From Desulfobacterales bacterium (GTDB lineage: Bacteria; Desulfobacterota; Desulfobacteria; Desulfobacterales; Desulfolunaceae): a stretch of DNA of 37,072 nt. The notes beneath the pieces are model-generated. The model searched no databases and was not told the origin of the DNA. It saw nothing but the letters and a program-made list of their open reading frames with translations. This document shows, in pieces, positions 1 to 37,072 of the stretch. The stretch covers positions 1 through 37,072 of the forward strand of contig JAKSCC010000293.1 of NCBI GenBank assembly GCA_022360815.1, read 5' to 3'. The position numbers and the translations under genes are program-made. Within the stretch, counting starts at the first letter, position 1. Each line of letters begins with the position of its first letter.

Positions 1-744
1 TTGGGACAGGTTGTGATTTTTCGGGATCTAAGGGAGGTCAAATCCCTTGAAAAAGAGCTGCGCCACAAAGAGACCCTGGCTGCCATCGGTGATATGGCCG
101 CAGGGGTGGCCCATGAGATTCGCAACCCTTTGAGCTCCATCAAAGGGATCGCCACTTTTTTCAGAGTACTCATGGAGGAGAGAGAAGAGGGGAGAGATGC
201 GCGGGAAGCAGCCGATGTGATGATTGCTGAGGTGGATCGCCTCAACCGGGCTGTTACCGAGCTTTTGACCGTCGCAGGGCCCACCCGTCTGGCCCTGGCC
301 CCTCACGATGTGGGCGAGCTGGTGGAGCGCGCCCTGCGGCTGGTGGAGCAGGAGGCAGAGAGCCAAGGCGTGAGCCTTCATGTGGAGAGGGGGCAGAAGC
401 CTCTCTGGGTAGATCTGGACGGGGACCGGGTGACCCAGTCCCTTTTGAATCTATTTTTAAACGGGCTTCAGGCCATGGAGCATGGCGGTGAGTTGCGGGT
501 TCGTCTGGATGATTTGCCCGACGCACTTCAGGTCTCGGTTCAAGATACGGGGTGCGGCATGGATGAGGAGACCTTGAAGAGTCTCTTTGACCCCTATTTT
601 ACCACACGGGCCGATGGCACCGGACTGGGGCTTGCCATTGTGCATAAAATTGTCAAAGCCCATGGGGGCAGCCTGAATGTCACCAGCAGGCCAGGAGAGG
701 GAAGCTGCTTTGTGATGCGGTTTCCAAAAAAGATAAGATCGTGA
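1..744 (+). CDS. Sensor histidine kinase, C-terminal part (5' end outside window)
   Basis: Membrane or cytosolic sensor kinase that would autophosphorylate on His and pass phosphate to the response regulator encoded directly downstream. Visible are a PAS-like tail (residues 1-20), a dimerisation/H-box with AHEIRNPL and the phospho-acceptor His38, the N box (Asn154), G1 box DTGCGM (from Asp182), F box FDPYF (about 196) and G2 box GTGLGLA (about 206). The catalytic half is complete, but no input domain or membrane segment is in view, so the TTG at base 1 is probably an internal codon and the gene starts upstream. The layout resembles ZraS/HydH or NtrB-type kinases. It ends within 75 bases of the regulator start, so the two are surely cotranscribed. 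The signal cannot be told from this part. Confidence 0.93.
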   Translation: MGQVVIFRDLREVKSLEKELRHKETLAAIGDMAAGVAHEIRNPLSSIKGIATFFRVLMEEREEGRDAREAADVMIAEVDRLNRAVTELLTVAGPTRLALAPHDVGELVERALRLVEQEAESQGVSLHVERGQKPLWVDLDGDRVTQSLLNLFLNGLQAMEHGGELRVRLDDLPDALQVSVQDTGCGMDEETLKSLFDPYFTTRADGTGLGLAIVHKIVKAHGGSLNVTSRPGEGSCFVMRFPKKIRS

Positions 745-818
745 AAGGGCCGATGCATCCCCTCAGTGTGGACCCACCAAGCGAATACGGAGCCATTAAA
801 AGAGAGAAGAGAGCCAAG

Positions 819-2180
819 ATGATGCGTAGAAAGATACGGGTGCTGATCGTAGATGATGATCACGGCCACCGGGTTACCCTGAAAACCCTTCTGAAGAGCT
901 GGGGCCATGAAACAAGTGTTGCGGCAAATGGTCGTGAGGCCGTGGACGCAGTAGAGAAGAGCTCTTTTGATGTGGTGCTTATGGATGTGCGCATGGCCGA
1001 GATGGATGGCATTGCCGCCCTAAAGGCGATCAAAGGATACAACCCATCCATTCCCATCGTGATCATGACGGCGTTTTCATCGGTGGAGACGGCGGTGGAT
1101 GCTCTAAAGTCCGGGGCTTGGGACTACCTGATGAAGCCTCTGGATTTTGATCTTCTTAAGGTCACCCTTGACCGTGCGGTGGAGCATGCGGGCCTGAAGG
1201 AGGAGAATGCCAGGCTGAAAAAGGGGCTGGGTGAGGCACCCCTTGATGAGATCATCGGCCAGAGTCCGGCCATGAGCTCCCTTGGCGAGATGCTCTCCAT
1301 GATCGCCCCTTCGGAAGCCACGGTGCTCATTACAGGAGAGAGCGGTACCGGAAAAGAGCTGGTGGCACGCCTGATTCACCGCAAAAGCCAGAGAGCATCG
1401 AAAAATATGGTGGTGGTGAACTGCGCGGCCGTGACCGATACCCTGCTGGAGTCCGAACTTTTTGGGCACGAACGGGGCGCCTTCACCGGTGCAGACAGGC
1501 GTCGGGAAGGGCTTTTCATGCAGGCGGACGGTGGCACCCTTTTTTTGGATGAGATCGGTGAGACCTCGGCGGCCATGCAGGCAAAGCTGCTTCGCGTGAT
1601 TCAGGAGCGTGAATTTTCAAGGGTGGGGGGCGAGACCACGGTTTCGGTTGATGTGCGCATCATCTGCGCAACACACCGGGATCTGGCCCAGGAGGTGGAG
1701 GCTGGACGTTTCAGGGAAGACCTCTACTACCGGCTCAATGTGGTCTCCCTTGCCATCCCGCCCCTTCGAAGCCGTGACGGGGATATCCCGCTTCTGGCGC
1801 ACCATTTTGCGGAGAAGTATGGGGACAAAAACCGAAAACCAGTGAAGGGGATAACGCCGGAAGCCATGGGCTGCCTTGTGAAACACCCCTGGCCGGGCAA
1901 CGTGCGTGAGCTTGAGAACACCATGGAGCGGGCGGTGATTCTGATGTGCGGAGAGTACATCTCGAAGCGAGAGCTGCCCATGCACTTTTCGCGTGAAAAG
2001 GAGGGGGGTAAAGCTCCGTCTCTTTCGGTTTCGGGCCGCTCTTTGGCTGAGCTTGAAAAAGAAGCCATATTGGCCACCCTTGAAGAGACCGGTGGCAACA
2101 AGAGCGAGACGGCGCGGCGTCTTGGAATCAATCGAAAAACCCTGCACCTGAAGATCAAGGGGTACGAAATAGACGGGTGA
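819..2180 (+). CDS. Sigma-54-dependent response regulator (NtrC/ZraR type)
   Basis: Activator of sigma-54 promoters, switched by the adjacent kinase. Domains in order: receiver (first ~120 residues; phospho-acceptor Asp in LMDVRM), AAA+ ATPase with Walker A GESGTGKE, the sigma-54 contact loop GAFTGA, Walker B TLFLDEIGE and arginine-finger region FREDLYYRL, then a C-terminal Fis-type helix-turn-helix (NKSETARRLGINRKTLHLKIKG). An in-frame GTG at 741 overlaps the kinase stop by 4 bases and would add 26 residues. I chose ATG 819 (453 aa) because it puts the phospho-Asp at position 56, as is usual in this family. ATG 822 is also possible. The target genes are not obvious: none of the sigma-54-like sites seen lies beside this pair. 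Confidence 0.93.
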   Translation: MMRRKIRVLIVDDDHGHRVTLKTLLKSWGHETSVAANGREAVDAVEKSSFDVVLMDVRMAEMDGIAALKAIKGYNPSIPIVIMTAFSSVETAVDALKSGAWDYLMKPLDFDLLKVTLDRAVEHAGLKEENARLKKGLGEAPLDEIIGQSPAMSSLGEMLSMIAPSEATVLITGESGTGKELVARLIHRKSQRASKNMVVVNCAAVTDTLLESELFGHERGAFTGADRRREGLFMQADGGTLFLDEIGETSAAMQAKLLRVIQEREFSRVGGETTVSVDVRIICATHRDLAQEVEAGRFREDLYYRLNVVSLAIPPLRSRDGDIPLLAHHFAEKYGDKNRKPVKGITPEAMGCLVKHPWPGNVRELENTMERAVILMCGEYISKRELPMHFSREKEGGKAPSLSVSGRSLAELEKEAILATLEETGGNKSETARRLGINRKTLHLKIKGYEIDG

Positions 2181-2211
2181 GTGGCTTCGCCTTTGGCGTG
2201 TCTCTCATTTG

Positions 2212-2236
2212 AAAAAAGCCCCTTTTTTTAAGGCTT
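2212..2236 (-). terminator. Rho-independent terminator of the DUF2284 gene
   Basis: Read on the minus strand this is AAGCCTT, a run of seven A as loop, GGGGCTT (7 bp with two G-T wobbles), then a T6 tract at 2217-2212. The stem overlaps the stop codon of the minus-strand gene at 2235. It also separates this gene from the convergent response regulator. Confidence 0.6.
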
Positions 2237-2831
2237 ATCCCACCAGCACAAATCCCGCCATGGCACCCCATTCATCTTCTGTCAGGACGCTTTTTGAGGT
2301 GATCTTCTGGAGCGGCCACTTCAGCGATCTGCACAAGGCGGTAAAGTCCACCCCGAGTCCCGACATGGAGGGCTTGGCAAGCTTTTCATGACGACAGCAT
2401 CCGCTCTCTATCTTCAGGCAGGTGTTTTGGTTTTTGCAGAAGAGAAGGCGGCATCCGCCCGTGGCCACCCCCATGGTGAGTGTGGAGCCGGAACCCTGCG
2501 CAACCCCTTCCAGGGCGGCCGCGATCCCATGAAGCTTTCGAGAGGCCGGCAAACGCGCATCGCCCATGAGCACCGAGACCGGCAGATCCATTTTAAAGAC
2601 CACCGCCCTTTGGTACCAATCCAAAGAGAGTTGAAACGCCCTCGCATCTGGGCCATGGGGTGGGCAGTTTCCAGAGGTGTTGTAACTGGGGCACCCCTTG
2701 CTGCAATACGTCACCAGACCGGGGTTAACCACAATCTCGTTGGCATTGATTACACCGGCGGCTGTGGCACCAAGCTCAAGGGCAAGGCGTGCCATCTCTT
2801 CTGCGACCTTCAAACATCGTGAATATTCCAT
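2235..2831 (-). CDS. DUF2284 predicted metal-binding protein
   Basis: Cysteine-rich protein of about 198 residues, of the family annotated as predicted metal-binding (DUF2284). It has a CxxxC...NCPPHGP segment in the first third and further cysteines at GGCRLLFC, NTCLKIESGCC. The cysteines probably bind a metal or Fe-S cluster. The biochemical role of the family is not established. An upstream ATG at 2867 has no ribosome-binding site, whereas ATG 2831 follows AACAGGAGAT, so the shorter start was chosen. It is the last minus-strand gene of the corrinoid methyltransferase neighbourhood. It is separated from that operon by a terminator and from the preceding gene by a hairpin-rich spacer, so membership of the pathway is only suggested. 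Confidence 0.8.
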   Translation of the reverse strand: MEYSRCLKVAEEMARLALELGATAAGVINANEIVVNPGLVTYCSKGCPSYNTSGNCPPHGPDARAFQLSLDWYQRAVVFKMDLPVSVLMGDARLPASRKLHGIAAALEGVAQGSGSTLTMGVATGGCRLLFCKNQNTCLKIESGCCRHEKLAKPSMSGLGVDFTALCRSLKWPLQKITSKSVLTEDEWGAMAGFVLVG

Positions 2832-2885
2832 ATCTCCTGTTTTCCTTTGGAAATAATTTGTAACCATTTAGCTGTTATTCGACTC

Positions 2886-3096
2886 TGGCGGCCCTGCCGG
2901 GGGGCAAACTTTTGAAAAGTTTGATAAACAGGTTTTTAAATCATTGGGACACAAGTTTCAGTGATTCCATTTTTCATGTTTTAATCTCACACATCATCCA
3001 AATCGGCCTATGGGCGATTTGGATGATGTGTGAGCCAATAGAAAAGTTTTTTGCGGAGCTTTTTTTCAAAAAAGCGACCCGCCGGAGGCCACGCTG
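2886..3096. repeat. Hairpin-rich intergenic element with mirror-like ends (possible MITE/REP-type repeat)
   Basis: The spacer between two minus-strand genes holds three potential hairpins. The left end (about 2886-2925) is GC-rich followed by the dyad CAAACTTTTGAAAAGTTTG. The right end (about 3050-3096), read as reverse complement, shows the same plan: a GC-rich stretch and then GCTTTTTTGAAAAAAAGC. A long perfect dyad lies in the middle (2986-3034). No convincing gene is present. No second copy was seen in this window. Confidence 0.4.
2986..3034. repeat. Perfect 20-bp inverted repeat
   Basis: Arm 2986-3005 is the exact reverse complement of 3015-3034 (begins CTCACACATCATCC). The 9-base centre GCCTATGGG can add two more pairs, leaving a small loop. 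There is no T-tract on either side, so this is not a classical terminator. As RNA it would form a very stable hairpin on either strand. Confidence 0.85.
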
Positions 3097-3132
3097 AATA
3101 ATTACAGTCCTTTTTTGTAACGGCCCCAAGGG

Positions 3133-3849
3133 CTACGAGGCTTTTTTAAGGGCCGACGCCCTGTGATTGCTGCAGGAGAGGGTGCAGCTTCCCTTCATTC
3201 GGCAGAGGCGGCAGGGGGAGCCGACGCGCTGATCGGTAAACCCCGGTCCCATGGCAATGACCACCGAAAGGGTGTTCATGGGGGAGAGCATGCCATTTTC
3301 TTTTTGGACGACACCCAGCTTTTCCATAGGAAAGAGCCCGCAAAGCTCGCTTTGTCCGGAGAGCTCCCAGCCGTCGATGGAGCCGGGGCTTAACGGGGGG
3401 CTGACACCGACGCCTTGGCTTTGAGCCCTTTTTTCTGCAAGCTGGGTGAGAAAAGAGGCCGTTTGGGTGAGGGCTGCCAGAGCGCCCATATAGCCGAAGT
3501 GGCGAAGCATCTCGTCTGGATAATCCGGGTGTACAATTTTCTTATCCAGTTCACCCCCAAGGGTGTAGACCGCCGCAAGAAGGTGGGTTGCACCGGTAAA
3601 GAAGGGGGTGAAGTCTCCGGTGGAGAGCGTCGCCTGTTTTTTTGTTGCGGGGTGCCTTAGAGTGAGGCCATCTTTTTTGATGGCATGAAGGTTGAACCAC
3701 GTGAAAAGTGTGCGGGGGTGAAGCCTGTCGTTGGTGACGGCAGCCACATATCGGGCGGCCTTATGGGCACCCTCGGCACGTTTCCATCGGGTTTGCGCAA
3801 GGGAGAGAATCTCAACGTCTGAAATGGAGATGTCGATTCCGTCAATCAT
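3133..3849 (-). CDS. MetH-activation-domain-like protein (B12 reactivation candidate)
   Basis: About 238 residues. The C-terminal half has the hallmark layout of the methionine synthase activation domain (Met_synt_B12): SPPLSPGSIDGWELSGQ followed by an LF segment and MLSPMNTLSVVIAMG. This corresponds to the SAM-binding pattern 'SPGYGDWPLxxQ...MxPxKSVSAVIG'. In MetH this domain binds SAM and reductively remethylates inactive cob(II)alamin. The C-terminus carries CRLC-x5-C-x3-C, a possible metal site. Many anaerobes encode the domain as a separate protein. Here it lies just after the terminator of a corrinoid methyltransferase operon, so it may serve MtgC or a distant MetH. ATG 3849 was preferred to a TTG at 3888, which lacks a ribosome-binding site. 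The stop codon is TAG. Confidence 0.72.
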   Translation of the reverse strand: MIDGIDISISDVEILSLAQTRWKRAEGAHKAARYVAAVTNDRLHPRTLFTWFNLHAIKKDGLTLRHPATKKQATLSTGDFTPFFTGATHLLAAVYTLGGELDKKIVHPDYPDEMLRHFGYMGALAALTQTASFLTQLAEKRAQSQGVGVSPPLSPGSIDGWELSGQSELCGLFPMEKLGVVQKENGMLSPMNTLSVVIAMGPGFTDQRVGSPCRLCRMKGSCTLSCSNHRASALKKAS

Positions 3850-3890
3850 GCAGGGCGTTTCTCTTTTAAAATTTTGGGGTCGAGGCAACC

Positions 3891-3943
3891 AAAAATAAAA
3901 AAGCCCTTAAAAACGGTTTCAAGTGAACCGTTTTTAAGGGCTT
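3891..3943 (-). terminator. Strong rho-independent terminator of the methyltransferase operon
   Basis: Perfect 18-bp stem: 3901-3918 pairs with 3926-3943, loop of 7. On the minus strand it is followed by TTTTATTTTT (3900-3891). It lies 150 bases after the mtgA-like stop and ends the operon that begins at the sigma-54 promoter near 10370. It therefore places the next gene (3133-3849) in a separate or read-through unit. Confidence 0.88.
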
Positions 3944-4093
3944 CGTTGCCTTGGGGTTTGGAAATCACGCCATTGTGCTTCCAGAAGAAATTTTTATGCG
4001 TAAGCAAAGTAGCATACAGGGCCTTTCTTACGCAAGGATCTTGCCCCAGTTAAAGACTCGGCGTGGCCCTTTTTATGGCTTTAATTTTTTTGG

Positions 4094-4894
4094 TTAAGCC
4101 ACAATGCTTCCGGCACGCACTGCCTTGAGGTAGTTCATGCAGAAGGCATCTTCTCCTTGAAGCATATCGGCGGTTTTTAGTACCGCCATAATCGCTGAAT
4201 CCAGAGGGTCCAAAATGGCCGAATCAAACCCTTTGGCCATAAGCATGGCCAGAAAGATCCGGTTGATTACCTTACGCTGGGGAAGACCGTAAGAGATGTT
4301 GGAGAGCCCGCCCGTGGTGTGAACCCCTTGCAGCTCGGTCATGATTTTTTCAACAGCTTTAAAAACCATGGTCCCGTTTGCCGCATCCACGCTCATGGGC
4401 TGAATGAGGGGGTCGATGAAGATATCATTGCGTTTGAACCCGATTTTTTCGAGCTCTTCCACCAGGGCTTTGGCCCGGCAGAAGATATCGTCCACCGATT
4501 TTGGCATGCCGGAGTCGTCCATGCAGAGGGCGATGATGCGGCAGTTCTTCCCTTTGAGGAACTGCATCATGGGCTCAAATCGATCCTTTTCCAGGCTGAT
4601 GGAGTTGATCATGGGGGGGCGCTCCACCAGGCTGTAGGCCATCTCTAAAATGGCAGGATCGGGGCTGTCCAGGCAGAGGGGCAGGGTGGTGGCGCTCTGG
4701 ACCACCGAGAGGAGCCAGCGCATGTCTTCCTCTTCGTGGCCGATGCGGGCCCCTGCGTTGACGTCGATGTAGGTGGCACCTGACTTTTCCTGGGTGATCA
4801 CATCGTTTTTGATATACGCCTCATCCCGGTTTTCTGTGGCGCTTTTCACCTTCTTCAAGGTGGTATTGATTCGTTCGCCGATGACTGTAAACAT
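4094..4894 (-). CDS. mtgA: Methylcorrinoid:tetrahydrofolate methyltransferase (MtgA-like)
   Basis: Pterin-binding TIM-barrel enzyme of 266 residues that would move the methyl group from the methylated corrinoid protein to tetrahydrofolate in the cytosol, feeding methyl-THF into the Wood-Ljungdahl pathway. The start MFTVIGERINTT and the segments YIDVNAG, LCLDSPDP and GGLSNISYGLP are typical of the MtrH/AcsE/MtgA-like pterin-binding methyltransferases. ATG 4894 was chosen over the longer open frame (to 5023) because AAAGGA precedes it at good spacing and the family starts exactly here. The longer frame would overlap the corrinoid gene. Its position after a corrinoid protein and an MttB-family enzyme matches the glycine-betaine system MtgABC of Desulfitobacterium; the substrate assignment is by context. 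Confidence 0.88.
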   Translation of the reverse strand: MFTVIGERINTTLKKVKSATENRDEAYIKNDVITQEKSGATYIDVNAGARIGHEEEDMRWLLSVVQSATTLPLCLDSPDPAILEMAYSLVERPPMINSISLEKDRFEPMMQFLKGKNCRIIALCMDDSGMPKSVDDIFCRAKALVEELEKIGFKRNDIFIDPLIQPMSVDAANGTMVFKAVEKIMTELQGVHTTGGLSNISYGLPQRKVINRIFLAMLMAKGFDSAILDPLDSAIMAVLKTADMLQGEDAFCMNYLKAVRAGSIVA

Positions 4895-4958
4895 GCGGAT
4901 TCGTCCTTTGTTTTGAGCGTTTTTGCGGGGTGCGAGGATCGTTTCGCACCGGGTCTCA

Positions 4959-5591
4959 TCAGCCGAGCATGGATTTGGCCAGCTTGCTGGCTGCACCTGC
5001 GTCTGCTGCGTAGGCGTCTGCACCTATTTCATCGGCGAACTCCTGGTTGACCGGAGCACCGCCCACCATGATTTTAAGGGTGTCGCGTTTTCCGCTTTCA
5101 ATGATTTTCGAAACGGTTTCACGCATCATGGGGATGGTGGTGGTCAAAAGGGCGGAAAGGCCCACAATGTGCGGGTTGACCTCTTCGATGGCCTTTAAAA
5201 AGTCGTCAGGAGAGACATCCACTCCCAGATCGGTTACTTCAAATCCAGAGCTCTCCAGCATCATCACCACAAGGTTTTTTCCGATATCGTGAAGGTCTCC
5301 CTTGACCGTTCCGATGATGATGCGACCCGAAGAGGCCGACTCTTCGTCGCCCAAAAGGGGCTTTAGAATCTCGACGGCACGCCCCATAGCCTGAGCGGAC
5401 ATGAGCACCTCAGGAATAAACATCTCACCAGATTCCATGCGCTCACCCACAATATCCATACCAGCGATAAGGGCTTGGCTAAGGATGTCTTGGGGGGCAA
5501 CCCCTTGATCAAGGGCCTCACGAACTTGGTCGAGAAGGGTCTCTTCATCGCCGGTAATGAGTGTTTTTTGGATGGTGTCAATGTGTGACAT
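4959..5591 (-). CDS. mtgC: Dimethylamine/betaine-type corrinoid protein (MtgC-like)
   Basis: Cobalamin carrier of 210 residues, about the usual length for MtbC/MttC/MtgC proteins. It has an N-terminal helical cap domain (about 1-85) and a C-terminal B12-binding Rossmann domain. The lower-ligand motif DxHxxG is present as GDLHDIGKN (Asp99, His101, Gly104), followed by the conserved GLSALLTTT and VGGAPV segments. It should accept a methyl group from the MttB-family enzyme at 7259-8680 and hand it to the methyltransferase at 4094-4894. The gap to the downstream gene is 64 bases and to the upstream transporter gene 21 bases. No RamA-type ATP-dependent corrinoid activator is present in the window. 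Confidence 0.93.
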   Translation of the reverse strand: MSHIDTIQKTLITGDEETLLDQVREALDQGVAPQDILSQALIAGMDIVGERMESGEMFIPEVLMSAQAMGRAVEILKPLLGDEESASSGRIIIGTVKGDLHDIGKNLVVMMLESSGFEVTDLGVDVSPDDFLKAIEEVNPHIVGLSALLTTTIPMMRETVSKIIESGKRDTLKIMVGGAPVNQEFADEIGADAYAADAGAASKLAKSMLG

Positions 5592-5612
5592 GGTAAATCT
5601 CCATTTAACGAT

Positions 5613-7172
5613 TTAGGGTCTTGAATTGACATCTCCGATCGGATCAGGGCGTCTGGAATTTTCCTTGCTGAGACTTCGAATGAGGGTGAAAAGAAGGAGG
5701 AAGATGACAAAAACAAAGGGAAAGGCACCGATGATGGACGCGGTTTGCAGGGCTTTGAGCCCTTCGGACCAGATCAGTGCCATGGCAAGGCATCCCAAAA
5801 GGATGCCCCAGAAAACGATTAAAATACGGCCTTCAGGGGTTTGGGCTCCTTTCATATCCCCGCCAGTGGAGAATCTACCGATAACGAAAATGGCGGAGTC
5901 GGCCGAGGTAATAAAAAATGAAGCGATGAGAAGGCTTGCCAAAAGGGCCACCACCTCATGTCCGGGAAAAAAGGAGAGGGTTTTAAAAAGGGCCGCCTCA
6001 AGACCTCTGCTCGTGGAACTTAAGATATCCACCCCTTTGAAAAGGCTGAGCCAGATGGCGGTGCCGCCCAGGGCGGAAGAGAAGAGGGTTGAAAAGAGAG
6101 CCGGCAGAAGCATGACCCCAAAGACAAACTCTCGAATGGTGCGTCCTTTGGATATGGAGGCGATAAAGGCCCCCACAAAAGGGGCCCAGGCGATCCACCA
6201 GGCCCAGTAGAAAACGGTCCACCCTCGTGTCCAGCTGGGGTTGTCAAAGAGGGTGAGGGTGGTGGAGAGGGGAAGAATGCCTTTGACGTAATCAAAAAGC
6301 CCGAAGAAAAAGGTGTTGGCAATATAGCTTAAGGGGCCGGCAAACAAGAAGTAGGCAAGAAGGGCAAGCATAAGCCCCACGTTGACCAAAGAGAGAATTC
6401 GAATGCCTCGCTTTACCCCGGAAAGGGCTGAGGTGATGAAGAGAACCCCCATACAGCCGATGACCATGGCAGTGGTGGCAAGGCCTCCGGGCAGTCCCCA
6501 TGCAAGGGAAAAACCCCGGCTGATTTGAAGGGCTCCGAGGCCCAAAGAGGTGACCACGCCCATGACCGTGGCCCAGATGGAGAGCATGTCTACTACTTGT
6601 CCGAGATGTTTCCAGCGTCCGTGTGTGGCCTGCGTCAGGCATCCCGAGATGGTGGCCCTGGCCCCTTTTCGGTACTGGAAATAGGCCATGGGCAGACCCA
6701 CAGCCACGTATATGCCCCAAGGGTGGAGCCCCCAGTGTTGGAAGAAGATTTGAAAAGCAAGACGGGCCGATTCTGCGGTTTTTTCAGGACCCATGGGTGG
6801 GGAGGCAAAGTGAGTAAGGGGTTCGGCAATGGACCAAAAGACGAGACCAATGCCCATGCCTGCTGAAAAGAGCATGGCAAACCAGCTGAGGAGGCTGTAC
6901 TCAGGGGACTCGTTATCATTTCCCAGACGGATGGACCCCCAAGGGGAAAGAGCCATTATCAGAGCGAGCACCACAAAAAAGGTGGCGCTGGCAAGGTAGA
7001 GCCAGCTCCAGTTTCCGGTGAGGTAGGCGAGGGTGCGTCCGGCGATCTCTTTTAAGAGTTGAGGGGCCAGTGCGCCCAGAACCACAAAAGGCATAACCAT
7101 AAGGGCTGAGCCTACAAAGACAGGTAGGTCAAGATATCCGCAAGAGCTCTTTTCCTGTGGTCCGTTCTCCAT
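5613..7172 (-). CDS. BCCT-family betaine/carnitine/choline transporter 1 (Na+-type motif)
   Basis: Polytopic inner-membrane protein of 519 residues with about 12 predicted membrane segments. The substrate/Na+ region reads GMGIGLVFWSIAEPLTHF, matching the GMGIG motif of Na+-coupled BetP-like carriers. The tryptophan-rich signature WAWWIAWAPFVGAFIAS and the following SKGRTIREF are also present. The C-terminal tail is short (about 25 residues) and lacks the long charged osmosensor of BetP, which suggests catabolic uptake rather than osmotic control. The start codon follows GAGGAGAGC. It is in the methyltransferase operon between the MttB homologue and the corrinoid gene, so glycine betaine or a related betaine is the likely cargo. 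Confidence 0.92.
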   Translation of the reverse strand: MENGPQEKSSCGYLDLPVFVGSALMVMPFVVLGALAPQLLKEIAGRTLAYLTGNWSWLYLASATFFVVLALIMALSPWGSIRLGNDNESPEYSLLSWFAMLFSAGMGIGLVFWSIAEPLTHFASPPMGPEKTAESARLAFQIFFQHWGLHPWGIYVAVGLPMAYFQYRKGARATISGCLTQATHGRWKHLGQVVDMLSIWATVMGVVTSLGLGALQISRGFSLAWGLPGGLATTAMVIGCMGVLFITSALSGVKRGIRILSLVNVGLMLALLAYFLFAGPLSYIANTFFFGLFDYVKGILPLSTTLTLFDNPSWTRGWTVFYWAWWIAWAPFVGAFIASISKGRTIREFVFGVMLLPALFSTLFSSALGGTAIWLSLFKGVDILSSTSRGLEAALFKTLSFFPGHEVVALLASLLIASFFITSADSAIFVIGRFSTGGDMKGAQTPEGRILIVFWGILLGCLAMALIWSEGLKALQTASIIGAFPFVFVIFLLLFTLIRSLSKENSRRPDPIGDVNSRP

Positions 7173-7200
7173 GCTCTCCTCGAGTGGTTTAATTCATCTA

Positions 7201-7260
7201 AGTGGGGGCTGCCCTCATTTTTAGTTGCAGTAAATAAGGGGAGGGCGGCCCCGGGGCACT
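7201..7260 (-). other. GC-rich intercistronic hairpin overlapping the mttB stop
   Basis: On the minus-strand mRNA, AGTG-(CCCC bulge)-GGGGC-x-GCCCTC pairs with GAGGGC-x-GCCCC-CACT, about 15 bp with one mismatch and a loop of about 20 bases. No U-tract follows. It may shield the 3' end of the mttB part or cut transcription into the downstream transporter, giving unequal expression. Confidence 0.55.
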
Positions 7261-8680
7261 ATGCGTTTTTGCGGTTGTTGACGTACTCGTTTAAAGCTGC
7301 TTCGATGGCTGGATCGATTTCAGGCTGCTCGTACGTGGCCAGGCGTTTGCTCAGAAGGCTTTCTGCCAGGTCGTTGAGCTTGGGCTTTTCAGCGATGCTC
7401 CAGGCGTCGTAGTTGCTTCGGTTCATCAGCTCGGGGATGAAGAACTCGGTTCTGCAGAGCTTGAATGTCTTTGGCTGGGTGAGGTACTGGCCGCCAATAC
7501 CCACTTTTTGGATCATCTCAAGGTCGATGGCGTCATCATCAAAGGCAATGGGTTTCAGCATCTGGCGGATCATGCCGCACATCTCTTCGTCCATGAGGAA
7601 TTTTTCAAAGCTCATGGCGATGTAGGATCCCAGAATGCCGCAGGAGTGGAGAATAAAGTTGATGCCGGAACGGGCCGCTGTGGAGAGAGCCAGGGCTGAT
7701 TCCATGCCGGCCTGTGCGTCGGGGTAGAGGGAGTCGGTAAGTCCGCCACCGCTTCGGCTGGGCAGATTGTAGAATCGAGCCATCTGGGCGGTAAGGTGAA
7801 TGTTTTTGGAGAGAGCTGGCGCGCCAATAGAAAGGGCGCCGGACTTCATGTCCATGGCCGATGAGGTGGACCCGTAGATGACAGGGGTGCCTTCCCGAAC
7901 CATCTGGGCCAGGGTAATGCCTGCCAGGATCTCCGCGTTTTGAAGGGCGGCCACGCCGCCTAAGGTAACGGGGCCGGAAGCACCGGCCATAACCAAGGAC
8001 GCCACCACAAAGGCCTGACCATGGCGGGCCAGCTCAATGAGGGAGCCCACCATCTCATCGGAGAACTGCAAGGGGGAAAGGGAGTTGATGAGAGAGACCG
8101 AGACGGGCTGGTCCATGATTTTCTCTTTACCGCCAAACACGATGGAAGCCATCTCAATGCCATCTTTGGCTCCCTGACGAGAGACCGGAGAGCCCATGCA
8201 CGCTTTGTCGCAGAGAAGATAGTTGGAGAGCATCATATCAAGGTGAACCGTCTCGGGCGGCATATCCGAGGGCTCCACCATCATCCAGCCATTCATATTG
8301 ATGTGCTTGGAGCTGTGGACAAGCTTGCAGAAGGTGTCGTAATCCTCCATGGTGGCGTGGCGCTGCACCCCGTCGGCACTCATGACATAAGGGGCTCCGT
8401 AACCGGGAACAAAGACAAAGTCGTCTTCTCCGATGGTCACACTCTTTTCAGGGTTTCGGGCAAGAACAGTAAACTTTGAAGGGGCTTTTTCGACGGCATT
8501 TCGAACCTGTTCTTCGGTCAGGAAAACTTTTTTTCCCTCGACCTTGGCTCCGTTCTTTTTGAAAATCTCGATGGCTTCGTCGTCGTTGAAGACAATACCC
8601 GTGGTTTTCAAGAGTTCCATGGCGCTGTCGTGAATCTGGGTGCAGTCCTGCTTTTGTAACTCCTGCATTCTGTCGTACAT
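7259..8680 (-). CDS. mtgB: MttB-family corrinoid methyltransferase, non-pyrrolysine (glycine betaine type)
   Basis: TIM-barrel enzyme of 473 residues in the trimethylamine methyltransferase (MttB, COG5598) superfamily. It would demethylate a quaternary amine and methylate the Co(I) corrinoid protein. Family segments visible include DDEAIEIFKKNGAKVEG, VPGYGAPYVM, GGVAALQNAEILAG, TPVIYGSTSSAMDMKSG and LTDSLYPDAQAGMESALA. The reading frame crosses the region where archaeal MttB carries pyrrolysine with no in-frame amber codon, and the length matches MtgB of Desulfitobacterium. The flanking BCCT transporters and MtgA/MtgC partners favour glycine betaine. Proline betaine, carnitine or butyrobetaine are alternatives within the same superfamily. 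The start has a clear AAGGAGA site. The stop is TAG. Confidence 0.92.
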   Translation of the reverse strand: MYDRMQELQKQDCTQIHDSAMELLKTTGIVFNDDEAIEIFKKNGAKVEGKKVFLTEEQVRNAVEKAPSKFTVLARNPEKSVTIGEDDFVFVPGYGAPYVMSADGVQRHATMEDYDTFCKLVHSSKHINMNGWMMVEPSDMPPETVHLDMMLSNYLLCDKACMGSPVSRQGAKDGIEMASIVFGGKEKIMDQPVSVSLINSLSPLQFSDEMVGSLIELARHGQAFVVASLVMAGASGPVTLGGVAALQNAEILAGITLAQMVREGTPVIYGSTSSAMDMKSGALSIGAPALSKNIHLTAQMARFYNLPSRSGGGLTDSLYPDAQAGMESALALSTAARSGINFILHSCGILGSYIAMSFEKFLMDEEMCGMIRQMLKPIAFDDDAIDLEMIQKVGIGGQYLTQPKTFKLCRTEFFIPELMNRSNYDAWSIAEKPKLNDLAESLLSKRLATYEQPEIDPAIEAALNEYVNNRKNA

Positions 8681-8736
8681 TTAGGTATCTCCTTACTTAT
8701 TTAGGTGTTGCCATAAAAGCATTTTGTATTTGGTGC

Positions 8737-8762
8737 TGCGACCGCTCTGCCGAGAGGCCGCA
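8737..8762 (-). other. Small intercistronic hairpin between BCCT 2 and mttB
   Basis: TGCG...CGCA outer and CTCT(CGGC)AGAG inner pairs form an imperfect stem just after the transporter stop codon, without a T-tract. It is probably an mRNA-processing or stability element. Confidence 0.3.
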
Positions 8763-8768
8763 GGGGGA

Positions 8769-10271
8769 TTACGGGGTTTTGTCCACCTCTTTGCTCAGAC
8801 CCCTAAAGACGCCCCAGAGGCAGAGAAGCAGAAGAAAGGTCAGAGGAAAGGCCGTGGCCACAGAGGCGGTTTGAATCATTTTGAGTTTGCCGGTGCCTGC
8901 AAGAACTGCCGCCACAGCGCCGAGGGCGATGCCCCAGAAAGCGCGAAGATTACGGCCCGGGTTGCTCTTGCCGGAGACAAAGCTGGCCAGAGAGACCGCC
9001 GCAGAGTTTGCACTGGTCAAGAAGAAGGTGGAGATGAGGAAGATGAGGAAGATGGAGAGGAGGCCTGTTAAAGGAAGGTGCTGAGCAATGGCAAAGATGG
9101 CGCTCTCTACACCGTGCTCTTTGATGATTCCTGTCACGTCAAAGCGGATGCCTGCACCGCCAATCACGCCGTACCAGAGGAAGTTGCCCAGAGTGGGAAG
9201 AATGAGGGAGGCTGCGATGGTGGCTCGAATGGAACGGCCTTTGGAGATGCTGGCAATAAAGACCGAGACAAAGGGTGCCCAGCTCATCCACCAGGCCCAA
9301 TAGAAGATGGTCCAGCCACCGGTCCAGTTGCCTTCAACCCCCGGTGCAGTGTAGAGGCTCATGGGTAAAAAGTGGAGAAGGTATTGGCCCAGGGCATTGG
9401 TGGTGAGGTCGATTAAGAAGATGGTGGGTCCGAAAACGAGAACGAAAAACCAGACCCCAACAAAGACGTACATGTTGATATCGCCGATGATTTTTACCCC
9501 TTTTTCCACGCCCGTATAGACGGCAATGGTGAAGATGAGGGTGAGAACGGCGATGATGAGATACATGGAGCCGCTTCCCAGGCTGAGCCCGTACTGGTAT
9601 TTGAGGCCACTGGAAAGCTGAAGGGCCACGAGGCCGGTGGTGGTGGCCAACCCGCCCAGGGTGGCGAAAACAGCGAGAATATCGATAATTTTTCCCCAGG
9701 CACCGTAGATGCGGTCGCCAATGGCGTAGTAGAACGCGCTGGAGAAGTTCATGGGAAGGTCTTTGGTGTAGCAGGCATGTCCCAGAGCGACGGTGAGGAA
9801 GGCGTAGATGGCCCAGGGCGAAAGACCCCAATGGAAGAAGGAGTAGGTCATGGCGTTGGCGCCTGCCTCAGGAGAGAGGGCTTCACCTCCGAAATAGGGG
9901 GGAGGTGTCATAAAGTGATAGGCGGGTTCCGCCGGCCCCCAAAAGACAATGCCTGCAGCAATAGCAGAACCAAAGAGCATGGCGAACCATGAGAAATTGG
10001 AGTATTCGGGCTTGTCTCCTGGTTTGCCAAGTTTCATGCTGCCGTATTTACCACCCATGAGAAAAAAACATCCAACCACAAGGAAGAATGCTGTCAGGAG
10101 GTAGAGCCAGCCCCAGGTTTGCGTGGTCCAACTAAAAATTCCATTGATGGATTTGTTCATTCCTTCTGGAAAAAGGATGGACCAGAGGATGAAGACAATG
10201 GTGAGGGAGGCTGAGACCCAGAATATCACAGGGTCGAAGGGTCTTTCCTTTGTGATGTGTTTTTTAGACAT
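8769..10271 (-). CDS. BCCT-family transporter 2 (altered Na+-site motif)
   Basis: Inner-membrane carrier of about 500 residues and 12 predicted helices, first gene of the sigma-54-driven operon. It has the BCCT signature WAWWMSWAPFVSVFIAS followed by SKGRSIRA. In the position of the GMGIG motif it reads GSAIAAGIVFWGPAEP, so the Met/Gly pattern tied to Na+ binding in BetP is changed, as it also is in the Na+-independent antiporter CaiT. The tail is very short. ATG 10271 follows AAGGGA at good spacing and is preferred over the upstream start at 10325. The role is likely uptake of the methylated amine, or exchange of substrate against demethylated product; the latter is inference from the motif. 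Confidence 0.9.
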   Translation of the reverse strand: MSKKHITKERPFDPVIFWVSASLTIVFILWSILFPEGMNKSINGIFSWTTQTWGWLYLLTAFFLVVGCFFLMGGKYGSMKLGKPGDKPEYSNFSWFAMLFGSAIAAGIVFWGPAEPAYHFMTPPPYFGGEALSPEAGANAMTYSFFHWGLSPWAIYAFLTVALGHACYTKDLPMNFSSAFYYAIGDRIYGAWGKIIDILAVFATLGGLATTTGLVALQLSSGLKYQYGLSLGSGSMYLIIAVLTLIFTIAVYTGVEKGVKIIGDINMYVFVGVWFFVLVFGPTIFLIDLTTNALGQYLLHFLPMSLYTAPGVEGNWTGGWTIFYWAWWMSWAPFVSVFIASISKGRSIRATIAASLILPTLGNFLWYGVIGGAGIRFDVTGIIKEHGVESAIFAIAQHLPLTGLLSIFLIFLISTFFLTSANSAAVSLASFVSGKSNPGRNLRAFWGIALGAVAAVLAGTGKLKMIQTASVATAFPLTFLLLLCLWGVFRGLSKEVDKTP

Positions 10272-10360
10272 TTGAAATCCCTTTTTAATCGAGCTCTTAC
10301 CTGTCCCCTTTAACTTGCGATACAAAGGGGGCGCTATTACGTGAAAGTCTGCCTTAATTG

Positions 10361-10376
10361 AGCAAAAGCCATGCCA
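10361..10376 (-). promoter_or_regulatory. Sigma-54 (-24/-12) promoter of the betaine methyltransferase operon
   Basis: On the minus strand the sequence is TGGCATGGCTTTTGCT. The invariant GG and GC doublets are at exact spacing, and both elements are close to the consensus TGGCAC-N5-TTGCW. The start point would be near 10350, leaving a leader of about 80 bases before ATG 10271. A sigma-54 activator gene lies just upstream. Confidence 0.85.
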
Positions 10377-10492
10377 GGTTGTCTTGCTCTGAGTGAGAAA
10401 TAAGGGAAACGTGCGGTTTTCTATGCTCGTGGGATTTTAGGTGTTGCAGGAGAGAAGGAAGTGGCAGTAAAAATTTTTTTCGGTTCCGTAAG

Positions 10493-10542
10493 CCCTTTGT
10501 CAAAATATTTTTCGCAACATAGAAAAATATTTTGACAAAGGG
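10493..10542. promoter_or_regulatory. Perfect 20-bp AT-rich dyad between activator gene and its target promoter
   Basis: CCCTTTGTCAAAATATTTTT (10493-10512) is exactly repeated in inverse at 10523-10542 with a 10-base centre; one G-T and one A-T pair extend it. It begins 11 bases after the activator stop codon, so it could be that gene's terminator, but no U-tract follows. It also lies about 140-190 bp upstream of the predicted sigma-54 start point, the usual distance of an enhancer for such activators. Confidence 0.6.
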
Positions 10543-10552
10543 TTCTACGCTG

Positions 10553-12034
10553 TTACGCGCTGGTTTTGTAGCGGCTCCTATCGATGGCGTGTTTTTTTAT
10601 TTTGTAGTGGAGTAGTTGGCGTGAGAGCCCCAGCATCTGGGCTGCTTGGGAGACCACACCTCGGCAATGGGCAAGGGCTTTTTCAATGGCCAGGCATTCG
10701 CTTTGGCAGAGCTGTTCGGCAAGGGTCATCGTGGGTTGGGGCACCGGGGCTATTGAGGCAACGGGCACGGTGTCGATTTCTTTTTTTTGTCTCTCTTCTG
10801 ACGGTGTGTCCTGAAGGTAAAAGGCCTGGAACATAGGGGTAAAATGTTCCACTTCAATGCAGTCGAGGTGGCCGGCAGAGTTCATGGCACCTTCGATGAG
10901 GTGCTCAAGTTCCCGAACATTTCCGGGCCAGTCATACCCCATGAAAAGCTCCATGGCCTTTGGCGAAATTCGTTGGATTTTTGTTTTAAAAGCGTGGTTC
11001 AAGGTGGTGATGAAGTGCTGGGTTAGGCTTTCGATATCCTCCAGACGTTTCCGAAGTGGAGGAATTTGAACCACCACAACCCCCAGACGGTAGAAGAGAT
11101 CGGTGCGGAGTTTTCCTTGTTTGACCGCTTCTCGAGGTGACCCGTTAACCGCACTGAGAACTTTGAGTTGTACCGAGATCTCCTTGTGGGAGCCGATGCG
11201 GCAAAATTTTTTCTCCTGAAGAACCCGCAAGAGTTTGGCCTGAAGGGTGATGGGCATGGCGAGAAGTTCATCAAGAAAAAGGGTGCCCCCATTGGCGACT
11301 TCAAAAAGGCCTGGCTTATCCATGGCACCGGTAAAGGCACCTTTTACCGTTCCAAAAAGGACCGATTCCAAAAGGGTTTCAGGAATGGCCGCACAGTTTA
11401 AAGCTGTGTACGGGGTATTTCGTCTGTTGCTGTGGTTGTGAATGGATTGGGCGAAAAGCTCTTTGCCTGTACCGGTTTCACCGATAAGCATGACAGGCGA
11501 AAGGGACGGTGCTGCCTCTCGAGCTGTTTTTATGGCGCGTTTTAACGTGTGGCTTTCGCCAATGATGTCTCCAAAGGTGTAGCGGGTTCCGTTTCCCAGG
11601 TCTCGGTTGAAGTTGGGAACAGAGATCATGGGCGTGGTTTTTTCAAGGATACTGTAATCTTTTATGAAACAGATGGAACCGTTGACTTCTCCCGTGTCAT
11701 CGAAAAGGGGGAAGATGGAGTGAATGGTGTGAGCCACCTTGCCTTTTCGTGTGCGATAGAAAAAGGTGCGGTTTCGAAAGGCGTTTCTTTTTTTCATGCA
11801 CCGCAGAATCATGCTGGTGTTTTCATCGAGTTCATAGATTTCGGTGACAGAACGCCCGATGACTTCGGCAAGGGTGTAATCGTCAATGATTCCTTGTGTG
11901 GCATTGTAATAAACCACATACCCCTGTGCATCGGTGATGATGATGCCTTCATCGAAATGATCAAGAACGCTTTGGAAGTTGATGGATGAGAAATCAAACT
12001 GAGGGAAAAAGGCGTTTTTATTAAATGGATTCAT
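10553..12034 (-). CDS. PAS-domain sigma-54-dependent transcriptional activator
   Basis: One-component enhancer-binding protein of 493 residues. It has an N-terminal PAS domain (about 20-130) instead of a receiver, then an AAA+ domain with Walker A GETGTGKE (185-192), GAFTGA (232-237), Walker B TLFLDEL (251-257) and arginine-finger region LRTDLFYRL, then a proline-rich linker (about 420-440) and a Fis-type helix-turn-helix (VVSQAAQMLGLSRQLLHYKIKK). The overall plan is like RocR-type regulators. It is the most likely activator of the -24/-12 promoter at 10361-10376, with the PAS domain sensing a betaine-related or redox cue. Its own start is preceded by a weak site (GGGATC), and its promoter lies in 12035-12310. 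Confidence 0.92.
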   Translation of the reverse strand: MNPFNKNAFFPQFDFSSINFQSVLDHFDEGIIITDAQGYVVYYNATQGIIDDYTLAEVIGRSVTEIYELDENTSMILRCMKKRNAFRNRTFFYRTRKGKVAHTIHSIFPLFDDTGEVNGSICFIKDYSILEKTTPMISVPNFNRDLGNGTRYTFGDIIGESHTLKRAIKTAREAAPSLSPVMLIGETGTGKELFAQSIHNHSNRRNTPYTALNCAAIPETLLESVLFGTVKGAFTGAMDKPGLFEVANGGTLFLDELLAMPITLQAKLLRVLQEKKFCRIGSHKEISVQLKVLSAVNGSPREAVKQGKLRTDLFYRLGVVVVQIPPLRKRLEDIESLTQHFITTLNHAFKTKIQRISPKAMELFMGYDWPGNVRELEHLIEGAMNSAGHLDCIEVEHFTPMFQAFYLQDTPSEERQKKEIDTVPVASIAPVPQPTMTLAEQLCQSECLAIEKALAHCRGVVSQAAQMLGLSRQLLHYKIKKHAIDRSRYKTSA

Positions 12035-12310
12035 TTAACGACGATCCCGGTTGCTCAAAGGGTCACAGGGACAGGCTTTAAAAAGAGGGCCAGCTTTGTT
12101 ACCACACCACTTTTTTTCAAAACCTCAAAAGAATCAAGTCGCAAGGGAGATCCTCCCCTTAATTGGATCAGGGGAGGTGAGGGCGATGCGTTCTTAAGAA
12201 AGTTTTTCTTATTTTTCCAAGATTGTCAAATTAAATTGTGGAAAATAGGATGGGTTTTTAAATGGTAACAAGGTGTTTTATAAGCAAAATGGTGGTTGTG
12301 CGCTACCTTG
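12035..12310. other. Intergenic region upstream of the activator gene, with a small dyad
   Basis: No gene seen. CCTCCCCT (12152-12159) pairs with AGGGGAGG (12170-12177), 8 bp with a 10-base loop and no T-tract. It should hold the activator promoter and the 3' end of the argO-like gene. I see no clear -24/-12 or -35/-10 pair. Confidence 0.35.
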
Positions 12311-12916
12311 TTATAGGTTGATGAGCAGGCTTATCCCAATGGCCCACATGGTGATGCCCACGGCGGTGTCGAGAATTTTCCAGGCCACCTCTTTTTTGAA
12401 GAAGGGTGCCAGAAGGTTGCCTCCCAAGCTGAGGAGCATGAACCAGACAAAGGAGGCCAGAGCAGCCCCAACACCAAACCAGGGGCGTTGAACCAGGGGG
12501 AATTGGCCGCTGATGCTTCCCATGAGGACCAGGGTGTCCAGATAAACATGGGGGTTTAAAAGGGTGACGGCCAGGGTGGTGAGCACCGCCTTTTTTAAGG
12601 TCGTCCTTTCATCATCGTTGGTCTCCAGGGCTCCACCCTTAAATGCAGATCGAAAAGATCCCAAACCATACCAGAAGAGAAACGCGGCTCCACCCCAGGC
12701 GGCAACATGGGTGAGGGCCGGGTGAGAGGCAATGGCCGTGCCCACACCCAAGATACCGATGGTGATGAGAAGGGCATCAAAAAAGGTGCAGATGAGGGCG
12801 ATGGGGATGTGGTGATTTCGGCGTACACCCTGACTTAAGACATAGGCATTTTGTGCGCCGATGGCGATGATGAGTCCTGCTCCGGTTCCGAATCCTTTGA
12901 GAAAAGCAAAAAACAT
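12311..12916 (-). CDS. argO: LysE/ArgO-type amino-acid exporter
   Basis: Inner-membrane protein of 201 residues with about six hydrophobic segments, the standard size of the LysE superfamily. Diagnostic segments are IGAQNAYVLSQGVRR near the N-terminus and LLNPHVYLDT in the middle, both typical of the arginine/lysine exporters ArgO and LysE rather than of RhtB. It would export basic amino acids. The ATG follows GGAGAGG. It is divergent from an ArgP-like LysR regulator, the same pairing as ArgP-ArgO and LysG-LysE in other bacteria. This supports both assignments. The substrate is not proven. Confidence 0.88.
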   Translation of the reverse strand: MFFAFLKGFGTGAGLIIAIGAQNAYVLSQGVRRNHHIPIALICTFFDALLITIGILGVGTAIASHPALTHVAAWGGAAFLFWYGLGSFRSAFKGGALETNDDERTTLKKAVLTTLAVTLLNPHVYLDTLVLMGSISGQFPLVQRPWFGVGAALASFVWFMLLSLGGNLLAPFFKKEVAWKILDTAVGITMWAIGISLLINL

Positions 12917-13153
12917 GGCCTCTCCATAATCTGATATCTGTGGGTAAGAAAGCTGACCTTGAAAAAAGTCGAATTTTTAGCGCGTCGTTAGAAAGAAACT
13001 CTCTTAGAGACGATGCTTTTAATTATGGAAAAAGGCCTTGAAAAGTAAAATTAATTGTTTCGATATTGCATTAGTAAAATTAATATAGACGGGGAGAGAA
13101 TTAGCTGACACCAACGAAAAATCGGTGAATAGCATCTGAGGGAGGCTCAAAGA
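12917..13153. promoter_or_regulatory. Divergent argO/argP control region
   Basis: AT-rich spacer of 237 bp between divergent genes. The block TAAAATTAAT occurs at about 13046 and again at about 13075, and small interrupted dyads such as CTCTCTTAGAGACG lie near 13000. A LysR-type operator is expected here; the exact site cannot be fixed by eye. Confidence 0.4.
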
Positions 13154-14041
13154 GTGTACGACTATAAGCTTATTGAAGCGATGGCGGCAGTGGTTATGGA
13201 AGGCGGATTTGAAAGGGCGGCGCGGGTACTTCACATTACGCAGTCCGCGGTCTCCCAAAGGGTAAAGCTTTTGGAAGAGCAGTCCGGGCAGGTTCTCTTA
13301 ACGCGCTCGGCTCCTCCTTCAGCCACAACCGCTGGCGAGGCGGTTTTGGCACACTATCTCAAGGTGGCGCAGCTGGAAGCCGACCTGAAACGGGCACTTA
13401 CCGGCCCCTCTCGAAAAGGGTTCCACTCTCTTGCCATCGGGGTGAATGCCGACAGTTTGGCCACATGGCTGATTCCTTCGATCGCTTCCTTTCTTATGGA
13501 GGAGAGGCTGCTTATCGATTTTCGTGTGGATGATCAGGAGGAGACCCTTCGGTTTTTAAGAAGTGGAGAGACGGCTGGCTGCATCACCTCACAGACGGAA
13601 AAGGTGCAGGGGTGTTCCATGGTTTATCTGGGGAAGATGGTCTACCACATGGTGTCTACTCCCACTTTTGAGGCAGAGTGGTTCCCCAGCGGCTTTGATT
13701 TGGCCCATGCCAGAAAAGCCCCTGCGGTTCTTTTTAACCGCAGGGATGATTTGCACAAGAAGGCGCTCTCAAGCTGGTTTAAAGGTGAGACGAGTCGGTT
13801 TGCCCACCATTTGGTCCCTTCGTCACGAAGTGTGGTGACCACCATTTTAAGCGGGGCAGGCTACGGCTTGGTGCCTATGGAACAGGCCAGAGAGCACCTT
13901 GACTCTGGTGCTCTTGTTGATGTGGTGCCAGGGCGCTTTATGGATGTGCCCCTCTACTGGCAAAGCTGGCGTTTGAAGCCGGAAGTTTTGGCTCGTTTTT
14001 CAGATCATCTGGTCTCTTCAGCTCGTCAGTGCCTCTCTTGA
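13154..14041 (+). CDS. argP: LysR-family regulator, ArgP/LysG-like
   Basis: Transcription factor of 295 residues, the usual LysR length. The N-terminal winged helix-turn-helix reads GGFERAARVLHITQSAVSQRVK followed by LLEEQSGQVLLTRSAPP, which closely follows the ArgP (IciA) pattern, including RSAPP/RTVPP after the wing. An effector-binding domain (about 90-290) follows. The start is GTG at 13154, preceded by GGGAGG. In this family the protein binds lysine or arginine and activates the divergent exporter gene, which here is the argO-like gene. It is convergent with the flavin oxidoreductase gene, 30 bases apart. Confidence 0.88.
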   Translation: MYDYKLIEAMAAVVMEGGFERAARVLHITQSAVSQRVKLLEEQSGQVLLTRSAPPSATTAGEAVLAHYLKVAQLEADLKRALTGPSRKGFHSLAIGVNADSLATWLIPSIASFLMEERLLIDFRVDDQEETLRFLRSGETAGCITSQTEKVQGCSMVYLGKMVYHMVSTPTFEAEWFPSGFDLAHARKAPAVLFNRRDDLHKKALSSWFKGETSRFAHHLVPSSRSVVTTILSGAGYGLVPMEQAREHLDSGALVDVVPGRFMDVPLYWQSWRLKPEVLARFSDHLVSSARQCLS

Positions 14042-14071
14042 GGGGGTACAGGCTTTTTATTAGGTGAAGCG

Positions 14072-15139
14072 TCAGGCGTTTTTTTTGATTTTCATGCAGC
14101 GGATACCCTCTCCCTTTCGTGCGGGTACAAAGCAGCGGCAGCAGGAGTCGCACAGCGCTGGGTCGGTGCTCCCCTCGATCCATCGCTTGATAAGGCCGGG
14201 TTCGCGAATGAGAGGGCGACTCATGCTGATGAGATCGGCTCGGCCCTCTTGAACCATCTGCTCGGCCACCTCCAGATGGCGGATACCGCCCACAAGGATA
14301 ATGGGGATGGATACGGCCTTTTTGATGCCAAGAGCGGCTTCACGGAAGTAGGACTCTTTTTCAAGGGTGTCGATTCGAGGGCGAATGGGCACAAGCTCCC
14401 CACTTTCAGGGGTGCCTCCGCTGAGCTCAATGGCATGGATCCCCGATTTTTCAAGATTCTGGGCTACGATGGCCGCCTCTTCTTGTGAAAACCCTCCCTC
14501 CACATAGTCGGCGCTGTTGAGTTTGATCAGAAGGGGAAACCCACCTCCCACTTCAGATTGTACCCGTCTTACCACCTCCAGAAGAAGACGCATGCGATTT
14601 TCAAGCGAGTCTCCATAGGCGTCTTTTCTTTGGTTCTCAAGGGGGGAGAGGGTTTGGCTAAGAAAATACCCATGGGCCGCATGGATTTGAATGGCATCGT
14701 ACCCGGCGGCCTTGGCCCGTTTGGCGGCCTCGCCAAAGGCATCAACCACTTCTTTGATGGCCGAAGCGTTCATGTGTGAAATTCGGCGCTGGTTTTCAAG
14801 GGGGAGGGTCTCTATGGCCCGTCGCCCGGCGTGGGCCAGCTGAATGGCGATTTTTCCTTCGGCCCGGTGTACGGCATCCACCATGTGGCGGTGCCCCTCA
14901 ATAAGGGTGTCGTCGTGGATGCCCAGCTGCCAGGGGCTGGCCTGGCCGCGGGCCTCAACATAGGCGTGACCAGAGACGATAAGCCCCACCCTCCCTTGGG
15001 CCAGCTCGACCATACGAGTGACAAGGGCCTCTGTAACAGCTCCGTTTTCTGCCGCCATTCCCTCCCAGGTGGCCGAGCGTACAAATCCGTTGGGAAGAAT
15101 TATATTTTTTATGGTTTTTGGCTTGAAAAGTGATGACAT
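14072..15139 (-). CDS. NADH:flavin oxidoreductase, old yellow enzyme family
   Basis: FMN-binding TIM barrel of 355 residues. Visible OYE features are the N-terminal SLFKPKTIKN...NGFVRSATWEG, IQLAHAGRRA, the active-site motif IQIHAAHGYFLSQ, SLENRMRLLLEVV, and the phosphate-binding segments ILVGGIR and GRADLISMSRPLI. The C-terminus has LCDSCCRCF followed by another Cys; larger 2,4-dienoyl-CoA-reductase-like members hold an Fe-S cluster with similar cysteines, but here the protein ends soon after, so a cluster is uncertain. Substrate is unknown, most likely an activated alkene. The ATG follows AAGGAA. It shares a divergent control region with the Fe-S protein gene at 15342-16517. Confidence 0.88.
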   Translation of the reverse strand: MSSLFKPKTIKNIILPNGFVRSATWEGMAAENGAVTEALVTRMVELAQGRVGLIVSGHAYVEARGQASPWQLGIHDDTLIEGHRHMVDAVHRAEGKIAIQLAHAGRRAIETLPLENQRRISHMNASAIKEVVDAFGEAAKRAKAAGYDAIQIHAAHGYFLSQTLSPLENQRKDAYGDSLENRMRLLLEVVRRVQSEVGGGFPLLIKLNSADYVEGGFSQEEAAIVAQNLEKSGIHAIELSGGTPESGELVPIRPRIDTLEKESYFREAALGIKKAVSIPIILVGGIRHLEVAEQMVQEGRADLISMSRPLIREPGLIKRWIEGSTDPALCDSCCRCFVPARKGEGIRCMKIKKNA

Positions 15140-15341
15140 AAGAGTTCCTTAAGCCGGTGGCTTATTGATAATAGAGAAAGCAGAATCATCGATGATTTTT
15201 TTGCAAGATCATCAATCTTTTACGCCTTCTCTATAGAGAATAACGCTTTGACATGCAATGGGACAGTTTGTAGTCTTAAAGACTATTGCCTTTTTATTTA
15301 TTACTTTTGAGTCACAATTCAGCAGAGGTTTTAAGACGGTC
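15140..15341. promoter_or_regulatory. Divergent control region with repeated TAGAGAA half-sites
   Basis: TAGAGAA occurs at 15172-15178 and 15234-15240, and its inverse TTCTCTA at 15227-15233. The last two make the perfect 14-bp palindrome TTCTCTATAGAGAA (15227-15240). A sigma-70-like pair follows: TTGACA (15248-15253), 17 bp, TAGTCT (15271-15276), and the dyad TAGTCTT-A-AAGACTA (15271-15285) overlaps the -10. If this promoter is real, the next gene must start at GTG 15342. Confidence 0.5.
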
Positions 15342-16517
15342 GTGACGGCTTTATCTCCCAAAAGAGGTTTCGAACGTTTCAAAGAACGACCGTGTCGTGG
15401 CTGCGGGCGTTGTGTGAGGGCGTGCGCCTTTCTTTCAGAGTATGGAACCCCAAAAGAGATTCTGGAACTTGGCGAAAAAGAGCCAGAAAAGCTTTTGCGG
15501 ATAGCCTATCATTGCTCTCTTTGTGGCCTCTGTACAGCCATATGCAAAGATGGATGCGATCCACCCCGTGATTTTTTGAATCTGCGCCGAAATGCTGTGG
15601 TTGCAGAGAACGCCGATCTTACCCCGTACAAAGCGGTCCTCTCTTATGAGGCGTTGGGCGTTTCACGGCCTTTTACCTGGGCCCATCTGCCGTCGGGGTG
15701 CCGAACTCTCTTTTTTCCAGGATGCGGAATCTCAGGCACCCGTCCAGAGAAAGTGATTGCGATTTGGAACTATTTGAGAAAGGGAGAGCCATCTACGGGA
15801 ATTGTGTTGGACTGCTGCACCAAACCTTCACACGACCTGGGACGTCAGGAGGTTTTTGAAAGAGCCTTTGGTGAACTTTACTCCTGGATTATAAAGATGG
15901 CGATTGAAAAGATCGTGGTGGCTTGCCCCAATTGTTTCAAGGTGTTTTCCCAATATGGTACTGGCCTTGAGGTGGTCTCCATCTATGAGATCATGGCCGA
16001 AGATCACGAGGTAAAGCCGATGCAAATGGATGGATCTCGGTACCTTCACCACCCGTGTGCCACACGGTTTGAAGCCGAAGTCCAGAAAGCGGCGGCTGCC
16101 CTTCTGGCTCGAAGCGGCGCCTCTTTAAATCCTGGGGCACAAAAGGGAAAGCAGACCCTTTGTTGCGGCGAAGGGGGGGCGGTGGAAGCGGTTTGCGCCA
16201 ATTATCCTCACGCCTGGCGCAAAGCGATTGCTCTGCGAAAAAAAGAGCAGGAGGCCATCACGTATTGCAGTGGGTGTGCATCGCGTGTGGGGTCGAGCGA
16301 CGGGCCGTCGCATATTCTTGATCTTTATTTCAACAAAGAGTCCAGGGATGCTCGTTCAAGCCGATGGCCGATGACTTATGTAAACCGTCTGATACTTAAG
16401 CGCCGAGTGAAGAAATTGAGTGAAGTGGCTGTTACACGTCAGAGGCATGTGGTGATGGGCAAGACGCTGTGGCAAAGGATCGTGGGATGGATTCTGGACA
16501 GAAGAAACCCCTCGTGA
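15342..16517 (+). CDS. Fe-S oxidoreductase with ferredoxin and CCG domains (HdrD/GlpC-like)
   Basis: Cytosolic electron-transfer protein. An N-terminal ferredoxin-like domain has CRGCGRCVRAC and CSLCGLCTAIC, enough for two [4Fe-4S] clusters. Next come two cysteine-rich CCG-like domains: FFPGCGISG with LDCCTKPSHDLG and VACPNC, then HHPCATRF with TLCCGEGGAVE and YCSGC. The plan is that of HdrD, GlpC and the DsrK/TmcB group, which pass electrons to or from thiol/disulfide or quinone partners. The partner is unknown. The open frame starts at ATG 15258 without a ribosome-binding site. GTG 15342 (391 aa) lies downstream of the predicted promoter and leaves all domains intact, so I prefer it; the longer form adds 28 residues. 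It is divergent from an OYE-type reductase, which might be a redox partner. Confidence 0.85.
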   Translation: MTALSPKRGFERFKERPCRGCGRCVRACAFLSEYGTPKEILELGEKEPEKLLRIAYHCSLCGLCTAICKDGCDPPRDFLNLRRNAVVAENADLTPYKAVLSYEALGVSRPFTWAHLPSGCRTLFFPGCGISGTRPEKVIAIWNYLRKGEPSTGIVLDCCTKPSHDLGRQEVFERAFGELYSWIIKMAIEKIVVACPNCFKVFSQYGTGLEVVSIYEIMAEDHEVKPMQMDGSRYLHHPCATRFEAEVQKAAAALLARSGASLNPGAQKGKQTLCCGEGGAVEAVCANYPHAWRKAIALRKKEQEAITYCSGCASRVGSSDGPSHILDLYFNKESRDARSSRWPMTYVNRLILKRRVKKLSEVAVTRQRHVVMGKTLWQRIVGWILDRRNPS

Positions 16518-16617
16518 TGATTTGCGATTTCTTCACTCTTTCGTTATGGTTTAGAAGGCCCTATTAAAACATCTATTCCCCCATAAATCTGTGCATAAAG
16601 GCTTCTGTCTTAAGCTT

Positions 16618-17823
16618 ATGAAGCGCATCGTCATTTTTCTTTACGGTGTGGTGCTCTTTTACACGACCCTTTGGTTGCCCATGGCCGCTTTGGTGGTCTC
16701 TCCGTCTTGGTATGAGGTGGGGTGCCGGTGGCATGGGCGGTGCGTGCTCCTGGATGAAGGGCAAGCCCCCAGAGCCATATCGGAGCTCACCTCTTTTTTT
16801 CTTCACAAAAAAGAACTTGCTGATCCTGGCTGGACCCTTAAGGAGAAGCAGCACCTGAAAGAGGCTCGCCTGCGTATGGATATTGCGACCCTCCTCGCTG
16901 CTTTGGCTTTGATTTTTCTTTTTTGGATGGGAAAAAAGTCTGTGGTGAGAAAAGGAGCTAGGGTCAGCTTTTCTCTTCTTTTGGCAGTGGGCGCCCTTCT
17001 TCCCTTTTTTGCCTATTTTTGGCGACACATTTTTCATCCCACTCTTTTTTCAAATCGGTTGTGGCTCAATACCCCTGCCGACCTTTCGTTTTATCTGATG
17101 CCGCGCAGCTTTTTTTTCTGGACGGTGGTGGCGGGCCTTGGCGTATCCTTTTGTTTGAATTTTCTGGTCTGGTTTCTGGCCGGACGCATCCTCAGAGACG
17201 AGGTGCAGGAAGAGACCCTTAAACAAGGAGGCATTATGAAGAAAGTGGCTCTGGTTTCTTTGGGACTAATTTTGGGGATTTTGGCCAGCCAGGGGTATCG
17301 ATGGTGGCGTTCTTCAGGCGAGACAAGGCGCTTGGAAACATTTGAGACGCAACAGGTTGTCTCGAAAAAGTATGAGAGGAACAAGTCCCATAAAATTGGG
17401 CTGTTGGGCTACAAAGAGGGCGAGACCTTATCGAAAAGAGAAAAACGGTTCTCTCCAGACCTTGAGGCAATGCGCAAAGCACTTCCTGGAAATCAAGCGA
17501 TACCGGCTGTGGATGAGAATGAAAAGTGGATTCGAAAGGAGGCCGATAAAGCCCGAAGGGAGCTCTATGGCCGCATCAGTTCCAATGTGGCCACAGATGA
17601 GGAAGTGAACGCTTATTATTATGAGCAGGAGACTCTGGCACAAGACAGCATTGCCATGCTCAAGTGGATTTTGGATAACCACTCCCATGAGATGGGCAAA
17701 GACGATTTGGCACGGCATACTTTTCTTCTGGAGCAGTTCAAGAAACGTCTTAAAGCCATTCCCGTGAGAAAAGAGCGTGCCATGACGCGCATTCGAAAAC
17801 ATCGCAGCAAAAGCCAAGGGTAA
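16618..17823 (+). CDS. Membrane protein, apparent in-frame fusion of a DUF1461-like protein and an unknown membrane-anchored protein
   Basis: Long frame of 401 residues (GTG 16591 would add 9). The first ~200 residues have a signal-anchor-like helix and further hydrophobic stretches (FLYGVVLFYTTLWLPMAALVV; ATLLAALALIFLFW; FSLLLAVGALLPFFAYFW; FFFWTVVAGLGVSFCLNFLVWFL, each shown only in outline here) and resemble the DUF1461/TIGR01906 integral membrane family; this is a tentative match. At residue 207 an internal Met follows a perfect AAGGAGG site and begins a new signal-anchor helix (KKVALVSLGLILGILASQG), with a charged soluble domain of about 165 residues behind it. It looks like two adjacent genes whose intervening stop was lost. 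No known function for the C-terminal part. Confidence 0.7.
   Translation: MKRIVIFLYGVVLFYTTLWLPMAALVVSPSWYEVGCRWHGRCVLLDEGQAPRAISELTSFFLHKKELADPGWTLKEKQHLKEARLRMDIATLLAALALIFLFWMGKKSVVRKGARVSFSLLLAVGALLPFFAYFWRHIFHPTLFSNRLWLNTPADLSFYLMPRSFFFWTVVAGLGVSFCLNFLVWFLAGRILRDEVQEETLKQGGIMKKVALVSLGLILGILASQGYRWWRSSGETRRLETFETQQVVSKKYERNKSHKIGLLGYKEGETLSKREKRFSPDLEAMRKALPGNQAIPAVDENEKWIRKEADKARRELYGRISSNVATDEEVNAYYYEQETLAQDSIAMLKWILDNHSHEMGKDDLARHTFLLEQFKKRLKAIPVRKERAMTRIRKHRSKSQG
17236..17823 (+). CDS. Possible internal translation product: membrane-anchored protein of 195 aa
   Basis: ATG 17236 is in frame with the longer gene and preceded by AAGGAGG (17225-17231) at a spacing of 4, the best ribosome-binding site in this neighbourhood; the long gene itself has none visible. 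The product would be one N-terminal membrane helix (first ~22 residues) and a highly charged, mostly helical domain rich in Lys, Arg and Glu, ending in a basic tail. I do not recognise the family. It may be made separately in addition to the fused form, or the fusion may be new and this the original gene. Confidence 0.5.
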   Translation: MKKVALVSLGLILGILASQGYRWWRSSGETRRLETFETQQVVSKKYERNKSHKIGLLGYKEGETLSKREKRFSPDLEAMRKALPGNQAIPAVDENEKWIRKEADKARRELYGRISSNVATDEEVNAYYYEQETLAQDSIAMLKWILDNHSHEMGKDDLARHTFLLEQFKKRLKAIPVRKERAMTRIRKHRSKSQG

Positions 17824-17858
17824 AGAAAGAGCCAAACTTTAGGTGAGCAGCGATTTGG

Positions 17859-17901
17859 AAAAAAGAGAAGCCGGAAAAGGCAGAGTGCTTTTTCCGGCTT
17901 C
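17859..17901 (-). terminator. Terminator of the pectin-acetylesterase-like gene
   Basis: GAAGCCGGAAAA (17867-17878) pairs perfectly with TTTTCCGGCTTC (17890-17901), 12 bp with an 11-base loop. On the minus strand it is followed by TCTTTTTT. It may also stop transcription from the plus-strand gene, since the plus side has a weak GTTGTGTTT. Confidence 0.82.
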
Positions 17902-17926
17902 GTTGTGTTTGAATGGGGTAAAATCG

Positions 17927-19201
17927 TTACAAAGCGTCCATCAAAAGCTTAAGAAGATTCCAGAGAGGGTAGGGCCGGTCCAGCTCTTCCTGGCTGGGCT
18001 CCTCGTAGAAACGCATCTCATCCATGGTGTTGTCGCTGTCAATGAGCATGTTGGCATACTTGCCCACATCAAGGCTTGTTCCCGTGATGTCTGTATCGTC
18101 AAAAGAGAGAACACAGGTACAATGGCTTTCGTTAAAGGGCCGGTAGTAGGGGACAAAATAGCCCATATTGCCGTTTAAGGCGTAGAGGTTCTCATAGGCT
18201 TGAAGCAGGTGCCCCTGATCCACAGCCCACATGGCGTGAATTTCCTCTTTGGTGGGGGGCGGGTCGTAGAAACGCTCGTAAGAGTAGCCCGAGTAGTTGC
18301 GATCCATGGTGAACTGGGTGTGGGCGATTTTATCTTGGGGATACATAATAGAGAGCGCATCGCTTAGGGTACCGAAGTTGTTTTCATCAAAATCTTCGAT
18401 ATCGTCCCCGATCTGATTGATGACGTTTTCAACGTTCCAGGCCTCTTTGATCTTATTGTGAAGCGGGCCTGAAAAGCCGATCTCTTCTCCACCTTCATCC
18501 AAAGTGTAATAGATGGGTCCGGAGTCATTGAAGAGGATGGACTCTTTGACCCTGTCTCCCAACTCTTTGCGAATGAAATGGTAGTTGAGAATGGAGCCGG
18601 CACCCCCTGCGCTGCAGCCAGTGACCATGAGCTTGGGGATGTTTTTGAAGCGTTTTTTAAAGGGACCGTTTTTCATCCAGTCAAGAATACCCATGGTGTT
18701 TTTGAACCCATTGTGGTGCCAGGTGAGGGTCTTGGAGGGATCGTCGGGATCCACATAGGTTTTGGCGTTGTCGCCGATAAAGATGTCACCGGTGCAGTAG
18801 GGCACAAAAATGATGTTCCAACTTTGGGTGGCCACCCGCTCCCAAGGGTGCGCTCGAAAGATAAAGGGGCTCATGATGGCTGGAATGGAAAAGCCCTTCA
18901 TGTAGTCATCGGGAATACCATTGGGGTTGGCGGCCCCTTTGATTCCTTCCTGGCCGGAGCAGCTGGGATAGTCCCAACAGGCTCCTCCTCCTTCATAGTA
19001 GATCAGCCAGTTTTTGGAGGTGAGCGATGGGTTGACAAAGAATTTGTAGGCGCTTCCATTGCCGCAAACATAATCCCCTCCATCGCTGGACTCCAGTTGA
19101 ACGGTGTTCCATTGATAATACTTGATGTCGTCCTCACACCCCCCCAGTAGAAAAGGGAGGCACAAGGCCGCTGCGAGAAGCAGCAGGGTTCCTTGACGCA
19201 T
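17927..19201 (-). CDS. Pectin acetylesterase-family lipoprotein (PAE/Notum-like)
   Basis: Secreted lipoprotein of 424 residues. A signal peptide ends in the lipobox LLGGC (Cys about 22). The alpha/beta-hydrolase core follows the PAE family (CE13, Pfam PAE): IYYEGGGACWDYPSC (oxyanion region), FVPYCTGDIFIGD, and the nucleophile motif VTGCSAGGAGS with Ser in GCSAGG. Candidate acid/His residues lie in the C-terminal third. Family members remove acyl groups such as acetyl from polysaccharides, or palmitoleate from Wnt in animals. The substrate here is unknown and no other pectin genes are nearby. It is a single-gene unit with its own terminator. Confidence 0.82.
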   Translation of the reverse strand: MRQGTLLLLAAALCLPFLLGGCEDDIKYYQWNTVQLESSDGGDYVCGNGSAYKFFVNPSLTSKNWLIYYEGGGACWDYPSCSGQEGIKGAANPNGIPDDYMKGFSIPAIMSPFIFRAHPWERVATQSWNIIFVPYCTGDIFIGDNAKTYVDPDDPSKTLTWHHNGFKNTMGILDWMKNGPFKKRFKNIPKLMVTGCSAGGAGSILNYHFIRKELGDRVKESILFNDSGPIYYTLDEGGEEIGFSGPLHNKIKEAWNVENVINQIGDDIEDFDENNFGTLSDALSIMYPQDKIAHTQFTMDRNYSGYSYERFYDPPPTKEEIHAMWAVDQGHLLQAYENLYALNGNMGYFVPYYRPFNESHCTCVLSFDDTDITGTSLDVGKYANMLIDSDNTMDEMRFYEEPSQEELDRPYPLWNLLKLLMDAL

Positions 19202-19236
19202 GGGTCTCTCCTCCTGAAAATGGGTTTTTCAAAAGT

Positions 19237-19347
19237 GATGACCCTGTAAAAAAGTCGATGCTTCGTCGCGACACCCAACACAGCACAGGATGAAACGATA
19301 GAAAGGCCTCCAGGTGTTGTGGGCAAACCATTTTTTACGGAGTCATC
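19237..19347. repeat. Spaced imperfect inverted repeat (MITE-like)
   Basis: GATGACCCTGTAAAAAA (19237-19253) is matched in inverse at 19331-19347 (TTTTTTACGGAGTCATC), 15 of 17 positions, enclosing 77 bases without a gene. The size and ends resemble a small non-autonomous element. No second copy was found in this window. Confidence 0.4.
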
Positions 19348-19368
19348 GAAAAATGTGCGCAGGCAAGA

Positions 19369-19396
19369 GCGTGGCTTTTTAATAAAAAAGCCACGC
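19369..19396. other. 12-bp hairpin
   Basis: GCGTGGCTTTTT (19369-19380) pairs perfectly with AAAAAGCCACGC (19385-19396) around the loop AATA. No T-tract follows the stem, but the T-rich inner half may act as a weak terminator in either direction, for example for the minus-strand methyltransferase gene whose stop is 140 bases upstream. Confidence 0.5.
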
Positions 19397-19535
19397 CAAA
19401 ACCGATGCAGGCAGAAGGGTAAGACACCATGTGAACGCAAGGGCCTGAAAAGAGAGATAAGGGTGGACCGGTATTTTTTAAACTCGATTCTATATCATAA
19501 ACGATGTTTCAGTAAAATATCAACATCAATTCAAT

Positions 19536-20267
19536 TCAGGTATTTGCTGGGAGGGTGATGGTGATGAACTCCGATTGGTACAGGGGGACTTGAGGATTTT
19601 TGAAATGGGGCGTCAGGCAGTCTGCCACACTCATGACCATGGGAGGTGGCACCATGTCTTCTATGGCGTGGGCGAGTCGAGCATAGAGGGGCCGGGTGGT
19701 TTCTGATGGCCGTACTGGCCGATAAAGATAGAGAAAGGTCACTTTGCCCAAGGGGGCCTCAAAGAGATCGCCTTGGTGCCAAGACATTTTGTTTTCGCTT
19801 AACCCCAGAATGCTTTGATAGCGTCTGCCCATGGCGATATGGCTTTGGGAGAGTTCCACTTGAAGGGTGTGACAGTGTGGTACGAGCATCTGAAGAATAA
19901 GTCCCTGAAGCCCGTTTCCGGCACCCAGGTCCACCATGCGGGTGGCAGGCGTTAAAAGGGTGGCAGCCATAAAAAGTGGGGTAAGGCCACCCGAAAGCCC
20001 ATGGAGGCCCTTTTGCTCTTCAAGGATCTTTTTTTCTTCCTGTGAATATCCAGATCCTGCAGTGTGAAGGGTGCGGTATAGTTCCAGAAGGGCGTACTCT
20101 CGCTCTTCGGTGTCGTTTTGGCTTCGAGCCTCTTCAAGGTGATTGGCCCAGTGTATTGCCTCAATAATATTTGCTTTGCGGGCCAGGGTGAGGAGGGTTT
20201 TTTCCACCACCAAGGCTGCCTTGAGGGTGTAGACACCCTTTTTCAGTTGGTGTTCAATCTCTTTCAT
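19536..20267 (-). CDS. SAM-dependent methyltransferase (class I fold)
   Basis: Cytosolic protein of 243 residues. It has an N-terminal helical part of about 100 residues and then a Rossmann-type methyltransferase core. Motif I is MVDLGAGNGLQG (about 112-123), followed by an acidic residue at the expected end of strand 2 (LQVELSQS) and a motif resembling post-I/II (WHQGDLFEAPLG). The lack of a clear NPPY or GxxxF signature leaves the target open. The domain plan looks like DOT1-like or small-protein methyltransferases with a helical N-terminus. It lies downstream of cydAB but behind a terminator, so it is probably a separate unit. Confidence 0.7.
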   Translation of the reverse strand: MKEIEHQLKKGVYTLKAALVVEKTLLTLARKANIIEAIHWANHLEEARSQNDTEEREYALLELYRTLHTAGSGYSQEEKKILEEQKGLHGLSGGLTPLFMAATLLTPATRMVDLGAGNGLQGLILQMLVPHCHTLQVELSQSHIAMGRRYQSILGLSENKMSWHQGDLFEAPLGKVTFLYLYRPVRPSETTRPLYARLAHAIEDMVPPPMVMSVADCLTPHFKNPQVPLYQSEFITITLPANT

Positions 20268-20327
20268 AAAAAGGGGCTATACCATGAAACATTGGCCTTG
20301 TAAAAAGCCGAAGCTATTCTGAAATAG

Positions 20328-20367
20328 AAACGCCGACACACCTCTTTTCGTGAGGGAGTCGGCGTTT
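20328..20367 (-). terminator. Terminator of the cyd operon
   Basis: AAACGCCGAC (20328-20337) pairs with GTCGGCGTTT (20358-20367), with an inner CCTC/GAGG pair. T-rich stretches follow on both strands (minus: TTTCTATTTC). It lies 25 bases after the cydB stop codon. Confidence 0.8.
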
Positions 20368-20392
20368 TATCCCACCCATGGTGAGGTTTCAA

Positions 20393-21412
20393 TCAGTGGG
20401 AGTAAAAGTCTTCTTCGGTGACTTTGTGACTGAAGACGCTGTAAGCCCACACCTGGTAGCCGATGACCAGAGGAATAAAGATCAGCACAACTGCCAGCAT
20501 GATCTTAAGGGTCAGGGGACTTGAGGATGCATTGAAGGCCGAAAGACTCCAGTCGTCACTGAGACTGGAGGGAAAGAGGTTGGGAAAGAGCCCAGCAATA
20601 CCGTAGAAGGTGGCTCCAAAAATGGTGGCACAGGAGGCGAACCACGCTTTGAAGAAGGCCTCTTTGGCCACATAAAAACGGATGGCCAGAAGGGCGGCCA
20701 CGGTGACGGCAATGATTATAAAAAGAGCGGGTTGTGCGAGGTAGTTGGCGTAGAGGCTGGTGGCAAACCAGCTGGCGCCAAGGAAGGTTACTGCCGCGAC
20801 AACCAGAACGGGCCAGAGTATTTTGGCGGTTCGTATGGTTCTGGCCTGGAGCTCTCCGTCTGTTTTGATGCAGAGCCACAGGGCCCCGTGCAGCGTAAAG
20901 AGGAGCACAAAGAGAACACCACCTGCAAGGCCGTAAGGGTTTAAGAGGGTGAAAAGATTTCCTTCATAAACGCCCTCTCCGTTGAAGGGGATTCCCATGA
21001 AGATGTTGGCAAAAGCCACACCAAAGAGTAAGGCTGGCGTAAAGCTGCCGATAAAGATGGTGGTGTCCCACACTCGAGTCCAGATGGGGCTGACGATTTG
21101 ATCGCGGAACTCAAAAGAGACCCCTCGAATGATCAGAGCAAAAAGAATCAGCATCAAGGGGGTGTAAAGAGAAGAGAACATCACCCCGTATACCGTGGGA
21201 AAGGCGGCAAAGGTTACACCTCCTGCCGTGAGAAGCCACACTTCGTTGCCATCCCACAAAGGGCCGATGGAGGCGATCATCTTTCGTTTATCGGTATCGT
21301 TTTTGGCAAGAAAGGGGTAAAGGGTCCCCACCCCGAAATCAAATCCATCGGTAATAAAAAAGATGGCCCAGAGAAGTCCCCAGAGAAAGAACCACGTTGA
21401 CTGCAAAACCAT
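20393..21412 (-). CDS. cydB: Cytochrome bd ubiquinol oxidase subunit II
   Basis: Polytopic membrane protein of 339 residues that pairs with CydA to reduce oxygen to water with quinol, giving oxygen protection in an anaerobe. The N-terminus has the family signature FITDGFDFGVGTLYPFL and then SIGPLWDGNEVWLLTAGGVTFAAFP. About eight to nine hydrophobic segments are present. It is slightly shorter than the E. coli subunit (379). The ATG follows GGGAGGATTTATAC. It is 60 bases after cydA in one operon. Whether the enzyme is a bd or a cyanide-insensitive type cannot be judged from subunit II. Confidence 0.95.
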   Translation of the reverse strand: MVLQSTWFFLWGLLWAIFFITDGFDFGVGTLYPFLAKNDTDKRKMIASIGPLWDGNEVWLLTAGGVTFAAFPTVYGVMFSSLYTPLMLILFALIIRGVSFEFRDQIVSPIWTRVWDTTIFIGSFTPALLFGVAFANIFMGIPFNGEGVYEGNLFTLLNPYGLAGGVLFVLLFTLHGALWLCIKTDGELQARTIRTAKILWPVLVVAAVTFLGASWFATSLYANYLAQPALFIIIAVTVAALLAIRFYVAKEAFFKAWFASCATIFGATFYGIAGLFPNLFPSSLSDDWSLSAFNASSSPLTLKIMLAVVLIFIPLVIGYQVWAYSVFSHKVTEEDFYSH

Positions 21413-21472
21413 GTATAAATCCTCCCTAAGTCGGTAAAGAGATCGAATGTTGTCAGGTGAAAACCGTTGAGG

Positions 21473-22783
21473 CTATGCAGAAGCGGCTTCAGGCCCTTTT
21501 TTCGCGTGCTTGATCATGAGCCAGAATCCCACAAAGCCCAGAAGTCCGTAGACCACTATAAAGCCGATCAGGCTTCCCAGAACCTGCGAAGAAGCTACCG
21601 GAGATGCCGCATCCGAGGTTTTCATCAGCCCGTAGACAATCCAAGGTTGCCTGCCTACTTCGGTGAGAACCCATCCGGCTTCAATGGTGAGAAGGGGAAG
21701 CGGGATGGCGAAAACCATGGCCGTCAGAAGCCTTTTGCTCTCGAGAAGTTTTTTCCGTTTCACAAAGGCCCAGATTATTAAGGCGATCATGAGGGTCGCA
21801 GAGCCGATCATGGTGCGGAATGAAAGGGCGGTGATCAAGACAGGAGGGCGTTCCTCTTTTGGAATATCATTTAAACCAACGATTTCGGCGTTGATGTCGT
21901 GCTTGCCCAAAAGGCTTAAGAGGCCAGGGATTTTTCCGAATTCAATGAGGTTGCCCCCATTTTTTTCATCGGGAATGGCGAAAATGAATGAAGGTGCCCG
22001 AGTGGTGGTTTCCCAGTGTGATTCCATGGCGGCCAGCTTGGCTGGCTGCTTTTCGGTGACGTTGATGCCGTGCATGTCGCCGGATATGGTGACCACAGCC
22101 GTGGAGATCACGCCGAAGATTAGGGCGAGTCTGAACGCGCGGGAGAAGAGTTCCACTTCGTTTTTTCTCAAAAGGTGCCAGGCGCTGATGCCCATCACCA
22201 CAAAAGCGCTGTACATGAAGGCGGCCGACAGGGTGTGCGAGATTTCAAGGAGGGCATATTTTTGTGTGATGACAGCCACGAAGTCGGTGAGTTCTGCACG
22301 GCCGTTTCGAAGGGTAAACCCGACGGGGTGCTGCATCCAGGCGTTGGCGATGAGAATCCAGACAGAGGAGAGGGAGCCTGCAATGGCGATAAGCCACATA
22401 ACAGTGGCGTGGGCTTTGGCTGAAAGTTTTTTCCAGCCAAAAATCCAGATGCCGATGAATGTGGACTCTAGAAAAAAAGCGGCGGTGGCCTCAATGGCCA
22501 GAAGAGATCCAAAGATATCGCCCACATACTCAGAGTAGCGAGACCAGTTGGTGCCAAACTGAAATTCCAGAGTGATGCCGGTTACCACCCCGAGCGCCAC
22601 GTTGATGAGAAAAATTTTTCCAAAAAATTTTGTCATGCGCAGCCAGGTTTCGTCTCCGGTTTTGGCATAGCGGGTCTCCATGATAGCCAGAAGCACCGAA
22701 AGGCCCAGGGTAAGGGGCACAAAAAGAAAGTGAAACATCGTTGCAGCAGCAAACTGCAGGCGAGAGAGTAGAACGACATCCAT
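21473..22783 (-). CDS. cydA: Cytochrome bd ubiquinol oxidase subunit I
   Basis: Haem-bearing catalytic subunit of 436 residues in the inner membrane. It begins LLSRLQFAAATMFHFLFVPLT, with the conserved His (haem b595 ligand region). It contains SGDMHGINVTEKQPAKLAAME (quinol-site region; shown as the family KxxPxKxAAxE pattern) and the diagnostic GRQPWIVYG near the C-terminus. The Q-loop is of the short type found outside Proteobacteria of the E. coli group. ATG 22783 follows AAGGAGGAATCC and was chosen over an earlier ATG at 22801 that precedes this site. It lies between a small zinc-ribbon gene upstream and cydB downstream. Confidence 0.95.
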   Translation of the reverse strand: MDVVLLSRLQFAAATMFHFLFVPLTLGLSVLLAIMETRYAKTGDETWLRMTKFFGKIFLINVALGVVTGITLEFQFGTNWSRYSEYVGDIFGSLLAIEATAAFFLESTFIGIWIFGWKKLSAKAHATVMWLIAIAGSLSSVWILIANAWMQHPVGFTLRNGRAELTDFVAVITQKYALLEISHTLSAAFMYSAFVVMGISAWHLLRKNEVELFSRAFRLALIFGVISTAVVTISGDMHGINVTEKQPAKLAAMESHWETTTRAPSFIFAIPDEKNGGNLIEFGKIPGLLSLLGKHDINAEIVGLNDIPKEERPPVLITALSFRTMIGSATLMIALIIWAFVKRKKLLESKRLLTAMVFAIPLPLLTIEAGWVLTEVGRQPWIVYGLMKTSDAASPVASSQVLGSLIGFIVVYGLLGFVGFWLMIKHAKKGPEAASA

Positions 22784-22878
22784 GGATTCCTCCTTAAACA
22801 TCCAGATTCAATATTCGAAATCATGAGGGGCAGCCCCTGACGCCTATCAAGGGTCTTTTTTTCTGGCTAAAAACCAGG

Positions 22879-23052
22879 TCAGGAGATCGCTCCTTTGATG
22901 TCGAGGGGCTCTTTGCACTGGGTGCAGAGATGGGTTTTTTCGACCTCATCGGAGAATATCTCGTTGGCGGTACCACACTTTTTACAGTGCACTTCAATGG
23001 GTTGAATGCTTTTGAACGGCTCGTGGCCGGGGCAGTGTTGCGTTGTGGTCAT
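22879..23052 (-). CDS. 57-residue zinc-ribbon protein at the head of the cyd operon
   Basis: A short gene with an excellent ribosome-binding site (AAGGAGGCCCC before ATG 23052). The product has CPGH near the N-terminus, then CKKC (23-26) and CTQC (43-46), the four cysteines of a zinc ribbon or rubredoxin-like knuckle, with charged segments between and no membrane helix. It ends about 95 bases before cydA on the same strand, so it is likely cotranscribed. Function unknown. It could be a metallochaperone, a redox-sensitive assembly factor or a small regulator for cytochrome bd. Confidence 0.75.
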   Translation of the reverse strand: MTTTQHCPGHEPFKSIQPIEVHCKKCGTANEIFSDEVEKTHLCTQCKEPLDIKGAIS

Positions 23053-23611
23053 GGGGCCTCCTTATAGACAGTGTTGTTGTAAGATAAAGCGGCTTGCGTG
23101 AACCATCAGGCAGTGTGCCAGTTGCTCCCGTTGCGTGATGCAATCAAGAGGGGCGAGCAATTCATAATAGTTGGGTGAAACATGGCCGGGAACCGGTTGC
23201 AGGGTATACCAGCAAAACATATGCCAGAATCAGATACGGGATGGGAAGGCGTCTCGCTATTCAGGGTGGATTCGTTTTAGATACAGGGAAATTCCCGCCT
23301 GATAGATGAAATCATACTGGTTTCTTTGGAGGTGTGCAAAGGGAAAGTCAAAGGTGAATGTGGAAGGGAGTCAATGGCACAAAGAAGGCCTTTATTTTTT
23401 GATATATATTGGAATATCTTACCTTTTTCCCTGTTTTGATGGGGTGGTGTCTGGAGACGCAACTGTCTCAAATGGATGTGAGACAAAAACAGATAACTTG
23501 GTTGTTGTCTTTGTAAGTCTATTTAAATCAAAATGTTAAAGCTTGTAATAAGAAGTAAAGTGAGTTTTTTTTCTGTGATGTATAGGCACAGAAGGAGGGA
23601 CAAGGGGTTTC

Positions 23612-23689
23612 ATGTCTCAACCACTATTTTCGGTGATACAGATGGGCGGACGATCAAAAAAATCGTACGAAAGTAAAAAAATCAAATGA
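23612..23689 (+). CDS. Possible small protein of 25 residues
   Basis: ATG 23612 is preceded by GGAGGGACAAGGGGTTTC, with a usable Shine-Dalgarno-like AAGGGG, and follows the hairpin at 23571-23593. The product would be polar at the start and strongly basic at the C-terminus (Lys/Arg/Ser-rich). No family is recognised. It could equally be a chance frame. Confidence 0.2.
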   Translation: MSQPLFSVIQMGGRSKKSYESKKIK

Positions 23690-23814
23690 GCATTAAATAC
23701 AACGGACTTATTTCTAATATGCCCTATTTATAGGATAAAATTTTCTGCCTATCTTGACTTCATAGTGTGAGCAAATGTATATTAAGTACTTGAGGATCGT
23801 GGCTTTGGAATAAA

Positions 23815-23830
23815 TGGCACGGTTCTTGTA
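23815..23830 (+). promoter_or_regulatory. Sigma-54-like promoter before the ferritin-like gene
   Basis: TGGCACGGTTCTTGTA matches the -24 element perfectly (TGGCACG) and the -12 element except that the invariant GC is GT. The start point would be near 23842, 80 bases before ATG 23923. The -12 mismatch makes activity doubtful. Confidence 0.4.
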
Positions 23831-23922
23831 ATTGTGAGTAAAGAAGTAGACCATGGCGTGGTGGCTGCCTTGGAGGGATTGGGCAGTGCGTTATCACTTC
23901 ATACAACCAAGGAGAATAGACG

Positions 23923-24396
23923 ATGGGTCTCGGTTTTAATGCAGACGAAATTTTTGAGATGGCAGAGCAGATTGAACGCAATGGCGCCAAATATTATAGG
24001 GAAGCAGCTGAAGCGGTAACCAACGAAGCCGATAAAAAGTTTCTTACTGAATTGGCTGAGATGGAAGATGATCACGAAGTGACATTTGGTGACCTTCGAA
24101 AAGGATTGACCGACGCCCAAAAAGAGCCCCTCACCTTTGACCCCGAAGGTGAGGCAACGCAGTATCTTAAGGCGCTGGCCGATACCCGTGTCTTCTTTGA
24201 AAAGGTGATGGATATCTCTTCCATAGAGGGGATTCTGAAAGGGGCCATCACGGCAGAGAAGGACTCCATCGTTTTCTATCTGGGCATGAAGGAGATGGTT
24301 TCCGAGACCCGTGGAAAAGAGCGTATCGATGCGATCATCAAAGAAGAGATGAAACATATCAAGCTTCTCTCCAATCGGCTTTCTGCCAAAGCCTAA
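23923..24396 (+). CDS. Ferritin-like diiron protein (rubrerythrin without rubredoxin domain)
   Basis: Four-helix-bundle protein of 157 residues. Candidate iron ligands are Glu in AEQIERNGAKYY, the ExxDDH segment EMEDDHE, Glu in ITAEKDSIVFY and the ExxxH segment EEMKHIKLL, a pattern of two E/ExxH pairs as in rubrerythrins. The C-terminal rubredoxin domain is absent, so it needs an external electron donor if it acts as a peroxidase; iron storage is an alternative. The ribosome-binding site is AAGGAG. It is a single-gene unit closed by a strong terminator and adjacent to cytochrome bd, which supports an oxidative-stress role. Confidence 0.85.
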   Translation: MGLGFNADEIFEMAEQIERNGAKYYREAAEAVTNEADKKFLTELAEMEDDHEVTFGDLRKGLTDAQKEPLTFDPEGEATQYLKALADTRVFFEKVMDISSIEGILKGAITAEKDSIVFYLGMKEMVSETRGKERIDAIIKEEMKHIKLLSNRLSAKA

Positions 24397-24447
24397 TTTT
24401 TGATAAAAGGTTTGGAGAAGACAGCGTTTCATTTGCCTTAATCCTCT

Positions 24448-24485
24448 CCTCTGTTCAGGCTGTGCGTCTGGGCAGAGGTTTTTTT
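24448..24485 (+). terminator. Terminator of the ferritin-like gene
   Basis: CCTCTGTTCAG (24448-24458) pairs with CTGGGCAGAGG (24468-24478), 11 bp including two G-T pairs, and is followed by T7 (24479-24485). Confidence 0.85.
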
Positions 24486-24856
24486 GTGGTTCTATTTTGC
24501 TTTTCCTTACAATATTAGGTTTTGCGTAATCTCCCTGTTTTTAGGAACATCTTCTTGAAATCATCGGTTATTTGGTTTAGTTTTTGTTGATATCTATCCT
24601 CGTGTGGCTACTTGATCCGGCACCACGTCACCCTCAATCAGAGTCCCACCCCAAGCACCCCGGCCGGACCCACAGCGTTACCCGTCTTTTCTCATTCATT
24701 AGTGATGGCACCGAAAAAATCAGTCGATTCGGTTTGGTTTGTTTTTGAGGCGAAGTTTGCCCTTAGGCAGGCGTTGGGCCTTGTGCCGTTTTTCTATGTT
24801 GTGGATGGAATGATACCGATGCTCCGTATGGGGCTTTCGGGTGAAGGAGGAGAGAG
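24486..24856. promoter_or_regulatory. Upstream region of the haoCA-like operon with a weak FNR/HcpR-type site
   Basis: No supported gene. TTGATATCTATCCT at 24587-24600 matches the FNR-type dyad TTGAT-N4-ATCAA in 8 of 10 positions and would suit a CRP/FNR-family activator, but it is about 255 bases before the first gene. No perfect TTGAC-N4-GTCAA site was found here. A frame ending at 24860 is discussed under rejected items. Confidence 0.3.
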
Positions 24857-25429
24857 ATGACCCGACCCAAGTGGTTGCAGGGGAAGACGCCCCTAAAAAT
24901 TCTGGCCTGGGGAGCGGGATTTGGGGTCTTCCTGACCGTGGTCATGGTTTTGGCCTCGGGTTTTATGATTGAATCCACCAACACGGATACCTTTTGCATT
25001 CGATGCCACTACATGTCTCCGTTTCGAGACGCATGGCGGGCTTCTCCCCATGGAGGAGATAATCCGCGGGGGGTGGTGGCACAGTGTGTGGACTGCCACC
25101 TGCCCCATGATGGATACATCCAGTATCTTTTGGTGAAGGCAAAAACCGGTATGAGTGATTATTATCACGATCTTTTTATCGATCCCTACTCCTTTGACTG
25201 GGCGGCGAACACAGAAGCAAATCGCCAGAAATTTACTTTCGACAGTGCCTGCAAGGCCTGTCATATGGATTTGACGCCACCGGGCATGCCACGGGGCGGT
25301 TTTTTGGCGCATCGTGCCAAGCTTCGGGGAGAGACGCAGAAGAGCTGCACCCAGTGTCACCCCCACGTGGGGCATGAAAATATGCTGGATATGGTGGATC
25401 GATACTTTGGTCGTGGTCAGGCCATGTGA
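24857..25429 (+). CDS. NapC/NrfH-family tetrahaem cytochrome c (HaoC-like)
   Basis: Membrane-anchored quinol-oxidising cytochrome of 190 residues. It has a short cytosolic N-terminus, one membrane helix (about 12-37), then a periplasmic domain with four CxxCH haem sites: CIRCH (47), CVDCH (77), CKACH (132) and CTQCH (164). Size and haem number fit the NapC/NirT/NrfH family. It would take electrons from the menaquinol pool and deliver them to the octahaem protein encoded 33 bases downstream, as proposed for HaoC with HaoA in Campylobacterota. The start follows AAGGAGGAGAGAG. Confidence 0.92.
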   Translation: MTRPKWLQGKTPLKILAWGAGFGVFLTVVMVLASGFMIESTNTDTFCIRCHYMSPFRDAWRASPHGGDNPRGVVAQCVDCHLPHDGYIQYLLVKAKTGMSDYYHDLFIDPYSFDWAANTEANRQKFTFDSACKACHMDLTPPGMPRGGFLAHRAKLRGETQKSCTQCHPHVGHENMLDMVDRYFGRGQAM

Positions 25430-25462
25430 AAAAAGAAGAGCACTTAATTCAAGGAGGCGTTC

Positions 25463-26812
25463 ATGCGTATGATCAGGCTATGGATGATGGTGCTGGTGGT
25501 GTGGGGGCTGGTGATGGGGGCGATGCCGGTTTCGGCAGAAAACGCCTACCCTGAACTGGCCACCAAAGAATTTAAAATTGTGCGAGGTTTCAGCCCGGAG
25601 GCGCTTAAGTGTATCGAGTGCCATTCGGCCAAAACTGCAGGTGTGGTGGAGGGCTGGAAGTTGGGGAAAATGGCCCATGCCGGAGTCTCCTGTTACGACT
25701 GCCATGCGGTGACCAAAAGGTCTCCCATGGCGTCTCAGTGCGAGGGGCTTAAAGGGACAGATACCTATATTTCGCCCATGGTCTCTTCGGCAACTTGCAG
25801 TCGCTGCCATCCGGTGGAGGTGGAGCAATTTCTCCGCAGCGGTCACGCCAAGTTGGCGAGTGCACCGGTGGTTGAGAATAAGAAATTTCTCAAACTTATG
25901 TATCACTATGAGGGCGCAGAGTTTATCGGCAATAAAATAGGCTCCTTTTCGAACCGAGCGGCCCGCTCGGGTGGGTGTCAGATGTGCCATGGTACCCAGG
26001 TGGAGCTTGGGGCAGACAACAAGCCCATCAAAGAGACCTGGCCCGGTGGTGTGGGAACCCGCTATCCAGACGGTTCCGTTGGTAATTGTACGGTGTGTCA
26101 CACGCGGCATCAGTTTTCCATTGCTGAAGCGAGAAAGCCTGAGGCGTGTGCCAGTTGCCACCTGGGACCGGATCATCCCAATATAGAGATCTACCACGAG
26201 AGCAAGCACGGTCAGATGTTCCTGGCCCATGGAGAGGAGTGGGAGTGGGATAGTGCCCCCGATACTTGGGAGCCCGGAGACTACACGGCCCCCACCTGTG
26301 CGACCTGCCACATGAGTGGTATTGGTGAGTTGGCCACCACCCACAACATCAACGAGCGGCTTAAGTGGGATCTGGTCCACGCTCGAAGTGAGATTCGAAG
26401 CGGGGTTCGCGGTGACGGTATGAAAGGTGAGAAGCTGATGAAAAAGGTGTGCGCCAACTGCCATGGCTCATCCCATATTCAAGCACAGCGAGACACCTTG
26501 GACTCCACGGTGGAACTCTACAATTTGTACTGGGATAACGCCGTGAAGATGAAAAAGATGCTGGCGGAAAAGAAGCTCCTAAAAGATGACCCCTGGAAAG
26601 ATGGTTTTCAGGAGCTGATGTACTATCTCTGGCACCATGCAGGACGAAGGGCCAGGCATGGCGCGGCCATGGGTGGTCCAGACTACTCTCACTGGCACGG
26701 CTTCTTCCAGATTTTTCAGATCTACAAAGATATGGAAGATCTCTATGAGATGCGTTTGAAAAATGGAAAGATTGAGGCTTTAAGCCCTGTGATGAGTACC
26801 GGTCCCATTTGA
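25463..26812 (+). CDS. Octahaem cytochrome c of the hydroxylamine oxidoreductase family (HaoA-like)
   Basis: Periplasmic protein of 449 residues with a Sec signal peptide cleaved near VSA-EN (about 25). Eight CxxCH motifs start at residues 50, 77, 112, 172, 209, 229, 279 and 330, the number and rough spacing of HAO/reverse-HAO proteins. The C-terminal helix region has [11 protein letters not shown] and [10 protein letters not shown], a conserved patch of this family. In nitrifiers a tyrosine cross-links to haem P460; reductive members lack the cross-link. Which type this is cannot be decided without alignment. With the NapC-type donor next door, electron flow toward nitrite or hydroxylamine reduction is more likely than oxidation. 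Upstream site: AAGGAGG. Confidence 0.9.
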
Positions 26813-27027
26813 TCGCAACCCCTTTTTTTTGGTGGCTGCGCAAAAAGTCAGGGAGGCTTAGCGTCCCACAGCACTTGAGGTTTTACCATCGCTGGATGGT
26901 TCCATGTTGTGGGCGTTGTGCCGAAACCTTGGCTTTTACGTCGTGATCACTATTTAAGCAAGAGCGGCAAAAGGGGCGGCGCCTGCGGGTGTTGCCCCTT
27001 TTGACTGTAGCGGGGCACACGAAAAGA
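26813..27027. other. Spacer between convergent haoA-like and hcpR-like genes
   Basis: Contains the terminator listed next and a small dyad CCATCGCTGGATGG near 26887-26900. No gene seen. Confidence 0.4.
26968..27003. terminator. Bidirectional hairpin between convergent genes
   Basis: CAAAAGGGGC (26968-26977) pairs perfectly with GCCCCTTTTG (26994-27003), 10 bp with a 16-base GC-rich loop. The T4 is in the stem and no long T-tract follows, so termination would be modest. Confidence 0.55.
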
Positions 27028-27714
27028 TTAAAGCTTCCCGTTTTCGGCCAGCTCTTCGAGGCCTTCATAGTCCAGAAGGGTGATGCGCCTGCCTGAAACA
27101 GAGATAAGCCCCTCTGAGGTCATGCGGGATTGAATGCGTGAAAGGGTTTCGGGAATGGTGCCCAGAAGGCTTGCCAGTTGTCCTTTGGAGATGGTGAGCT
27201 CAACCTCTTCTCTGTTGTTTTGCTCTCGGCTGAGAAAAAGAAGATGCCCGGCAATGCGGCCCGGAACCTCTTTGAGTGAGAGGTTTTCAATTTGAACGGT
27301 AAATTGCTTGAGCCTTTTCGATAGTACCGCAAGAAGTTTCATGGCAAGGCCCGGTTCTTTGGCGATAAGTCTGGTAAATGCCTCCCGTGGAAAGAAGAGC
27401 AGGGCACTTTTGGCCAGAATGGTGGCATTGGCTGGAAAGGGCATACCTGCAAAAACCGCCACTTCACCGATGGGCTCTCCGGGTCCAAAAATATGAAGAA
27501 TTTGCTCCTTGCCTTCTGGCGAGGTTTTGTAAATTTTGGCCTTTCCCTCTGCCACGATATAGAATCCATCTCCCGGATCTCCCTCTGAAAAGACAAGTTC
27601 TCCTTTGCGATAGCTTTTTCTGACCGCCAGGCCTGCCAGCATTTCAATGTCGTGGGCTTCAAGCCCCTGAAAGAGGGGGACTGAAGCCAAAAGGGTATGG
27701 ACTTCCCGGGCCAT
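27028..27714 (-). CDS. hcpR: CRP/FNR-family regulator, HcpR-like
   Basis: Transcription factor of 228 residues. The N-terminal cyclic-nucleotide-like beta-barrel (about 10-125) has GELVFSEGDPGDGFYIVAEG and GPGEPIGEVAVFAG. A long dimer helix (about 110-150) and a winged helix-turn-helix with LTISKGQLASLLGTIPETLSRI follow. The protein has no cysteine at all, so it cannot hold an FNR-type Fe-S cluster; HcpR proteins studied elsewhere sense NO through haem. It is divergent from hcp with a TTGAC-N4-GTCAA dyad between them, the arrangement described for HcpR in Desulfovibrio and relatives. It likely activates hcp and perhaps the haoCA-like pair. Confidence 0.85.
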   Translation of the reverse strand: MAREVHTLLASVPLFQGLEAHDIEMLAGLAVRKSYRKGELVFSEGDPGDGFYIVAEGKAKIYKTSPEGKEQILHIFGPGEPIGEVAVFAGMPFPANATILAKSALLFFPREAFTRLIAKEPGLAMKLLAVLSKRLKQFTVQIENLSLKEVPGRIAGHLLFLSREQNNREEVELTISKGQLASLLGTIPETLSRIQSRMTSEGLISVSGRRITLLDYEGLEELAENGKL

Positions 27715-27799
27715 GGGGCTCTCCTTGGGTAAGACGTTTATCTCTTTTGTTTTTTGGCGAAAAAGCGAAACGAAAATTTTTGCATTTTTACATCTCGTT

Positions 27800-27813
27800 T
27801 TGACCTAAGTCAA
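27800..27813 (+). promoter_or_regulatory. HcpR/FNR-type operator TTGACCTAAGTCAA
   Basis: A perfect dyad TTGAC-CTAA-GTCAA in the hcpR-hcp intergenic region. Its centre (27806.5) is 41.5 bp before a predicted hcp start at about 27848 with a -10-like TAATGT at 27836-27841. This is the class II activator position typical of CRP/FNR proteins. Confidence 0.8.
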
Positions 27814-27835
27814 GGCGAAGGAAGGTGAGGTGGCG

Positions 27836-27841
27836 TAATGT
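27836..27841 (+). promoter_or_regulatory. Predicted -10 element of hcp
   Basis: TAATGT, with no good -35 element, as expected for a promoter that depends on an activator bound at -41.5. The 5' leader to ATG 27953 would be about 105 bases. Confidence 0.5.
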
Positions 27842-27952
27842 GATGGCAACAAAAGAGAGAAGGCCGGGATGGCGCATAAGAGGCACACCCGAGCGACTCT
27901 GTCGCAATGACCACCTTATGAAACCGCAAGTCAATTTTTAAGGAGAATCGAT

Positions 27953-29566
27953 ATGTTTTGTTATCAGTGTGAGCAGACTGCCAAAGGAACCGGTTGTATC
28001 AACATAGGGGTATGCGGCAAACAGCCCGATGTGGCAGCCCTTCAGGACCTTTTGATTCATGCGGTTAAGGGGCTTTCCCTCTATGCCATCAAAGCTCGAG
28101 AGCAAGGGTACCGTGATGAAGAGATGGATCTCTTTGTGTGTGAAGCGGTTTTTTCAACCCTGACCAATGTCGATTTTGACCCCGCCCGTTTTGAAGAGCT
28201 CATTGCCCGCTGCGAAACTTACATTCAATCATTGAAGGTGAAGACCGGTACCAATCTTTTGGGGCCCAATTGCTCCTGCGCAGGCAAAAGTCGCGAGGAG
28301 TTGGTGACTTTGGGAGAGTCTGTGGGCATCATGGCCGATCCCAATCTCAATGAAGATATTCGCTCCTTGCGCGAGCTTCTGATCTACGGCATCAAAGGCC
28401 TGGCAGCCTATGCCGACCATGCCGCTATTCTCGGCCACAAAGATCCCATGGTGTTCGATTTTGTTTACGATGGCCTGGCAGCCACCCTGGACGATGACTT
28501 GGGTGTCAACGATCTGGTGGGGCTCTGCCTCAAGTGCGGTGAGGTGAACATTCGCGCCATGGAGCTTCTGGATGCTGGAAACACCGGCACCTATGGCCAC
28601 CCTGAGCCCACCGTGGTTCCTCTGGGTGCCAAAGCGGGCAAGGCGATTTTGGTGTCAGGCCATGACCTGAAAGACCTTGAGCTTCTTTTGGAGCAGACCG
28701 AAGGCAAGGGGATCAACATCTACACCCATGGCGAGATGTTGCCCTGTCATGGGTATCCCGGCTTGAAGAAGTACAGCCACTTCTACGGTCACTACGGTAC
28801 CGCCTGGCAGAATCAGGCCAAAGAGTTTGATGCTTTTCCTGGTGCCATTCTTATGACCACCAACTGCATTCAAAAGCCCAGAGATTCATACAACGATCGC
28901 ATCTTTACCACGGGTTTGGTGGGGTGGCCCGGTGTGGCCCATGTGGGGGACGACAAAGATTTTACTCCGGTGATTGAAAAGGCCCTGGCCTGTGAAGGAT
29001 TTGCAGAAGACACCAATAAAGGTACGGTTATGGCCGGATTTGCACGAAACGCAGTTCTGGGTGTGGCCGACAAGGTGATCGATGCCGTCAAAGGCGGTGC
29101 TATCAAACACTTCTTCCTCGTAGGCGGCTGCGACGGTGCCAAGCCCGGGCGCAACTACTACACCGAACTGGTGGAGGAAATCCCCTCAGATTGCGTGATT
29201 CTAACCCTGGCTTGCGGCAAGTTCCGTTTCTTTGATAAGCAGTTGGGCGATATTGGTGGGATTCCGCGCCTTTTGGATGTGGGGCAGTGCAACGACGCGT
29301 ACTCAGCCGTAAAGATTGCCACGGCACTGGCCGATGCCTTTGATTGTGGTGTGAACGATTTGCCCCTTTCGATTATTCTCTCCTGGTATGAGCAGAAGGC
29401 GTGCGTGGTGCTTCTTTCTCTGCTGCATCTGGGCATCACCAATATCAAGCTTGGCCCCACACTGCCCGCATTCATCTCGCCCAATGTGTTGAATGTTCTG
29501 GTTGAGAACTTTAATATAGGACCCATCGGTACCGTGGAAGAGGATCTGAAAGCAGCACTGGGATAG
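27953..29566 (+). CDS. hcp: Hybrid cluster protein (hydroxylamine/NO reductase)
   Basis: Cytosolic Fe-S enzyme of 537 residues. The N-terminal cluster motif is C3-x2-C6-x8-C15-x5-C21, the closely spaced form found in strict anaerobes. Later segments around the hybrid cluster include GPNCSCAG, HGEMLPCHGYP, TTNCIQKP, VGGCDGAKPGRNYY, TLACGKFRF, VGQCNDAYSAVKIA and WYEQKACVVLLSLLHLG, all family hallmarks with the expected cysteines, histidine and glutamates. Known activities are reduction of hydroxylamine to ammonium and of NO to N2O, with protein S-nitrosylation in some bacteria. The ribosome-binding site is AAGGAGAATCGAT. It is controlled by the HcpR-type site upstream and is followed by a Cys-rich protein and a ferredoxin that may be its electron donor. 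Confidence 0.97.
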   Translation: MFCYQCEQTAKGTGCINIGVCGKQPDVAALQDLLIHAVKGLSLYAIKAREQGYRDEEMDLFVCEAVFSTLTNVDFDPARFEELIARCETYIQSLKVKTGTNLLGPNCSCAGKSREELVTLGESVGIMADPNLNEDIRSLRELLIYGIKGLAAYADHAAILGHKDPMVFDFVYDGLAATLDDDLGVNDLVGLCLKCGEVNIRAMELLDAGNTGTYGHPEPTVVPLGAKAGKAILVSGHDLKDLELLLEQTEGKGINIYTHGEMLPCHGYPGLKKYSHFYGHYGTAWQNQAKEFDAFPGAILMTTNCIQKPRDSYNDRIFTTGLVGWPGVAHVGDDKDFTPVIEKALACEGFAEDTNKGTVMAGFARNAVLGVADKVIDAVKGGAIKHFFLVGGCDGAKPGRNYYTELVEEIPSDCVILTLACGKFRFFDKQLGDIGGIPRLLDVGQCNDAYSAVKIATALADAFDCGVNDLPLSIILSWYEQKACVVLLSLLHLGITNIKLGPTLPAFISPNVLNVLVENFNIGPIGTVEEDLKAALG

Positions 29567-29575
29567 TGCAGTCAA

Positions 29576-29618
29576 TCTGTCATGGCACAAAAGGTGCAGC
29601 TTTTTGTGTCATGACAGA
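29576..29618 (+). other. 17-bp hairpin after hcp
   Basis: TCTGTCATGGCACAAAA (29576-29592) pairs with TTTTGTGTCATGACAGA (29602-29618), one G-T pair, loop of 9. It starts 9 bases after the hcp stop. No T-tract follows, so it may protect the hcp mRNA 3' end or attenuate transcription into the next genes. Confidence 0.75.
29583..29598 (+). promoter_or_regulatory. Candidate sigma-54 promoter inside the post-hcp hairpin
   Basis: TGGCACAAAAGGTGCA has the full -24 element TGGCAC, the invariant GG/GC at exact spacing, and GTGCA at -12 (consensus TTGCA). The start point would be near 29609, about 50 bases before ATG 29658. The overlap with the hairpin could mean a chance match. Confidence 0.45.
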
Positions 29619-29657
29619 AATATCAGACTTTCATGTTCCGAAGTAAGGGGGCGGAAC

Positions 29658-30239
29658 ATGGGTGACAGGGGGTGTGCCATGAAATGTCCAGGGCAAGATA
29701 CACAGTTTTGGGGCTATGGGTCGATTTTTGAATCCACATGCCCCGATTGCGGAACAACGGTGGAGTTTTTCAAGGACGACACCATGCGCACGTGCTCGGG
29801 TTGTGGCAAAAGATTGGCCAACCCGAAGCTGGACTTTGGTTGCGCCTCCTATTGCCAGTTTGCAGATGCCTGTCTGGGCAGCCTGCCGCCGGAGCTTCTG
29901 GCAGAGAAGCGAAATCTTATCAAAGAGCGAGTGGCCGTAGAGGTAAAAAGGCGATGCGGCAAAGATTTTTCTCGAATTGGACGAGCCGCTTCTCTTGCTC
30001 GAATTTCAGAGAAGATGGTTCAAGAGAGGGCCAACGTGGATATGGCTTCTCTGGTATGTGCCGCCACCTTATCGGTGCTCACCGTGGAGGATGCTCAGGA
30101 CGTGCTTCAGGGTATAGGTGCTCCCAAGGGGTTGGTCGAAGAGGTTTTGGGCCTTCTCAAAGGTGAGCAACAAGGCGATGGTGCCGCTCTTCTGAAGGAA
30201 GCACAAGCCCGTCTGGATAAGGAAACGTTTAAATCGTAA
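29658..30239 (+). CDS. Zinc-finger protein with a degenerate HD-type domain, hcp-linked
   Basis: About 193 residues. The N-terminal half is a cysteine-rich module: CPGQDTQFW, then CPDCG, VEFFKDD, CSGCGKR and NPKLDFGCASYCQFADACLG, giving two CxxC zinc-ribbon pairs and a further Cys group. The same module is fused to HD phosphohydrolase domains in many anaerobes. Here the C-terminal helices (about 100-175: ERANVDMASLVCAATLSVL, GIGAPKGLVEEVLGLLK) resemble the HD scaffold but no HD dipeptide or metal-binding His is present, so the hydrolase appears inactive. ATG 29658 follows AAGGGGGCGGAAC; ATG 29679 is an alternative. It lies between hcp and its ferredoxin, suggesting a role in Hcp maturation, sensing or electron supply. 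Confidence 0.75.
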   Translation: MGDRGCAMKCPGQDTQFWGYGSIFESTCPDCGTTVEFFKDDTMRTCSGCGKRLANPKLDFGCASYCQFADACLGSLPPELLAEKRNLIKERVAVEVKRRCGKDFSRIGRAASLARISEKMVQERANVDMASLVCAATLSVLTVEDAQDVLQGIGAPKGLVEEVLGLLKGEQQGDGAALLKEAQARLDKETFKS

Positions 30240-30299
30240 GAAACAACAACGCTGTATGCTGTGTGGTGCAGCGACTGCATAGATGAGAGATGAGAGGAA

Positions 30300-31058
30300 A
30301 TGACCATGAAAGTAATCCGAAAAATTATTGAAATTGACGAGGAGAAGTGTACCGGATGTGGACAGTGTGTTCCCGCCTGTGCCGAAGGGGCCATTGAGAT
30401 TGTGGATGGCAAGGCCAAAGTGATCAAGGATCTCCTTTGCGACGGGCTGGGTGCCTGCATCGGGGATTGCCCTGAAGATGCTCTGCGGCTTGTGGAGCGT
30501 GAGACCGACCCCTACGATGAAGAGGCGGTTCACAAGCACTTGGCCGAGCGCGCTGAAAAAGAGAAGGCCGATGAGGGCACCCCCCAATCGCCTGCCATGG
30601 GGTGCGGATGCCCCTCATCCAATATTATGAGTTTTAGCGCACCCTCGCCTTGTCAAAGTGCCAATGTGCCCAAAACGCAAACTTCAAGTGTCTCAGCTTT
30701 GAGCCACTGGCCGGTACAGATTCGTCTCATTCCTCCTACAGCACCGTTTTTGAAAGAGGCCGACCTTCTTGTGACAGCAGACTGTGTGCCTGTTTCATAT
30801 CCAGATCTTCACACCACCTTTTTGAAGGGGCGAAAAGTGATGCTGGGATGCCCCAAATTCGACGATGCCCAGAGTTATATCGATAAGTTTCGGGATATAT
30901 TCTCAGTGGCCAATATCAAAAGCGTCACCGTTATTTTGATGGAGGTTCCCTGCTGCAGCGGACTTCCCATGATTGTGAAAAAGGGACTTGAGCTCTCCGG
31001 TAAAAACGTACCGGTGGAAGAGGTGGTGATCTCCCTTGATGGAAAGATTAAAAAGTAG
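30300..31058 (+). CDS. Hcp-associated ferredoxin with C-terminal conserved domain
   Basis: Fe-S protein of 252 residues. The ferredoxin part (1-65) has a complete CTGCGQC-x3-C motif (Cys17, 20, 23, 27), but the second motif is C47-DGLGA-C53-IGD-C57, lacking the second cysteine (Leu50), so the second cluster may be [3Fe-4S] or use Asp48. A linker with MGCGCPSS follows, then a domain of about 110 residues with VTADCVPVSYPDLH, MLGCPKFDD and VPCCSGLP, whose cysteines may bind a further cluster. Homologues are regularly encoded next to hcp in Desulfovibrio-like and clostridial genomes, and electron donation to Hcp is the usual inference. The start is preceded by GAGAGGAA. Confidence 0.85.
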   Translation: MTMKVIRKIIEIDEEKCTGCGQCVPACAEGAIEIVDGKAKVIKDLLCDGLGACIGDCPEDALRLVERETDPYDEEAVHKHLAERAEKEKADEGTPQSPAMGCGCPSSNIMSFSAPSPCQSANVPKTQTSSVSALSHWPVQIRLIPPTAPFLKEADLLVTADCVPVSYPDLHTTFLKGRKVMLGCPKFDDAQSYIDKFRDIFSVANIKSVTVILMEVPCCSGLPMIVKKGLELSGKNVPVEEVVISLDGKIKK

Positions 31059-31404
31059 TCTTTCAGAGAGTCCTCTGCTTTTCCTCCTCTCCTTGTTGTA
31101 ACCTCGGTGGGCTGACTTTTCAAACGACCCCCCTTTGAAGTCAGCTCACCTCACCCTTCCATATGAGACCCATTCATGCTTTCGATCACGGCGGCATGGA
31201 TCATGCATTTAATACTCCCTATGGGGCAACACTCGGGATTGGTGTGTTCCCCCATCGCTTGACCCTGAAGATCGTAATACGACGACATCATTGATTATGG
31301 AGCTGGCCGCTGCAGGCTGCTTCATCACCATGAACCGGTGGCTGAGCCATTGTTGATGAAGAGGGAATGAATCCTTATCGGCTGGTCACCAAGGGGAGAG
31401 ACGA
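31059..31404. promoter_or_regulatory. Intergenic region upstream of cooS with two hairpins
   Basis: No gene seen. A 17-bp hairpin with a TT bulge lies at 31106-31150 (GGTGGGCTGACTT-TT-CAAA against TTTGAAGTCAGCTCACC), without a T-tract, probably ending the ferredoxin transcript. A second dyad CTTCATCA (31320-31327) / TGATGAAG (31354-31361) sits 45-85 bases before cooS and may be an operator or leader structure. No clear -24/-12 or CRP/FNR site was found. Confidence 0.45.
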
Positions 31405-33369
31405 ATGGAAAAATTGGACAGGAAGTCTGAAAAACGTCTGAAGATTAAAGAGGTTACCCAGTGTGAATCCACGGGCCGAATGCTTGAGAAGGCTCGAAAT
31501 GACGGTGTGACCCTTGCTTTTGATCGGGCCGCCGAGATGAAGGCGTGTCCGATTGGTGCAGAGTCTGCGTGCTGCAAGATGTGTTACATGGGGCCGTGTC
31601 GGCTTAACGCAAGGGATCCCTACAGCAAAGTGGGGGTGTGTGGGGCCACCATTGATACGATTCAATCGCGGAACTTAGGGCGCATGGTGGCTGGCGGATC
31701 TGCCGCTCACAATGATCACGGTATGGCGGTTCTTGAGCTTTTTCGAGGGGTGGCCAAAGGGACCATCCTTGATTATGCCAGCAAAGATCCTTACAAGCTG
31801 GAGGCCCTTTGCCAGGAGTTGGGGCTACCCACCGAGGGTTTTTCAATCCAGGAGATGGCTCTGGCCCTAGCCGATGAGCTGGAGAAGACCTACACCCAGA
31901 CCGAAGGCGAAATCCCCTTTGCCAAGCGTGTGCCAGAAAAGACCCTTGAGACCTGGCGAAAGCTCGACATCGTTCCCCGTGGTGCCATGATTGAAGTGAT
32001 GGGGATCATGAGCCGTACCCATATGGGCTGTGATCAGGATTACAGGAATCTTACCAAGGCCATCAACAAAACAGCCTTGGCTGATGGCTGGGGTGGATCC
32101 ATGGTGGCCACGGAGTTGGGGGATGTTCTGTTTGGTACCCCCTCGCCCGTTCAAGCGGATGTGAATTTTGGGGTGCTCAAAGAGGACCATGTCAATATTA
32201 TTGTCCACGGCCACGAACCCAATCTTTTTGAGTCTATGCTGGCTTCTGTAAACGACCCTTCCCTGGTAAAAATTGCAAGGGAGAAAGGGGCCAAGGGAAT
32301 CAACCTGGTGGGCATGTGCTGCTCGGGGGCCGAGATGTTGGGACGTCACGGTGTGCCTCATGCCGGCAATTTTATGAGTACCGAAGCGGTGCTCGTGACC
32401 GGTGCGGTGGATGCCATGGCTGTGGATATCCAATGTATTCAGCAGGCCCTTGTCAGCACCGCAGACTGCTACAAAACCCATCTGATCACCACAAACCCCC
32501 GTTGTCATATTGAAGGAGCCCGCCATGTGGAGTTTGAAGAACACACCCCTCGGGAGTGCACCGATGAAATTGTCACCCTTGCCATTGCGCGTTTTGCGGA
32601 TCGCGGGGTTAAGGTGGAGATTCCTCAGATTGTGAACAAGGGGGTCCACGGTTTTTCCCATGAGTACATCAACTACATGCTGGGCGGTTCTTTTCGAGGC
32701 AGTTATGCGCCGTTAAATGAGAATATCATCAACGGTCGCATTCGCGGTGTGGCCGGTGTGGTGGGGTGTGTTAACCCCAGAGTCAAGCAGGACTGGGTGC
32801 ATGTGGAGTTGGTCAAAGAGCTGATCCGAAACGACGTTTTGGTGATCCAGACGGGGTGCTCTCAAATTGCCCTTGCCAAGGCAGGGTTTTTGGTGCCTGA
32901 GGCGGCGCATCTTGCAGGTCCGGGACTTCGAGAAGTGTGTGAAGCTGTTGGTATGCCCCCGGTTTTGGGACTGGGATCTTGTGTGGACAACACTCGGATT
33001 CTCACGGCCGCCACCGCTATGGTGAATCAGGGCGGGTTGGGAGAATCCATCGCTGATCTTCCAGTGGCGGGTGCCGCCCCAGAGTGGATGAGCGAGAAAG
33101 CGGTTGCCATTGGGCAGTATTTCGTGGCTTCTGGGGTATACACGGTGTTTGGTGTGGGGTTTCCTACGGTAAAGGATACCAAGTTTCACGATCTGTTTTT
33201 TGGTGGTTTGGAAGAGCAGGGTCTCGGCAAATGGGGCACCACCAGAGATCCCCATGAGATGGCACAGATGATGATTGCCCATATCGACAAGAAGCGTAAA
33301 GAGTTGGGTATTGATAGAGCGCGGGAGCGTGTCCTGACAGACATGGCTTCTCGGCGTGAGCTGGTGTAA
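31405..33369 (+). CDS. cooS: Ni-containing CO dehydrogenase catalytic subunit
   Basis: Monofunctional-type carbon monoxide dehydrogenase of 654 residues, catalysing CO + H2O to CO2 + 2 electrons. The N-terminal cysteines C48, C56 (D cluster) and C57, C60, C65, C79 (B cluster) have exactly the spacing of the structurally known enzyme (39, 47; 48, 51, 56, 70). C-cluster ligands are visible as VHGHEP (His about 268), GMCCSGAEM (about 305), DIQCIQQ, VGCVNP, TGCSQIAL and LGSCVDN. The ribosome-binding site is GGGGAGAGACGA. No cooC (Ni insertion ATPase), cooF ferredoxin or acetyl-CoA synthase subunit is adjacent. The ferredoxin-containing proteins on either side may serve as redox partners. Confidence 0.97.
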   Translation: MEKLDRKSEKRLKIKEVTQCESTGRMLEKARNDGVTLAFDRAAEMKACPIGAESACCKMCYMGPCRLNARDPYSKVGVCGATIDTIQSRNLGRMVAGGSAAHNDHGMAVLELFRGVAKGTILDYASKDPYKLEALCQELGLPTEGFSIQEMALALADELEKTYTQTEGEIPFAKRVPEKTLETWRKLDIVPRGAMIEVMGIMSRTHMGCDQDYRNLTKAINKTALADGWGGSMVATELGDVLFGTPSPVQADVNFGVLKEDHVNIIVHGHEPNLFESMLASVNDPSLVKIAREKGAKGINLVGMCCSGAEMLGRHGVPHAGNFMSTEAVLVTGAVDAMAVDIQCIQQALVSTADCYKTHLITTNPRCHIEGARHVEFEEHTPRECTDEIVTLAIARFADRGVKVEIPQIVNKGVHGFSHEYINYMLGGSFRGSYAPLNENIINGRIRGVAGVVGCVNPRVKQDWVHVELVKELIRNDVLVIQTGCSQIALAKAGFLVPEAAHLAGPGLREVCEAVGMPPVLGLGSCVDNTRILTAATAMVNQGGLGESIADLPVAGAAPEWMSEKAVAIGQYFVASGVYTVFGVGFPTVKDTKFHDLFFGGLEEQGLGKWGTTRDPHEMAQMMIAHIDKKRKELGIDRARERVLTDMASRRELV

Positions 33370-33388
33370 CCGACGCATATGGCAAGAA

Positions 33389-33412
33389 GGCGGGCTCATC
33401 AACGAGCCCGCC
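33389..33412 (+). other. 9-bp GC hairpin after cooS
   Basis: GGCGGGCTC (33389-33397) pairs perfectly with GAGCCCGCC (33404-33412) around a 6-base loop, 20 bases after the cooS stop. No T-tract. It is a likely 3'-end stabiliser or attenuator before the next gene. Confidence 0.6.
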
Positions 33413-33433
33413 AGGATTTCGTGAGGAGGTAGC

Positions 33434-33856
33434 ATGGTACTGTTTGATGGGATCTACTCCTGGTCTGGAAAGACGGGAACCGGGAAGAGGCCTGTGAGCT
33501 GGTGGCCCGGCTCTTACAAGGTCAAGATTATAGACCTTTCCGATACCACCCCTTCAGGGGTTTTTCATATGAAACCGTGGATTTGCCTGTTTACCGATAC
33601 AGGCAAGGGGTTTAATGTAAGAAACCATTTTCAGTACTTTGCCCAGTCCATTTGTCAAGAGTTTGGGCTTGTGATGAACAAGGTGCTTTGGGTGGAATAC
33701 TTTGCTCAGGGCAGGCCCATGGATGTGGCCCTTATCAAGGAAGGGGCGCTTATCGGCAGTGAGCGACTCTACACCGTGCAGTGGCGTACTGTCAGAGACG
33801 ATGAGATCTCTTTGATCAAACCCCACCATGGTCTTCGAGATGGTTTGCCGGTGTGA
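33434..33856 (+). CDS. Hypothetical protein between cooS and a siroheme protein
   Basis: Soluble protein of 140 residues with a good ribosome-binding site (GAGGAGGTAGC). I do not recognise the family. It is rich in aromatic residues (several Trp, for example SWWPGSYKV and MKPWICLF), has only two cysteines and no signal peptide or membrane helix. The segment SGKTGTGKRP looks like a P-loop but lacks the Ser/Thr after Lys and is too close to the start, so nucleotide binding is not claimed. It is 64 bases after cooS and 118 bases before the next gene on the same strand, probably in the same transcript. Confidence 0.7.
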   Translation: MVLFDGIYSWSGKTGTGKRPVSWWPGSYKVKIIDLSDTTPSGVFHMKPWICLFTDTGKGFNVRNHFQYFAQSICQEFGLVMNKVLWVEYFAQGRPMDVALIKEGALIGSERLYTVQWRTVRDDEISLIKPHHGLRDGLPV

Positions 33857-33974
33857 GCATTGGCGACGTCTCTGCAATAAAAATGCTGTCGTTCCAAAAT
33901 AAAAAGATAAAGAGGTGTATCCAGGTGGCCGTGCCCCTGGCAGAGTAGACGATTTTGATGGAGCAGTGAGTTGT

Positions 33975-34817
33975 ATGAAGTGGACAGATGAAGCGGAAGC
34001 CGCCGTTAAAAAAGTTCCCTTTTTTGTCAGGAAAAAGGTGAAGGCTCGTGTTGAAGAGGAGGCTCGGGAGAGGGGTCTTGATACCATCACCCTACGGGAG
34101 GTGAATCGCACTCGGGCTCGATTTTTAAATAAGATGGAAGAGGAGGTGACTGGGTATCAGGTGGAAGCCTGTTTTGGAGATGGCGGGTGCCCTCGAAAAG
34201 CCAATGGAAGCCGAGGCCTTCAGCAAAGGGTCGGACAGCTTTTGGCTGAAGAGGATATTCTTGGGTTTCTCAAGAGCCAGGTGGATGGAAAGTTGAAGTT
34301 TCATCATGAGTTTCGCGTGGCATTTGCCGATTGCCCCAACGCCTGTTCCCAGCCTCAGATTCGGGATATCTGTATTATCGGGGCGGTTATTCCAGAGACC
34401 ACCGAGGCCTTGTGCTCGGAGTGCGGAGCTTGCGCGGATGCGTGTGCTGAAGAGGCAATCTCCTTTAAGGGGGGGCTTCCGTCCATTGAGTGGGAGAAGT
34501 GCTTGGTGTGCGGCAGGTGCATTCGGGCATGTGAAACCGGCACCCTTTCAGGAGAGAAAAAGGGGTATCGGGTGCTCTTGGGCGGTCGTTTGGGTCGCCA
34601 TCCTCGTCTTGCTATGGAACTTCCCGGAATTTATGATGAAGACGCTGTGTTTGATATTGTGAGCCATTGTGTGAGCACCTATAAAGCGCGCAGCAAAAAG
34701 GGAGAGCGCTTTTCCCATCTGTTTAACGAAGAGGATTACAAAGAGGTGGCGGCTCTGTTTCTGCCGCGTTCCATTGTGGATGAAAATTCAAAGAAAGGGA
34801 GAGTGCAGAATGTCTGA
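33975..34817 (+). CDS. PCP_red / siroheme-type / 2x[4Fe-4S] ferredoxin protein (sulfite-nitrite reductase-like)
   Basis: About 280 residues with three parts. Residues 1-45 (WTDEAEAAVKKVPFFVRKKV) match the small PCP_red helical domain seen in light-independent protochlorophyllide reductases and some Fe-S proteins. Next is a nitrite/sulfite-reductase-like region with C-x5-C (CFGDGGC) and DCPNAC, the C-x5-C-xn-C-x3-C pattern that holds a [4Fe-4S]-siroheme couple. Then come two ferredoxin motifs, CSECGACADAC and CLVCGRCIRAC. It lacks a full two-repeat SNiR core, so it belongs to the small or dissimilatory-like group; activity on sulfite, nitrite or another substrate is open. ATG 33975 precedes the PCP_red domain directly; an upstream start at 33915 is weaker. 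It overlaps the next gene by 8 bases. Confidence 0.82.
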   Translation: MKWTDEAEAAVKKVPFFVRKKVKARVEEEARERGLDTITLREVNRTRARFLNKMEEEVTGYQVEACFGDGGCPRKANGSRGLQQRVGQLLAEEDILGFLKSQVDGKLKFHHEFRVAFADCPNACSQPQIRDICIIGAVIPETTEALCSECGACADACAEEAISFKGGLPSIEWEKCLVCGRCIRACETGTLSGEKKGYRVLLGGRLGRHPRLAMELPGIYDEDAVFDIVSHCVSTYKARSKKGERFSHLFNEEDYKEVAALFLPRSIVDENSKKGRVQNV

Positions 34818-35016
34818 ATCGTATGAACTCCGTGTCTCTGGAATGAATTGCATGCATTGTGTCAGCGCTGTAACCCGCGCTATGGAAACCGTGTCGGAAG
34901 CCACAGATGTTGTTGTCAGTCTGGAGAAAGCGCAGGTAAGCTTTACCGCTCCCGACAGTTCGGTGCGCGAAAAGGTGCGTGATGCTATCGTTTCAGCCGG
35001 TTATTCCCTCCAGTAA
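34810..35016 (+). CDS. Heavy-metal-associated (HMA) domain protein, CopZ-like
   Basis: Small cytosolic metal chaperone of 68 residues with a single ferredoxin-like HMA fold. The binding motif is GMNCMHC near residue 11-17, where the two cysteines bind Cu(I) or another soft metal. ATG 34810 follows AAAGGGAGAG and overlaps the siroheme protein gene by 8 bases, so the two are translationally coupled. No copper ATPase is nearby. The coupling suggests metal delivery, or removal, linked to the upstream redox protein, but this is inference. Confidence 0.88.
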   Translation: MSESYELRVSGMNCMHCVSAVTRAMETVSEATDVVVSLEKAQVSFTAPDSSVREKVRDAIVSAGYSLQ

Positions 35017-35028
35017 GCCATCAAAAAA

Positions 35029-35052
35029 GGGCCGTGCGCAAGGCCACGGCCC
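35029..35052. other. 8-bp GC hairpin after the HMA gene
   Basis: GGGCCGTG (35029-35036) pairs with CACGGCCC (35045-35052), loop of 8. An A6 run precedes it on the plus strand and no T-tract follows, so it is at best a weak terminator for the plus-strand genes. Confidence 0.4.
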
Positions 35053-35102
35053 CATGCCATCCCGATTGACTTTCCTTCCATAATATTCTAACTAAGCTCA
35101 TT

Positions 35103-36455
<1,353 letters not shown>

Positions 36456-36489
36456 AATAGAGCGTAAGGTGTGGTGACAATACAAAAGC

Positions 36490-36531
36490 AAAAGGGCGTC
36501 TCTGGGTGAAGGCCACAGGACGCCCTTTTTT
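36490..36531. terminator. Bidirectional terminator between convergent genes
   Basis: AAAAGGGCGTC (36490-36500) pairs with GACGCCCTTTT (36519-36529), 11 bp, followed by TT on the plus strand (T6 in all) and by a T-rich stretch on the minus strand. It ends both the activator gene and the minus-strand gene at 36561. Confidence 0.85.
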
Positions 36532-36560
36532 GTTGCCTTTCTTTGGCTTTTTTTAAACCA

Positions 36561-37061
36561 TTATGTCTCTTCCATGGGGAGGCCGAGAACCTCTTTGATA
36601 CGCTGTGCCACCTTCATATTGATGTGAAGGGCCCTGGGGCCTTGGGTGTAGACTCGACTCATGGGGGTGAGGGCACCATCCACAAGGAGTTCGATGCGGT
36701 ATTTTCGCACGGCCTTGGCGCCACTGTATCCAATGCGGACGTCTTCGATCTGTTTAAAGGCAATTTCTCCTTTGGTCATGGGTCCCCATAGGCGTTTTCT
36801 GCCCCAAAAGACTTTTTTTTGCCCTTTGTCAAAGAGAAAGATCACCTGTTCACTAAAGCTTTTTCCCACGGCCGCGATAATACCGGTGATAAAAATCCAG
36901 TGAAGGTAGCTTTGGAATGCGGCACCGAACTGCATGGCCATAGAAACCGTGTAGCCCAAAGCTGCTAAAAAAAGGAGTCCTACAACAATCAGAATGGTGG
37001 TGTGTTTCTCTTCCACCCTTAAAGCGGTCTTTTCATCCTGCACAATCTTCACTGTGAACAC
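36561..37061 (-). CDS. Small membrane protein with two N-terminal helices, unknown function
   Basis: About 166 residues. Two hydrophobic segments (about 22-45 and 53-68) are followed by a soluble, mostly beta/alpha domain of about 95 residues with FDKGQKKVFWGRKRLW and several Arg/Lys. The layout recalls small bacterial membrane proteins with a PH-like domain, but I cannot assign it with confidence. It starts with GTG at 37061 (GTG 37052 has the better-spaced GAGG) within 12 bases of the window end, so a start further upstream cannot be fully excluded. It is convergent with the activator gene. Confidence 0.7.
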   Translation of the reverse strand: MFTVKIVQDEKTALRVEEKHTTILIVVGLLFLAALGYTVSMAMQFGAAFQSYLHWIFITGIIAAVGKSFSEQVIFLFDKGQKKVFWGRKRLWGPMTKGEIAFKQIEDVRIGYSGAKAVRKYRIELLVDGALTPMSRVYTQGPRALHINMKVAQRIKEVLGLPMEET

Positions 37062-37072
37062 CTCATAAAAAA

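Follow-up and report, generated by a model that had tools for sequence, protein, structure and literature searches.

A reductive-type octahaem HaoCA module beside hcpR-hcp in a Desulfoluna-genus genome looks like a stand-in for NrfHA

The window, a stretch of 37,072 nucleotides, belongs to a genome of the Desulfoluna genus, a marine sulfate-reducer relative, and the six genes originally predicted to lie in a row from haoC to a ferredoxin gene were all found at their predicted coordinates, as judged by Pfam and NCBIfam matches and CxxCH counts. The first, haoC (24857–25429, + strand), encodes a NapC/NrfH-family tetrahaem quinol dehydrogenase (190 residues, four CxxCH motifs; Cytochrom_NNT, 4.9e-27) that appears to carry a membrane anchor, and haoA (25463–26812, + strand) encodes an octahaem HAO-family protein (449 residues, eight CxxCH motifs; Multi-haem_cyto, 2.5e-32). 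A terminator-like hairpin (24448–24478, + strand; 13-pair stem then TTTTTTT) lies 3′ of the rubrerythrin gene in a region with no overall excess of such sites (8 compared to 8.7 in shuffles), and transcription of haoCA as a separate unit probably begins downstream of it. On the opposite strand, hcpR (27028–27714, − strand; recognition helix IPETLSR) encodes a CRP/FNR-family regulator and converges on haoA. An inverted repeat between these two genes, AAAAGGGGC...GCCCCTTTT (26969–27002), was spotted by eye and may act as a bidirectional terminator; it is absent from the sites returned by the terminator scan, and its loop exceeds the length that the scan allows. The hybrid cluster protein gene, hcp (27953–29566, + strand; NO/hydroxylamine reductase), matches the NCBIfam hydroxylamine reductase model over its cut-off and is followed by its companion cysP (~29679–30239, + strand), a Cys-rich zinc-ribbon-like protein whose Pfam matches in the window copy are all below cut-off (in locus L108, a relative scores above cut-off for an HD domain). 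Last in the row, frdX (30300–31058, + strand) encodes a 2x[4Fe-4S] dicluster ferredoxin-type protein assigned by a family match; its name and role follow excerpts from PMC1274295, which would make FrdX the probable electron donor to Hcp. The block cydBA-rbr-haoCA-hcpR-hcp-cysP-frdX-cooS is kept in 5/5 other Desulfoluna-genus genomes, with haoC missing from one, and this conservation argues for more than a chance arrangement. Because hcpR converges on haoA, haoCA and hcp do not form one operon, and a single haoCA-hcp operon in the window is ruled out.

All eight CxxCH haem sites are present in HaoA, as is the Asp-His pair found in 118 of 123 aligned octahaems; Asp237-His238 of HaoA (codons 26171–26176, + strand) is equivalent to Asp267-His268 of HAO, which we take to act beside the catalytic haem. 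At the position where HAO has its cross-linking Tyr467, the alignment shows Tyr in 7/7 HAOs and His in HaoA (His410; codon 26690–26692, + strand) and its clade, and an oxidative HAO identity was dropped because of this replacement. In an octahaem tree of 65 sequences, built without octahaem nitrite reductase (ONR) and octahaem tetrathionate reductase (OTR) and with Campylobacterota represented by Sulfurovum and Hydrogenimonas only, the HaoA clade (support 100/99) and a sister clade holding the Sulfurovum and Hydrogenimonas HaoA proteins were joined at 100/100, far from HAO. HaoA thus did not fall with oxidative HAO, a placement that would have told against the original prediction, and grouped, as a reductive type, with Campylobacterota. 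By these sequence features, HaoA classifies as a reductive octahaem rather than an oxidative HAO and is probably a nitrite reductase. The best PDB profile matches to HaoA were 6h5l, the Kuenenia Kustc0457/Kustc0458 reducing HAO-like complex, and 4qo5, deposited as a hypothetical multiheme protein and presumably the Ignicoccus octahaem cytochrome; both also appeared, together with HAO, among the best fold matches. In the printed alignments, both resemble HaoA in having no Tyr where HAO is cross-linked, but identities to HaoA in the fold alignments were 21–29%, and 4qo5 has Asp-Val rather than Asp-His. The epsilon-Hao/HaoCA systems of Campylobacterota and the reverse-HURM of Nautilia profundicola likewise combine an octahaem HaoA of the sister clade lacking the Tyr cross-link, a NapC/NrfH-type partner, and a genomic Hcp, with no NrfA. 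The window HaoA, however, belongs to a different subclade and shares 46% identity with the proteins of Sulfurovum and Hydrogenimonas, which were compared in place of those of Nautilia and Campylobacter; no NapA was found, and hcp, but not haoCA, lies beside an HcpR operator.

A search of the window genome returned zero NrfA (PF02335) matches; because this MAG carries 8.36% contamination, gene absences are somewhat doubtful. Among 58 related genomes, we found HaoA (E≤1e-60) in 39, NrfA (E<1e-100) in 10, and both in three (Fisher p 0.010; p 0.008 without the Desulfoluna genus), in tests that, like the linkage tests below, ignore phylogeny. NrfA was present in 0/27 genomes with a verified haoC-haoA pair compared to 10/31 others (p 0.001; p 0.003 with the genus collapsed), a split made post hoc, after the plain HaoA/NrfA test and sight of the data, in which eight HaoA genomes with an uncheckable haoC (contig ends or not fetched) counted among the 31. 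None of the three genomes with both proteins has an intact haoC-haoA pair: in G001, the sole genus genome with nrfHA, a deletion took out haoC and the HaoA signal peptide, a natural loss that provides a ready within-genus comparison, and G010 and G051 encode a ~735-residue nine-haem fusion without haoC. The Pfam cut-off for NrfA was exceeded in 15/58 genomes; five of these, including three of the 27, have weak matches and were left uncounted because their proteins, four with eight and one with six CxxCH motifs, contain no CxxCK site. One counter-example (1/26), G063, lies outside the 58 genomes and has HaoCA plus a strong NrfA match; the same search gave no NrfA over cut-off in Desulfuromusa kysingii (L085), a cultivable carrier of haoCA. 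From this exchange pattern, HaoCA appears to substitute for NrfHA. Both are two-gene modules of a tetrahaem quinol dehydrogenase and a multihaem reductase, and hcp adjoins nrfHA in two relatives as it adjoins haoCA elsewhere, but NrfA is a five-haem protein of another family (PF02335), unlike the octahaem HaoA. NrfA yields ammonium without Hcp and also reduces NO and hydroxylamine. The missing NrfA match, the reductive type of HaoA, and the replacement pattern together support the earlier proposal of nitrogen-oxide reduction independent of NrfA.

We favor, at somewhat better than even odds, a model in which HaoCA reduces nitrite in the periplasm with electrons from quinol, doing the job of NrfHA, Hcp clears escaped NO and hydroxylamine, and the two are separately controlled. 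From the genes, operator, clade, His-for-Tyr replacement, exchange pattern, and linkage observed here, we infer the electron path, substrate, product, direction, and signal of HaoCA. HaoC would draw electrons from menaquinol and hand them to HaoA, which, without the Tyr cross-link, would run reductively, its catalytic haem converting nitrite, and probably also NO and hydroxylamine, in the direction of ammonium. Supplied by FrdX and induced by HcpR via the operator described below, Hcp would remove the NO and hydroxylamine that escape; haoCA would be controlled outside the HcpR operon, and relatives often pair it with a periplasmic haem-c kinase of an NO-binding family. NapA was found in 0/6 genus genomes, and in the window genome nothing scored above the NarG cut-off, so that HaoCA would more likely serve this genome as a defense against nitrite from neighbors than in nitrate respiration. 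Thus, where the original prediction had offered a dedicated route or a detoxification unit, these results favor detoxification and speak against a respiratory route.

Separate control of the two halves is suggested by the distribution of HcpR operators. The regulator of the window has Ser/Pro at CRP position 180, Glu 181, and an operator TTGACnnnnGTCAA near hcp, marks that place it in the HcpR1 type when residues aligned by eye are compared with the rule in excerpts from PMC1274295. The predicted operator, TTGACCTAAGTCAA (27800–27813, hcpR-hcp intergenic region), is the sole exact match in the window and recurs upstream of hcp in 5/5 genus relatives. As described in parts of PMC1274295, the HcpR1 regulon of delta-proteobacteria shares with the window a divergent regulator-hcp arrangement, an hcp-frdX neighborhood, a Pro-Glu helix, and the operator wyTTGACnnnnGTCAArw, but haoCA lies outside the HcpR regulon here. 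We surveyed 114 loci (the window, L042–L061, L067–L146, and L153–L168, minus the duplicates L067, L117, and L082), excluding genes with <200 bp upstream from the counts. An exact operator was found upstream of hcp in 9/18 cases (six of the nine from the Desulfoluna genus) and of nrfH in 3/11, compared to 0/91 for haoC; allowing ≤1 mismatch gave 2/91 for haoC and 1/91 for the control, and the region upstream of the window haoC (24397–24857) has no HcpR site with <3 mismatches. HcpR control of haoCA was rejected on these counts, and the predicted common nitrosative-stress regulator for all parts of the module did not hold up, with hcpR convergent to haoA and no exact operator at haoC.

The alternative that fares best, although we consider it unlikely, is a reverse-HURM as in Nautilia, in which HaoCA would release mainly free hydroxylamine and Hcp would be an obligatory second step to ammonium. 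HaoCA, Hcp, and the hcp-type ferredoxin protein adjoin one another in the window, Hcp retains the full conserved set of Cys/His/Glu residues, presumably its cluster ligands, and hcp lies ≤5 kb from haoA in four genomes (five pairs) outside the genus compared to 0.135 pairs expected, with same-strand haoC-haoA-hcp runs in G026 and G016. Nautilia cells convert hydroxylamine to ammonium, according to excerpts from PMC3701875. However, hcp also lies ≤5 kb from nrfA in G007 and G032, both without any HaoA match, and a same-strand hcp-nrfH-nrfA run was seen; because hcp is linked to nrfHA too, its linkage fits clean-up of leaked NO and hydroxylamine as well. Moreover, hcp was found ≤10 kb away in just 6/80 named haoCA loci, many of them cut by contig ends, and parts of PMC10949509 and PMC11633192 give good support to NO reduction as a function of Hcp. 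The window has the Hao, NapC/NrfH-type partner, and Hcp of a reverse-HURM, and a ferredoxin, FrdX, where that route has an Fe-S protein of the NAMH_1302 type, but no feeding periplasmic nitrate reductase was found in the genus genomes, and, since an exact HcpR operator precedes none of the 91 haoC genes, the HaoCA and Hcp halves may or may not act together.

Two further substrates appear improbable, each to a similar degree. If NO (or hydroxylamine) were the main substrate, HaoCA would act as a scavenger in the periplasm and not as a nitrite reductase, as might be expected from the adjoining HcpR module in the window and from the sensor kinases of the sCache_heme type, an NO-binding family, that neighbor haoCA in 22/88 clade A/A2 loci, a count from a profile built on six haoCA-adjacent kinases, which it finds by construction; the exchange with NrfHA nevertheless points to nitrite. 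Kinases with this domain (PF11845) lie ≤6 kb from haoA in 12/27 genomes compared to 0.175 expected, where the density came from the Pfam model and nearness from the profile search and listed places, and where the genomes (the window genome and 26 from among the 80 named loci) were hand-picked and non-random. None lies ≤6 kb from the window haoCA; one is near the second haoCA copy of the genome, on contig C132, whose origin is somewhat doubtful given the contamination of the MAG. In excerpts from PMC12889525, a signaling protein with an sCache_heme domain releases NO slowly, and these DUF3365 NO-sensor proteins share their Pfam domain with the haoCA-adjacent kinases, the C132 neighbor included; the words 'octaheme', 'hydroxylamine', and 'nitrite' occur nowhere in the main text of that paper, which leaves the link to octahaem HaoCA unmentioned. 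Reduction of sulfur species by HaoCA, e.g., sulfite or tetrathionate, would suit the abundance of HaoA among sulfate-reducer relatives (39/58 genomes at E≤1e-60) and parts of PMC9213671 put forward such a role for HAO-family proteins in Tharpellota and their relatives. Against it stand the NrfHA replacement pattern and the linkage to hcp, HcpR, and NO-binding-family kinases, and no dedicated sulfur-reduction family was among the 25 listed of 89 families for 79 nearest-neighbor proteins (loci L068–L120; 78 of 125 picked, plus the L088 frdX replacing a spurious ORF). Genes of this kind have also been interpreted as encoding an oxidative hydroxylamine dehydrogenase, e.g., in the sister genus Desulfofaba in excerpts from PMC10116758, but that identity is very improbable here. 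HAO/HDH-type Pfam and NCBIfam models do match, with an HDH score of 64.7 against a cut-off of 900 bits, but His replaces Tyr467 in a separate clade with an NrfH-type partner.

HAO-family octahaems of sulfate reducers have been read as hydroxylamine dehydrogenases in genome papers, with a sulfur role suggested, and the NrfHA exchange, the hcp link, and the link to NO-binding-family kinases combine into a testable case for action on nitrogen oxides. If these octahaems do act on nitrogen oxides, surveys based on nrfA may overlook a large part of the capacity for nitrite reduction in anoxic sediments. More tentatively, and with less confidence than we place in the nitrite-reductase model for the window, clade-A HaoCA could be a widespread, unrecognized NrfHA replacement in Desulfobacterota, often controlled by a haem-Cache kinase that senses NO in the periplasm, with nitrite, NO, and hydroxylamine cleared wholly in the periplasm. 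Such clearance would be possible because an Hcp that has both an HcpR site and a Tat export signal is present in the genome and in relatives. Tat-type N-termini were found in 3/26 Hcp proteins, a count that gives no rate because eight of the 26 were fetched for a long frame or because they came from relatives of interest. Judging by exact sites, the HcpR regulon of this genome may also include the Tat-type Hcp, an HdrC/HdrB-like pair, and a NapH-like Fe-S protein.

The six genes that the original prediction had placed at 24857–31058 were all found there. HaoC is a 190-aa protein with four CxxCH motifs and a NapC/NirT family match, and HaoA a 449-aa protein with eight CxxCH motifs that matches an HAO-type multihaem family; hcp scored above the NCBIfam cut-off for hydroxylamine reductase, frdX contains two [4Fe-4S] motifs, and the Cys-rich protein gave only weak zinc-ribbon matches, its relative at locus L108 having an additional HD domain. 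The haoCA pair runs rightward, and hcpR lies between haoA and hcp on the opposite strand, running towards haoA and away from hcp. The assembly (4.22 Mb, 360 contigs, 93.1% complete, 8.36% contaminated) encodes a second HaoA of 74% identity on contig C132, with a HaoC of its own. HaoA relatives in named genomes, among them L067 from 'Desulfoluna sp.' (83%, same synteny), assign the window by sequence to Desulfoluna or next to it, and the cydBA-rbr-haoA-hcpR-hcp-cysP-frdX-cooS-NIR block is preserved in all five other genomes of this genus, with haoC in four.

By profile, HaoA matched 4qo5 best among PDB entries, then 6h5l and then HAO, and fold comparison of a model of middling quality gave the HAO class. 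The octahaem phylogeny that had been proposed as a check (65 proteins, run against HAO) placed the window's protein apart from the true HAOs, which form a separate long branch, and inside a (starred) clade of proteins of the Desulfobacterota type; the sister of that clade contains the Sulfurovum and Hydrogenimonas HaoA. True HAOs were defined by 58–68% identity to a piece of 1fgj or, for locus L175, by a full-length 6m0p/1fgj match. In an alignment of 123 octahaems, the column of 1fgj Tyr467, located in WTYTEGW by counting along the printed alignment, held Tyr in 7/7 HAOs and in no other row. In the window and the rows of octahaem clades A and A2 the residue was His, clade B had Trp, and the other rows carried His, Trp, Gln, Val or Thr. 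An Asp-His pair was present in 118 of the 123, and according to passages of a 2025 paper a His in the key position is the reductive state (PMC12758564). Together, the tree, the His, the retained Asp-His pair and that description assign HaoA, on sequence, to the reductive kind, as a predicted reductase.

The search for nrfA, also put forward in the original prediction, returned no PF02335 match in the window's genome. Among 58 relatives including this genome, HaoA (E≤1e-60) occurred in 39, NrfA (E<1e-100) in 10 and both in 3 (Fisher p = 0.010; p = 0.008 without the genus), and all three genomes with both lack an intact haoC–haoA pair. Two genomes (G010 and G051) encode a nine-haem fusion of ~735 aa and no haoC. 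In G001, a single-contig genome and the only one of six in the genus with a strong NrfA match, a deletion between rbr and haoA (locus L046) takes haoC from codon ~19 on together with the HaoA signal peptide, joining the first 18 haoC codons to haoA past its signal peptide; nrfHA is present in the same genome. With a verified haoC–haoA pair, NrfA was found in 0/27 genomes versus 10/31 of the others (p = 0.001; p = 0.003 with the genus collapsed). PF02335 was above cut-off but weak in five further genomes, three among these 27, in proteins having six or eight CxxCH and no CxxCK; the two NrfA compared have four CxxCH and one CxxCK. By this pattern HaoCA looks like a substitute for NrfHA. The exclusion is not absolute, because one of 26 named HaoA-bearing genomes, that of Desulforhopalus sp., has a strong NrfA match. 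The parts of the literature searched contained no statement on HaoCA/NrfHA exchange. Nine-haem HaoA-like fusions of ~735 aa without a haoC partner occur in four relatives (L157:10549–12741, L217:4380–6599, L219:5721–7937 and L220:138–2339). A different eight-haem protein (411–427 aa, weak PF02335 similarity) occurs in several relatives, including one genome of the genus (L211, L232, L233 and L234, in G006, G003, G031 and G043).

A common regulator for all of these parts, as originally predicted, did not hold up. By-eye alignment put Pro-Glu at the two specificity positions of the hcpR recognition helix, IPETLSR, a pair associated, according to sections of PMC1274295, with the operator wyTTGACnnnnGTCAArw in the HcpR of delta-proteobacteria. 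The sole exact operator in the window, TTGACCTAAGTCAA at 27800–27813, lies between hcpR and hcp. Genome-wide there are eight exact sites, versus one for the pattern read backwards: three precede hcp genes, one an HdrC/HdrB-like pair and one a NapH-like Fe-S protein, one precedes a 276-aa ORF by about 160 bp, and two fall within ORFs. Across 114 loci, the exact operator stood upstream of 9/18 hcp genes (six of these nine from the genus; 12 when one mismatch is allowed), 3/11 nrfH and 0/91 haoC (2 with one mismatch, versus 1 for a control pattern). This distribution makes HcpR a probable regulator of hcp here and, in some relatives, of nrfHA, but not of haoCA through this operator.

Of 52 genomes from outside the genus, 4 carry hcp within 5 kb of haoA (5 pairs versus 0.135 expected), and two (G007 and G032), neither with a HaoA match, carry it that close to nrfA. 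Same-strand runs read haoC-haoA-hcp in G026 and G016 and hcp-nrfH-nrfA in G032. HcpR-module genes lie upstream of haoCA at L088 and also at L108, where hcp is missing, and at L048 a homologue of hcpR diverges from haoC. Linkage is thus enriched but not the rule, since hcp was within 10 kb of haoA in only 6/80 named loci, many of which end early at contig ends. NrfA reaches ammonium without Hcp, so the parallel linkage of haoCA and nrfHA to hcp fits Hcp as a clean-up partner. For Geobacteraceae, parts of PMC11633192 propose that NrfA forms NO, which Hcp-Hcr reduces.

When 79 nearest-neighbour proteins at clade A haoCA loci were sorted by family, the commonest were Alginate_exp porins (11), Tll0287-like (DUF3365) domains (11) and histidine kinase domains (10). 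A haem-c DUF3365 kinase lay within 6 kb of haoA at 22/88 clade A/A2 loci and 0/15 clade B loci, at 0/11 nrfA loci, and not within 6 kb of the window's haoCA; it adjoins haoCA on C132 (L047) and in Desulfuromusa kysingii. Such a kinase was near haoA in 12/27 whole genomes versus 0.175 expected, for genomes that are not random picks and are uncorrected for kinship. Sulfur substrates are suggested in portions of PMC9213671; excerpts of a 2026 preprint (PMC12889525) report NO-sensor properties for signalling proteins with the DUF3365 (sCache_heme) domain, one of which was measured, and this domain in haoCA-linked kinases argues for nitrogen substrates instead. The portions of the literature searched held no statement linking sCache_heme to haoCA. 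The C132 kinase has a response regulator of the OmpR type, that of D. kysingii one of the NtrC type. In its 11 occurrences the Alginate_exp-type outer-membrane porin is encoded next to clade A haoCA, for example at L072:2181–3650.

NapA was found in none of the six genus genomes (4/58 overall) and NarG gave only weak matches in the window's genome, so nitrite would come from outside and defence is a likelier use of HaoCA than nitrate respiration. In the sections available, related reports describe reverse-HURM in Nautilia (PMC3701875), ammonifiers that lack NrfA and carry Hcp and HaoA homologues (PMC5276818), mats in which hcp and Tyr-less HAO are abundant genes (PMC8940962), and HAO with HCP in the sister genus Desulfofaba, where the HAO is interpreted as oxidative (PMC10116758).

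Of 26 distinct Hcp N-termini in a non-random set, 3 bear a twin-arginine export signal (SRR[GNS]FIKK): L065:11289–12115, in the window's own genome (contig C163, interrupted by the contig end), and L230:10776–12539 and L231:8170–9921 in relatives. An HcpR operator lies 105–121 bp 5′ of all three genes (exact, exact, one mismatch), and the two full-length proteins retain the full conserved Cys/His/Glu set of ligand positions.

Genes for cytochrome bd oxidase (cydAB) and rubrerythrin (20393–24396) adjoin haoCA here and in the five other genus genomes, an oxygen-defence neighbourhood. Immediately 3′ of frdX, cooS (31405–33369; anaerobic CO dehydrogenase catalytic subunit, above the NCBIfam cut-off) is likewise retained in 5/5. 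The product of 33915–34817 oddly combines ferredoxin motifs with PCP_red and NIR_SIR-like domains, and has homologues near haoCA in L075, L103 and L156. At 4094–10325, genes for two BCCT transporters, an MTTB methyltransferase and proteins that bind pterin and B12 form a probable glycine betaine/methylamine demethylation cluster.
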